From positions 1 through 41,878 of the IMG/VR virus record IMGVR_UViG_3300049489_000282: a stretch of DNA of 41,878 nt; one strand, 5' to 3'. Each line of letters opens with the position of its first letter. Within the stretch, counting starts at the first letter, position 1. Shown in pieces: positions 1 through 41,878 of this stretch. A model generated the notes under the pieces. The model had not been told where the DNA came from. It saw nothing but the letters and a program-made list of their open reading frames with translations, and did no database searches. This DNA comes from a virus. Made by a program: the position numbers and the translations under genes.

Positions 1-56
1 CCATTATACTAGAGGCAATTGCGATGCTATGGGAAGAATTAAATCTAGGAGGCTAG
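1..56 (+). CDS. 3' end of a conserved late gene (partial, cut by window start)
   Basis: These bases are identical to the last 56 bases of the complete gene that ends at 36,672, including its TAG stop. The fragment encodes the C-terminal residues ending in EELNLGG. It is the same gene seen a second time, as expected if the contig was cut open inside a circular genome. The gene's stop region also carries the AGGAGG ribosome binding site of the next gene. Confidence 0.85.
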   Translation, partial: IILEAIAMLWEELNLGG

Positions 57-203
57 TGTGAGCAAATGTCCTTTATGTTATGGTGAGCTTAAGACCTTTA
101 GTTTATCGTTTGGTTCAATTATGAATTTGTGCGAAAGCTGCGACATAGAGATGACAGAGAAAGAATTGGTAGAATTAAAAGCTGCGACTTATGACTCGAT
201 AAT
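1..203 (+). repeat. Terminal direct repeat, left copy (partner 36617-36819)
   Basis: The first 117 bases are identical to 36,617-36,733. Over the full 203 bases there are five mismatches: positions 118, 120, 127, 129 and 195. After 203 the two copies diverge sharply at nucleotide level although both remain in the same zinc-ribbon gene. A repeat between a contig start and a downstream point is the usual sign of a closed circular or terminally redundant genome. The mismatches show that the right copy is not a simple re-reading of the same molecule. Confidence 0.9.
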
Positions 204-321
204 TAAGCATCTGTTAGAGAGCGGTCTAGACTGTAGACGTAGAGAGCAGATAAGAACTAAAATTGCGTTAAAGAATATAAAAAAATGGGCGTTAGATAAT
301 ATTAAATCAGGAGTTATATAA
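58..321 (+). CDS. Small zinc-ribbon protein, phage A allele
   Basis: An 87-residue protein with two CxxC knuckles (C4/C7 and C25/C28), predicted to bind one zinc, followed by a basic helical C-terminal half (RRREQIRTK). The GTG start is set by an AGGAGG just upstream. It overlaps the next start by one base. The function is unknown; position between a late gene and the connector genes suggests a virion or packaging accessory role, which is inference. A second allele at 36,674 shares the N-terminal half almost exactly but sits in front of a different phage's terminase, so the gene exists in two phage lineages. Confidence 0.8.
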   Translation: MSKCPLCYGELKTFSLSFGSIMNLCESCDIEMTEKELVELKAATYDSIIKHLLESGLDCRRREQIRTKIALKNIKKWALDNIKSGVI

Positions 322-575
322 TGGGACTTCCAGAAGCAAAAGCAGCACTAGCCACACTAAAAACTGAAGTATTGGGCATAGTTAATTTATTTGACAGATA
401 TAATTTGCTATTTAATTTAAGAAAATATGCAGATAACAAGCTGCAAGATACGGCATCTGAGATAAAGGCACTACCGCCGCCAACTAATATAAGTGAGTTA
501 AAGAATTATATAGTGGTGGATGATCTTGGCAATAAGTATTCAGTAGACAAAGACGGCAAACTAACTAAGATTTAA
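321..575 (+). CDS. Hypothetical protein, 84 aa
   Basis: The ATG overlaps the TAA of the zinc-ribbon gene, so translation is probably coupled. The protein has an N-terminal helical part, a proline patch (ALPPPTN, about residues 51-57) and a short beta-like tail with the pattern DDLGNKYSVDKDGKLTKI. No family recognised. Its place just before the connector genes suggests a head or neck accessory protein. Confidence 0.7.
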   Translation: MGLPEAKAALATLKTEVLGIVNLFDRYNLLFNLRKYADNKLQDTASEIKALPPPTNISELKNYIVVDDLGNKYSVDKDGKLTKI

Positions 576-588
576 ACAGAGGTAACAA

Positions 589-1308
589 ATGGCTATTTTT
601 CCTAATATAATTTTAGAAGATGTGGTGCAGGTAAATGACAAAACGAGACTTGATTTCACTAAAAGTTTTATTAGTAAAAATGAAGCTGCGATTTCGCTTA
701 TTGAGGCTAAGGCTGACACTGGCGAAAGTTTTACTACACTTGGCGCACCTGGCGTATCGAAAGACTGGTATCTCGACTGGCAATACGACACAGCCGGAAC
801 CAAAACAGTGTCCTGTCGTATTACAACAGGCACAGGAGGCGGAGCAGTTGTTACCACATCAACTGCTACATTAAATTGCGTAACGGCTGCTACTGAGAAT
901 TTATTTTCAAGCGATGCTGAACTTGTAGCGTTAGAATATGAAATAATGAAATGGGTACAGCCTGGTAGAAATAGCTTTTTAAACTTTCACAGAAAAGCTC
1001 AAAAACTTATTTTAGCATGGCTAGATGAGTCTGGACGATGGGATGCAGACGGTGCTAAATTAACTGCCGCTGCATTTACTAATCTAGAGGAAATAAGATA
1101 TTGGTCAGCAGCATTAACTTTACATTTAATATTTAGTTCTATTTCAAATGATCCTAATGACGTGTTTAGCTTAAAAGCTAAAACCTATGAATCAATGGCT
1201 TTAGGACATAGGTCACGTCTAGTTTTAAGGCTAGATGTTGACGGTGACGGAACGACAGATGTTAATGAAGGTTTTAAAATATCATCACTCGATTTGGTTA
1301 GACGATAA
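589..1308 (+). CDS. Probable head-tail connector/adaptor with Ig-like N-terminal domain
   Basis: A 239-residue protein with an AGAGG ribosome binding site. Residues about 20-100 read like a beta-sandwich (alternating hydrophobic strands, including KTVSCRITTGTG), as in phage Ig-like or PKD-type domains. The remaining part is mostly helical, resembling head completion or adaptor proteins that cap the portal. Position, directly upstream of a tail-terminator-like gene and the tail tube gene, supports a connector role. The family was not identified by a clear motif, so the assignment rests mainly on gene order in siphoviruses. Confidence 0.55.
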   Translation: MAIFPNIILEDVVQVNDKTRLDFTKSFISKNEAAISLIEAKADTGESFTTLGAPGVSKDWYLDWQYDTAGTKTVSCRITTGTGGGAVVTTSTATLNCVTAATENLFSSDAELVALEYEIMKWVQPGRNSFLNFHRKAQKLILAWLDESGRWDADGAKLTAAAFTNLEEIRYWSAALTLHLIFSSISNDPNDVFSLKAKTYESMALGHRSRLVLRLDVDGDGTTDVNEGFKISSLDLVRR

Positions 1309-1727
1309 TGGCATTAACTAGTGTTAGATCATATTTTAGAACAGCTATGGAAACACTCGGATATGTAGAGTGGCGCGATGGGTTTACGAATGATAATATA
1401 CCATCAACGCTACTAACTAATTCCTTTCACATTGAATCTGGTGACCTTGCTCCCACAGCGAGTAATCATCAAGTTTATGAATTTGATTGCCCAATAACAA
1501 TTCGTGTTTACTTAAAAGGATATTTAGATCCAGTAAGTGCGATTGATGACGCCTATACAGTTGTCGAGGATATATATTCGGAAATCCTACTTCCGAGTGC
1601 TAGACTTGGCTCTGCTATTCAGGACGTTGTACCTGCTGCTGTCAAAGTTAGCCCACTAACTTTACAAAATGACAATGCAGTTTTAGTGGAAATCAATTTT
1701 AACGCAAAAACCTTTTTAGGTTTTTAA
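1308..1727 (+). CDS. Probable tail terminator/tail completion protein
   Basis: 139 residues, with a start overlapping the previous stop as TAATG. The N-terminus has the helix-turn pattern typical of tail terminators (TSVRSYFRTAMETLG), and the C-terminus ends in beta strands (LVEINFNAKTFLGF). Tail terminators normally sit directly before the major tail protein, which is what is seen here. It would stop tail tube growth and make the joint to the head. Assigned by size, fold impression and position, not by a diagnostic motif. Confidence 0.6.
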   Translation: MALTSVRSYFRTAMETLGYVEWRDGFTNDNIPSTLLTNSFHIESGDLAPTASNHQVYEFDCPITIRVYLKGYLDPVSAIDDAYTVVEDIYSEILLPSARLGSAIQDVVPAAVKVSPLTLQNDNAVLVEINFNAKTFLGF

Positions 1728-1755
1728 ATAACTTTAACTTTAGGAGAATTAAGAC

Positions 1756-2655
1756 ATGGGAACTGTAGAAAATATTAGAATTGAGCCGATGGATTGCACA
1801 TGGCGCGATTATGAATCAGAGTCATGGAATTTCACAAATGCTACTGCATCCGGGCTTGGTGGAAAGTATGTGTTAATTGATAACGCTGCTGGAACTGGGT
1901 TTTATGTATGGTTCGATGAAAACAATACCGATACTGATCCGGCAATTGGCGGTCGCACAGCTATTTCTGTTGATTACGCTGCAAGCGCATCAGCTACTAC
2001 TATCGCAACTGCTTTTCAGGTTGCAGTAGCAGCAGCGACTGGATTTGACGCCACAATAGACGGTCTAGTTGTTACATCAATCCGTACAGCTTACGGTGTT
2101 TGCACTGATTCAACAGTTGGCGATGCTGGTGCGTATATTTCATACACACAAGTATCTGACGGGAAAGACGTATATCTCGGATATTTAGATGGCGATATTT
2201 CCGTTGAGCTGGAGGAATCTACACTGGAATTAAATTCGCATCAGACGGGGACAACTTTGCTCGCTGACTTACGTCAGGGTGTTAACGCTACCATTAGTTT
2301 GACACTTAAAGAGAGTGACAACACACTTCGCCAAGCTATGTTTTCAGGAACGGCTGGCGGCGCAGTTGCCGGTGCTACATCTACAGTTTATGGATGGGGC
2401 AATATTAAACAAGGTTTGTCAACTATTGTACAAGCTGGACGTTTGATTATGCATCCTGTAGCGTTAGGTGCCAGTGATTACAGCCGCGATTTTTGCGCGT
2501 GGAAAGCATACCCACTTATTAACTCAATCGTTTTTTCTGGCGAAAATCCAGAGGTAATGGAAATAGAGTTTAAGTGTTATATTGACACAAGCAAGGCTGC
2601 GGGCATAAATTTATTTATGTTCGGGGATCATACACAAGCAGGGCTAACTGCTTAA
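1756..2655 (+). CDS. Major tail (tube) protein
   Basis: 299 residues, preceded by TTAGGAG. It is rich in beta strands with small residues and few charges. The segment around residues 145-185 (DGDISVELEESTLELNSHQ) followed by repeated Thr-rich strands looks like a siphovirus tail-tube subunit, with an inserted variable domain near residues 45-100. It lies between the tail terminator candidate and the frameshifted tail chaperones, the standard place for the tube gene. It would polymerise around the tape measure protein to form the tail tube. Confidence 0.75.
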   Translation: MGTVENIRIEPMDCTWRDYESESWNFTNATASGLGGKYVLIDNAAGTGFYVWFDENNTDTDPAIGGRTAISVDYAASASATTIATAFQVAVAAATGFDATIDGLVVTSIRTAYGVCTDSTVGDAGAYISYTQVSDGKDVYLGYLDGDISVELEESTLELNSHQTGTTLLADLRQGVNATISLTLKESDNTLRQAMFSGTAGGAVAGATSTVYGWGNIKQGLSTIVQAGRLIMHPVALGASDYSRDFCAWKAYPLINSIVFSGENPEVMEIEFKCYIDTSKAAGINLFMFGDHTQAGLTA

Positions 2656-2666
2656 TAGGGGAATGA

Positions 2667-2924
2667 ATGGAACTAGAATTTAAGCGCACCGTTTATAAAA
2701 TAAACATCTACGGAAAAAGTTATGAAATGCGTAGACCCACAGTTCGCGAGATTATCGGGTTCCAGACCTCTGTTAAAGATAATTCTAATCATGAAGAATC
2801 AATCGAGAGGCTTACGGAATTTTTCGTAAGCCTTGGTTTAGATAAAGAAGTAATTAACGATCTAGAAATAGATCACATGACACAAATTGCAGAGACAATA
2901 ATTTCAGCCAATAAAAAAAAATAG
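2667..2924 (+). CDS. Tail assembly chaperone, short form (gpG-like)
   Basis: 85 residues, acidic-helical, ending in ANKKK where three AAA codons run straight into TAG. It sits between the tail tube and tape measure genes, the conserved place of the lambda gpG/gpGT pair. The nine-A run lets part of the ribosomes slip back one base and read on into the next gene, giving a longer gpGT-like product. The short form would bind tape measure protein during tail assembly and is not expected in the virion. Confidence 0.8.
   Translation: MELEFKRTVYKINIYGKSYEMRRPTVREIIGFQTSVKDNSNHEESIERLTEFFVSLGLDKEVINDLEIDHMTQIAETIISANKKK
2913..2924 (+). other. Programmed -1 ribosomal frameshift site (A AAA AAA) before TAG
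   Basis: Nine consecutive A residues end at 2,921, with the in-frame heptamer A AAA AAA at 2,915-2,921 and the TAG immediately after it. Slipping back one base gives ATA GAT GAA TTT and continues open without a stop into the downstream 91-codon gene, producing a fusion of about 186 residues. This is the expected arrangement for tail chaperones of long-tailed phages. The efficiency cannot be judged from sequence. Confidence 0.8.
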
Positions 2925-2950
2925 ATGAATTTGCCTATAAAAAGGCAAAG

Positions 2951-3226
2951 ATGGCGCATTTCTATCATTTCTCAGATAGTCAAATGGAAAACATGATAGG
3001 CGATACTTTCCAAGACTATTGGCTAGCTATTGATTCTATAGAGGCATCCCAACAACTAAACTTAATAAATGTGGCTTGCTATACCTCTATGAAAAAGAGC
3101 GACAGGGAGAAGTTTTATAAGTCACTAAACAAAAAGTGTAAATCTATTTTTATTGAAAAAGATAAGGCAGTATTAAGTATAGAAGAATTTGCAAAAAGAA
3201 TAGCTGAGAATATGAAATATGGCTGA
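2951..3226 (+). CDS. Tail assembly chaperone, T extension (read by -1 frameshift)
   Basis: 91 residues if counted from its own ATG, but there is no good ribosome binding site, and the frame stays open upstream to the slippery A run. It is therefore most likely translated as the C-terminal part of the frameshift product. The protein is helical with several Cys and Lys residues and ends by overlapping the tape measure start by eight bases. In lambda the T domain recruits the tail tube protein to the tape measure complex; the same role is inferred here. Confidence 0.75.
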   Translation: MAHFYHFSDSQMENMIGDTFQDYWLAIDSIEASQQLNLINVACYTSMKKSDREKFYKSLNKKCKSIFIEKDKAVLSIEEFAKRIAENMKYG

Positions 3227-5006
3227 TGACGAAAAAATAGAAATTGAGATAGTTTTAGACGATGGTTCTATTAAAAAGGGCTTCGCTACTATCTCAAAAG
3301 ATTCTAAAAAATTAAGCGATGACTTAGAAAGTAACTTAGGCAAATCATTTACTAGCATAGGTGCAAATGTCGCCAAATTTACAGCCATTGCTTTAGCGGC
3401 TGGCGCTGCCATAGCTGGCGTGATAGCAAAAAAATCTATTGAAGCAGCAAGTGATTATCAAACAGAAGTTAATAGGTTAAATGTTGCACTAGCAACTAGC
3501 GGTCAGTTTTCAAAAGAGGCAAGTGAATCGTTTTTAGAGTTTGCAAATACTTTACAAAAGACAACTAAATTCAGTGACGACCAAGTGGTTTCTGCTGGTG
3601 CTTTAATTCAAACTATTGGTCGCCTTGGTTCAGGCGAATTGCAACGCGCTACTACTGCAAGTTTAGATTTAGCAAGTGCTCTTGGGATTGATCTAGAAAC
3701 TGCGGCACAGCTAGTCGGAAAATCTGCTAATGGTAATATAGCGGCGTTTGCTAGGTACGGAGTTGAAATCCGTAAAGGTTCAAACGATACAGAAACATTT
3801 GCTAACGTATTAAAAACTTTAGAGTCACGTTTTGGCGGCGCAGGTGAAGCGGCAGCACAGACATTTTCAGGATCAATCGAAAAAGCTAAAAATGCTTTCG
3901 GAGATATATTTAAAACAATTGGTTTACAAGTTGTAAGGTCGCCAGCAATAGCGGCGGCAATTAATGAAATTGCAAAACTATTTAGTACAATTTCTGACTC
4001 ACTCGCAAAATCATTTGGCGATAAGGATTTGTTTAAAAGTTTAATTATAAATTTCTCAGTTATAGCGCAAGCCGGATTAGAGTCCGCTAGACAAATAGGT
4101 TTATCATTTGAGCTGGCGGCATTACGCGCACAGCAAGCATGGTATGCGTTTAAAGTTTTAACAACGGCAGGTCTGTCGTCATCATTTAATAAACAGCTCG
4201 ATGACATAAATGCTAAAATAGATGAAACAAAAGCTAAGTTTTCTGAGGAATCAGGCGCAAGCATATTTTTTGATAATTTAATCACTAAAGTTACTGCAAC
4301 AAATGGCAAGCTAATAGAATTAAGTTCTACAATTGTTAATACAGTTGCGCCAGCAATGACGGCAGTTGGAATTTCTATAAGCGATATGTCTGCCGGATTT
4401 GTGCAAGGGTTTACGTCGGCAGTAGATTATTCATCTGCTAAAGTTGGTGACTTGGCAGCAAGATCAGTTTTAGCGAAAGAACAATTAACAAAAGATTTCG
4501 TTGCGGTCGGACAAGCGGCAAAACAAGGTTTAGGAAATGCTGTTGGATCTGGGTTTGCGGCTTTTGGTAAAGCTCTAGTGACTGGTGAAAATGCACTAGC
4601 GGCATTTGCTAAGGCTATGATAGGTGCTATTGGGCAAGCGGCAATAGCTGAAGGTACGGCGATGATTCTTCGTGGTATCGGTTATTCATTCGATCCACTA
4701 CTAGCAGGTTTTGCACCTGGACTAATTGGCGCAGGTTCGGCTCTCGCAGCTTTTGGTGGAGTGCTATCAGCAGTCGGCGGCGGTGGATCTAGTCCGGCAG
4801 GCGGCGGTGGCGGTGCAGGTGGATCAGTTGGTGAACTACCAGCGTCTACGGCTGAAAGTGGAGCGCCAGCTATAGAGGAAAAAAGCACTAACGTAAAAAT
4901 AGACGTAGGCGGCACAGTACTTGATCCGGTAGGCGTAGGCAGACAAATAGCTCAGATATTATCGGACACATTTGAAGCAACTGGTACGAAAGTGGTGACA
5001 TCATAA
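3219..5006 (+). CDS. Tape measure protein
   Basis: 595 residues. It has an N-terminal polar helix, a hydrophobic alanine-rich segment near residues 50-72 (ALAAGAAIAGVIA), long helical stretches, and a middle part with the tape-measure-type pattern LASALGIDLETAAQLVGKSA. A second hydrophobic Gly/Ala region is followed by a glycine-rich linker near residues 515-535. This is the scaffold that sets tail length and often helps DNA cross the membrane. At 595 residues it is short, so a short siphovirus tail is expected. Its position after the frameshifted chaperones is diagnostic. Confidence 0.9.
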   Translation: MADDEKIEIEIVLDDGSIKKGFATISKDSKKLSDDLESNLGKSFTSIGANVAKFTAIALAAGAAIAGVIAKKSIEAASDYQTEVNRLNVALATSGQFSKEASESFLEFANTLQKTTKFSDDQVVSAGALIQTIGRLGSGELQRATTASLDLASALGIDLETAAQLVGKSANGNIAAFARYGVEIRKGSNDTETFANVLKTLESRFGGAGEAAAQTFSGSIEKAKNAFGDIFKTIGLQVVRSPAIAAAINEIAKLFSTISDSLAKSFGDKDLFKSLIINFSVIAQAGLESARQIGLSFELAALRAQQAWYAFKVLTTAGLSSSFNKQLDDINAKIDETKAKFSEESGASIFFDNLITKVTATNGKLIELSSTIVNTVAPAMTAVGISISDMSAGFVQGFTSAVDYSSAKVGDLAARSVLAKEQLTKDFVAVGQAAKQGLGNAVGSGFAAFGKALVTGENALAAFAKAMIGAIGQAAIAEGTAMILRGIGYSFDPLLAGFAPGLIGAGSALAAFGGVLSAVGGGGSSPAGGGGGAGGSVGELPASTAESGAPAIEEKSTNVKIDVGGTVLDPVGVGRQIAQILSDTFEATGTKVVTS

Positions 5007-5785
5007 TGGCGTTAGGTACTTTTTCAAAATTCTATTATGGCTATGAAATAACATCGGCCAATAATAAATTCGACTTTAACGAAGGTGCTAGTGACCTAAC
5101 TGCTACTGTAGACATTGGTATTTATACGCCAACTGATTTAGCGGCAGAATTAAAACTGCAATTAGACGCAATTGGTTCAAAAACATATACTGTAACATTT
5201 AATAGATCAGCTAGAACATTCACGATAGCAGCAGATAGCGGCACATATTCAATACTAATAAATTCAGGTACAAATTCCACTATAGGAATTTATGATATGT
5301 TAGGTTTCACCGGATCAGTCGATTTAACTGGTGTTATTACATACACATCTGATAGTGCATCGGGGAGTGAATATAAGCCTCAGTTTTGGTTACAAGATTA
5401 TACAGCTCCGACTAATTGGCTTGAGAAAAATGAAGCAAGTGTAAACGTATCAGCGACAGGGCTAGTTGAGGTTATATCATTTGGTGATACTCAATACTTA
5501 GAATTTAACATGATGTTTATAACTGATCTTGCAATGGACGGCAGAGTAATTAAAAATAATCCAAATGGCGTAGCTAATGCAAATACATTTATGCAGTTTG
5601 CTATTAAGCGTGGAGAAATTGAATTTATGCCGGATGAAAATACAGTTGCTACATTTTATAAAGTAATTCTAGATTCAACACCTGATAATGCTAAAGCGAC
5701 TGGCTATAAGTTAAAAGAAGAAACAGGTAGAAATTTACCAGGCATTTACACAACTGGTAAACTTAAATGGAGAGTAACAACATGA
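5006..5785 (+). CDS. Tail tip/distal tail-like structural protein
   Basis: 259 residues, starting as TAATG with the tape measure stop. The sequence is beta-rich; it includes a region like a fibre-assembly segment (PTDLAAELKLQLDAIGSKTYTV) that resembles a repeated motif in viral structural proteins which sample short discretised curves. It has no signal peptide and no membrane segment. By position it belongs to the tail tip or baseplate complex. No specific family identified. Confidence 0.55.
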   Translation: MALGTFSKFYYGYEITSANNKFDFNEGASDLTATVDIGIYTPTDLAAELKLQLDAIGSKTYTVTFNRSARTFTIAADSGTYSILINSGTNSTIGIYDMLGFTGSVDLTGVITYTSDSASGSEYKPQFWLQDYTAPTNWLEKNEASVNVSATGLVEVISFGDTQYLEFNMMFITDLAMDGRVIKNNPNGVANANTFMQFAIKRGEIEFMPDENTVATFYKVILDSTPDNAKATGYKLKEETGRNLPGIYTTGKLKWRVTT

Positions 5786-6624
5786 GCGTAGTTGATAATC
5801 AACCAGCATCGGCGGCGGTATTTAATGCTGCATTTGTTTCTAAAACTACTGATAATAGTATTGCGGCAAATATTGAACTAGCTGATGCTGATGTGACTAA
5901 TGGTTCTACTATTACGCAGGTGCAGCGAGAGTTAAATTCTTTAAATTCTTTTTTAGGTAAAGTTATAAACACCGCTAAAGACTTACTTCCTACATGGACA
6001 TCAAACACAATCGGAGCGAGTAACAATAGCCTATTTGCTAGGGCTGATGCTTTAACTGCGGCAGTTGGTGCAAATAGTGGGATAGCTCAGCTTGATAGTT
6101 CGGGTAAATTAACTGCTTCACAAATTCCTACAGGTCTAGGTGGTGGAGGCGGAGGCGCATTAAGAATAGTCGAGGGTGCAAATTCCCCTGTTAAAACTTT
6201 TGAAAGCGAAATGGAAGTTTATGAGTTTGAACCTGGTCAATCTCAAGAACTGTTTTTAGCAATTCGTGTTCCTTATAGTTATACGGCAGGCTCTCCGATA
6301 AATTTACGAATACTTTGGACTTGCGCCAGCACAAGCGGAAATGCACTTATCAATGCTGTTTCGACACTGATAAGGTCAGAGATTGACGCTGCGACTATTC
6401 TTACAAATCAAAGAACAACTACAAACGCAGCAATTACAATGTCATCGTCAAATGACTTAGAGCCACAAAAAATTGTTCTAGATATTTCAAGTTCAATCGG
6501 CGAAATTAATGCCGTAGCGATAAGTGCTGGCGACCTAATTAAGATAAAAATAAAAGAAAGCAGCTCTACGGTTGCAGATGTAATTAAATTAATCCCAGAC
6601 GCCTGCGAGGTAACATTCTCATGA
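5782..6624 (+). CDS. Tail fibre-like protein
   Basis: 280 residues from the ATG that overlaps the previous stop as ATGA; a GGAG lies upstream. An earlier in-frame ATG at 5,767 is less likely. The N-terminal half is helical, then comes the fibre motif IAQLDSSGKLTASQIP (about residues 95-110) and a Gly run (GLGGGGGGA), followed by a beta-rich C-terminal domain. The motif is common in phage fibres and collars. It probably forms part of the host-contacting tip. Confidence 0.65.
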   Translation: MSVVDNQPASAAVFNAAFVSKTTDNSIAANIELADADVTNGSTITQVQRELNSLNSFLGKVINTAKDLLPTWTSNTIGASNNSLFARADALTAAVGANSGIAQLDSSGKLTASQIPTGLGGGGGGALRIVEGANSPVKTFESEMEVYEFEPGQSQELFLAIRVPYSYTAGSPINLRILWTCASTSGNALINAVSTLIRSEIDAATILTNQRTTTNAAITMSSSNDLEPQKIVLDISSSIGEINAVAISAGDLIKIKIKESSSTVADVIKLIPDACEVTFS

Positions 6625-8594
6625 TAAAAATAATATTAGCTTTACTATTTTCTCTACCGTCTTATGCAACACTTAACGAAGTTGATAAAGCAAACGTATT
6701 TAATAAAAATCTACTCGTTAATGGTGGATATGAAAGTGCTAAAGCAAAATGGACTGCATCAGGCGGAACATTTGCGACTACTACAACTAGCCCAATGATA
6801 GGTCTTGTTCACGCCACTTGGGATTCTGGAAGTGCTGCACAGACCTTAACTAGTACGGCTGTTGCGATACCTGTTGGTATGTACGGCAGAAATGGTGTGG
6901 CGACATGTTTGGTAACTACGCCTAGTGGAACAGCAACACATACGATTGAGGCTTACGATGGCACGAATATTTTATCAAGCGTTAGTATTGTGTCTTCTAC
7001 GACTCCTACGCGCAACTCTGCTAATTTTATTTTTCCTAGCTCTGGTAATATATCTTTACGGCTTAAGTCGGTAGCAGCAGATGAACCTAGTGTTTCAATA
7101 GATGATTGTTACTTGGGTGCTGCTGAAGGATATAATGTTGGATTAGTTGGACAAGCAGAAATTTATGCAGCATTAAAATTAACTCCGGTTACTAATTGTA
7201 CACCAACAACAACGAGCGGAGCAGTTGCAGACGTAGCTTCAGATTCTGACTGTACAACAGGGCTTGTGGCATCTGGTGCTGCGACCGTAGTTTCTGGTGA
7301 GTTTAGATTGCGAGTGCCTCAACTTCCACCAGGTAAATATGAAGTTATAGCAAACTGGCCACTTCGCGCTAGGGGAGCCTCTGGTACTGCTTGCGAGGGC
7401 TACATGAAAGTAAGCGGTGCCGTAACCGCAGATTTAGATTATCTTCAAGTAGCTCAAGAAGGAGCGGTAGTAGACGGGGAATTAGATAAAACGTCTATGA
7501 GCGGATATTTTGAAAATACGACTGGTGGGACACAATCTGACGTTTTCTTTCAGTGGAGGCGTGTCGGTGGAGCTGGAAATTGCGCACTAGATTTTAACCA
7601 GATGGGCGCACCGGCTACAATTACGCTCAAACGCTTTCCACTAACATCAGAAACAGCATATAGACCTGATGTATATCCGTGGAGAGTTGACGCGAATATC
7701 AGTGGCGGGAATCCTGATATAGGCACATCTAGCCGGTCTTCTTATACTGAGATAATTGACGGTAGTTTGACTATGACTCAAAACACTGGCTCTATAGGTG
7801 TTCAAATACCATGTTCAACTACTAACTCATCAAGTGGATTAACGTGTTCGGCAGGTAGCGAAAGCGTAGGAGTTGTTTTCAATTTACCCGTAGCTGGATC
7901 GGTACTCGCTTGCGCATCTTTTGGGATAGAAATAAATAACGGAGCTGGCGGCTCATGGGATGGAGCTTTTCAAATAGTAGAGACGCCAAATAACGCGCAG
8001 ACTATTTCTCAGGAAGGTAAGTCTCGCGTAGGCACAGAGCATCGTGTTGCAAGTCAATTATTGAATCATCCATTAAGAGTTTGTGGGACATTTGAATTTT
8101 CATCTAGTGGTCAAAAAACATTGCGGCTTATGAATGAAGTTAATATATCTGGCACTGTTACTGCGGCGACTGTTCTAGCTGACGCATCGGCTACACAAGG
8201 TCAGCGCGACATACACTGGGAAGTTTATCCAGTGACACAAAATACACCAATGCCACTTCTGGTTAATAGTGTGGTTAGCTCAAGCCCTGGTGTGGTTAAA
8301 ATAGTTTCAGCACTTATAGCAAATACAGGGACGCCAACTATCTCTCGGCAAACTGGATCTTGGATCAGCTCATTAACTGATAACGGAACTGGTGACACGA
8401 CAATAAACATAACTGCTGGAACATTTACTGTCGCGCCAGTCTGTACATGTTCGGCGAAAGGTGGAGCAGCTCAGGTGTGTAATTTTACTAACGCAGATTT
8501 AACCACATCAGCAATAAGGGCATCTACTTTTACGTCAAATACAGGCGCAGCAAGTGATAATGACTTTCATATAATTTGCACTGGGGTTCCGTAA
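6621..8594 (+). CDS. Large secreted-type tail/spike protein with carbohydrate-binding-like modules
   Basis: 657 residues, coupled to the previous gene by ATGA. The N-terminus (MIKIILALLFSLPSYA) is a textbook Sec signal peptide with a likely cut after residue 16, rare for a virion protein. After it comes NLLVNGGYESAKAKWTAS, the opening pattern of CBM_4_9-like beta-sandwich modules, then two to three further beta-rich modules with paired cysteines, which suit an oxidising compartment. Sitting among tail fibre genes, it may be a receptor-binding or glycan-binding protein. Secretion by the infected cell is an alternative. Confidence 0.6.
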   Translation: MIKIILALLFSLPSYATLNEVDKANVFNKNLLVNGGYESAKAKWTASGGTFATTTTSPMIGLVHATWDSGSAAQTLTSTAVAIPVGMYGRNGVATCLVTTPSGTATHTIEAYDGTNILSSVSIVSSTTPTRNSANFIFPSSGNISLRLKSVAADEPSVSIDDCYLGAAEGYNVGLVGQAEIYAALKLTPVTNCTPTTTSGAVADVASDSDCTTGLVASGAATVVSGEFRLRVPQLPPGKYEVIANWPLRARGASGTACEGYMKVSGAVTADLDYLQVAQEGAVVDGELDKTSMSGYFENTTGGTQSDVFFQWRRVGGAGNCALDFNQMGAPATITLKRFPLTSETAYRPDVYPWRVDANISGGNPDIGTSSRSSYTEIIDGSLTMTQNTGSIGVQIPCSTTNSSSGLTCSAGSESVGVVFNLPVAGSVLACASFGIEINNGAGGSWDGAFQIVETPNNAQTISQEGKSRVGTEHRVASQLLNHPLRVCGTFEFSSSGQKTLRLMNEVNISGTVTAATVLADASATQGQRDIHWEVYPVTQNTPMPLLVNSVVSSSPGVVKIVSALIANTGTPTISRQTGSWISSLTDNGTGDTTINITAGTFTVAPVCTCSAKGGAAQVCNFTNADLTTSAIRASTFTSNTGAASDNDFHIICTGVP

Positions 8595-8815
8595 TGGAAA
8601 TAGACGGCAAAACCAACATTCCATTATTCGCGGTGTTAGCATCAATACCGATATTAGTCGGGTTTATATTTTGGATTTCTACAATATACTCGATTACTTT
8701 ATCTGCTCAGTCGGCTAATGCAGCGCAGGACATAAAAATAGACCAGACTAGGGATTTACTAATTGATATTCGTGAAAGAGTAATTAGGATAGAGGAAAGA
8801 ATCACCACTAAATAA
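8594..8815 (+). CDS. Small membrane protein with coiled-coil tail
   Basis: 73 residues from the ATG overlapping the previous stop (TAATG). One strong transmembrane helix at about residues 10-33 (PLFAVLASIPILVGFIFWIS), then a polar helix with heptad-like spacing (IDQTRDLLIDIRERVIRIEE). This layout fits an inner-membrane lysis accessory protein such as an i-spanin-like or holin-like factor, but nothing is diagnostic. It opens a cluster of four small genes between fibre genes. Confidence 0.6.
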   Translation: MEIDGKTNIPLFAVLASIPILVGFIFWISTIYSITLSAQSANAAQDIKIDQTRDLLIDIRERVIRIEERITTK

Positions 8816-8826
8816 AGGGGAATAAA

Positions 8827-9042
8827 ATGGACGGAAAAGAAATCGGAGCAATTTTGCTCAAGCGCATCGACGTAAAAGGTCTTGTTTGTGAAGACGTAAT
8901 GGCTATCGTAAAAGTTAAGTTAGAAGAAATCGTAAAAGATTCTAGCAATTCTTTTGATGACGCTGCATTTGCAATGCTTTGGCCACTACTTGAAAAAGGC
9001 GTCTCTGAAGGTCTAGATAAATTACTAGAGCCGAAAGTATAA
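8827..9042 (+). CDS. Hypothetical protein, 71 aa
   Basis: Preceded by AAAGGGGAATAAA, a strong ribosome binding site. The protein is helical and acidic with no membrane segment. The first half (IDVKGLVCEDVMAIVKVKLEEIV) reads as amphipathic helices. It lies one base before the next small gene in the possible lysis cluster. No family recognised. Confidence 0.65.
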   Translation: MDGKEIGAILLKRIDVKGLVCEDVMAIVKVKLEEIVKDSSNSFDDAAFAMLWPLLEKGVSEGLDKLLEPKV

Positions 9043-9043
9043 T

Positions 9044-9298
9044 ATGAATTTACTAGTAAGTGTGCTGAGTAAAATCGGAACGATACTAGTTACGAAACTT
9101 GCCAGTTGGTTCTGGCAGGTTTTGTCTATCTTTATTGCTAAAAAAGAGTTTGAGAAAAAAGTAGATGGCCAAATTTCTGAATTAAAAGATGCTGTAAATG
9201 ACGCTAAAAAAGATGGGGTTATAAGTGATGACGAAGAAAAAAAGATTCGCGATGCTAGTCGTAATCTCATTGATGGCACTTTTAACGACAAGATGTAA
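9044..9298 (+). CDS. Small protein with hydrophobic N-terminus and coiled coil (possible lysis/spanin-like)
   Basis: 84 residues. The first 32 are hydrophobic and amphipathic with three Trp or Phe-rich turns (ASWFWQVLSIFIAKK), followed by a charged helix (FEKKVDGQISELKDAVND). This arrangement, membrane anchor plus coiled coil, is that of inner-membrane spanins and some holins. A second gene with an exported N-terminus starts inside its 3' end in another frame, as in Rz/Rz1 pairs. The lysis role is inference. Confidence 0.55.
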   Translation: MNLLVSVLSKIGTILVTKLASWFWQVLSIFIAKKEFEKKVDGQISELKDAVNDAKKDGVISDDEEKKIRDASRNLIDGTFNDKM

Positions 9299-9509
9299 AA
9301 TAACTGAGCCAGACATTTATCTGTGCGCCATTGTTAATAACAATAAAGCTACTTGCTTCCCATCTAAAAAAGCTAAACCTGAGTATGATATGTCAGTATC
9401 GGAAATGACAGGGTTTATTTGTGCTAGTCCTGATGATTTTGGAACAATTAAAAAACATCATTCGGAGCTACATAAAGCCATAGATAAGAAAGCCAAAAAT
9501 GGCTTTTAG
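9228..9509 (+). CDS. Exported small protein, possible lipoprotein (overlapping gene)
   Basis: 93 residues from the ATG; a GTG lies one codon earlier. The first 71 bases are read in a different frame from the gene before it. The N-terminus MTKKKRFAMLVVISLMALL is a signal sequence, followed by TTRC, which resembles a lipobox except for Arg at -1. Three more Cys residues follow. This could be an outer-membrane spanin subunit or a superinfection-exclusion lipoprotein. The unusual Arg makes lipidation uncertain. Confidence 0.6.
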   Translation: MTKKKRFAMLVVISLMALLTTRCKITEPDIYLCAIVNNNKATCFPSKKAKPEYDMSVSEMTGFICASPDDFGTIKKHHSELHKAIDKKAKNGF

Positions 9510-11736
9510 TGTAACCGATGCGGCACAAGCTGCAAGTCAATCAAGTCTACTAACTCCACAAATAGTATTTGAAATAGACGGAGTTGAGACACTTTACGGC
9601 ATAGTGCCAATTAAGAAATACACGCGCATAGGTGATTTTGTAATTGGTGATCTTGATATCGTTATTGGTGGATATACTGATTTAGAGTTACAGGAAAGTT
9701 TAATTAGCTTTAAAGAAACGTCTAATGAAATAAGTCAGACGTTAAATTTAGATCGAGGAACGAACGAATCACTAACGACATTTAGTGTTGCGCTGGTTGA
9801 CCTTAATTCTAAAATCACACGCCTCATAACTCCAGCGGAAGTAGTGGCCGATGTGCTAGGTAGACAGTGCCGTATATGGCTCGGTTTTGCTAACACTGGA
9901 TGGAAAGATGATTACCTAATTATATTTCGTGGCGTGATAGATACAGTTGAAGCAAAGCAAGGTTTAGTAGTTTTTAAAATATCTCAGGACGCTAGAAAAA
10001 GGTCTAAGGCATTTATTAAAGGCTCAACTGAATTAAATGGTGCGATAAATGATTCGGTTACGACCATAACAGTTGATTCAACTACATCGTTTTTATCTCC
10101 TTACACTGGTGCTAACGGATCAGTAGATACAACTATAAAATTATATGTGCGTATAGATGATGAGATAATTCGCTATACTGGCACAACTGGCACAACATTT
10201 ACTAGCATGACAAGAGGGCAACTAGGCACTGTAGCAGCGGCACATGATGACAGTGCGACAGTAGATGCGTTTTTAGTTTTAGAAGGTAACGCCATTGACC
10301 TAGCTCTTAAAGTTATGCTCTCCGGTCGCAATGGTAATTATGTGACTGGTGTGGATGTAACTAATTTTGTTAGAATTGATGGCGCGACAACTATTGCTAA
10401 CTCTATATTTTTTAGCCTAATTAATTTAGTGCAGGAATATAATGTTACGGCTGGCGACTTTATAACTACTACAGGCGCATCAAATGGTGCCAATAACGTC
10501 ACCAATAAAGTTATCACTGAGGTTACTCAAACAGATAATGGATATTACATAGTAGTAGATGGCGTGACGTTTGTTGAGGAAACTGGAAGTGCTGCGACAA
10601 TTTCATTTAGAAGTCAGTACGATACACTTGGCGATGGGCTTGCGATGGCTCCATATGAAGTGGACATAGCACAGCATTTAGATATTCAGCTTAAATATAT
10701 TTCTAGTGCTGATATGCGAATTTACATAAAAGACACTATAGAAAATGGTATGGAGTTTTTAGCTGAGCAATTATATAATCCCTTATCAATGTTTAGTATC
10801 CCTAGAAATGCGCAAAGCTCAGTAGGCATACATCAAGGCCCGATACCAGGCTCAAACATTAAAACAATTGATGCTAGTAACGTAACAAATGCAGCATCGT
10901 TAACAGTAAGTCGAAGTATAAATAAAAACTTCTTTAATGGTGTTGTTTATAAATACGATGAAGACGCATTAGAGGATAAATTTAATTCTGGTTATGTTAC
11001 CATTGACGGAACGTCTGTCACACAAATCCCTGTAGGTAATAAGCCATTAATAATAGATGCTAAAGGTTTTAGGACTGAGCTATCAGGTTTAAATCTAGCG
11101 ACACAAGCGGCATCAAGACGGCTAACTAAATATAAGTTTGCGGCTGAATTTATAAAATCAGTTGCTGTAGCATTTGGCTCTATTGGTTTTGATATAGAGA
11201 TCGGTGATAAAGTAATTGTAGATATGGCTTCACTTAAACTAAGCGATATTAACTCAGCGACCAGATCAGGTGCTAAGAGGTTATTTGAGGTCATAAATAA
11301 AACGCTTAATATAAGTAAAGCTGAAGTAAAACTTGATTTACTTGACAGCAATTTCGGTCTTACGTCACGATATAGCTTAATAGCTCCAGCATCTATAGTT
11401 AAGTCTGGATCAAGCGATACGACTTTTGTGCTTGATCCGAGTTACAACACTACTAGATATGGAACGGCTGAATATAAAAAGTGGATAAATTATGTTGGAT
11501 GTTTTGTTAAAATTCATAGTAGTGATTTTAGTGTTTCTGGCACAAGTTATATTAGCTCTATCGCTGGTAACACTATCACTGTTAGTAGCTCTTTGGGGTT
11601 CACTCCTGTAGCTGGTTACATAATGGAATTAGGTGACTATGATAATCAAACGGATGACGTTAAATTAGTTTATGCAGCAATGAGTGATGGCGATAATAAT
11701 TTCGGTGACGGCAATATGCCGTACCAAATGAGTTAG
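9499..11736 (+). CDS. Tail tip/baseplate hub-like protein
   Basis: 745 residues, start overlapping the previous stop. The N-terminal 180 residues are beta-rich with the pattern of tail hub proteins that build a ring at the tube end (LDLDRGTNESLTTFSVALVD type strands). An inserted module near residues 190-255 (DEIIRYTGTTGTTFTSMTRG followed by AHDD) is a small beta domain found in several phage tail proteins. The middle and C-terminal parts again resemble hub domains. By position and size this is the main tip component. A specific family is not certain. Confidence 0.65.
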   Translation: MAFSVTDAAQAASQSSLLTPQIVFEIDGVETLYGIVPIKKYTRIGDFVIGDLDIVIGGYTDLELQESLISFKETSNEISQTLNLDRGTNESLTTFSVALVDLNSKITRLITPAEVVADVLGRQCRIWLGFANTGWKDDYLIIFRGVIDTVEAKQGLVVFKISQDARKRSKAFIKGSTELNGAINDSVTTITVDSTTSFLSPYTGANGSVDTTIKLYVRIDDEIIRYTGTTGTTFTSMTRGQLGTVAAAHDDSATVDAFLVLEGNAIDLALKVMLSGRNGNYVTGVDVTNFVRIDGATTIANSIFFSLINLVQEYNVTAGDFITTTGASNGANNVTNKVITEVTQTDNGYYIVVDGVTFVEETGSAATISFRSQYDTLGDGLAMAPYEVDIAQHLDIQLKYISSADMRIYIKDTIENGMEFLAEQLYNPLSMFSIPRNAQSSVGIHQGPIPGSNIKTIDASNVTNAASLTVSRSINKNFFNGVVYKYDEDALEDKFNSGYVTIDGTSVTQIPVGNKPLIIDAKGFRTELSGLNLATQAASRRLTKYKFAAEFIKSVAVAFGSIGFDIEIGDKVIVDMASLKLSDINSATRSGAKRLFEVINKTLNISKAEVKLDLLDSNFGLTSRYSLIAPASIVKSGSSDTTFVLDPSYNTTRYGTAEYKKWINYVGCFVKIHSSDFSVSGTSYISSIAGNTITVSSSLGFTPVAGYIMELGDYDNQTDDVKLVYAAMSDGDNNFGDGNMPYQMS

Positions 11737-11743
11737 GGGAAAT

Positions 11744-12628
11744 ATGGCAGACATAGCTTCAAATATTAGTAAATTAAATGATATCGAGATAAACCTTGAC
11801 GCATCAGTGAGTGAACAACTTTTTAATAAAATAGGTGCAAACATAAATGCTCTTATTGATTTAGCTGGTCAGTATGAAGCTATTACTGCAAGCGGTACGT
11901 GGCAAGTGCCTGAGTCTGTAAGCCGCATAAGTGTTTTATTAGTTGGTGGCGGCGGCGGCGGCGGCGGCGGTGCCGGTGGTACTGGCGTTAATGCTGGATC
12001 AGGCGGCGGTGGCGGTGGAGGCGGCGATAATATTTGTACTATTTTAAATGTAACTCCACTTGAGACTTTAACAGTAGGTATCGGTGCGGCTGGAACGGCT
12101 GGTGCTGCTGGAACGGCTGGCGGTGGCGCTGGCGGTACAGGCGGCACTGGTGGAAATACAACTTTAGTTTCTAGTTTATATTCTTTATTATCTACAGGCG
12201 GCATCGGTGGAGTAGGCGGAACATTATTAGGTGCTGGCGGAGTTGGCGGTGACGGAGGCGGTTACGCGATGAAAGGCGCTGGCGGTGCTGGCGGCGCAAC
12301 AGGCGTTTACGCTGGCGGATCAGGCGGCGGTGGCGGCGGCGGTGCTACTGGTAACGCTACTGGCGCAACAGGTTCAAGATCATTTTTTATTTCATCACAA
12401 AGCTCAGGCGGTACAGCTACCAATACGGCTGGCGGCGGCGGCGGCGGCGGTTCATGCTTAACTGTTGGAGGTAATGGAGGCGCAGGCGGTACTTCTTTAA
12501 CAGTCGGCGGATCTGGAGCAGCAAATTCAGGTGCTGGCGGCGGCGGCGGCGGCGGTCGAGGTACATCTAGTGCAGTCGGTATGGCTGGCGGAGCAGGCGG
12601 CTCGGGATATATTTTAATCTCATGGTAA
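11744..12628 (+). CDS. Glycine-rich distal tail adhesin
   Basis: 294 residues. A short N-terminal attachment part (residues 1-45) is followed by ITASGTWQVPESVSRISVLL, the usual lead-in to glycine-rich phage tail proteins. Then come long Gly runs separated by variable loops (for example KGAGGAGGATGVYAGG). The end is GYILISW, also typical. Such proteins (T-even gp38/S16 type) stack polyglycine-II helices and expose the loops as receptor-binding tips. GGC/GGT-rich tracts make the gene locally GC-rich against its surroundings. Confidence 0.8.
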   Translation: MADIASNISKLNDIEINLDASVSEQLFNKIGANINALIDLAGQYEAITASGTWQVPESVSRISVLLVGGGGGGGGGAGGTGVNAGSGGGGGGGGDNICTILNVTPLETLTVGIGAAGTAGAAGTAGGGAGGTGGTGGNTTLVSSLYSLLSTGGIGGVGGTLLGAGGVGGDGGGYAMKGAGGAGGATGVYAGGSGGGGGGGATGNATGATGSRSFFISSQSSGGTATNTAGGGGGGGSCLTVGGNGGAGGTSLTVGGSGAANSGAGGGGGGGRGTSSAVGMAGGAGGSGYILISW

Positions 12629-13110
12629 ATTTATTTTATAAAATTAAATTATGGTTTGTAAGTTTATTTAAGAAAAAGGATTTGCGAGTGACGTTACCAG
12701 ATGACATGCCAGAGTGGTTACGAATTGCTAAAAAAGAAATAGGCGTTATTGAAACCACAAACGGAGATAACCCTAGAATACTTCAATACCATCTAGTGAC
12801 AAAACTAAAAGCTAAAACCGAGGATACGCCTTGGTGTGCAGCATTTGTATGCTGGTGTTTAGAGCAGGCCGGTATAGTTTCAACTCGATCAGCATGGGCT
12901 AAAGATTTTTTAAATTGGGGAGTGGAAATAGATAAGCCTCGTGTTGGTTGTATAGTTGTTTTCAGTCGTGGAAATGTTGGCGGCCATGCGGGTTTTTATG
13001 TGTCTGAAACTAAAACCCACATTATGATTTTAGGCGGCAACCAAAGCAATATGGTTAACATGAGTGAATATTCTAAATCAAATTTACTTGGGTTTAGGTG
13101 GCCAGTTTGA
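12622..13110 (+). CDS. Endolysin, CHAP/NlpC-type cysteine amidase or endopeptidase
   Basis: 162 residues, overlapping the adhesin stop by seven bases. The catalytic set is visible: Cys72 in TPWCAAFVCW, His122 in GGHAGFYV and Asn140 in LGGNQS, as in the TIGR02594/CHAP-like family. The substrate is peptidoglycan stem peptides or their amide link. Residues 1-20 (MVNLFYKIKLWFVSLFKKK) are hydrophobic and basic, which could act as a membrane anchor or weak export signal. No cell-wall-binding domain follows. It breaks the wall at the end of infection. Confidence 0.85.
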   Translation: MVNLFYKIKLWFVSLFKKKDLRVTLPDDMPEWLRIAKKEIGVIETTNGDNPRILQYHLVTKLKAKTEDTPWCAAFVCWCLEQAGIVSTRSAWAKDFLNWGVEIDKPRVGCIVVFSRGNVGGHAGFYVSETKTHIMILGGNQSNMVNMSEYSKSNLLGFRWPV

Positions 13111-13622
13111 GCGCAAAACGAGCGTTAGAAAACTATTTAAGAAAGAGTGCAGGGTTAAAACGTGAAACAAAACCGAAAAAGCACAAAACGTCAAATCGCG
13201 AGCCGGAACGTGAAGTCCAAAAAGCGGTCACACAGTGGTGCAAAGAAAAAGGATTTGACGTTTCAGTTGTCGAATCAAAAGCCGTCTATTCAAGATCAGC
13301 CGGAAGATATTTGCGAGGACAAACAGAAGCCGGATTTTCTGACATTGTTGGGACTGACACCAATGGTAAGGCAATATTTATTGAACTTAAAGCGGCAGGC
13401 AAACTATCGACTCTTAAGCCGCATCAATATGATTTTCTCCTCAGAAAAATTCGACTGGGCGCTTTTGCTGTTTGCGTTGACTCTGCTGTTTTGCTCGATA
13501 GCATTTATTCTAGGTGGACTAATCTCGCCGATCATCCGGCACATGCTAAGCGGTATTTAGAAGAGCTGCTGCCTAAATCAAAACTCACCAGGGAAATGCT
13601 AGATCATGAATTTAAATTCTAG
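13098..13622 (+). CDS. VRR-NUC domain nuclease
   Basis: 174 residues from a GTG inside the endolysin 3' end; a TTG at 13,107 is an alternative. After a basic leader (residues 18-35) comes the VRR-NUC core: Glu39 in the first helix, Asp82 in GFSDIVG, Glu96-x-Lys98 in FIELKAAG and Gln110 in KPHQYDF. These are the PD-(D/E)xK catalytic positions. Phage copies are thought to act on branched DNA before or during packaging, or to serve as HNH-like packaging partners. Here it lies at the end of the rightward late operon. Confidence 0.85.
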   Translation: MASLSAKRALENYLRKSAGLKRETKPKKHKTSNREPEREVQKAVTQWCKEKGFDVSVVESKAVYSRSAGRYLRGQTEAGFSDIVGTDTNGKAIFIELKAAGKLSTLKPHQYDFLLRKIRLGAFAVCVDSAVLLDSIYSRWTNLADHPAHAKRYLEELLPKSKLTREMLDHEFKF

Positions 13623-13830
13623 AGAAATAAAAGCTGGTACAATTCTTATTTGCCCTAAATGCAGGGAGCATGTGGCTGTAGTGGCTAGAACTATTTATCC
13701 TGATTTTTCATTTGATTGGCGAGTTATTGTCCCTATCAATGACTCAACACCGATAGGGATTTCAAGTTGCTGTGATGAAAGATATGTTACATTCTCAGGT
13801 TTATTTTTTACCGAGAGCGGAGCAATTTAA
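13606..13830 (+). CDS. Small putative zinc-binding protein
   Basis: 74 residues, starting inside the nuclease gene's last codons. It has one CPKC knuckle (C16/C19) and a second cysteine pair, C55-C56, which could complete a zinc site. The rest is beta-like. It is the last rightward gene of the late block and overlaps the converging coiled-coil gene by four bases, leaving no room for a terminator between them. No function recognised. Confidence 0.65.
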   Translation: MNLNSREIKAGTILICPKCREHVAVVARTIYPDFSFDWRVIVPINDSTPIGISSCCDERYVTFSGLFFTESGAI

Positions 13831-14054
13831 TCACAAGTTGCTTCGTTTGTAGCTAAAATTAATTTCTTTAACTTTTTGCCCATTGCAATTTCACGCTGCG
13901 ACAAAAGAGTTATTTGTTTCTCTAATTCATCTATTTTATCAGTTAGTGGACTTATATTGTGATTATGGAGGGCATCAACTCTTTCTAGTAAAAGGTTTAG
14001 CTTCCAAAAATATTGAAGCATCTTGTTTTCGGCTCTAGCTAATTCAGTTTCCAT
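13827..14054 (-). CDS. Coiled-coil protein, 75 aa
   Basis: Almost entirely helical, with a leucine heptad run around residues 15-60 (LNLLLERVDALHNH, ITLLSQREIAMG) and a basic tail. It is the last gene of the leftward operon and its ATG overlaps the stop of the single-strand binding protein gene by one base. It may bind the upstream recombination proteins, which is inference from co-transcription only. Confidence 0.65.
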   Translation of the reverse strand: METELARAENKMLQYFWKLNLLLERVDALHNHNISPLTDKIDELEKQITLLSQREIAMGKKLKKLILATNEATCD

Positions 14055-14524
14055 TAGAACGGCAGACTTTCATCGGCTTGAACTACTGCAGCTAGAATTT
14101 CTTTACTCAAATCAGCCACATCATTTATATAAACATTATGCGCGTCGCCTGTTGTGCCATCTTTTTTAGGATATGTGCGGTGTTTAGCATATACCTCAAC
14201 AGATTTACCAACAGTTGAATCTAAAAATGTTCCAAGTGTATCCATTTTCATGTCAGCTTGTGCGCCGAGTTTCATTAGTTCTTTTTTTAAAATCGCTGCA
14301 CCAACTTCGTTAAATGAAAAGTTAGCAAAGATAAGTCTGCCATAATGTTCATTTTGACCTCTAATTTTATACCAGATGCTGACTTGATTAGGCGTTTTAG
14401 TTTGATCGAGTGTGGCTCGTTCAATTGTCGCCATATAAGTACCAGTCGGCACTGGTGCTAGTTCTTTAGTAGCAGTTTGTGGGGTATCAATTTTAGCTGA
14501 ATCCCATAGATTTTGTAAGCTCAT
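14054..14524 (-). CDS. DUF669-like single-strand DNA-binding protein
   Basis: 156 residues, AGGAG upstream. The sequence follows the DUF669 pattern: PVPTGTYMATIERATLDQTK near residues 25-44, a strand with YGRLIFANFSF, a helix with LKKELMKLG, and a basic beta hairpin (KHRTYPKKDGTTGDAHNVYI). It ends in an acidic tail ADESLPF, the kind of C-terminus by which SSBs recruit partners. It lies directly after the Sak4-like ATPase, the usual pairing in phages. Role: coating single strands in replication and recombination. Confidence 0.8.
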   Translation of the reverse strand: MSLQNLWDSAKIDTPQTATKELAPVPTGTYMATIERATLDQTKTPNQVSIWYKIRGQNEHYGRLIFANFSFNEVGAAILKKELMKLGAQADMKMDTLGTFLDSTVGKSVEVYAKHRTYPKKDGTTGDAHNVYINDVADLSKEILAAVVQADESLPF

Positions 14525-14540
14525 TTATTACTCCTTTTGT

Positions 14541-15215
14541 TTATTGTTTTTGGTTCATATTCCAATTTTTAATTAAGCGACCAGTTTCTTCGGTGATTTT
14601 AAAAGGTATTGGATCTGAAAATAGTCCAGTGCGATCTTTAGACGCTACTGCCATGTGATCCATGTTAATTGATAAACTTAATGAAACTTCATACTCAAAA
14701 CCTTCACGCTGAATTTCTTTTAGGCCAAATTTTTCAACCTGTTTTTTGCCATTCTTTTCAACCATAGCAGTTTCTTGTTTTGATCTAAGGGTGCAAATAA
14801 TATGAGCCTTGCTTTGTAATATTGAATTAACAAAAGCCTGGTGCATAGGTGTTACTGTATTCCAGTCTTTCCATTGGCCTCCCAATTTAGCATGTATTTT
14901 TAGACACTCTTCCCACTCATGGGTTCCGCTATCTAAAATAATAAATTTAAACCCCTGCGCAACACAATAATCAATGGCCTTAACATATCTTTGTGGTTCA
15001 AATGGTGCTTCAAATGGCAATACTGAATAACAGCCTAGGTCTTCATATAAATTTGCAGAACCATTTTCAGTATCAATAACCACAACCTCATCGAATGACC
15101 CCATGAAACCTTTGGCTAAAAGAAGAGAACTATAAGTTTTGCCACTACCACTTGCGCCTGACACAGCCATTTTCAAATACGCTTCACTACGTTTTGCTTT
15201 TTTAATTAAAGACAT
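14541..15215 (-). CDS. RecA-fold ATPase, Sak4/AAA_24-type recombinase
   Basis: 224 residues. Walker A at residues 20-27 (GASGSGKT), a strand ending in VVVIDTE, and Walker B at FIILDSG with Asp95. Size and motif spacing match phage Sak4 single-strand annealing or strand-exchange ATPases. Its partner is the DUF669-like protein encoded 16 bases downstream. The start has GAGGTG upstream, and this site lies in the loop between AATTCA and TGAATT arms (15,217-15,235), a possible small hairpin that presents the binding site. Confidence 0.85.
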   Translation of the reverse strand: MSLIKKAKRSEAYLKMAVSGASGSGKTYSSLLLAKGFMGSFDEVVVIDTENGSANLYEDLGCYSVLPFEAPFEPQRYVKAIDYCVAQGFKFIILDSGTHEWEECLKIHAKLGGQWKDWNTVTPMHQAFVNSILQSKAHIICTLRSKQETAMVEKNGKKQVEKFGLKEIQREGFEYEVSLSLSINMDHMAVASKDRTGLFSDPIPFKITEETGRLIKNWNMNQKQ

Positions 15216-15269
15216 AAATTCACCTCACATGAATTAAAGTTTATTGATTTATATATGTATAGCGTTTTA

Positions 15270-15500
15270 CTAGATTTGTGTACTAATATTTTTAGCTTTT
15301 AAAATATCAATCAATGCGTCACATTTAGCATTATGGTCAGGCAGATCGAATTGGACTTTATACCATTCGTTATAAATATCATCGCCAAATGATTTAGCGT
15401 ACAGGATCAGCCGCAGCTTCGGATCGGTTATCATCGGTGAAGACCACTCCGTTGTAACATTTCTGCCATTCACGTCTGTGAAGTTTTGTCTTATCTGCAT
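15270..15500 (-). CDS. Hypothetical protein, 76 aa
   Basis: A GAGGAAC sequence lies just before the ATG, so the start is well supported. The protein is mixed alpha/beta with a DxxDxY-type acidic central part (YAKSFGDDIYNEWYKVQF) and no cysteine pairs beyond one. It sits between the glycosyltransferase and the Sak4-like gene. No family recognised. Confidence 0.7.
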   Translation of the reverse strand: MQIRQNFTDVNGRNVTTEWSSPMITDPKLRLILYAKSFGDDIYNEWYKVQFDLPDHNAKCDALIDILKAKNISTQI

Positions 15501-15642
15501 TTTGTTCCTCTGTTTGTATTGTAAAAGGCATGTTTTTAAAATGTAAATCTAGCATCATATAGGCATGGGCTAGACTAGAAAATTTTAAAATTATTGATCT
15601 TGCCCCATATTCTTTTGGCAAACTTACTATAGCTTTCAGCAT
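15394..15642 (-). CDS. Hypothetical protein overlapping two neighbours, 82 aa
   Basis: The ATG has a strong GGGGGAG nine bases upstream and lies within the last 68 bases of the glycosyltransferase gene. Its 3' part runs for 107 bases in a different frame over the next gene. The first half (KAIVSLPKEYGARSIILKFS, then a helix) reads like a real protein, whereas the last third uses codons dictated by the overlapping gene. It may be a true short gene that has lost its original stop. Confidence is modest. Confidence 0.4.
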   Translation of the reverse strand: MLKAIVSLPKEYGARSIILKFSSLAHAYMMLDLHFKNMPFTIQTEEQNADKTKLHRREWQKCYNGVVFTDDNRSEAAADPVR

Positions 15643-17158
15643 TCCTACACTCCCCCATGTACAAATCTAGTAGCACAGGGAGCTGTATATACGCATTAAA
15701 TATGGTAATTGCCACAAGAATTGTAAAATTTATATAGTTATAGCCTTGAGTAATTCGGTATATGACCATAGATAGGGTAATTATGGGTGTTAATATGGTT
15801 ATAAAGGCATAGAATTTCATGAAATCCTGATACCTTTTCGAGTTATTTGTTCCGCCGGTCGGAATCCAAGCCTCTGCCGTCTGCATGATTATGTCTTTAA
15901 GTGCATAAATATGTGCATAAAATGATACTTGCCGGACGCGCAAAACGTCTAAATCATACGGCAATTTCTGCCAGTATTTCATGTAAACTGTTGATAGAAA
16001 AAGACTGGGGATAGAGAAAAGTAAATTGAACCAATAAATATATTCAGGATGAAATATCAAAAGATAAATTGATGGTATAGTGGCGAATATCACAGATAGG
16101 CCTGTTGTTAAATAATAAAACATGCCAGACAAGTAACAAATCTTTTGCATTACGCTCATGCCTTTTGCCCAAAATTCTTTTGACAACATCAAGTCAAGTG
16201 AACCCATTGACCAGCGATAGTATTGCGTAAAAAAAGATTTCCAATTTTCAGGGCATGTGCCCATTGCTAAGTTTATTGGGATATATTTAACTTTACCGCC
16301 AACTGCTGCGAGCCTGAAGCCAGTTCTAACGTCTTCAGAAAACCCGATGGCCGATGTGCCGCCAAACTGTTCGAGTGCTGATCTTCTATAGCAAGCATTA
16401 CTGCCGACGCATATCGCACCATCGAACGTATCGCGTGATACTTGAATCAGTCTATAAAATAATTCCTGCACACTTGCTGACCCTTTTTGCACCCTAGTTA
16501 ATTCATTTGTAACTTCAAAAAACTGAGGGCTTTGCACAATGCCAACAGAATTATCAACATACATATATGGCATCACGTTTATAATAAAATCAGTTCGCGG
16601 GCAAAAATCGGCGTCAAATATAATAAAAAAAGGTGCAGTTGTTTTAGTAAACGAATGACGGAGGTTCCCCGCCTTTTTTAATTCATTTGTTCCGCGATCT
16701 ATATAATTAAATTGAAAAATTTCGGCTAACTTTTCTACATCTTTTGAGTGACCATCATCTAGCACATATACTTTTATTTTACCCTCATGCGCCTCAACAA
16801 GTTTTGAAACATAGACCCATGTATTTCTAATCAGCTCTATCGGCTCATTACATACTGGTAGCAAAATATCTATTTCTTCATTAGCTGATGGCACATGATA
16901 GCGCGTGATAAGCCCAACATGCCTATCGAAATTAAAATCATCGCCAAATATTCCGACAGCATAAGTAAGCAGCAAGTAGATGATAGTTAATATAGAAAAT
17001 ATTAAATACGGCACAAATGCAGGATTTGATTTAATAAATAAAATCATACCGACTGTTAGCAGTATTGTCGATAGCGCAGACAATGAATATAAATCACGTC
17101 TGCCGCTATCTAAGTATAAAAACTTTTGTATATTATTTGGCGATTTGGGTAAATACAT
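15575..17158 (-). CDS. Processive family-2 glycosyltransferase (cellulose/hyaluronan synthase-like)
   Basis: 527 residues with every hallmark of a membrane polysaccharide synthase. Two N-terminal membrane helices (about 27-45 and 50-70) come first, then the GT2 core: YVLDDG (134-136), KAGNLRH (162-168), FDADF (182-184), QSPQFF (209-214), FSED (274-276) and the acceptor motif QYYRW (312-316). About four more helices follow (335-372, 375-392, 450-467, 476-498), with WIPTGGTNN at 431-439 where the gating loop lies in BcsA. No PilZ domain follows, so no cyclic-di-GMP control is expected. It should polymerise a UDP-sugar and push the chain through the inner membrane. The sugar cannot be told from sequence. 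Confidence 0.88.
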   Translation of the reverse strand: MYLPKSPNNIQKFLYLDSGRRDLYSLSALSTILLTVGMILFIKSNPAFVPYLIFSILTIIYLLLTYAVGIFGDDFNFDRHVGLITRYHVPSANEEIDILLPVCNEPIELIRNTWVYVSKLVEAHEGKIKVYVLDDGHSKDVEKLAEIFQFNYIDRGTNELKKAGNLRHSFTKTTAPFFIIFDADFCPRTDFIINVMPYMYVDNSVGIVQSPQFFEVTNELTRVQKGSASVQELFYRLIQVSRDTFDGAICVGSNACYRRSALEQFGGTSAIGFSEDVRTGFRLAAVGGKVKYIPINLAMGTCPENWKSFFTQYYRWSMGSLDLMLSKEFWAKGMSVMQKICYLSGMFYYLTTGLSVIFATIPSIYLLIFHPEYIYWFNLLFSIPSLFLSTVYMKYWQKLPYDLDVLRVRQVSFYAHIYALKDIIMQTAEAWIPTGGTNNSKRYQDFMKFYAFITILTPIITLSMVIYRITQGYNYINFTILVAITIFNAYIQLPVLLDLYMGECRNAESYSKFAKRIWGKINNFKIF

Positions 17159-17518
17159 TTACCACAAAGTTTTCTCTAATTTAACATATCCATATGATCT
17201 AACTTCAACGCCAAAATCATACGTGTCTTTTAGAGCAACTCCTGGTGCAATAGTCCATGAACCGTTATAAAAATCTACTTCAGCTTTAGCCACCTGCCAC
17301 ACAACATCTTTTTTATCTTGGAAATCCTCAACTCCAATTCCAAGGTAGCCATTGAAAGCAATATTTTTCATCAGCTTTTGATAAATAGAAAAACCCGCCG
17401 CCGGTCTTACAGCACCAGTGTCTTGATAAACATTTCCCTGTAAAGATAATTTGCCACTCGCTAAAGCATCATGGCTCATTGCTAACATTGCTATTGATAT
17501 TAAAATAATTTTCTTCAT
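17159..17518 (-). CDS. Exported beta-rich protein, possible outer-membrane partner of the synthase
   Basis: 119 residues. A clear Sec signal peptide (MKKIILISIAMLAMSHDALA) is likely cut after residue 20. The mature 99 residues are alternating-strand sequence (KLSLQGNVYQDTG, IAFNGYLGIGVEDF, WTIAPGVALKD) and the chain ends in YVKLEKTLW, an aromatic C-terminus like the BAM recognition signal of outer-membrane proteins. It is short for a closed eight-strand barrel. The stop touches the synthase start with no gap, so the two are translated together and probably act together. Confidence 0.7.
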   Translation of the reverse strand: MKKIILISIAMLAMSHDALASGKLSLQGNVYQDTGAVRPAAGFSIYQKLMKNIAFNGYLGIGVEDFQDKKDVVWQVAKAEVDFYNGSWTIAPGVALKDTYDFGVEVRSYGYVKLEKTLW

Positions 17519-17521
17519 ACA

Positions 17522-17539
17522 TTCCCCCTATTGGTAGGG
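17522..17539 (-). promoter_or_regulatory. Hairpin overlapping the ribosome binding site of the exported protein gene
   Basis: CCCTA (17,526-17,530), loop TTGG, TAGGG (17,535-17,539). Read on the minus strand, the GGGGGA ribosome binding site just upstream of the ATG begins inside this stem. Folding could partly hide the site and limit translation of the exported protein and, by coupling, the synthase. The stem is only five pairs, so the effect may be weak. Confidence 0.4.
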
Positions 17540-17567
17540 TGATTTTATCTAATATATAGTCAAATTC

Positions 17568-17601
17568 AATGTATTAAATACCTTATCAAAATGCATTAAA
17601 T
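17568..17601. repeat. 12-bp direct repeat pair, 22 bp apart
   Basis: AATGTATTAAAT and AATGCATTAAAT differ at one base and start exactly 22 bp apart, about two helical turns. They lie between the divergent leftward and rightward operons. The spacing suggests two protein contacts on one DNA face, for control of the leftward operon. TATAGTCA (17,555) and its complement TGACTATA (17,632) flank the area as a wide inverted repeat. Confidence 0.4.
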
Positions 17602-17679
17602 TCACTATATTTGCCGCCATATCTACCACAATGACTATAAAGGCATTTTATCAAATTGAGGCGTAAATAAAAATAATTG

Positions 17680-17708
17680 TTTACTTTGTGCCACAAATGT
17701 GGTACACT
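17680..17708 (+). promoter_or_regulatory. Candidate early rightward promoter with an embedded operator
   Basis: TTTACT and TACACT are 17 bp apart, a reasonable sigma-70 pair, and the first early gene follows with an AGGAGG site. Between them lies an imperfect 18-bp palindrome at 17,688-17,705 with core CCACA-AA-TGTGG. A protein bound there would block RNA polymerase. It differs from the TTTACAT palindromes near 19,300, so a different regulator, phage or host, is likely. Confidence 0.5.
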
Positions 17709-17755
17709 GGTACTGTATTTAGTTAGTTAGATTGAAGCGATCCAGGAGGATTAAA

Positions 17756-17935
17756 ATGAAAGAACAAATACAAAATAAAATAGAAAAATTATCAGCAAAA
17801 GTGGAAATGTTGAAAGAACAATACGGAGAAAATAGCCCAGCAGTTTATAGATATGGAGACGAGCTTCAAGCGTTAATCGAAGAATTAACTCTAATGCTAA
17901 AGTGGGAAAAATCAAAAAAAGAAAGAGGGGCATAA
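17756..17935 (+). CDS. First early gene, small coiled-coil protein
   Basis: 59 residues from an ATG with AGGAGG six bases upstream; an upstream TTG at 17,732 is not needed. It is a charged helical protein (KIEKLSAKVEMLKEQYGE, then another helix) and would form a coiled coil. First gene of the rightward early operon, so it may act on the host early in infection. No family recognised. Confidence 0.7.
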   Translation: MKEQIQNKIEKLSAKVEMLKEQYGENSPAVYRYGDELQALIEELTLMLKWEKSKKERGA

Positions 17936-17936
17936 T

Positions 17937-18161
17937 ATGGGCGAGCAAATATACCAATGCGATGTTCAAATGCCTAACGGCAATGTGATTCGTACAACGG
18001 CTAAAAAAGTTGACGGTTCTTGGTTTGTAGGCGGTGATTTTTCAAAAGCCACGACCGATTTAGGCGGAAAAATATTTATTTACATTGATGGCAAAATTTA
18101 TTTGTTAAAAGGTTGCGTTTTAAAATTTCAAGACTACGAAAAGGAAGTGGTTAAAATATGA
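17937..18161 (+). CDS. Hypothetical early protein, 74 aa
   Basis: Strong AGAGGGG upstream. The protein is mainly beta (VQMPNGNVIRTTAKKVDG, then GGKIFIYIDGKIYLLKG) and looks like a small barrel or SH3-like fold. It overlaps the next start by four bases. No family recognised. Confidence 0.7.
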   Translation: MGEQIYQCDVQMPNGNVIRTTAKKVDGSWFVGGDFSKATTDLGGKIFIYIDGKIYLLKGCVLKFQDYEKEVVKI

Positions 18162-18364
18162 AAAACTACAATCCAGCACAAGAAGGGATGGATGCCGCAA
18201 GAAAAGATGCGAAAGCTCGTAAATTTATAGAAGAAATTACAAATGAATTTCAGGAGTTTTGTCTGGACAGCGCAGGTATGCGAGAAAATCACGAAGACCA
18301 TTTAGAGTTTTTGCAGGCATGCATGGAAGTATTTGTTCAAATGAAAATTGAGGAGAATACTTAG
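18158..18364 (+). CDS. Hypothetical early protein, 68 aa
   Basis: An acidic helical protein with the N-terminal segment GMDAARKDAKARKFIEEITN. The start is ATGA-coupled to the gene before it. No membrane segment or metal site. No family recognised. Confidence 0.65.
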   Translation: MKNYNPAQEGMDAARKDAKARKFIEEITNEFQEFCLDSAGMRENHEDHLEFLQACMEVFVQMKIEENT

Positions 18365-18365
18365 T

Positions 18366-18533
18366 ATGAACAAAAAAGAAATAGAAAATGAATTAAAAGT
18401 TGCTACTAATTTTTATAAATCTATAGAGCGCGGTGATATTGGCGTTGTACATATAGAATTTATACTATCATTGGGTTTAGCTATTCATGAACTAAAATTG
18501 ATCCTTAAAGATTTAGAGGTAAAAAATGCGTAG
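18366..18533 (+). CDS. Hypothetical early protein, 55 aa
   Basis: Starts at an ATG with AGGAG upstream, one base after the stop of the gene before it. It is helical: KKEIENELKVATNFYKSI, then a Leu-rich second helix (FILSLGLAIHELKLILKD). It overlaps the ribbon-helix-helix gene by eight bases. No family recognised. Confidence 0.6.
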   Translation: MNKKEIENELKVATNFYKSIERGDIGVVHIEFILSLGLAIHELKLILKDLEVKNA

Positions 18534-18690
18534 TAAATTATTAAATAAAACAGTTACGATCAGGGCTAGAATTACAAATGATGAATTAGCTCAAGTAACC
18601 GCGCTGGCAGAAATTCACGCCAGTGGTAGCCTTAGCGAATTTATTAGAATGGCGTGTTTAGGGTTCAAACGTACCGCTCCCAAAAAATAA
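18526..18690 (+). CDS. Small ribbon-helix-helix-like DNA-binding protein
   Basis: 54 residues. The sequence TVTIRARITNDELAQVTALA is a beta strand followed by the first helix, then ASGSLSEFIRMACLGF forms the second, as in MobC/Arc-type ribbon-helix-helix proteins. Such proteins bind operator DNA as dimers. It ends by converging with the zinc-ribbon gene on the other strand (26 bases overlap). It could repress an early promoter, for example the palindrome near 17,690; that is inference. Confidence 0.65.
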   Translation: MRSKLLNKTVTIRARITNDELAQVTALAEIHASGSLSEFIRMACLGFKRTAPKK

Positions 18691-18904
18691 CTGACCCGCA
18701 TGTAGGACAATCAACGGTATGCCTCGGCACATCAAGCGGCTTGTGGCCAACTTCAGTTTTGCCGACACACCGATAACTTGTGCATATAGCTTTATATTTG
18801 TAATTGATTTTCTTTACTTCAGTAGCGGTGAGAAGCTCAGCCGGGTTTGTTTCAGTATTTGAAAGGCCTGTATGATAAAGCCACTGGGAGAAATTATTAG
18901 CCAT
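18665..18904 (-). CDS. Small zinc-ribbon protein (minus strand)
   Basis: 79 residues with four cysteines placed as a zinc ribbon: C41, C46, C66 and C69 (ICTSYRC and DCPTCG). The N-terminal 30 residues are helical. It lies downstream of the Xre-type gene on the same strand and is probably co-transcribed with it. Zinc ribbons of this type often bind nucleic acid. Function unknown. Confidence 0.65.
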   Translation of the reverse strand: MANNFSQWLYHTGLSNTETNPAELLTATEVKKINYKYKAICTSYRCVGKTEVGHKPLDVPRHTVDCPTCGSVIFWERYV

Positions 18905-18934
18905 AGAGTTTAAGTCTAATTGGCTAATTTAGAT

Positions 18935-19192
18935 TTAATCAATAACTTTTATGCCTAACATTTTAAATAATTCGTTTTGATAATCACTCGTTAGCGCCTG
19001 CACCACTAGACGTGAGTCGAGCAGTAATCCACGGCATAACCTTTTTAATTTCTTTCGTGGCATTTTAGACCGGCCATGCTCAATGTTACAAATAAACTGA
19101 GCATTTGGATAACCTAGCATTTTACCTAAATTATGCTGCGATAATTCTAGCTCGATTCGTCTGCCTTTAACTAAATTTCTGAAATGTGACAT
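18935..19192 (-). CDS. Xre/Cro-type transcription regulator
   Basis: 85 residues. Residues about 15-55 show a lambda-repressor-type helix-turn-helix: LSQHNLGKMLGYPNAQFICN, then IEHGRSKMP. There is no cleavable C-terminal domain, so it is Cro-like rather than CI-like. It is divergent from the primase-helicase gene, with two phased palindromes (19,291 and 19,343) between them that are its likely operators. It would regulate its own promoter and the replication operon. Confidence 0.8.
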   Translation of the reverse strand: MSHFRNLVKGRRIELELSQHNLGKMLGYPNAQFICNIEHGRSKMPRKKLKRLCRGLLLDSRLVVQALTSDYQNELFKMLGIKVID

Positions 19193-19214
19193 GAGTATCC
19201 TTTTAATGAATATA

Positions 19215-19250
19215 CCCGACCAGAAGCGGTGAGGTGACTACCTGGTCGGG
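19215..19250. other. Long hairpin in the 5' leader of the Xre gene
   Basis: A perfect 9-bp inverted repeat, CCCGACCAG and CTGGTCGGG, with an 18-base loop (GAGGTGAC in its centre). It is GC-rich in an AT-rich region and lies in the untranslated leader of the leftward transcript. No T tract follows on either strand, so it is not an ordinary terminator. It could be a binding site for protein or an RNA structure that controls the regulator's translation. Confidence 0.6.
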
Positions 19251-19275
19251 CAAAACAAACAACCTAACAACTGCT

Positions 19276-19281
19276 ATTATA
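19276..19281 (-). promoter_or_regulatory. Candidate leftward -10 element of the Xre gene
   Basis: On the minus strand these six bases read TATAAT, a perfect -10 box. The -35 area, about 17 bp upstream, falls inside the palindrome at 19,291-19,308. A regulator bound to that palindrome would therefore shut this promoter, which fits autoregulation by the Xre protein. No good -35 hexamer is visible at the ideal distance. Confidence 0.45.
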
Positions 19282-19290
19282 GCTATATAT

Positions 19291-19360
19291 TTTACATTTC
19301 TATGTAAACTAAATAATTATATATGTTGCTATGTGACGCGTGTTTACATATCTATAAAAA
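19291..19360. promoter_or_regulatory. Two phased operators between the Xre and primase-helicase genes
   Basis: Operator 1 is a perfect palindrome TTTACAT-ttct-ATGTAAA (19,291-19,308). Operator 2 is the same left half and spacer with a weaker right half, TTTACAT-atct-ATAAAAA (19,343-19,360). Their centres are 52 bp apart, five helical turns, so two bound dimers would face the same side. Operator 1 covers the leftward promoter; operator 2 lies in the primase-helicase leader. A 7-bp arm with a 4-bp spacer fits a Cro/Xre dimer. Confidence 0.65.
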
Positions 19361-19403
19361 TTACAATAGGGTGACAGATCAACTATATAACAACGAGGTG
19401 AAA

Positions 19404-21440
19404 ATGGGCGTATTTGGGGATATTTTTAGTTTATACAGAGATTACGGATTACATTGTGTGCCTGTAGGCGACAATAAAAACCCGATAGAGCCAGGTTTTG
19501 CTGATTGGGCTGACAATGGCATAGACGATGCTACAGCTAACAGGATTGAGGCGCAATATCATTATTGTGACCGCATAGGGCTTCTAATGGGAAAGGCGTC
19601 AGGACTTATTTGTTTTGATTTTGATTATGAATATGATGAAAAAAAATCAACTATCTCTAAAAGTAAATTCGATGACGACAGGGTAGTCGTAGAAACTGAA
19701 ATATTAAAACTATTGCCGCCGACACCTGCCATTAAAGTTGGCAGAAAAGGCTGGACTAGATTCTACAAATGGAGTTATCAGTGGGATGAACACTCTAATT
19801 ATCAGCCAAATAGAAGCGGCGTTAGGCTATTTGATTTAATCTCGTGGCATAAACAAACTGTTATCCCCCCCTCGCTTTATGGATTTGATAAAAAAACAAA
19901 CTCTATTATAAATTACAAATGGATTGGTAAGCCAATACATGAATGTCTAGATGATATACCTGAGTTAGACAGAACTATTGTTAATACAATCCAATATAAT
20001 TTTGGGCAAAAGATCAAAGGGGAGGAACGACATGATAAATTATTTAATTATATTTTATTACAGCTACGCCTAGGAATAGATCCAAACGAGTTGGCTAAAA
20101 AATTAGTAATTTACGATAAGAAAATAAACAATAAAACATATTTAGATGATCCTAAATACAATAAACACATGTCTGCTGAGGCTTATGCCGCGAAATGGAT
20201 AGCTAGATGTACACAATACGTTAAAGAAAATGGCGAAAACATTTCTAGCCCAGTCATAAGTGATAAAAAATTAATAAATAATAGAGATTATTTTTTTGAA
20301 TTGTTTCCAGTACTTCTGGGCGAGCATAAAATTGATTTATTAAGTAATAAATTTTTAAAATCACATGAAATTAAAAGCCCTAACGGCAAAATTTCTAAAA
20401 AATGGACTCCTGTATTTAATGACATTGGTAGTTTGCGCTCAGATTGTCATGCGAGCGGCTTTAATAAAACATATACTGAGGATCATTTGTGTGCTTACGC
20501 AAAAACGATTGAACCATCTTTATTAATAGATATAAAAGAATGGGACGGCATTGACAGATTAGATAAAATTTGCAGAATAGTTCCAGCAAGAAATATTATA
20601 CCACTTGGTATTACAGAAGAACTATATGAACAAAAACATTTGATTTATGTAGATATTGTAAAAGACATATCAGCAGGTATATTTAGAAGAGTTTATGACT
20701 CTCAAGAACAAAACCTGACTACAATTCTTAGAGGCGGTCAGGGTGTCGGTAAAAATACATTAATACAAAAAGTGTGGAGCGATCCATTCGGGTATTACTC
20801 GGCAGAAATAAATGTTTCACCAGATCAGCAAAAAAACTATGACGCAGTTGATGGGAGGATAGTTTGCGTAATAGGTGAGTTTGACCAAGCCTCAAAAGTG
20901 GCAGTTTCTTTTATTAAGGAATTGATAACAAATGCTTCTGCTACTTATCGAAAGGCATACGCCAGGGAATCAGATAAATATGAGTTTCATCACACAATAT
21001 TTACAGCCTCAAATTTCCCTAATGTCTTTAAAGATCATACTGGGAATAGGCGATATGTCATTTTTGACATGGATTACATTAACATGGAATATCAAGACCA
21101 TTGCGATAGCGATCAATTGTTAGCGCAATTTTATCATTTATATAAAAATAATTACCGCATGTCAGATGAAGCAAAAGCATGGATAAAACACTATAATGCT
21201 ACTGAAACACCTGATGATCCATCAGAGATAGCTTTAGACATCTATAGAAACCTTATGGCTGTCAGGTTCAAGGGGACTAGCTCTAGGTATCTTGGAAATG
21301 CTGAAGTGGCTCAAGTTATAACAGAAACTGCACGATTATCTGGAGTTAAAGATCAATGGATAAGACAAGAAATTAGGCGTCGTGGGTTATCCAAAAGAGA
21401 TGATACTGGCATGAAATACTTAAATGTAGGCATGATATAG
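19404..21440 (+). CDS. Primase-polymerase/VirE-type helicase
   Basis: 678 residues from the ATG that follows GAGGTG; an upstream ATG at 19,323 would run through operator 2 and is less likely. The N-terminal AEP-type primase has the catalytic pair D72-F-D74 (ICFDFDYE), a third acid near D144 and the VIPPS segment after HKQ. The C-terminal part is a VirE/D5-like ATPase: EWDGIDRL (379-386), Walker A GGQGVGKNT (444-452), Walker B near E492 and the arginine-rich GNRRYV. Asn replaces the usual Ser or Thr after the Walker Lys. It should prime and unwind at the phage origin. Confidence 0.88.
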   Translation: MGVFGDIFSLYRDYGLHCVPVGDNKNPIEPGFADWADNGIDDATANRIEAQYHYCDRIGLLMGKASGLICFDFDYEYDEKKSTISKSKFDDDRVVVETEILKLLPPTPAIKVGRKGWTRFYKWSYQWDEHSNYQPNRSGVRLFDLISWHKQTVIPPSLYGFDKKTNSIINYKWIGKPIHECLDDIPELDRTIVNTIQYNFGQKIKGEERHDKLFNYILLQLRLGIDPNELAKKLVIYDKKINNKTYLDDPKYNKHMSAEAYAAKWIARCTQYVKENGENISSPVISDKKLINNRDYFFELFPVLLGEHKIDLLSNKFLKSHEIKSPNGKISKKWTPVFNDIGSLRSDCHASGFNKTYTEDHLCAYAKTIEPSLLIDIKEWDGIDRLDKICRIVPARNIIPLGITEELYEQKHLIYVDIVKDISAGIFRRVYDSQEQNLTTILRGGQGVGKNTLIQKVWSDPFGYYSAEINVSPDQQKNYDAVDGRIVCVIGEFDQASKVAVSFIKELITNASATYRKAYARESDKYEFHHTIFTASNFPNVFKDHTGNRRYVIFDMDYINMEYQDHCDSDQLLAQFYHLYKNNYRMSDEAKAWIKHYNATETPDDPSEIALDIYRNLMAVRFKGTSSRYLGNAEVAQVITETARLSGVKDQWIRQEIRRRGLSKRDDTGMKYLNVGMI

Positions 21441-21489
21441 TGGATACATTATGTCTATCGTGCGTTAAAGCTATGCCCAGTATAGGTTA

Positions 21490-21619
21490 TGTAGTGACTG
21501 TAGTGACTGTAGGCTTATATTAAACATTATTATTCTAAAATAAAAACGAGGTATGATATATATATTTATACTAACAGGATTGTAGGGATGAATGGCTACA
21601 GTCACTACATCTTTTTTTT
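21490..21619 (+). other. Iteron-like repeats and long inverted repeat ending in T8 (possible origin or RNA element)
   Basis: Two overlapping copies of a 14-mer, TGTAGTGACTGTAG (21,490 and 21,499; 9-bp period), are matched by a perfect complement, CTACAGTCACTACA (21,596-21,609), followed by TC and eight T residues. Between the arms is an AT-rich 83-base stretch with ATATATAT. A transcript could form a 14-pair stem in either of two registers and terminate, or the repeats could be initiator sites next to an AT-rich unwinding area. It directly follows the primase-helicase gene. Confidence 0.5.
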
Positions 21620-21688
21620 ATATTTGATTTGACATATTTAAACAAGGCTTTTAAGACTATGTAAAATTTAAAAATGAAGGGGTTTAGT

Positions 21689-22234
21689 ATGAATAATAAA
21701 AATGTAGAAAATGGTATCGAGATTTATAAGCAGCTTGTAAGAGGTAGATTTAGTGAAAAAGACGGTAATCTAATTTCAAGCAAACTAATTTCTAGCGTAA
21801 TTGCAGCCGTAGCGCAGTCAGTCAATATAAACAATCAGACGTTTAGAAAAATACTTAAAGTTAATGGTTTGGCAGTTAGAACTAGTAAAGGCGTTTTCTA
21901 TAAAAACCTAAATTGCCCTATCTATGATGCCAAAGAACAGGTTTATTTAAGTCCTATTGAGCTTGCTGCGCAAGAGTATGGTTATCCTCCGGCATTAGCA
22001 AAAGCATGCTGTGATTACTTTGAAAACGCACTGAAGTTAAGAACTGGAGAGGTTATTTTTTATACAAAAGCAGAGCCAATTAATAAGGATTGGATTTTTA
22101 TTGATGGTATAGATGACCAGACGTTATCTTTGCAGAATAAATCATCAGGATTGCCAGACGTAGGTTTTCATCGAGGCATGGAGATTAAAATTAGCGAAAT
22201 AATATGGTGTGCTGACGCGCCTAATGGTAGCTAG
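21689..22234 (+). CDS. Hypothetical early protein, 181 aa
   Basis: The ATG follows GAAGGGG at the right distance; another ATG lies five codons upstream. The N-terminal half is helical with a possible helix-turn-helix (SVIAAVAQSVNINNQTFRKI), which suggests DNA binding, for example as a replication initiator accessory. The C-terminal part is mixed. It follows the repeat region at 21,490. Family not recognised. Confidence 0.65.
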   Translation: MNNKNVENGIEIYKQLVRGRFSEKDGNLISSKLISSVIAAVAQSVNINNQTFRKILKVNGLAVRTSKGVFYKNLNCPIYDAKEQVYLSPIELAAQEYGYPPALAKACCDYFENALKLRTGEVIFYTKAEPINKDWIFIDGIDDQTLSLQNKSSGLPDVGFHRGMEIKISEIIWCADAPNGS

Positions 22235-22284
22235 GTCTAGTTTTTATAAGCCAGCATATCATTTAAGGTAATTTAAGATTTACT

Positions 22285-23067
22285 ATGATTGCGATGGCTG
22301 AACCTAGAATATTATTATTCGACATCGAGTCACTACCTGACATGGACATGGTTATGAATCATTTGCCGTCTATGTCTGATTACCCTGGATTAACTCTGAA
22401 AGCCTCTATAAACAGCGTTATCTGTTTTGGGTACAAATGGTATGGTGAAGGTAAAACGCATTGCCTGAACGCCTGGGATTACAAAGGATGGGCTAAGAAT
22501 GTTAATGACGATAGCCAACTTGTAAAAGCAGCATCTGAAATAATATCTACGGCTGACTGCGTTGTAACTCATAATGGAAAAAGATTTGATTGGAAGTTTA
22601 TTCAGACACGTTTATTGAAACACAACTTGCCGCCACTTCCAAAGATAGCTCATGTTGACACATGTGCAGAGGCTAAGCGTAATCTATTAATGTTTCAAAA
22701 TCGCCTGAACACAGTCGCTAAATTCCTAACTAAATCAGAGAAGCTAGAAAATGGCGGCTGGGATTTATGGGCTAGGGTTATGAAGCGTGATGATGATGCG
22801 ATGGCGTTAATGTCAAAATATTGTAAACAAGATGTCAATGTTTTGTCAGAGGTGTTTAAGCGATTGCGTCCATTTTGTAATCAGATACCTAATTACAATA
22901 TGTATAACGAGGTTGACACAGATGTATGTCCGAATTGTGGCAGTACGCGTATTCAGAAGTCTGGCGTTAGGGCTAATAAAAATGCTATACGGCAACGGTA
23001 TAGATGTTTAGATTGTGGGACAAGCTGTTCTTCTCGTAAAGAGGGACACAGCCCAAATACTTTATGA
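22285..23067 (+). CDS. DnaQ/RNase H-like 3'-5' exonuclease fused to a zinc ribbon
   Basis: 260 residues. The exonuclease motifs are present: D13-x-E15 (FDIES), N97-G98-xx-F101-D102 (THNGKRFD), D125, and Y179 with D183 (YCKQDV), as in the RNase_H_2/YprB group. After residue 210 a separate zinc ribbon begins with C215/C218 and C241/C244 (CPNCGSTRIQKSGVR, RYRCLDCG), very like the InsA finger of IS1 transposases. The ribbon may guide the nuclease to DNA. It probably degrades or proofreads single strands in phage replication. No DNA polymerase gene is near. Confidence 0.82.
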   Translation: MIAMAEPRILLFDIESLPDMDMVMNHLPSMSDYPGLTLKASINSVICFGYKWYGEGKTHCLNAWDYKGWAKNVNDDSQLVKAASEIISTADCVVTHNGKRFDWKFIQTRLLKHNLPPLPKIAHVDTCAEAKRNLLMFQNRLNTVAKFLTKSEKLENGGWDLWARVMKRDDDAMALMSKYCKQDVNVLSEVFKRLRPFCNQIPNYNMYNEVDTDVCPNCGSTRIQKSGVRANKNAIRQRYRCLDCGTSCSSRKEGHSPNTL

Positions 23068-23309
23068 GTGACCATAAGATAAAAAAAATCAGCAGCATGA
23101 ATGAAGTCGATCCAAATGATGAGGACGCTATTACTTTCTTTTTGCAATATAACGAATCCATGACGCAGATTATGGTCACGTTAAATACAAAACGCGCTAT
23201 GACGCCCGAGGAATACATCCAAGCATTATCTGATTTTGTCAACGAGGTTTCAGAATTTCCAGCTAATCTATTTATAGAGGACTGCCCTGACGATTCAGGG
23301 CTTCATTAA
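23064..23309 (+). CDS. Hypothetical early protein, 81 aa
   Basis: ATGA-coupled to the exonuclease gene. An acidic protein with the segment MTQIMVTLNTKRAMTPEEYI and an acidic end (EDCPDDSGLH). No metal site or membrane segment. Its 3' end forms a hairpin. No family recognised. Confidence 0.65.
   Translation: MSDHKIKKISSMNEVDPNDEDAITFFLQYNESMTQIMVTLNTKRAMTPEEYIQALSDFVNEVSEFPANLFIEDCPDDSGLH
23284..23301 (+). terminator. Stem-loop over the end of the gene (weak terminator candidate)
   Basis: GCCCTGA, loop CGAT, TCAGGGC gives a perfect seven-pair stem that ends just before the TAA stop. Only TTCATT follows, not a real T tract, so termination would be partial, or the stem may protect the 3' end of a processed message. 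An AT-rich stretch with TTTACAT follows before the next gene. Confidence 0.4.
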
Positions 23310-23373
23310 AATAATTATTTACATATCGTAATTTAATGTATATCTAATTAGTTTACAAACTAAGGGGATAAAT

Positions 23374-23520
23374 ATGTTTGAAGTAAGCCAAGACACAATA
23401 ATAGCAGTTCTAAATTACTTAGGTAAGCGTCCTTATGTTGAGGTAGCCGAGTTGATTGTGAAGTTAAGTCAGCTAAAGCAAGTTGAGCAGAAGCCAGTTG
23501 TGCAGGATCAGGAGTCATGA
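23374..23520 (+). CDS. Hypothetical early protein, 48 aa
   Basis: The ATG follows AAGGGGATAAAT, a good ribosome binding site. The sequence is helical, MFEVSQDTIIAVLNYLGKRP then a second helix ending in a Gln-rich tail. Its stop overlaps the next start as ATGA. Similar small helical proteins are widespread in phage early regions. Function unknown. Confidence 0.6.
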   Translation: MFEVSQDTIIAVLNYLGKRPYVEVAELIVKLSQLKQVEQKPVVQDQES

Positions 23521-23738
23521 CGTTCTCTGAGAGGCTACAGTCTGACACTCAGGCAATAAGAGGCGTAATGAATGAAGTCTTGGTTACGCAAGACCGCTTC
23601 CTATTGGCTTGTGCTGTGGTTGATGTGCTTGAGGGTGGACTTAAATACTATGCTGTCAATTATTCATTAGCTCAGCAAATAGAAGCGAAATGGGCACTAG
23701 ACGAGGCAAGAAAACTTTTAGAAACAAAGGAGACATGA
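23517..23738 (+). CDS. Hypothetical early protein, 73 aa
   Basis: ATGA-coupled. All helical, with alternating hydrophobic and charged faces (LLACAVVDVLEGGLKYYAVN). No domain recognised. Part of a chain of tiny coupled genes. Confidence 0.6.
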   Translation: MTFSERLQSDTQAIRGVMNEVLVTQDRFLLACAVVDVLEGGLKYYAVNYSLAQQIEAKWALDEARKLLETKET

Positions 23739-23739
23739 G

Positions 23740-24006
23740 GTGAAAGTAATAGTAGAGCAAAAAGAACAAGAAGGATTAGAGGCGTTTTTAGGTAGTCGCA
23801 TTTTATTAATGTGCGCTGGATATTTTTACGAAGGTCGTTTGATTGGCGTAAATAAAACGTGCGTGAAGTTAGAAGATGCTGCAATTGTTTATTCGACTGG
23901 AGCGTGGAGTGACAAAAGTTACTCGGATATTCAAAAGCTACATTGCAAAGATTGGTATGTTAGAAAAAGTCTTATAGAAAGTTTTGGAGCTAGTAAAAAT
24001 GTATAG
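23740..24006 (+). CDS. Hypothetical early protein with small beta-barrel-like core
   Basis: 88 residues from a GTG following GGAGACATGAG. The middle part, [20 protein letters not shown] then [13 protein letters not shown], has the strand pattern of an Sm-like or SH3-like barrel, found in several phage early proteins of this size. Confidence in the fold is low. The stop overlaps the next small gene. Confidence 0.55.
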
Positions 24007-24166
24007 CCCTAGGAGTTTTCGCAATAGGTCAGGGTCAGGGTCATGGTCATGGTCAAGGTCATGGTCAGGGTCAGGGTCATGGTCAAGGTCAGGGTCATGG
24101 TCAAGGTCAGGGTCAGGGTCAGGGTCATGGTCAAGGTCAGGGTCAGGGTCAGGGTCATCAATATGA
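23999..24166 (+). CDS. Ser-Gly/Arg/Trp dipeptide-repeat protein (minisatellite coded)
   Basis: 55 residues from an ATG that has GGAG at good distance and overlaps the previous gene's end. After [10 protein letters not shown] the protein is Ser alternating with Gly, Arg or Trp to the end. The hexamer repeat has no stop in any forward frame, so length alone is not evidence, but the ribosome binding site and the ATGA coupling to the next gene favour this frame. It resembles RS/RG low-complexity chains that bind nucleic acid. Whether it is expressed is open. Confidence 0.4.
24027..24158. repeat. 22-unit hexanucleotide minisatellite GGTCAN
   Basis: Twenty-two perfect GGTCA units in a row, each followed by one variable base that is G, T or A and never C. 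The order of the variable bases is GGTTATGGTAGTAGGGTAGG then GT, with a recurring T-A-G(-G-G) block. No substitution or indel occurs at any other position. This shows recent growth by slippage or unequal crossing over in blocks of several units. The tract is GC-rich against its surroundings. Confidence 0.97.
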
Positions 24167-24243
24167 CCTTCAAAGACCAGTGCATAGCGAGGATTGAGAA
24201 GGCGGCGGGTGAGCATGAGTCTGAGTCATTGCTTGACCTATGA
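24163..24243 (+). CDS. Short peptide, probable remnant of a phage early gene
   Basis: 26 residues beginning [18 protein letters not shown], overlapping the repeat gene's stop as ATGA. The opening resembles the start of longer helical phage proteins of the same region, and here it ends early at TGA. It may be a truncated gene; the bases after the stop do not continue a convincing frame. The area is more GC-rich than the rest of phage A. Confidence 0.35.
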
Positions 24244-24280
24244 GGCCGCAGACTAACCGCACAGGCGAGGAGAAGAGAGA

Positions 24281-24487
24281 ATGAGTGAACTAAGACCAGA
24301 CGGCACTATACCAGCCGCTACATTTATGCTAGCACCAAAGAAATATAGATGCCTTAAATGTTCTGAGGTAAGAGCCTTTGTTGGTATTCATGTATCAGAG
24401 AATGGTAATTTCAGAAGTTATTGCGCCTCTTGTTTTGAAAAGCTGATTAAAGATAATTGCGGCGAAGTTGTTGAGGTTGAAGAATGA
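24281..24487 (+). CDS. Small zinc-finger protein
   Basis: 68 residues, with GAGGAGAAGAGAGA upstream. Two CxxC knuckles, C24/C27 (RCLKC) and C48/C51 (YCASC), spaced as a single zinc ribbon, then an acidic tail (GEVVEVEE). It is ATGA-coupled to the next gene. The role is unknown; nucleic-acid or protein binding is likely. Confidence 0.7.
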   Translation: MSELRPDGTIPAATFMLAPKKYRCLKCSEVRAFVGIHVSENGNFRSYCASCFEKLIKDNCGEVVEVEE

Positions 24488-24906
24488 ACACCTGCATCTG
24501 TCATGAAACAAGCGCGAGGAATTGCCCAGTCCATAATGAGCCTGTGGCGCGTGAGTGGTGGATTGAGAAGGGCGCATTTCAATATAGATGTGTTGAAAGT
24601 AATTTGGATTTATTAGGTTGGAACGCAGATGGGAAAGGCGCAACCCACGTCATCGAATATGCTGCCTATGAAAAACTCAAAGCAGAGAATGAGGCGTTGA
24701 GGGCAGAACTAAATAGAGTTATTGATATTGCTCATGGTGACAGTGACGAAAATGCACAGCTTAAAGATAAACTGGCGATTGCTAGAGAGGCTTTAGAAGC
24801 AGCAGAAGCAGCAATAGCAGTTTTCGGAGTTACTGCTTACGGTCAGTATAACCCAAAATGTAGCAGTCTTTTAATTGTTAAATCGGCACTGGAGAAAATG
24901 AAATGA
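24484..24906 (+). CDS. Early protein with N-terminal Cys/His motif and coiled coil
   Basis: 140 residues. The first 17 contain C4, C6, H7, C14 and H17, a compact possible metal site. A Trp-rich beta segment follows, then a long coiled coil (YEKLKAENEALRAELNRV) and alanine-rich helix. Proteins with this build, a short recognition part before a KAENEALR-type coil, are common in phage early operons. Function unknown. Confidence 0.65.
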   Translation: MNTCICHETSARNCPVHNEPVAREWWIEKGAFQYRCVESNLDLLGWNADGKGATHVIEYAAYEKLKAENEALRAELNRVIDIAHGDSDENAQLKDKLAIAREALEAAEAAIAVFGVTAYGQYNPKCSSLLIVKSALEKMK

Positions 24907-25031
24907 AAGTGCTATTTGGATTTATTCTTTTAGCTTTAGCCAGAATTATAATTGAAGATAACTCTATATTCTTTGGTGTAGTCTTGCTTATTTTTTCTAA
25001 TCAACTTGTGTTTGGGAATAAAATGAAATGA
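24903..25031 (+). CDS. Small two-helix membrane protein
   Basis: 42 residues, ATGA-coupled on both sides. Two hydrophobic stretches, VLFGFILLALARIII and FFGVVLLIFSNQLVFG, separated by EDNS, give a hairpin in the inner membrane. Could be a holin-like or superinfection-exclusion peptide; nothing is diagnostic. Confidence 0.5.
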   Translation: MKVLFGFILLALARIIIEDNSIFFGVVLLIFSNQLVFGNKMK

Positions 25032-25240
25032 AAGAATGTAAACACGAATGGCTAACGCCTGCTAATAATAGAACTACTTGTAAACTATGCGGCAGAGATG
25101 GGTTTATAACTCTTGATAGAGAGCCACAATGGGACAAGCACTTGACTGAGAAGTTTACAGAGTGTCCACTATGTAGGCGTAACGATGGTCATCATTTTGA
25201 TAGCTGTCCTTCGGTATTTAACCGAGGGGATGCTGAGTGA
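25028..25240 (+). CDS. Small double zinc-knuckle protein
   Basis: 70 residues. C4, H6, C18 and C21 make one likely zinc site; C46, C49, H55/H56 and C60 a second. The linker is acidic and Trp-containing. Such proteins are frequent in phage early operons near the exonuclease and methylase genes. ATGA-coupled to the membrane protein before it. Function unknown. Confidence 0.65.
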   Translation: MKECKHEWLTPANNRTTCKLCGRDGFITLDREPQWDKHLTEKFTECPLCRRNDGHHFDSCPSVFNRGDAE

Positions 25241-25416
25241 AAACCTGCATAATCATAACCTCATTTCTAGGACTAAGTTACTCATACAGTAAATATCATG
25301 AGGCGCACTGTTACTATAAAAGATGCTTTAAGCAGAACTACTATTTAAAAGATAGCCATTTAGATGAAACAGGCTATATGAAATGTATCTGGTCTGCGCA
25401 TAAAGATGGGGAATAA
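25237..25416 (+). CDS. Small exported protein
   Basis: 59 residues from a GTG that overlaps the previous stop by four bases. The N-terminus VKTCIIITSFLGLSYS is a short signal peptide. The mature part has four Cys or Cys-neighbouring Tyr-rich turns (HCYYKRCFKQNYY, MKCIWSAH), suggesting disulphides in the periplasm. Possibly a surface-exclusion or host-modifying peptide, which is inference. Confidence 0.5.
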   Translation: MKTCIIITSFLGLSYSYSKYHEAHCYYKRCFKQNYYLKDSHLDETGYMKCIWSAHKDGE

Positions 25417-25421
25417 TTTTA

Positions 25422-25610
25422 ATGGAAGACAAAAATATATCAGACCAGCTTAAGCACATGGCTCGTAATTACGACCATGCGATAAAAGAAATTGTAGTAT
25501 TGAGAGCTAATAATAGCTCCCTAATTGCTAAAAACATGGAACAAGAAGCTGAACTAAAAGCATTACGTTATTTTAAAAAGCTGCATAGTAAAAAGCCTAT
25601 AGCAGACTAG
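25422..25610 (+). CDS. Coiled-coil early protein, 62 aa
   Basis: A helical protein with heptad spacing through most of its length (VVLRANNSSLIAKNMEQEAE). A GGGGAATAATTTTA site precedes the ATG. It ends by converging with a minus-strand gene over 14 bases. No family recognised. Confidence 0.6.
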   Translation: MEDKNISDQLKHMARNYDHAIKEIVVLRANNSSLIAKNMEQEAELKALRYFKKLHSKKPIAD

Positions 25611-25932
25611 CGGTGATCCAGACCATAGCCCTACCTTCGCATTGGGTAGGTTCATAGGTTACCGTAAAGCCCGGGCTAAACATGCGGATAAGTCTAGCGT
25701 GTGTTTTGGTAACTGATCCATGTATGATGTTAATGCCGTAATCGTCGCGCAAATGTTTAAATACTGTAACTATATTTTTATAAAAATCATCCCCATTCAG
25801 TCCAGATATAATGCCACGCTCGCCGTCTTTAAATATAAAAAATGACAGGCAGTAGTTATCTGCATGTTCATCGTAAAGCCTGACCTGTATTAGTTTGGTG
25901 CTAGATTCTATTCTCATAATATATTTTAACAT
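25597..25932 (-). CDS. Hypothetical protein, lone minus-strand gene
   Basis: 111 residues, or 106 from a second ATG at 25,917. It fills a stretch with no other gene and runs against the surrounding early operon. The pattern, strands followed by TKTHARLIRMFSPGF, loosely resembles the end of a GNAT acetyltransferase, but the acetyl-CoA loop is missing, so no function is claimed. No good ribosome binding site is seen. Confidence 0.5.
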   Translation of the reverse strand: MLKYIMRIESSTKLIQVRLYDEHADNYCLSFFIFKDGERGIISGLNGDDFYKNIVTVFKHLRDDYGINIIHGSVTKTHARLIRMFSPGFTVTYEPTQCEGRAMVWITASLL

Positions 25933-25976
25933 ATTATTGTTGACAGACGTATTAAATACTAGGGAGGCTAGACGTT

Positions 25977-26489
25977 ATGGAAATAAAATGTAGTTATACT
26001 GAGTTAAGAGATGTAGTTAACATGGTTGAAAACCCGAAGAACTATAATAAGCATAGCTCTCGCCAAATAGATATGCTGGCAAAGATTATGAATTTTCAAG
26101 GCTGGCGCCATCCAATAGTGGTATCTAAAAGATCAGGTTTTATAGTCGCTGGTCATGGACGATTACAAGCTGCTAAGAAATTAGGATGGGATAAGTGCCC
26201 GATAGATTTACAAGACTTTCCTGATGAGGCAACTGAGCTGGCTTTTTTAGTTTCTGACAACAAAATCCAAGAGCTAGCAGAGACCGACAACGACATGCTA
26301 CTTGAGATAGCCACATCTTTAGGTGATAGTTTTGATACTGAGCTTTTGGGTCTTGATACAGACATAATGATTCAGCCACTTGACGAAGTTGTAGAGCATG
26401 AAGGTTTAGAAAATGTTAAAATAGTTATTCTAGAGTGTCCACATTGTAACCAGACTTTTGAACAGGCTCAGGCTAAAATTGTCGGATAA
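25977..26489 (+). CDS. ParB/Srx-like domain protein
   Basis: 170 residues with GGGAGG upstream. The ParB-like core is clear: NPKNYNKHSSRQIDMLAKIM, then HPIVVSKRSGFIVAGHGRLQ with the GHxRLxA motif, and a helix ending in WDKCPIDL. A CPHC at the C-terminus suggests an added metal site. In phages this domain is often placed next to DNA methylases and may act as a nuclease or DNA-modification partner. It overlaps the methylase gene. Confidence 0.85.
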   Translation: MEIKCSYTELRDVVNMVENPKNYNKHSSRQIDMLAKIMNFQGWRHPIVVSKRSGFIVAGHGRLQAAKKLGWDKCPIDLQDFPDEATELAFLVSDNKIQELAETDNDMLLEIATSLGDSFDTELLGLDTDIMIQPLDEVVEHEGLENVKIVILECPHCNQTFEQAQAKIVG

Positions 26490-27366
26490 ATATGGATTGC
26501 CTTACCAAGGATCTAAGACAAAAATAATAGATCAGATAGCTAAATTATTCCCTAGTGCCGATCATTTTTACGATTTATTTGGCGGAGGATTTTCAGCAAG
26601 TCATTATATGCTTAGACATAGGTCAAGATCTTATAAGCAGTTTCATTACAATGAACTACGTCCTGGTTTATGCGAGCTGATTAAAGATGCGATAGCTGGC
26701 AAATATAATTATAAAATATTTAAGCCTGAGTGGATTACGCGTGAGCGTTTTATGGCTGATAAAGAAAAAGATGTTTATATTAAAATCATTTGGTCATTTG
26801 GCAATGATGGAGCTTCTTATTTATTTGGAAAAGAGATAGAGCAGCCAAAGCGCAGTATGCACATGGCAGTTGTGTTTGATGAATATGACGATTGGTTTAA
26901 AACTACCTTTAGGATAAATAAATTCCCAGATGGCTTGGGAATTAAGGCAAGGCGGCTGTATCTTAGAAAACTAATTAGGCATATTGGTAGAATCGACATC
27001 CAACAGCTCCAACAGCTCGAACGGCTCGAACAGCTCCAACAGCTCGAACAGCTCCAACAGCTCCAACGGCTCGAACGGCTCGACCTAACTAATTTAGATT
27101 ATCGCAAAGTCATTATAAAGCCTAACTCAGTTATCTATTGCGATATTCCGTACAAAGGCACTGGTGATTACGGTAATGGATTTAACCATAAAGATTTTTT
27201 TGATTGGGCGGATAATCAAGTAAATCCGGTGTTTATATCTGAGTATAAAATAGATGATCCAAGGTTTTATTTATTAAAAGAGATATCGCATCGGACTACT
27301 TTTTCTAATGGCGGTAATAGTTTAGTTAAAGAAAGAGTATATTGCAATAAGGCTGCTAAAACCTAG
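26479..27366 (+). CDS. Dam-like adenine-N6 DNA methyltransferase with internal repeat
   Basis: About 295 residues from a TTG that begins MSDKYGLPYQGSK; a TTG seven codons upstream is the alternative. Motif X is YQGSK (9-13), motif I DLFGGGFS (32-39), motif IV DIPY (222-225) in place of DPPY, then KGTGDY. This is the D12-class layout. Between motifs, residues 175-201 are nine tandem tripeptides (QQL, ERL, EQL, QRL). It would methylate adenine to guard phage DNA from host nucleases or to time packaging. No matching restriction gene is nearby. Confidence 0.85.
   Translation: MSDKYGLPYQGSKTKIIDQIAKLFPSADHFYDLFGGGFSASHYMLRHRSRSYKQFHYNELRPGLCELIKDAIAGKYNYKIFKPEWITRERFMADKEKDVYIKIIWSFGNDGASYLFGKEIEQPKRSMHMAVVFDEYDDWFKTTFRINKFPDGLGIKARRLYLRKLIRHIGRIDIQQLQQLERLEQLQQLEQLQQLQRLERLDLTNLDYRKVIIKPNSVIYCDIPYKGTGDYGNGFNHKDFFDWADNQVNPVFISEYKIDDPRFYLLKEISHRTTFSNGGNSLVKERVYCNKAAKT
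27001..27081 (+). repeat. 9-unit 9-bp coding minisatellite in the methyltransferase gene
   Basis: Nine tandem units of SAACRGCTC (S is C or G, R is A or G), with no other variation. Only two positions differ, changing Gln to Glu at the first codon and Gln to Arg at the second, so every difference is amino-acid changing. The third codon is always CTC for Leu. The unit length keeps the frame, so unit number can change without breaking the enzyme. Confidence 0.95.
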
Positions 27367-27412
27367 CCTTGCGTAAAAACAATATTTAGTGTTCTAATAA
27401 CGTCTGAGGACT

Positions 27413-27823
27413 ATGCCAGAGATAGTATTAAAATTCATTTCAGACATGATTGATATGCCTTTTGATAGAGCATATCTAAATAATATTTACGGTGAGGATC
27501 AGGTGGCCACATGGCTAACTGACATGGCCATATTAAAAGCCATTAAGATCGGCAATGATGAGAAGAAATTGGCCAGGGCTAAAAATAAAGATTTATTTCT
27601 AGAAGATATTTTACGCTTTCGTAATAAGGCCATGCAAAACATGACGGCTGTTATGAATGATAAAACCCATAAGGATCATGTACGCGTATCGACTTTATTT
27701 ATGTCAGCAGAATTAGCATACATAGAGGCATATTTTAAAGCCAAAGGTGAACAAGATGCGCTCGCTGGCGAAGCTAAAATGGGAACAATACTAGAGTTTA
27801 TTCGTGGCCAGAAAACAAATTGA
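27413..27823 (+). CDS. Probable terminase small subunit, phage A
   Basis: 136 residues directly upstream of the large terminase and overlapping it by 20 bases. It is helical, with a first domain around DQVATWLTDMAILKAIKIG and a basic region KKLARAKNKD, then a long helix. No sharp helix-turn-helix motif is visible, so the call relies on position and size. It would recognise the phage packaging start and load DNA onto the large subunit. Confidence 0.6.
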   Translation: MPEIVLKFISDMIDMPFDRAYLNNIYGEDQVATWLTDMAILKAIKIGNDEKKLARAKNKDLFLEDILRFRNKAMQNMTAVMNDKTHKDHVRVSTLFMSAELAYIEAYFKAKGEQDALAGEAKMGTILEFIRGQKTN

Positions 27824-29021
27824 ACTACTCCCTCATCAAGATGATTTCATTCACGCCAAAGCCAAGCTGGTATTGCTTTTGGGAGGAATTGGAAGTGGGA
27901 AGAGTTACGCGGGATCAGTATTTGCGGTAAAGGAAAGTGTCGAGCATCCGGAAATACCAGGGCTAATCACTGCCAATACATACAGACAATTACAAAATGC
28001 CACACTTCAAACGCTATTTAATTTCTGTGACGTTAATAATATTTTATACGATTACAATCAGAATAAAGGGATTTTAAATTTATGCGGCTGTAAATGGTTT
28101 ACATATAGCCTTGATAGTTACGACAACATGCGAGGGATAGAGGTTGGAAAATTTTGGGGCGACGAGATGCGCGACGCTGCACCAGAGGCATTTAGGGTAA
28201 TGCTTGGACGACTCAGAGTTGGTAATAATTTAAAAGGTAGGCTTACCACAACGCCATCGGGTTATGATTATTTATACGATTACTTTGCTGGTGACAAAAA
28301 AACTGATGAAATGGAATTGATCCGCGCTACCAGCATGGACAATAAATTCCTGCCCGATGGCTATGTTGATACACTTAGGTCTAGTTACGATGAAAAGATT
28401 TACGCTCAAGAAGTGTTAGGTCAGTTTGTAAACATACAATCAGGACGCATTTACTATGCCTTTGATAGATCAAAGCATGTCGCTAAATTCGAGCGTGACA
28501 TGACGATGCCATTAACTATTGGTATGGATTTCAACATTAGTCCAATGAGTGCGTCAGTGTGTCAAGTGTACGGTGACTCAATAAAAGTGATAGATGAAAT
28601 ATCAATTAACGACAGCAATACAAATCAAATGGCTGAGCTTATTAGACAAAGGTATGGGACAAATTTAACCATAATCCCTGACGCAACTGGCAAAGCACTT
28701 AAAACATCTAGTCGAGGTTTTTCAGATCATGAGATTTTAAGAGGTTACGGTTTTAAAGTATCTAGTCAGGGAGGAAATCCATTTAGGGCTGACAGATATA
28801 ATACGGTCAATAATCTACTTGAAAAAGGTAAAGTTTTAATTTCTGATAGATGTGTTAAGCTAATAAATGATTTTGAAAGAGTATGTTATAAGGACGGAAC
28901 CAATTTGCCAGACACTAAAGATTTATCTTTGACACATGCTTCGGATTCTTTAGGTTACGTTTGCTGGGCATCATTCCCGATACTACCGCGCAAGTCTGAA
29001 ACTAAAATGATTCAAAGATAA
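27804..29021 (+). CDS. terL: Terminase large subunit, phage A
   Basis: 405 residues from a GTG. ATPase: Walker A GGIGSGKS (27-34) and Walker B KFWGDE with D120-E121, then the coupling motif TTTPSG (148-153). Nuclease: D242 in GMDFNIS, D293 in IPDATGK and D381 in HASDSLGY, giving the RNase H-like two-metal site. All catalytic positions are present. It pumps DNA into the prohead and cuts it. It is a different family from the phage B large terminase at 37,678. Confidence 0.95.
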   Translation: MARKQIELLPHQDDFIHAKAKLVLLLGGIGSGKSYAGSVFAVKESVEHPEIPGLITANTYRQLQNATLQTLFNFCDVNNILYDYNQNKGILNLCGCKWFTYSLDSYDNMRGIEVGKFWGDEMRDAAPEAFRVMLGRLRVGNNLKGRLTTTPSGYDYLYDYFAGDKKTDEMELIRATSMDNKFLPDGYVDTLRSSYDEKIYAQEVLGQFVNIQSGRIYYAFDRSKHVAKFERDMTMPLTIGMDFNISPMSASVCQVYGDSIKVIDEISINDSNTNQMAELIRQRYGTNLTIIPDATGKALKTSSRGFSDHEILRGYGFKVSSQGGNPFRADRYNTVNNLLEKGKVLISDRCVKLINDFERVCYKDGTNLPDTKDLSLTHASDSLGYVCWASFPILPRKSETKMIQR

Positions 29022-29034
29022 AGGAAATAAATAA

Positions 29035-30555
29035 ATGGCAAATCCAGATTTAACAGAACTAAGTGTTAGGAAAAGAATCATAGCTGAAATAAATGGCGAT
29101 GATAATAAAGCCAGACGCGAGGAAAGTTTAAGACGTTTTGAGGTCTATAAGCAACGTCAAGAGAAATTTATTATTGATAAATTAGAGAGCGAATTTTCAC
29201 CTAAAACAGTTCGTGAGATGCGTAAAATTCTTTCTATAAATTTAGCTCCACGAATTATAAATCAATTGGCTAGCATTTATAATACGGCACCAGAGCGTAC
29301 ATTTGGCGATGATTTATCTGAGCAGCAAGTTGAGCAGCTAAATGAGCTATATGAATATGCAAGAGTAGATAATAAAATGCTACAAGCAAATCGTTATTTA
29401 AAATTAAATGACCAAGTGATTTTACAAGTAGTACCTCGTGGCGGTATCCCTCAAGTGCGCGTACTTTTACCACATCATGTTGATGTTATCCCTGATGAAA
29501 TGCAACCTGAACTACCGTATGCTTATATAATTTCTATTTTTGATAAGTATGATTATCTGACCAGCAATAGCCCAACAAGCGTTAGCAAATTAAATCCTTA
29601 TGATGCTACCTATAGCACTACTGATGGCATCAACCAAAGCATTGCAGATCAGGAAGATTATAAAGCTAGTCTTCATAGGTATGAGGTCTGGACTAAGGAC
29701 TTTAATTTTATTATGGACGGTAATGGTAAAGTTGTTAGCGAGGATAATATAAATCCAATTGGTAAATTGCCATTTGTAGATGTGTCATGTGAAAAGGATT
29801 TTGAATTCTGGATAAGATCAGGTAACGGAATTATAGATTTCGCTGTAGATTTCGGTGTGCAATTATCAGATATAGCTAACATCATCCGTTTACAGGGATA
29901 TGCGCAAGCCATTATTTCAAGTGAAAACGAGCCGAGTCAGATTTGTGTCGGTGCTGATAAAGTTATATTTTTGCAGCTTGATCCGAACAGACCTGAAATG
30001 AAGCCAAGTTTTGAATTTGCAAATCCAGGTAGCGATTTACAATCTGGATTAGATTTCTTAGAAATGTCACTTCGTTTATTTTTAACATCTAAGGGTATTG
30101 ATCCTAAAACTATTTCAGGAAAACTTGATGCGCAGAATTTTAGTTCTGGCGTTGAGCGACTGCTGTCAATGGTGGATAAATTTGAAGCCTCTAAGACTGA
30201 CATTGAGCTTATGCGCTATGCAGAGGAGCAGGTGTTTCAATTATTAGTTGAGTGGTCAAATATTTATCAAGGCACTGATAATTTAATTCCTGATTTGCAA
30301 ATTGCGACACTACCGGATGATATGGACGTGACAATAAATTATATAAAACCTGAAGCAATACAGACAAAAATAGAGCTTGAGGATTCAGTTATAAAGCTGC
30401 TCGACAATGGTCTAATCACTCGCCAAAAAGCATTGATGTCAATTTATGGACTGACTGAAGAACAAGCCGATGAAATGGAATCTAAAATATCTAAGGACAA
30501 GTCACTATTAATGCCAAAGGCAGAGGTAGCAAGTGGCGAAGCCGAAATTCAGTGA
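29035..30555 (+). CDS. Portal protein, phage A (SPP1 gp6-like)
   Basis: 506 residues, AAGGAAATAAATA upstream. The N-terminal helix-rich clip/wing domain (LSINLAPRIINQLASIYN), a strand-rich part (QVILQVVPRGGIPQVRVLLP) and a stem/crown pattern with SSGVERLLSMVDKFEASKTD match the SPP1 gp6-type portal family. It makes the dodecameric ring at one capsid vertex through which DNA passes. It overlaps the next gene by 23 bases. Confidence 0.85.
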   Translation: MANPDLTELSVRKRIIAEINGDDNKARREESLRRFEVYKQRQEKFIIDKLESEFSPKTVREMRKILSINLAPRIINQLASIYNTAPERTFGDDLSEQQVEQLNELYEYARVDNKMLQANRYLKLNDQVILQVVPRGGIPQVRVLLPHHVDVIPDEMQPELPYAYIISIFDKYDYLTSNSPTSVSKLNPYDATYSTTDGINQSIADQEDYKASLHRYEVWTKDFNFIMDGNGKVVSEDNINPIGKLPFVDVSCEKDFEFWIRSGNGIIDFAVDFGVQLSDIANIIRLQGYAQAIISSENEPSQICVGADKVIFLQLDPNRPEMKPSFEFANPGSDLQSGLDFLEMSLRLFLTSKGIDPKTISGKLDAQNFSSGVERLLSMVDKFEASKTDIELMRYAEEQVFQLLVEWSNIYQGTDNLIPDLQIATLPDDMDVTINYIKPEAIQTKIELEDSVIKLLDNGLITRQKALMSIYGLTEEQADEMESKISKDKSLLMPKAEVASGEAEIQ

Positions 30556-31081
30556 GGATTCAGTCACTCAGGAAATAGATTTAGGTAAACTTTTAGGTTT
30601 AGATTTATCTGATGCCAGTGAATTAAAGCAGTATATTGGGCAGTTAATTATTGATAAAATAAAAACCAGAACTGAAGACGGTATAGGCTTTAATGGTAAG
30701 CCACTAAAGTCGCCTTATTCTAAAACTTATTCTGACAGCATGGAATTTAAAGCGTTTGGTAAATCAAAATCTAAAGTTAACATGACATTAAGTGGTGATA
30801 TGCTTGGGCTTATGGATATTGTCGAGGACAAAGGTGATAAAATAACTATCGGCTGGGATGATCCTGAGCAGAACGCTAAAGCGTACAATCATAATACTGG
30901 CGACACGGTTCCAAAGCGTCCATTTTTCGGCATCAACAATAAAGAGTTATATGAAATAATTAGGGAAGTCAGACCTGATATTAAGCGAGCTATTGCTATA
31001 AAAGAAGATGAGGGATTATCAAAATATGAGAAATTTTCATTATCACTACTGGATAAATTAAATGCCGATACTGAAGACTAA
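30533..31081 (+). CDS. gpG/HK97-gp10-like virion morphogenesis protein, copy 1
   Basis: 182 residues from a GTG within the portal 3' end. The conserved features of the gp10/gpG group are present: MTLSGDMLGLMDIV, then ITIGWDDPEQNAKAYNHNTG and VPKRPFFGINNKE. Its N-terminal half is extra. These proteins help join head and tail. A divergent second copy follows at once. Confidence 0.7.
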   Translation: MAKPKFSEDSVTQEIDLGKLLGLDLSDASELKQYIGQLIIDKIKTRTEDGIGFNGKPLKSPYSKTYSDSMEFKAFGKSKSKVNMTLSGDMLGLMDIVEDKGDKITIGWDDPEQNAKAYNHNTGDTVPKRPFFGINNKELYEIIREVRPDIKRAIAIKEDEGLSKYEKFSLSLLDKLNADTED

Positions 31082-31655
31082 GGTCAATTATCAATCACTT
31101 CTAGCTAAGCTCGAGGCTTTTTTTAAAGACATTGGTAAGGATGAAAAGCTCCTAAAAGATATAGGCATATTTTCACTTGAAAGAGTGAGGGCAATGGTTC
31201 GTAGCGGCTACTCACTGGACGGCAATAATAAATCAAGGCTTAAAAAATTAAGTAACTCATATAAAGAAATGCGCATGGGTATCGTTAGATTTAGAACTGT
31301 TGGCAAAGGTGCTGGTAGGTATGTTGTCGCCACTCAGGAGCCGGATGAAAAGCTAAAAGAAGTTGATACGAAGTTTTTTGATCCAACATTTTCTAACCTG
31401 ACTTTCACTGGTCAGCTCATGAAGTCGCTTAGTTATTTTATAACAGCCAGTAAAAGGCAGATCACAGTATTTGTGGCTGACACCAAAAGAGTCGGGAAAT
31501 ATGAAACGCTAAGTAATAAAGATGTGGCAAAACACGTTTCTGACAATGGGCGTCCATTCCTAGGTCTAGACAAAACAGGTGTTGCCAGGATCAAAGCGAT
31601 AGTGAAAAAATCAATTCGAGATGAAATATTAAAACAACGCTTGAAAAAGCGATAG
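31062..31655 (+). CDS. gpG/HK97-gp10-like virion morphogenesis protein, copy 2
   Basis: 197 residues. It repeats the layout of the gene before it: LTFTGQLMKSLSYFITASKR, then KHVSDNGRPFLGLDKTG and a basic helical end. The basic N-terminal part (RVRAMVRSGYSLDGNNKSR) differs. The two may be tandem duplicates specialised for different neck rings. It overlaps the first by 20 bases. Confidence 0.65.
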   Translation: MPILKTKVNYQSLLAKLEAFFKDIGKDEKLLKDIGIFSLERVRAMVRSGYSLDGNNKSRLKKLSNSYKEMRMGIVRFRTVGKGAGRYVVATQEPDEKLKEVDTKFFDPTFSNLTFTGQLMKSLSYFITASKRQITVFVADTKRVGKYETLSNKDVAKHVSDNGRPFLGLDKTGVARIKAIVKKSIRDEILKQRLKKR

Positions 31656-31671
31656 AAAAGGGAGACCATAT

Positions 31672-32292
31672 ATGTCAGAAGATTCAAAAGGTTCCAATGG
31701 AACGCCTATCGAGTCAGCCAATGGCGTCGATGCGGAAGGTACTCAATCACAAGCCGAAAACGCAAACAAGGATGTTGTAGCATACGAGACATATCGAAAG
31801 ACATTATCGTTAGCCAAAAAGCGTGAACAAGAGTTAGATGCTCTCAAGGAGAGTCATCAAAAACTTCAAGATGAGAAGTTAGCTTTTGAAGGTAAAAAGG
31901 ATGAGCTACTAGGATCTAGAGAAAAGAAAATACAAGAGTTAGAGGGCAAGTTAAAGAAGGTCGTGGGAGCTTTCGGACACAAGTCGCTATCAAGTGTGTT
32001 TTCACAAGAGGCAACAAAAGAGGGCTGCGTTAATGTTAGTGATTTGCTTTCATTATCAGACTTATCTGCCATTGAGGTTGATGAGGAATTTAATGTTAAT
32101 GGTGAACAAGTGAAAGAAGTAATACAGCGAGCTAAAAAAGATCGTCCGTATTTATTTTCACAAAAGTCTACAGCGGCAAAAACTGGTATTCCCGGCGGCT
32201 CTAATGATGTTGCCACTTATGCTGATGAGTTAAAAGCTGCTAAAACGCAAGCTCAACTTGATTCAGTGTTACGCAAACATGGACGCATTTAA
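31672..32292 (+). CDS. Capsid scaffold protein
   Basis: 206 residues, with GGGAGACC upstream. A disordered Ser/Asn/Glu-rich start, then a long coiled coil (LAKKREQELDALKESHQK to EKKIQELEGKLKKVV) and a basic helical C-terminus (AQLDSVLRKHGRI) that would contact the capsid protein. Placement just before the major capsid gene is typical. It guides prohead assembly and leaves before packaging. Confidence 0.85.
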   Translation: MSEDSKGSNGTPIESANGVDAEGTQSQAENANKDVVAYETYRKTLSLAKKREQELDALKESHQKLQDEKLAFEGKKDELLGSREKKIQELEGKLKKVVGAFGHKSLSSVFSQEATKEGCVNVSDLLSLSDLSAIEVDEEFNVNGEQVKEVIQRAKKDRPYLFSQKSTAAKTGIPGGSNDVATYADELKAAKTQAQLDSVLRKHGRI

Positions 32293-32318
32293 ACAAAATA
32301 TCATAGGAGATATTACAA

Positions 32319-33248
32319 ATGGCATTTACTACAAATTTATCGGGAGTCACTCAGTTAGACAACAGTCTAATAACTGAGTTTGACCAACAATTTATTATCG
32401 CGGCGGCGGATCAAGGTCTTATGGATCAATTCGTTTCATACAAGAAAATGATTGGTGCTAAATCAATTGATTTTCCAAAGTATGCGCAACTTGCATTAGC
32501 TACAACTCCACTTGTTGAAGCAGATGATCCAGTTTCAGAAGCTATGTCAGATAGCCAAATTATATTGACACCTGTTGAGTATGGTAACGTAGTAACTCGT
32601 ACTAAACTTGCGTCATTACAAACTGGCGGTAAAGCTGATCTAGCGGCTGCTCGTTTAGTAGGTCTTAACATGGGACGTACTTTAGATAAACTAGCTATTT
32701 TAGCTGGTGAAGCATCTACTAACGAAATCTTTGCAAATGGTGCAGCTAACGAAGCGGCTCTAGTTGCGGCTGATACTATTCAAGCTGAAGACGTTTTGAA
32801 AGCCTACACACAACTTCGTGCTGCTGGTGTTCAACCTTTGTCTGATGGCATGTATGTATTGGTTCTACATCCGCATGTTGCTCATGATTTAAAAGCTGAC
32901 GTAGGTTCTGGTTCATGGACTGACATCAATAAATATGGTCGTCCTGAGACTGTTCTTCGTGGTGAAATTGGTATGTTCGGCGGCTTTAAAGTTGTTGAAG
33001 ACGCTAATATCACGATCAACACTGATGCCGGTGCGGCTGCTGTGGATTCTTACCACTCTTTATGCTTGGGCTTTAACGCTCTTGGTAAAGCTGTGAGTGC
33101 TGATCCTGCTGGTGTTATGACTGGCCCGTTTGACAAATTAAATCGTTTTGTCAATATCGGTTGGTATGGATGCCTTCAATATAAGATCGTAGACACTGAC
33201 GCAATTCGCGTTATTACTGCGGCTTCTAGCTTGGGCACAAACGTATAA
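32319..33248 (+). CDS. Major capsid protein, N4-gp56 type
   Basis: 309 residues, AGGAG upstream. The pattern of the N4-gp56 capsid family runs through the chain: ITEFDQQFIIAAADQGLM, the P-loop region QIILTPVEYGNVVTRT, and LVLHPHVAHDLKAD. This is the HK97-fold shell protein. Its codons are visibly more regular than those of neighbours, as expected of the most expressed gene. A strong terminator follows. Confidence 0.88.
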   Translation: MAFTTNLSGVTQLDNSLITEFDQQFIIAAADQGLMDQFVSYKKMIGAKSIDFPKYAQLALATTPLVEADDPVSEAMSDSQIILTPVEYGNVVTRTKLASLQTGGKADLAAARLVGLNMGRTLDKLAILAGEASTNEIFANGAANEAALVAADTIQAEDVLKAYTQLRAAGVQPLSDGMYVLVLHPHVAHDLKADVGSGSWTDINKYGRPETVLRGEIGMFGGFKVVEDANITINTDAGAAAVDSYHSLCLGFNALGKAVSADPAGVMTGPFDKLNRFVNIGWYGCLQYKIVDTDAIRVITAASSLGTNV

Positions 33249-33256
33249 TTAAGTTT

Positions 33257-33286
33257 AGGGAGGCTGATTCTGGCCTCCCTTTTTTT
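33257..33286 (+). terminator. Rho-independent terminator after the capsid gene
   Basis: AGGGAGGC (33,257-33,264), loop TGATTCTG, GCCTCCCT (33,273-33,280) and a tract of seven T residues from 33,280. It is the clearest intrinsic terminator in the window. It separates the capsid gene from the fibre genes and would lower their expression relative to the capsid protein. Confidence 0.92.
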
Positions 33287-33300
33287 ATAAGGTTTTTTTA

Positions 33301-33492
33301 ATGGTAAAAAATATCTACAATGTGCCTTTGTTTATACAGGCAAAAACCAATGAAGACCTTATAAAGAAAATGCAAAGAAATAATTTATTGAATGATACTA
33401 TGTTTGAGTATTATCAAATTTACGAAGATAAAAGTGGAAAAATAACAGCATGGTTTAGAGCTGATTTACTTACTTACAAGTGGGTTAAATAG
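33301..33492 (+). CDS. Hypothetical late protein, 63 aa
   Basis: A small mixed protein (MVKNIYNVPLFIQAKTNEDL, then YYQIYEDKSGKITAWFRADL) after the capsid terminator. It abuts the next gene (stop followed at once by ATG). The role is unknown, probably virion decoration or fibre chaperone by position. Confidence 0.6.
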   Translation: MVKNIYNVPLFIQAKTNEDLIKKMQRNNLLNDTMFEYYQIYEDKSGKITAWFRADLLTYKWVK

Positions 33493-33780
33493 ATGGCGCG
33501 TTTAGGTGACATTAGAAATAACCAGCAAAACACATATAAGTTAGTTAATGAAAACGGCAATGCTGAAGTGGCGCAAAGGGTTTCTATTGCTGAAACTATA
33601 GGATCAGTATTAAATTCAGTTAATTGGGACGGCGGATCTTTAGCTCTACCCGATGCCGTAACTGAGATATATTCATTTAAGACTGGTGGATCTTCGGGCA
33701 CAACAGTTGCGACAGTTACTCTCGTATATACAAGTGCAGCAAAAACGTATTTGCTCACTTGGGATATTGTTGTGGTGTAA
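33493..33780 (+). CDS. Hypothetical late protein, 95 aa
   Basis: Mostly beta, with VTLVYTSAAKTYLLTWDIVV near the end. Directly precedes the large fibre gene by three bases and may be its partner or a small virion component. No family recognised. Confidence 0.6.
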   Translation: MARLGDIRNNQQNTYKLVNENGNAEVAQRVSIAETIGSVLNSVNWDGGSLALPDAVTEIYSFKTGGSSGTTVATVTLVYTSAAKTYLLTWDIVVV

Positions 33781-33783
33781 TAA

Positions 33784-36285
33784 GTGGGATATAAATTTAA
33801 TCCATTCTCAGGAAATTTCGACATAGATAATGTAGGTGCTGGCGGCGGTTCATACACAGATGAGCAAGCTCAAGATGCAGTATTTGGTGCAATGGTAGAT
33901 TCCAGCTCGATTGATTTTCAATATAATGATGTGGCTAATACATGGACGGCAGTAGTTCTTCCGGCTGGGGTAGATCATAACTCACTTGCTAATTTAGCAG
34001 TTGGTGATCCTCATACGCAATATGCGATAGAGTCGGCTTTAGATAACGTAGCATACACTGGATCACATACAGACTTATCTGCAATAGGTACAAACACTCA
34101 CGCGCAGATTGATACACACATTGCCGACACTTCAATTCATACGCCATTTACAATTACTTCTGCATCCGATGGTCAGACATTAAGATACGACTCTGCGACT
34201 TCTCGATGGGTTAATAATTCAGTAATTAGAAATAATGGTACTGTAGAAATAAATCCTACAGCGGTAGCCGCTAATCAGCCTTATTGCTTTCTCATAGATC
34301 ATGCTGCGACTAACTTAATTGTAAATCCTAGCTTTGAAGTGAACATCACTGACGGCTGGTCTGCGACTGGAGTCTCGACAAATACTCGTGACACTACTCA
34401 AGCATGGATAGGATCTGCATCACTCAAGATCGTATCAACTGCAAAAGATGGAGGAGTGATTAGCCCATCAATTGCGGTTTCATCTAATACTTCTTACGTT
34501 GTTTCTTGTTATGTTAAGGGTAACGCAGGAGGCGAGTCGTTTTATATCACAGCGACTAAAAATATAAGTGGTGCAGTTCATAGTTCTAACCCGACAGGCG
34601 CATTTGATGGCTTAAGTATTCACAATCAAATCAATACAGAATGGTCTAGAGTAACGCTTGGGTTTACGACAGGCGCTAGTGATACGAGTGTGACTATTGC
34701 TTTAAGATCAAGACTTGCTACATCACAAACTATATTTGTTGACGCGGTTTTATTTGAGCAAAAGAATTTGCCTTCGGACACTAATGAGATTTCATTTGCG
34801 TCATCTTATTTTGATGGCAGCATGGGGCTTGGTTATGCGTGGTCAGGTACAGCGCACAATAGTTCATCTACGAGATCGGCAGGGGCTAAATTTCTTGCGC
34901 CACTTGCGACAACTGCAAATCGTGGTAATTTTGTTTTGCGCACTGACGGCACTATAGCGCGATGTTTATTCGATGCAAAAGAAGTGCAAGCTGGGGATTT
35001 CCAAGGGACAAGAAACGAGCCATTCTTTCCGTTCACATTTACAGGAAATATAAAAGACAATGTGCTTTTAAGCGGTATTTCATCAGGAGTTGTAAATGTT
35101 AAAAACACAGCTAATGGCGTAGGGCTACAAGTCGCATCAGCGGCCACGACTGCATTTGCTTTTATCGTTAGTGCTGACGCGGTAACGTCCGGCGCGTGTA
35201 TGGGAGTTTTTGCGCCCAGTGATTTAACGGCCATGCAAGCGGCAGGGGGAAAATTCTTTACGTTCGCGGGTAAAGGTCAGGGCTTAGATATGTACACTTG
35301 GAAAGTTGACAGTGTACAAATGGGTGCCCTTGGATTTAGGTTTCAAAAAAATATCGTCGCTTATGGGGGAGCTTCGCAGACCGCAACGGCAAGAGCAATA
35401 GCTGGCACTGTGTCTGTAACCGCTGGCAGCCCTACGGTTACAACTGCGTCAGGATTTTTAACTAACTTCAAACGCGGTCAAGCGATCAATATAAATAACG
35501 GCGGTGCTAGTAACGTAATTTATACGATAGCCTCAATTACAAGTGACACATCATTAACACTGACAAGCAATTACGCCGGAACTACAAACGCGGCTCGAAC
35601 TTACGCTGGACTCACCGAGCAGTACGCTCCTCCGGTTATTCACTTAGAGGGTAATTACGGCAATCATGGTACTAGTGGAACCATTTCTGGAGACTTTGTT
35701 TATGGAATTTATGCAAGTGGAGGTAATGGCCAGCTTCATGTAATGAAGTCTGCGGCTCGTGGCGTTGCGGTCACTCCGACAGCGGATCACACGGGCAATG
35801 GATTAGTCACAGCAAGGCAAGTCCTGACAAACAGCGGCCTCATTTTTGGGGTGAATACTGAAACGACAATGATCTCAGGCTATACAATTCCGGCTTATGA
35901 GTTAACACCAGGAGGAGCATTTAGAATTTCATTTGTTGGATCTGCGCTTATGGACAATCTTGTGAGAACTTTAACATGGAAAGTTAAACTTGGCGGGACA
36001 ACAATTTTAACGAGCACAGCCGTTCAGGTTGGCGTTGTAGGAACTGTCGTATATCGGGGCGTGATTGAAATTTATGCTCCGACGACAACTACGCAAATAT
36101 GCAGCTTAAGTATTACAGGTAAAGATCAGGCGTCATTGCTTCCTGGGCTTACTTACTCCGTTAGTAACATTACAACAACGGGTACGGTAGATATGAGATT
36201 AGACCAAGCATTAACAGTAACCGCACAAGCTGATCTTGCTGGGCAGGTGATAACAGTTTCAGGAGTGACAACTGAAATACTATAA
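33784..36285 (+). CDS. Large tail fibre/spike with glycan-binding-like module
   Basis: 833 residues from a GTG coupled to the previous gene. The N-terminus has the fibre motif DHNSLANLAVGDPHTQY (about residues 60-76). Then NLIVNPSFEVNITDGWSAT, near residues 178-196, opens a CBM_4_9-like beta-sandwich. The rest is beta-rich with low charge and ends in short strands (ITVSGVTTEIL). It should form an elongated trimer for receptor binding. The CBM-like module recurs in the gene at 6,621, without sharing the rest. Confidence 0.75.
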   Translation: MGYKFNPFSGNFDIDNVGAGGGSYTDEQAQDAVFGAMVDSSSIDFQYNDVANTWTAVVLPAGVDHNSLANLAVGDPHTQYAIESALDNVAYTGSHTDLSAIGTNTHAQIDTHIADTSIHTPFTITSASDGQTLRYDSATSRWVNNSVIRNNGTVEINPTAVAANQPYCFLIDHAATNLIVNPSFEVNITDGWSATGVSTNTRDTTQAWIGSASLKIVSTAKDGGVISPSIAVSSNTSYVVSCYVKGNAGGESFYITATKNISGAVHSSNPTGAFDGLSIHNQINTEWSRVTLGFTTGASDTSVTIALRSRLATSQTIFVDAVLFEQKNLPSDTNEISFASSYFDGSMGLGYAWSGTAHNSSSTRSAGAKFLAPLATTANRGNFVLRTDGTIARCLFDAKEVQAGDFQGTRNEPFFPFTFTGNIKDNVLLSGISSGVVNVKNTANGVGLQVASAATTAFAFIVSADAVTSGACMGVFAPSDLTAMQAAGGKFFTFAGKGQGLDMYTWKVDSVQMGALGFRFQKNIVAYGGASQTATARAIAGTVSVTAGSPTVTTASGFLTNFKRGQAININNGGASNVIYTIASITSDTSLTLTSNYAGTTNAARTYAGLTEQYAPPVIHLEGNYGNHGTSGTISGDFVYGIYASGGNGQLHVMKSAARGVAVTPTADHTGNGLVTARQVLTNSGLIFGVNTETTMISGYTIPAYELTPGGAFRISFVGSALMDNLVRTLTWKVKLGGTTILTSTAVQVGVVGTVVYRGVIEIYAPTTTTQICSLSITGKDQASLLPGLTYSVSNITTTGTVDMRLDQALTVTAQADLAGQVITVSGVTTEIL

Positions 36286-36294
36286 GGGGAGAGT

Positions 36295-36672
36295 ATGAAT
36301 TTTGACGAGCTACAAACTAGACTTGAGGAAAAGATAAGCGAAGGTCGAACTAACCCAATTGGTTATGGCGGCGGTGATTTGACTGGGATGTCAATAATTG
36401 AAGCTGATGTTATGCGCTCACCTTGCAGGGCTTTACGCTGGCTATCTGATAACTCACTTTTTAATTTTGAGACTTTTGTTACTCTCTCATCCGTCGAAGG
36501 ATGGCAGGGAATAAACGTCTATAATAAAGACGGCACACTTCACCGGACGATTAAGGTTCAAATGGGCGGCGGCGAAAACGCAGATCCAAAAAATCAGATT
36601 TACATTAACAACCGCGCCATTATACTAGAGGCAATTGCGATGCTATGGGAAGAATTAAATCTAGGAGGCTAG
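36295..36672 (+). CDS. Conserved late protein, 125 aa
   Basis: Preceded by AGGGGAGAGT, a strong site. The sequence starts helical (MNFDELQTRLEEKISEG) and has a Gly turn (PIGYGGGDLTG) and a helical end. Its last 56 bases recur at the window start, so it closes the phage A circle. No family recognised; it lies among fibre and connector genes. Confidence 0.75.
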   Translation: MNFDELQTRLEEKISEGRTNPIGYGGGDLTGMSIIEADVMRSPCRALRWLSDNSLFNFETFVTLSSVEGWQGINVYNKDGTLHRTIKVQMGGGENADPKNQIYINNRAIILEAIAMLWEELNLGG

Positions 36673-36819
36673 TGTGAGCAAATGTCCTTTATGTTATGGT
36701 GAGCTTAAGACCTTTAGTTTATCGTTTGGTTCAGTGATGAATCTATGCGAAAGCTGCGACATAGAGATGACAGAGAAAGAATTGGTAGAATTAAAAGCTG
36801 CGACTTATGATTCGATAAT
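36617..36819 (+). repeat. Terminal direct repeat, right copy, running into the phage junction
   Basis: Partner of 1-203. The first 117 bases are identical; four mismatches lie at 36,734-36,745 and one at 36,811. From 36,820 the similarity to the left copy drops, as nearly every codon changes its third base and the sequence becomes GC-richer. The upstream side is phage A, the downstream side phage B. Confidence 0.9.
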
Positions 36820-36970
36820 CGCACACCTTCTCGAGAGCGGAGATGATGTCAGGCGAAGAGAGAGGGTGCGGACGAAAATCGCACTGAAGAACATCAAACA
36901 GTGGGCTGCGGCCAATCTCACAGGAGATGAAAAAAGCCCTCTCATGCCCGCAGACGAAATTCATTGCTAG
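36674..36970 (+). CDS. Zinc-ribbon protein, mosaic A/B allele
   Basis: 98 residues. Residues 1-48 match the phage A allele with one change (Ile21 to Val) and keep C4, C7, C25 and C28. Residues 50-82 are about three-quarters identical in protein (HLLESG, RRRE, RTKIALKNIK, WA) yet use quite different, GC-richer codons, and the last 15 residues are unrelated. The same homologous gene is therefore stitched from two lineages in frame. It is followed by phage B packaging genes. Confidence 0.85.
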   Translation: MSKCPLCYGELKTFSLSFGSVMNLCESCDIEMTEKELVELKAATYDSIIAHLLESGDDVRRRERVRTKIALKNIKQWAAANLTGDEKSPLMPADEIHC

Positions 36971-36999
36971 CATACTCTCCTTCGTGTAACACTCATCCT

Positions 37000-37593
37000 A
37001 TGACTGACGACGAAGAAGAAGCAGCTCCCGAAAGCACAGAAGAGACAGACGCCGACGCTACGACCTACCAGACGCTTGCACAGGGTGTCCTCTCACCACG
37101 TCACCGTCGCATGGCTCAGCTCGCAGCCGAGGGACGTTCAAACACAGAAATAGGCCGTGAACTCGGATACGTTGACTCAAGAGTCTCCGTTCTCCTCCGC
37201 AATAAGCACATCATGACCGAGATCGCTCGCCTACAGGAGCGCATCTTCGAAGAGACGATCGCACAGCGAATGAAATCCTTCGCCGAGCCCGCACTTCAGA
37301 ATATTCACATGATACTCACGGACAAGACGAACCGAGTGAGGGTCAGCGAAAAGGCCGAAATGAGTAAATGGGTTGTCGAGAAACTCGACGGCAAGGCCGT
37401 TCAGAAGACAGACATCGGAGAGAATCTCCTCGGACTATTCCTCGATAAGCTCGACTCACGTCAGACCCAGTCCGCACCCCAACGAGAGGTCACACCCAGT
37501 GGAGCCCCGGACATCGAAACAAAGGCGCTACCGGAGCCCCCGAAGGACGAACTCGAGAGCTGGGTCGATGACTTTTGCAGCGAGTCAGAGTAA
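37000..37593 (+). CDS. Probable terminase small subunit, phage B
   Basis: 197 residues from the ATG; upstream in-frame TTG is unlikely and no clear ribosome binding site is visible. After an acidic leader (residues 1-22) comes a helix-turn-helix (RRMAQLAAEGRSNTEIGREL), as in sigma-like terminase small subunits, then a long helical part. The C-terminus is acidic and proline-containing. It lies 84 bases before the large terminase. Codon use is GC-rich, like all following genes. Confidence 0.75.
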   Translation: MTDDEEEAAPESTEETDADATTYQTLAQGVLSPRHRRMAQLAAEGRSNTEIGRELGYVDSRVSVLLRNKHIMTEIARLQERIFEETIAQRMKSFAEPALQNIHMILTDKTNRVRVSEKAEMSKWVVEKLDGKAVQKTDIGENLLGLFLDKLDSRQTQSAPQREVTPSGAPDIETKALPEPPKDELESWVDDFCSESE

Positions 37594-37605
37594 ATCACTC
37601 TCGCC

Positions 37606-37658
37606 TTGACTGCGCTTCCATGTAATTATTACATTATCAGCTTAACATGATAGCGCAG
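37606..37658. promoter_or_regulatory. Nested inverted repeats and candidate promoter between phage B terminase genes
   Basis: An outer repeat CTGCGCT (37,610-37,616) and AGCGCAG (37,652-37,658) encloses a perfect palindrome ATGTAAT-T-ATTACAT (37,620-37,634). TTGACT (37,606) and TACATT (37,630) are 18 bp apart, a possible sigma-70 pair overlapping the palindrome. The element may be an operator, an RNA structure or a packaging signal. It is AT-rich in an otherwise GC-richer segment. Confidence 0.45.
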
Positions 37659-37677
37659 ACGCCGAAGGTGTAACACC

Positions 37678-39267
37678 GTGACGAGAGATGAAGTATTAAA
37701 GCTCGATGCCCTCTCTCGCTATGAACTTTTTCGTAATGATCCATGGCAATTTCTCACACACTGTGTATTCACGCACGATGAAGTCGATCGCGACAATCCG
37801 ATCAAACAATTCCCTGTGCATCTTGATTACTTAAAATTTCTCGTAAAAATGTGGCAGGCCAGGAAGAAGCTCGCGATACCGAAATCACGTCGTTTGACCG
37901 TCTCGTGGACATTCATTGCTCTCGGTCTGTGGGACTGCATCTTCCACAAGGGATGCTCTTGGGCATTCGTATCGAAAAAGGAAGAAGACTCTAAAGAGCT
38001 CGTGCAACGGGCGAAATTCATTTACGATCACATCCCTGCGGAGATGATCGCACCCGAGCTCTTGCCAAAACTAAAACGCGGAGAAATGCAATCCAGTCCG
38101 CCGCTAATGGAGTTCACAGATATTCACTCTAAGATTATGGGCTTCCCTGCGGGTGGAAATCAATTACGTCAACGTGGTTTCTCTGGAATATTCGAAGATG
38201 AAATCGCATTCTGGGAAGAAGCAGAGGCCGCATACGCGTCAGCAGAACCGACAGTCAAGGGCGGCGGTCGCATGGTCATGGTCAGTACGCGCTTTCCTGG
38301 TTTCTTCAAGAAAATCGTCTACGATCGTCTCGATGAAAAGGATCTTAATTACTCCGAAAATCCGCCAACGACTCCGAAGTCTCCCATGGAAGGGGTCGAC
38401 GTGTGGACGAATCCCGTGAATGGATTTACAGTTATTGATCTCAGTCACCGAGCTAATCCAGCGAAACGCGATCCGATCTTCGAGGCTGAGCTACGTAAGA
38501 CACTCCCCCTGCATTTATTCAACATGGAATATGGCAAAAGCTGGGCGAGCTTCGAGGGTCGCTCCGTGTACGAGGATTTCAATGCGGGACTTCATTTCAT
38601 TCGTCGCGAACCGGATCTCGCAGTCGGGCTTCCCGTGCTGATCGGCTGGGATTCCTCCGGTCTCACTCCTGCCGTCGTGATCGGACAGCTTCAGGAGGAG
38701 AAGCTCATCATCTTTCGCGAGCTGATCGGCTCGGGCATGGGTGCAACGAGATTCGTCCCATGGGTCGCAGAGACCCTGCGCTTCGCCTATCCGCAGATCA
38801 CGGACATCGCAAAACAGACGATTTCCTTTTTCGATCCGGCGGGATTCAAGAAGAACGAGATCACCGAGCAAACGTACCTTCAGGCCATGATGGCCGGAGG
38901 TTTTAAGCAGATTCGCCCCGGTCCTATGATGTGGGAGAAGAGACGCGAAGCTGTCACCGAGAGGCTCGTCGGACTCGCTAATAAGGAGCCGAAAATCGTA
39001 ATCTATGAACAGGGCTGTCCGATTCTCTCGGCTGGATTCAAAGGCGGATACCGTTACTCGGACAATATCGCGAACGCGGAGCCGGACAAAGTCCGTCCTG
39101 TAAAGGACGTCCATTCACATCCGCAAGATGCACTTCAGTATCTATGCGGGGGTCTCCGTGGATTCCGCACAGAGGGCGGATACGATAAAATTCCAACACC
39201 AAGTTACTCATTCCAAAAACACGAACACACAAGCGGAAGACCGCAATTAAGGAAACGCTATGGCTAA
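37678..39267 (+). CDS. terL: Terminase large subunit, phage B
   Basis: 529 residues from a GTG. The ATP-binding loop is the variant IPKSRRLTVSW (67-77), seen in podovirus-type terminases that lack the classic GKS. Walker B is GIFEDEIAFW with E173-D174-E175. The nuclease acids are in LIGWDSSG, FFDPAG and HPQDALQYL. It shows no close likeness to the phage A enzyme in motifs or length. It overlaps the portal gene by eight bases, so the two are coupled. Confidence 0.9.
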   Translation: MTRDEVLKLDALSRYELFRNDPWQFLTHCVFTHDEVDRDNPIKQFPVHLDYLKFLVKMWQARKKLAIPKSRRLTVSWTFIALGLWDCIFHKGCSWAFVSKKEEDSKELVQRAKFIYDHIPAEMIAPELLPKLKRGEMQSSPPLMEFTDIHSKIMGFPAGGNQLRQRGFSGIFEDEIAFWEEAEAAYASAEPTVKGGGRMVMVSTRFPGFFKKIVYDRLDEKDLNYSENPPTTPKSPMEGVDVWTNPVNGFTVIDLSHRANPAKRDPIFEAELRKTLPLHLFNMEYGKSWASFEGRSVYEDFNAGLHFIRREPDLAVGLPVLIGWDSSGLTPAVVIGQLQEEKLIIFRELIGSGMGATRFVPWVAETLRFAYPQITDIAKQTISFFDPAGFKKNEITEQTYLQAMMAGGFKQIRPGPMMWEKRREAVTERLVGLANKEPKIVIYEQGCPILSAGFKGGYRYSDNIANAEPDKVRPVKDVHSHPQDALQYLCGGLRGFRTEGGYDKIPTPSYSFQKHEHTSGRPQLRKRYG

Positions 39268-41155
39268 AGAAAAAGAAGAAATGACCGAGCAGCAAATTAT
39301 AACTTATATCATGGACTGTCGCGGAGAGGCGGACGAAGCTAAACGGGAGCGCATGGACCGCAACAAAGACAACTACGATATGTTTCACTTGCGTCACGAT
39401 TTCAGTCATAAGAGAGACGGTCAATCGCAAGAGATCCTATCGAAGCAGAGTATGGCTGTCGAGATGACTAAAGCGACCTTTCAGCAGGCGCTCGCGGACT
39501 TCGGCGACTGGTGGTCAGCGGAGATATGCTACCCGGACGCTGAGATGACCATGAAAGTACGTCCGCATGAGATCACGAAACTCACGAACTACATGCTCGA
39601 ATGCTCGCGCTACTACAGTCACGTCGGTAATTCCGTCGAATCAGCACTTCTCTCTTCACTCGCGATCACGAAAGTCACCGGAAAACTGCGTCCGAAACCT
39701 AAATTCATCGCACGAAAGAAGGGACGAGGCGCGGGACTCAAACGCTGGGTCGATAAGATCGACAATAAAACATGGGAAGTCGATTTTCAGAGTGTCCGTG
39801 CAGAGAATTACTACCCTGATCCTACCTCAGAGCGCAATAAGCTATACGAAATCGAAGATGCATGGGTCGATATGCATGAACTCATCGCAATGGCCGAACA
39901 AGATTCGGATTTCGTCCTTCCCGATGGACTCGCCGGGCAGGGCGTCGACGAAACCGAGGAGGTCTTCAAGAAAGCACGAGAGACCGGACAAAGCACTCCA
40001 GCTTCGGGGCCGCGACTCAAAGTAAAGCTCACTGAATTCTGGGGTACGATCGTTCATCCGACCTCAGGTGAGATCATTCATGAGAATGTCCAGGCAATAA
40101 TCGCGAACGACAAAGATCTCATTCTGAAACCGCGACCTAATCCACTATGGCATCAAGGCTCCCCATACGTAGCAAGTCCTCTTCTCGAGGTCGCAAATTC
40201 CGTATGGCATAAAGCACTAATGGATGCACCGACGCGCCACAATCGCGCACTCATCGAGATGTATAATCTCATGGTCGATGCGGCCATGATGCAGGTGCAT
40301 GGGATCAGTCAGCTCCGGAAGGATTGGCTAGATAATCCGGCCCAGGTCTCAGACGGCATCGAACCCGGCATGGCAATCGGAGTGAATTCAATGTGTCCAC
40401 CCGGGGGAAAAGTCCTCGAGCCCCTCGTCAATGTCGTAATCCCCGCCGAGGTCTTCTCCGTCTTTAACATTCAAGGACAGGAGTTCTATTCGTCTGCGCT
40501 GACCTCGGATCTACGCTCAGGGATCACTCCGTCACGCGAACAAAAAGCAACGGCGATCGTCGAACAGAGTCAGACGATCACGTCTGTCTCTACGGGCATG
40601 AGCAAGAACTACGAGGCACGACAGATCACTCGCGAACTCGAAGTCGCATGGCAAACGACGGCACAGAATTGGGACATGATCGACCGTGAGGTATTTATCT
40701 CGCTCTTCGGCACACAACGAGGAGCCGAACTTGCTGATCTTCCTCCGCAAGAGGTCTTCGCAAGTACCGTTAACGGAGTGCGCTTCCGTGTCTTCGGAAT
40801 CACACAGACCCTCGGTAAAGCGCAGGACTTCCGAAAGCTCACGACACTTCTTCAGACGGTCGCATCTAGTCCGCAGCTTCTCGAGGAGTATCTCAAGAAG
40901 TACGATCTCGGTAAGACTCTCGGCGAGGTCATGACCGCGCTAGATATAGATAAGCATAAGCTAGAGATTCCCGAGGCCGTTCAACGAACAATGCAAGAGC
41001 CGCAGGGGGAGCCGACACCGCAGCCCGATCAAATGAGTCAGGTTCCACAAGCGGGCGCAATGAGCGACATGATGGGAGCTAGTACGCCGGGCGGAATCCC
41101 CCAAGTTCAATTTCCCGGCAGTCCAGCGAACATTGGCGGAAATAACCAACAATAA
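39260..41155 (+). CDS. Portal protein, phage B (podovirus head-to-tail connector type)
   Basis: 631 residues, AAGGAAACGCT upstream. Landmarks are VRAENYYPDPTSERNKLYE (portal wing), SPYVASPLLEVANSVWHKAL and REQKATAIVEQSQTITSVST, the pattern of large P22/N4-like portals. The C-terminal 60 residues are Pro/Gln/Gly-rich and disordered. It is unrelated to the 506-residue phage A portal. Confidence 0.85.
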   Translation: MAKEKEEMTEQQIITYIMDCRGEADEAKRERMDRNKDNYDMFHLRHDFSHKRDGQSQEILSKQSMAVEMTKATFQQALADFGDWWSAEICYPDAEMTMKVRPHEITKLTNYMLECSRYYSHVGNSVESALLSSLAITKVTGKLRPKPKFIARKKGRGAGLKRWVDKIDNKTWEVDFQSVRAENYYPDPTSERNKLYEIEDAWVDMHELIAMAEQDSDFVLPDGLAGQGVDETEEVFKKARETGQSTPASGPRLKVKLTEFWGTIVHPTSGEIIHENVQAIIANDKDLILKPRPNPLWHQGSPYVASPLLEVANSVWHKALMDAPTRHNRALIEMYNLMVDAAMMQVHGISQLRKDWLDNPAQVSDGIEPGMAIGVNSMCPPGGKVLEPLVNVVIPAEVFSVFNIQGQEFYSSALTSDLRSGITPSREQKATAIVEQSQTITSVSTGMSKNYEARQITRELEVAWQTTAQNWDMIDREVFISLFGTQRGAELADLPPQEVFASTVNGVRFRVFGITQTLGKAQDFRKLTTLLQTVASSPQLLEEYLKKYDLGKTLGEVMTALDIDKHKLEIPEAVQRTMQEPQGEPTPQPDQMSQVPQAGAMSDMMGASTPGGIPQVQFPGSPANIGGNNQQ

Positions 41156-41190
41156 ACTAACGGTCAAGCAAGACCAACAAGGAGAACAGT

Positions 41191-41346
41191 ATGGCAAAAG
41201 CAGGAAAGAAAATGGGCGGATCGCTCATGGAGGAGATGTGCAAGGGTGAGGGCAAAAAAGGCGACTCCGACATGAAAATGGAAAAGAAAGAGCACGGACT
41301 CGCAAGTGAACTGAAAATGATGAGTGATGCACGGAGGAAGAAATGA
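41191..41346 (+). CDS. Small basic Lys/Met-rich protein, phage B
   Basis: 51 residues with AAGGAG upstream. Highly charged, Lys and Met-rich (MAKAGKKMGGSLMEEMCK), ending in DARRKK. It is ATGA-coupled to the following gene. Such tiny proteins follow the portal gene in related phages. Function unknown. Confidence 0.6.
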   Translation: MAKAGKKMGGSLMEEMCKGEGKKGDSDMKMEKKEHGLASELKMMSDARRKK

Positions 41347-41504
41347 AGAAAACTAAAGGCGCAAAGAAGATAGCAAAAGTAATGCATGAATTTAAAGCCG
41401 GATCGCTGCATTCGGGATCGAAGAAAGGTCCTGCCGTCACGAGCCGCAAACAAGCCGTCGCTATAGCAATGAGTGAAGCCGGACTAGCACGGAAGAAAAA
41501 ATGA
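41343..41504 (+). CDS. DUF6496-like small basic protein, phage B
   Basis: 53 residues with the recognisable pattern KIAKVMHEFKAGSLHSGSKK, then GPAVTSRKQAVAIAMSEAG, as in the DUF6496 family of small basic proteins common in phages and some bacteria. A very basic C-terminus (LARKKK). It is ATGA-coupled on both sides. The role is unknown; nucleic-acid binding is a guess. Confidence 0.75.
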   Translation: MKKTKGAKKIAKVMHEFKAGSLHSGSKKGPAVTSRKQAVAIAMSEAGLARKKK

Positions 41505-41767
41505 TCACGGAACACGACCGAATCGAATCAATCGCAGAGGCACGAGTGTTCGCACTCGCTGCTCCCGTGATCCTTCCAATCATAGAGAAGCGCAAACGGG
41601 ACGCTATGGGTCGCCTCATGCAGGCGCACCGTATGGGCAAGACGGACACGGCGACAGTCGTCGCAGAACTCTGCGTCCTCTCGGACATCGAAATAGAAAT
41701 CAACCAAAAGGAACAATCATACCGCACTATGGAGGAGCAACATGCCAGAAGTAACACAAGGAAATAA
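41501..41767 (+). CDS. Hypothetical protein, phage B
   Basis: 88 residues, helical, with a hydrophobic segment ARVFALAAPVILPIIEKRKR and a coiled end (IEIEINQKEQSYRTMEEQ). The size and position, after the portal and before a scaffold-like gene, suggest a head accessory protein. No family recognised. Confidence 0.6.
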   Translation: MITEHDRIESIAEARVFALAAPVILPIIEKRKRDAMGRLMQAHRMGKTDTATVVAELCVLSDIEIEINQKEQSYRTMEEQHARSNTRK

Positions 41768-41878
41768 TCCGAACGCATCTATGCACGATGAGGTTCGTCG
41801 CGCGCGAGCAGGTGCAGCGAAAGAAGACAGCGATGAGCTTCCGCGCAGTGCGGTCGCGAGCGAAGAGGCCGAAGAAAT
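41742..41878 (+). CDS. Scaffold-like protein, 5' end only, phage B (cut by window end)
   Basis: Forty-five residues are visible, highly charged and disordered (NASMHDEVRRARAGAAKE, then DSDELPRS). ATGGAGGAGCAAC precedes the start. An acidic charged N-terminus after the portal fits the head scaffold, which would be followed by the capsid gene outside the window. Confidence 0.5.
   Translation, partial: MPEVTQGNNPNASMHDEVRRARAGAAKEDSDELPRSAVASEEAEE

Follow-up and report, generated by a model that had tools for sequence, protein, structure and literature searches.

Synthase-dependent secretion of polysaccharides is already known, and so are virus-encoded GT2 synthases, which occur in the chloroviruses and, by annotation, in the Synechococcus phage S-CBWM1. 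The described system that is closest by sequence and fold to the one reported here is the cellulose synthase BcsA(-BcsB/BcsC) of E. coli and R. sphaeroides, which has in common with it the GT-A fold, the DDG/DxD/TED/QxxRW motifs and a channel of C-terminal helices. The known monomeric exopolysaccharide pores (BcsC, PgaA, NfrA, AlgE) have 16-18 strands, mostly with TPR repeats. In E. coli, NfrA/NfrB combines a BcsA-type synthase with an outer-membrane protein for the NGR glycan, the receptor of phage N4 (PMC8669472). The chlorovirus PBCV-1 encodes a UDP-glucose dehydrogenase besides its hyaluronan synthase, and the product of the synthase appears early, on the host surface; benefits have been proposed for chlorovirus coats, and one of them, that other viruses attach less, has been observed (PMC5408694).

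Here, we have analysed a pair of genes in the window, i.e. the whole stretch of DNA under analysis, which is the linear IMG/VR record IMGVR_UViG_3300049489_000282 (41,878 bases): one gene encodes a GT2, and the other a small exported protein, to which we refer as “the partner”. In contrast to bacterial cellulose synthase, the phage unit is without PilZ, BcsB and the BcsC-type TPR repeats and 16-strand pore, and has a 119-aa protein, modelled with six strands. The hyaluronan/chitin synthases of PBCV-1 are likewise virus-encoded processive GT2s, but their host is a eukaryotic alga without an outer membrane, there is no beta partner, and the GT2 is distant (about 12% identity, in a structural match). 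S-CBWM1 is a tailed phage with a putative cellulose synthase beside an export-type gene (gp157-gp158; L002 4367-7719); its synthase, however, is 724 aa long, with a long C-terminal extension (a candidate PilZ-like region), its neighbour is annotated as a multidrug efflux pump membrane protein, and no homologue of the partner has been found in it by profile. S-CBWM1 is a second, different phage arrangement of a synthase with an export-type gene. NfrA/NfrB differs in being host-encoded and c-di-GMP-regulated, with TPRs and a 16-strand barrel in NfrA, while its glycan serves the phage as a receptor and is not phage-made. The 12-strand oligosaccharide porins NanC/KdgM are matched by the partner over half of NanC, without sequence similarity (10%) and with half the strands. 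Lastly, actinobacterial and saccharibacterial GT2s (L023, L026, L056 and others; about 500 aa) are full-length homologues of similar length (31-40% identity), but most of their carriers do not have a Gram-negative outer membrane, and a partner gene is found in none of them.

The gene pair and its surroundings

An earlier note on this DNA had described the two genes as translated in step. Both open reading frames lie on the minus strand, precisely at the positions that the note gives, and the TAA stop codon of the partner abuts the ATG start codon of the GT2 without a gap (TGG TAA ATG). The features of the locus are as follows:

17519..17731, minus strand: non-coding region with a ribosome-binding site, upstream of the partner; likely promoter region of the leftward operon (sequence)
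17159..17518, minus strand: partner gene, 119-aa exported beta protein (open reading frame; AlphaFold; homologues in a further 17 phage lineages, ahead of the GT2)
15575..17158, minus strand: processive-type GT2 polysaccharide synthase, 527 aa (motifs, Pfam, AlphaFold, Foldseek)
15270..15500, minus strand: context, 76-aa open reading frame between the GT2 and the recombination genes (no family match)
14541..15215, minus strand: context, Sak4-like/AAA_24 phage recombinase, in a phage early-type neighbourhood (PF13479 9e-15; PHROG 1366/124)
14054..14524, minus strand: context, DUF669/phage single-strand DNA-binding protein (PF05037; phrog_378)

The ribosome-binding site, AGGGGG, is located 5 nt ahead of the partner ATG, at about 17524-17529. 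The promoter scan of 17519..17731 has given no signal above chance; the divergent gene layout is what suggests a promoter in this region. Downstream of the GT2, the minus-strand order is the 76-aa open reading frame, which is a neighbour of the cassette by position and lies on the same strand, the Sak4-like recombinase, whose relatives occur in many catalogued phages, the DUF669 single-strand DNA-binding protein and a 75-aa open reading frame; the other flank of the pair holds a VapE-type primase/helicase. The neighbourhood of the pair is one of phage replication and recombination. Elsewhere in the window (25977-27366), the gene of a ParB-like partition/nuclease-domain protein overlaps a DNA methyltransferase gene.

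The synthase and the partner protein

The GT2 contains all the motifs that had been read from its sequence, i.e. DDG (134-136), DAD (182-184), QSPQFF, SED (274-276) and QxxRW (312-316, occurring as QYYRW). Across an alignment of 25 relatives, no variation is seen at the catalytic residues of DDG, DAD, SED and QxxRW, nor at W431 and G435, which belong to a W-x-P-T-G stretch read by us as gating-loop-like. The protein matches PF13632, PF00535 and PF03552 above their gathering cut-offs, and its AlphaFold model (pLDDT 90.2) consists of two N-terminal membrane helices, a GT-A domain and a C-terminal helical bundle (helices 20-44, 50-71 and 336-501); the claimed flanking membrane helices are seen in this model, which also has the membrane channel, aligning to BcsA and HAS. 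A model without such a channel was the second outcome that the earlier note had named as refuting its reading, and this point is answered by the AlphaFold model. The nearest solved sequence is BcsA (phmmer 2.6e-37), and the Foldseek search with the model has returned BcsA at 2e-22 and the chlorovirus hyaluronan synthase at 4.7e-12. The absence of PilZ has been confirmed at the level of Pfam, which gives no match, and the protein ends soon after the last membrane helices of the model; a PilZ-less GT2 fits an enzyme that would run once made, other controls being possible.

Among the genes scanned around the GT2, the BcsB and BcsC families are absent, the 119-aa partner being the only such candidate there, and against the CelA equivalog TIGR03030 the GT2 scores 176 bits, the cut-off being 699; with this score, and without PilZ, BcsB or BcsC, we have rejected its assignment as BcsA/CelA. 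Since the GT2 motifs and fold are present, while PilZ is absent and the CelA score is under the cut-off, the protein is best described as a putative processive-type synthase of the BcsA/HAS kind that is not BcsA by membership, and for which polymerisation is predicted.

The partner, claimed to be an exported and beta-rich protein, has a signal peptide (signal helix 2-16) that would be cleaved at an A-x-A-like site (ALA/SGK), leaving a mature protein of ~98 aa that ends in TLW. Its AlphaFold model, built from 14 homologues (pLDDT 88.5), is a meander of six strands of 11-16 residues each (20-30, 37-50, 53-66, 70-85, 88-100 and 105-116). The strands are amphipathic: hydrophobic residues alternate and the opposite face is polar or small, with the near-invariant residues K/R113, D82, K78, N56 and W58/W74 being located on the non-hydrophobic face. 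The partner thus has the broad features of an outer-membrane beta-barrel, namely a Sec signal peptide and alternating amphipathic strands, although the hydrophobic/polar alternation alone would equally suit a soluble beta sheet. The C-terminal aromatic residue had been described as being of the outer-membrane type, which holds in part: the protein does end in W, and the terminal aromatic is conserved in the homologues (W; once F, once W-D), but in the partner it is located on the opposite face from L118/K116/L114, off-phase with the hydrophobic side of the last strand, and is not the textbook C-terminal Phe signature.

No sequence relatives of the partner have been found in Pfam, NCBIfam, PHROGs, the PDB or the catalogued phages. 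In the Foldseek search of the viral library, the best named matches of its model are cyanophage outer-membrane-protein-like barrels and other phage outer-membrane proteins (best E of this search 0.0016, not significant); in the search of the PDB, the best E is 0.025, also not significant, and the top ranks are unrelated actin-capping proteins, while the matches of probability 1.00 are, among the matches listed, structures of NanC (TM 0.68 over the query, rmsd 3.6, E-value 0.29, 10% identity). In the model, the partner looks like half of the 12-strand NanC barrel, and a dimer may form a pore. Two identities have been rejected for the partner: that of a KdgM/NanC porin, given its six strands versus 12 per chain, the lack of a profile match and a fold likeness that extends to one half only; and that of a BcsC-type exporter, given its six strands versus a barrel of 16-18, without TPR and without a Pfam, NCBIfam or PHROG family. 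Because six strands are too few for any known monomeric exopolysaccharide pore, an export role of the partner would need self-assembly.

Occurrence and mobility of the pair

Scans with the whole GT2 sequence have returned nothing new, or only S-CBWM1, and the partner-only scan with the single window sequence has given no matches; it was a conserved 79-aa fragment of the GT2 that, as a query, first opened the family, by returning two further phage contigs, both of which encode a homologous protein with a signal peptide immediately ahead of the GT2. In wider scans, 18 phage lineages (the window included), whose GT2s reach about 82% identity at most among the closest pairs that were compared, carry the partner just upstream of the GT2, with at most one gene between them. 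The spacing ranges from a short overlap to about 12 nt, save in L012/13, where the gene of a 61-aa Fis-type HTH protein is located between the two, and in L014/15, where a methyltransferase-like gene occupies this position. L114/115 is an additional lineage, with a weak partner match 5.5 kb away in the same genome.

The partner of L014, which had been left out of the first profile, scored 130 bits, and the partner-only search with a 4-row alignment subset returned just loci that also hold a GT2; large-terminase genes are present in 15 of the 21 partner-bearing contigs (window excluded). Homologous genes in the same order in 17 further lineages are far beyond chance. The search in other phages that the earlier note had proposed has thus recovered the same pair, while the claim that such a pair is unusual in a tailed bacteriophage stands for described phages but not for metagenomic ones, where the pair recurs widely; in addition, S-CBWM1 has an annotated cellulose synthase gene. 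Small Fis/NtrC-type HTH proteins, found between or beside the cassette genes at L012 7819-8004 (confirmed by Pfam) and at L005 6594-6857 (a candidate), are possibly a regulator of the cassette in some phages.

The partner is absent from S-CBWM1, L020/21 (GT2 33% identical) and L111, though GT2 relatives are present there, as well as from every one of 79 genome loci where GT2 relatives occur, most of them in Actinobacteria and Saccharibacteria. In the search for a host, the partner profile has had no match in 688 sampled genomes (399 of Pseudomonadota and 289 of Verrucomicrobiota); in the positive control, it matched 6/6 held-out cassette phages. In the GT2 tree, whose rooting on S-CBWM1 is unreliable owing to a very long root branch, the partner-bearing phage sequences group apart from the actinobacterial and saccharibacterial ones, and the truncated sequences L025 and L031 fall among the phage sequences. 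These two are phage-type GT2s, 51-53% identical to that of the window, from two Verrucomicrobiota MAGs (L025 5989-6972 and L031 186-1232), each followed by the same 1072-aa open reading frame; the MAGs, of ~6 Mb, are labelled Akkermansia muciniphila, a species label that looks wrong for that size. The two copies may be decayed transferred genes, a weak clue to the host.

Both genes look to be under purifying selection: dN/dS is 0.054 for each of them in L114/L115, the only pair that is usable in both genes, as most GT2 pairs are dS-saturated, and that of the partner is 0.05-0.18 wherever dS is computable.

When the open reading frames within 8 kb of the cassette are compared across the 18 loci, only 24 of the 153 locus pairs have any flanking protein in common, and much of this overlap consists of the nucleotide-sugar dehydrogenase and epimerase (L006, L013, L019, L109) or of common replication/packaging genes; since the flanks are mostly unrelated, the pair moves as a cassette. 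A nucleotide-sugar dehydrogenase gene accompanies the cassette in four lineages (L006, L012/13, L019 and L109), three of which have an epimerase gene as well. The genes of L006 run partner, GT2, epimerase, dehydrogenase; in L012, the epimerase gene overlaps the end of the GT2 and is faced by a TviB-like dehydrogenase (437 bits, under the cut-off of 592); in L109, the end of the dehydrogenase gene is located directly upstream of the cassette. Of 50,697 catalogued phage records, 36 contain a homologue of the L019 dehydrogenase and 30 one of the L012 dehydrogenase, a rarity that makes background an unlikely source of their co-occurrence with the cassette, rough as this comparison is. A dehydrogenase beside the phage cassette parallels the UDP-glucose dehydrogenase and hyaluronan synthase of PBCV-1, and the dehydrogenase genes of some lineages are at most suggestive of the use of UDP-GlcNAc and UDP-GlcA in the style of the chlorovirus HAS; a uronic acid is probably part of the chain, at least in the lineages with the dehydrogenase and epimerase. 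Neither gene is present in the record of the window, which would therefore depend on the UDP-sugars of the host.

Two further observations concern these flanks. The dehydrogenase of L006 (10319-12100) is interrupted at its catalytic cysteine by an intein that carries a LAGLIDADG homing endonuclease (GGK/C...HN/CFPKD). A block of genes beside the cassette is common to L006 (12048-16800) and L120 (244-5041), and consists of a radical SAM/SPASM protein, a cytidylyltransferase-GT2 fusion, a small open reading frame, a DAHP-synthase-like protein and a methyltransferase-type protein; it possibly makes an unusual sugar or other modification.

Proposed function and alternative readings

Our main reading, to which we assign a probability of roughly 0.6, is that the pair is a mobile cassette with which phages bring about the synthase-dependent secretion of a polysaccharide by hosts that are presumably Gram-negative. 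The GT2, located in the inner membrane, would polymerise a UDP-activated sugar on the cytoplasmic face and extrude the chain by way of the membrane channel that it forms itself, with no PilZ/c-di-GMP brake; this half of the mechanism is drawn from the GT2 fold and motifs. The partner would be exported by Sec and, with its signal peptide removed, would reside in the outer membrane, or at it, as a curved sheet of six strands, where it would probably assemble, e.g. as two copies that form a 12-strand NanC/KdgM-like barrel, and would give the chain a way out or keep it on the surface; this half is suggested by the strict co-inheritance of the two genes and by the porin-like half-barrel. If expressed in the course of infection, the pair would give the infected cell a coat of glycan. 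The benefits proposed for chlorovirus coats are the obvious candidates here; at a guess, competing phages would be kept from attaching, an effect that has been reported for hyaluronan on algae infected by chloroviruses. A bolder version, which we put forward tentatively and at somewhat less than even odds, is that of a previously undescribed, horizontally mobile two-gene phage secretion system with the smallest known outer-membrane exporter, a six-strand self-assembling pore matched to an unregulated synthase.

The same pairing could be read differently, with the GT2 as a polymer synthase, the partner as a periplasmic or outer-membrane accessory (a chaperone, an anchor or a BcsB-like activator) and a host pore as the exporter. 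Six strands and ~98 residues are indeed too small for a known monomeric polysaccharide pore, strict co-occurrence suits any functional partner equally, and the strand alternation is compatible with a soluble sheet; however, the nearest structures by probability are porins and phage outer-membrane-like proteins, and no other export gene recurs as the cassette moves, which would make the reliance on one host pore fragile, so that we regard this reading as rather unlikely. Phage-encoded outer-membrane proteins can replace receptors, e.g. the Lc porin of coliphage PA-2, and the matches of the partner in the viral library are small phage outer-membrane-protein-like proteins; on these grounds, the partner itself might exclude superinfection, by masking phage receptors or competing with them, the glycan decorating or supporting it. 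Yet the partner has never been found without the GT2 at the loci searched, and the sugar-nucleotide genes that several lineages add point to the glycan as the product, which leaves superinfection exclusion by the partner quite improbable. Phage glycosyltransferases that modify receptors are common, and the GT2 might likewise be non-processive, adding individual sugars to LPS or a lipid carrier and thereby altering the phage receptor, as in the gtr clusters of temperate phages; a receptor-altering role has been proposed by Benler et al. for the glycosyltransferases of Gratiaviridae (PMC8008677). Against this, the invariant QxxRW, the conserved W431/G435 and the full membrane-channel model that aligns to BcsA and HAS are features of processive synthases, and we consider a non-processive GT2 distinctly unlikely.

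There is also the possibility of an artefact, i.e. that the pair is bacterial DNA mis-joined to a phage contig, which the earlier note had named as a finding that would refute its reading. The right end of the record does suggest a chimera: another terminase large subunit is encoded at 37678-39267 and a head-tail adaptor/portal-like gene is located at 39260-41155, while GC is about 0.52 at this end (36300-41878, with a step near 37 kb) versus about 0.38-0.39 elsewhere; given the two large-terminase genes and the GC rise, two phages are probably combined in this record, with the join somewhere from about 33.3 to 37 kb. The suspected chimeric end is about 20 kb from the pair. The pair itself, with a GC of 0.34-0.37 that fits its surroundings, has phage genes on both sides, among them the recombination genes downstream on the same strand; it recurs in the 17 other phage lineages, mostly with terminases, and its nearest relative, L006, has a second protein in common with the window, at 71% identity. 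This answers the point of the earlier note in favour of a genuine phage pair, and mis-joining is extremely improbable.

In the open-access literature that we have searched, no description of the partner-GT2 cassette has been found; three things are new relative to this literature and to the libraries searched, namely the small beta partner, the constancy with which it is paired with the GT2, and the occurrence of the pair across unrelated tailed phages. The partner represents a protein family without a match in Pfam, NCBIfam and PHROGs, and stands a fair chance of proving to be a new type of exporter. The many uncultured phages that have the pair probably cause the cells they infect to release a sugar polymer, in the manner of the algal chloroviruses; polymer secretion forced by a virus is documented for the latter, and a compact, widespread phage version would make the question of its benefit testable in bacteria. 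The pair would offer a minimal two-part model for the passage of a polysaccharide across two membranes without the large Bcs, Pga or Alg machinery, and a widespread phage cassette of this kind would add a phage source of environmental extracellular glycan.

Follow-up and report, generated by a model that had tools for sequence, protein, structure and literature searches.

The window, which is the entire IMG/VR record (linear, 41,878 bases), is probably a chimeric assembly path in which the complete circle of one phage, A, is followed by 5 kb of a second phage, B, the two being connected through a stretch at the end of a fibre cassette after a recent natural exchange. Bases 1–36616 (39% GC) are most likely the whole circle of siphophage A, and the final 5 kb are most likely part of a different phage, B, unrelated to A. 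The assembler would have left a shared node, followed circle A, returned to the node and continued into B. The stretch shared by the two phages would be the right-hand end of a mobile host-recognition cassette consisting of a pre-fibre gene, a fibre gene and the small genes up125 and Zr. An old copy of Zr in B, already adapted to the base composition of B, would have had its 5' part overwritten by recent homologous recombination with an A-like phage, leaving a mosaic gene whose boundary is near 36819.

A repeat search of the window revealed a pair of copies at 1–290 and 36617–36906 with 87% identity. The left copy opens at contig base 1, and its first 117 bases (1–117, + strand), which take in the final 56 bases of up125 and the beginning of the phage A allele of Zr (Zr-A, 58–321, + strand, 87 aa with CxxC...CxxC), are identical to 36617–36733 (+ strand) in the right copy. 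This exact part is followed by a near-identical step of 86 bases (36734–36819, + strand) with five mismatches at repeat positions 118, 120, 127, 129 and 195, four of those within two codons, and from repeat position 204 the mismatches become dense, with 55 of 94 bases (~58%) identical between the copies from 36820 on. The change point was located at repeat position 203 (window 36819) with a maximum chi-square of 44.6, a value reached in none of 20,000 permutations (permutation maximum 25.8). The right copy belongs to a hybrid Zr gene (36674–36970, + strand, 98 aa) with an A-like 5' part and a B-like 3' part. The diverged 3' part (36820–36970, + strand) has the codon usage of phage B (GC3 0.56) and encodes protein homologous to that of A and of a second contig, G001 (IMGVR_UViG_3300049489_000776, 55.9 kb); of the residues encoded after 36820, 24 out of 34 are identical to those of A, while 100,000 shuffles give at most 11. 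The earlier note had described a right copy that starts as phage A and turns into a distinct allele within the same gene, mismatches that come in steps, and a protein that still matches while the DNA diverges, all of which was borne out. It had also proposed a switch to G/C endings in nearly all codons, and here the direction is right, with 15 third-position changes to G/C and five to A/T past the change point, but the extent was overstated. Across the Zr gene GC3 rises from 0.39 to 0.56, compared to 0.56–0.60 in the downstream B genes and about 0.22–0.43 in the A genes of the first 36.6 kb.

The gene order supports a closed phage A. In siphoviruses the MCP, connectors, tail and tape measure genes usually follow each other in that order. 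In the window the terS-to-MCP block is located at 27.4–33.2 kb (terS at 27413, terL at 27804, portal at 29035, scaffold at 31672 and MCP at 32319) and the likely connectors (at 589 and 1308, identified from their position and size, with no family match), a tail protein (1756) and the tape measure (3219) at 0.6–5 kb. When 36616 is joined to 1, the MCP, fibre cassette, connectors, tail and tape measure come in sequence, and it is only by closing through the repeat that the usual siphovirus order is obtained in A. The piece of up125 that opens the window is likewise the end of the gene preceding Zr at the opposite end of the contig. Among the other features of phage A are a 527-aa cellulose-synthase-like glycosyltransferase (15575–17158, - strand, Glyco_trans_2_3), a tandem array of GGTCAN hexamers situated within overlapping ORFs (24014–24170), and a D12 adenine methyltransferase (26458–27366) with a 48% homologue in L004, the closest relative of B.

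Downstream of the hybrid gene follow, all on the + strand, a small terminase (37000–37593, phrog_51, 2.1e-4; the ORF is listed from 36964 with an ATG at 37000) with homologues in the relatives of B, a large terminase (37678–39267, phrog_2, 3.9e-17) and a portal or head-tail connector (39260–41155, phrog_332, 1.8e-5). The terL and portal of B match a set of contigs at 60–80%, the terL identity being 62–80% in L004–L012 and 44–45% in L021 and L022, and the portal being 61–68% identical in relatives. No BLASTP match at 1e-3 was found between the terL proteins of B and A, no 16-mer beyond 36820 is common to the first 36,616 bases on either strand, and the GC content is 52% in B versus 39% in A. 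The earlier note described the second packaging module as unrelated, and terS, terL and portal are indeed unlike those of A. In one relative of B, L102, about five additional genes, one of them a phrog_240 head protein, are inserted between terS and terL (895–4175), showing that the packaging module takes inserts.

It is very improbable that the contig is a single real molecule, whether a recombinant genome of A and B or a pair of tandem prophages. The contig does exist as assembled, but such a molecule would carry two terminase-portal sets of different composition plus all of A, and the joined genome would be larger than the genome of A itself, which the A head presumably fits; furthermore, a Pfam search of A proteins that covered part of the small ORFs revealed no integrase.

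The start of the contig was compared with a toy de Bruijn graph, in which circle A and B share exactly 117 bases, at k of 55, 77 and 99, values which may differ from those of the real assembler. For all three values a unitig starts exactly at base 1, so that the contig start is as a 117-base shared node predicts, while an exact shared tract of 2 kb moves the start to 64, 42 and 20, respectively. A long exact tract common to both phages was rejected as an explanation of where the contig starts, as it fits only an unusual k near 117–118. At the join the exact repeat of 117 bases exceeds all three k values, and in the toy graph the contig start falls at the same node, as expected of an assembly chimera. 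This bears on the possibility that the A-to-B junction is real in B, the fibre, up125 and Zr 5' part of A having been taken whole and near-unchanged, so that only the A circle is an assembly product. Such a B would be natural, as the fibre family occurs on the distant B-type contigs L021 and L022–L024 and a tail-fibre gene is found upstream of terS in L010; however, the long exact tract would place the start at 64, 42 or 20 and not at 1, and in GC3 the fibre (0.32) and up125 (0.40) do not resemble B genes, although the same would be true of a recent import. A junction of this kind is regarded as unlikely, if conceivable.

Comparison of the three Zr sequences suggests that the chimeric path follows on a recent exchange. 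Past the fork 94% of the first 86 bases agree with A but only 58% of the following 94, and hence the Zr of B itself, or of a close strain, must be mosaic. In the 5' part A and B are near-identical and G001 is at ~72%, whereas in the 3' part A is nearer to G001 (68 of 91 bases, 75%) than to B (58%); A being nearest to B in one part and to G001 in the other, a recent exchange leaving the Zr of B mosaic is the best reading. Since a plain assembler jump needs an A-like tract in B, we also infer a recent exchange of DNA. A purely technical chimera, in which template switching during amplification or a misjoined read connected old diverged Zr alleles with no recent exchange, would find short matches for a strand switch, the Zr homologue being present in both phages and exact runs of eight bases occurring at repeat positions 196–203 and 217–224, and the records yielded no natural B whose Zr is A-like. 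Against this, the five differences in 86 bases are not simply A DNA, so that a strain variant of A would be required as well, and a de Bruijn join requires a match with B of k bases or more, which makes a technical origin improbable. In the earlier note recombination and an assembler path were put forward as alternatives; the evidence favours both at once, an assembly path for the contig and a mosaic Zr for the step pattern.

Some points count against this combined explanation of an assembly path after a recent exchange. Zr and up125 are absent from all loci checked in B relatives, several of which reach only a short way upstream, and the B sequence upstream of 36820 is known from no other contig. 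Furthermore, if read pairs spanned the 117 bases, the preference for B over A at the fork would be left unexplained. We infer that the assembler took the B branch, in which direction the exchange took place and that the rest of the cassette is present in B.

The cassette is ordered pre-fibre gene (33493–33780, + strand, 95 aa), fibre gene (33784–36285, + strand, 833 aa), up125 (36295–36672, + strand) and, last, Zr. The fibre protein has an N-terminal KFNPF motif, a CBM_4_9 domain (aa 177–309) and a tail-fibre match (aa 539–612), and with the latter two it is likely to function in binding to the host surface. In each of the five phage groups that were compared, a relative of the pre-fibre gene lies ahead of the fibre, with weak similarity in some. 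When comparing A with G001, the DNA was found to be 67% identical over 34084–36907, which spans fibre residues 95–833, up125 and Zr. Within this region fibre residues 95–833 are 70% identical, up125 is 72% identical and Zr-A is 75% identical to its homologue, while the first 94 fibre residues are poorly alignable except for the KFNP motif. Of the proteins of the window that were compared, mainly those of the cassette have a match in G001, with three weak matches of other small proteins including the pre-fibre gene product, and the only other resemblance in DNA consists of short near-identical patches at 23.6–24.9 kb. These are scattered patches of 20–54 bases in a run of small ORFs (23613–24907 against L016 17325–19164, reverse strand), mostly 88–100% identical with one at 83%, and constitute a second region of contact, whose origin appears to be more recent than that of the fibre cassette.

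In L100, a relative of A (MCP 65%), the MCP, a 64-aa gene and the pre-fibre gene are kept, but the fibre slot holds a different protein of 145 aa, in which a weakly similar N-terminus is followed by a short unrelated body. Among B-type contigs, L021 contains terL and portal (45%) followed by a pre-fibre gene and by a fibre of 46% identity that is truncated where the contig ends, and L022–L024 have the order 155-aa gene, pre-fibre gene, fibre (31–34%) and B-type terL and portal (41–44%), where the 155-aa gene looks like terS by position and sequence. In L010, which is nearer to B, a tail-fibre gene is situated two genes upstream of terS. These arrangements indicate that a fibre cassette beside the terminase genes is normal in the B group, and a Zr in front of the terS of B fits with this. 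As L021 and L022–L024 pair B-type terL and portal with the fibre family, the idea that the packaging module of B lies next to the cassette by chance was abandoned. A conserved fibre body combined with a differing N-terminal part, and a cassette present in otherwise unrelated genomes, are what is found here, and judging from these comparisons A, G001 and the B-type phages represent fibre-cassette exchange between unrelated backbones, a known kind of event.

The join would lie inside Zr because Zr is the end gene of this cassette. Of the two small genes, Zr, which the earlier note called a zinc-ribbon gene, gave no PHROG match and nothing above the cut-off in Pfam, although all four Cys of its CxxC knuckles are conserved in the three sequences; its predicted model is of low confidence (pLDDT 56). 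The predicted model of up125 (pLDDT 70) gave best fold matches with low TM-scores, none with an E-value of 0.001 or lower, and the candidates dGTPase inhibitor, ribosome hibernation factor and ERF-like protein were dropped since the matches are too weak. In the viral contigs G001 was the sole other match for Zr, and the same result was obtained for up125; no match for Zr was found in genome contigs, an exact 23-base pattern had no occurrence in viral contigs, and phage records held no match for window DNA 36295–37600 nor for the Zr or up125 proteins. The suggestion in the earlier note that the gene is a crossing point between unrelated phages stands as far as Zr is a cassette-end gene in unrelated backbones and B-type phages carry the fibre family, but a preference of exchange for Zr itself would be conjectural, because Zr was seen in only two IMG/VR contigs, the present one included. 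It is rather improbable that Zr, together with up125, is a standing homology handle at the cassette edge, with copies kept so that fibre ends can swap by homologous recombination; were it so, swaps inside Zr would be possible even between unrelated backbones.

With an assembly path through a recently exchanged cassette end as the preferred explanation, a public virus record probably combines two phages and would thereby lead counts, taxonomy and host prediction astray; dividing the record at about 36617 is probably advisable. The region further provides a base-level example of the end of a host-recognition cassette, and one fibre family is seen on three unlike backbones, those of A, G001 and the B type.

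That unrelated phages exchange fibre modules is already documented, and the present case adds a further fibre family and its end gene. The Alteromonas phages A5, V22 and P24 share a host-recognition module on unrelated backbones, and exchange across morphotypes in Alteromonas phages was inferred from synteny and homology (PMC10579305). As in that module, a fibre and one or more small downstream genes are common to unrelated backbones; however, the downstream gene of A5, V22 and P24 is a characterised fibre chaperone while up125 and Zr would at most be candidates for such a role, and in the present case the Zr gene itself contains the recombination boundary. Mosaic phage genomes share unitigs, and repeats can yield chimeric contigs (Phables, PMC10563150). 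The present contig resembles the cases discussed there in being chimeric at a repeat or module common to mosaic phages, and goes beyond them in that one contig holds a whole circle and the start of a second phage, which allows the shared node to be proposed with single-base precision.
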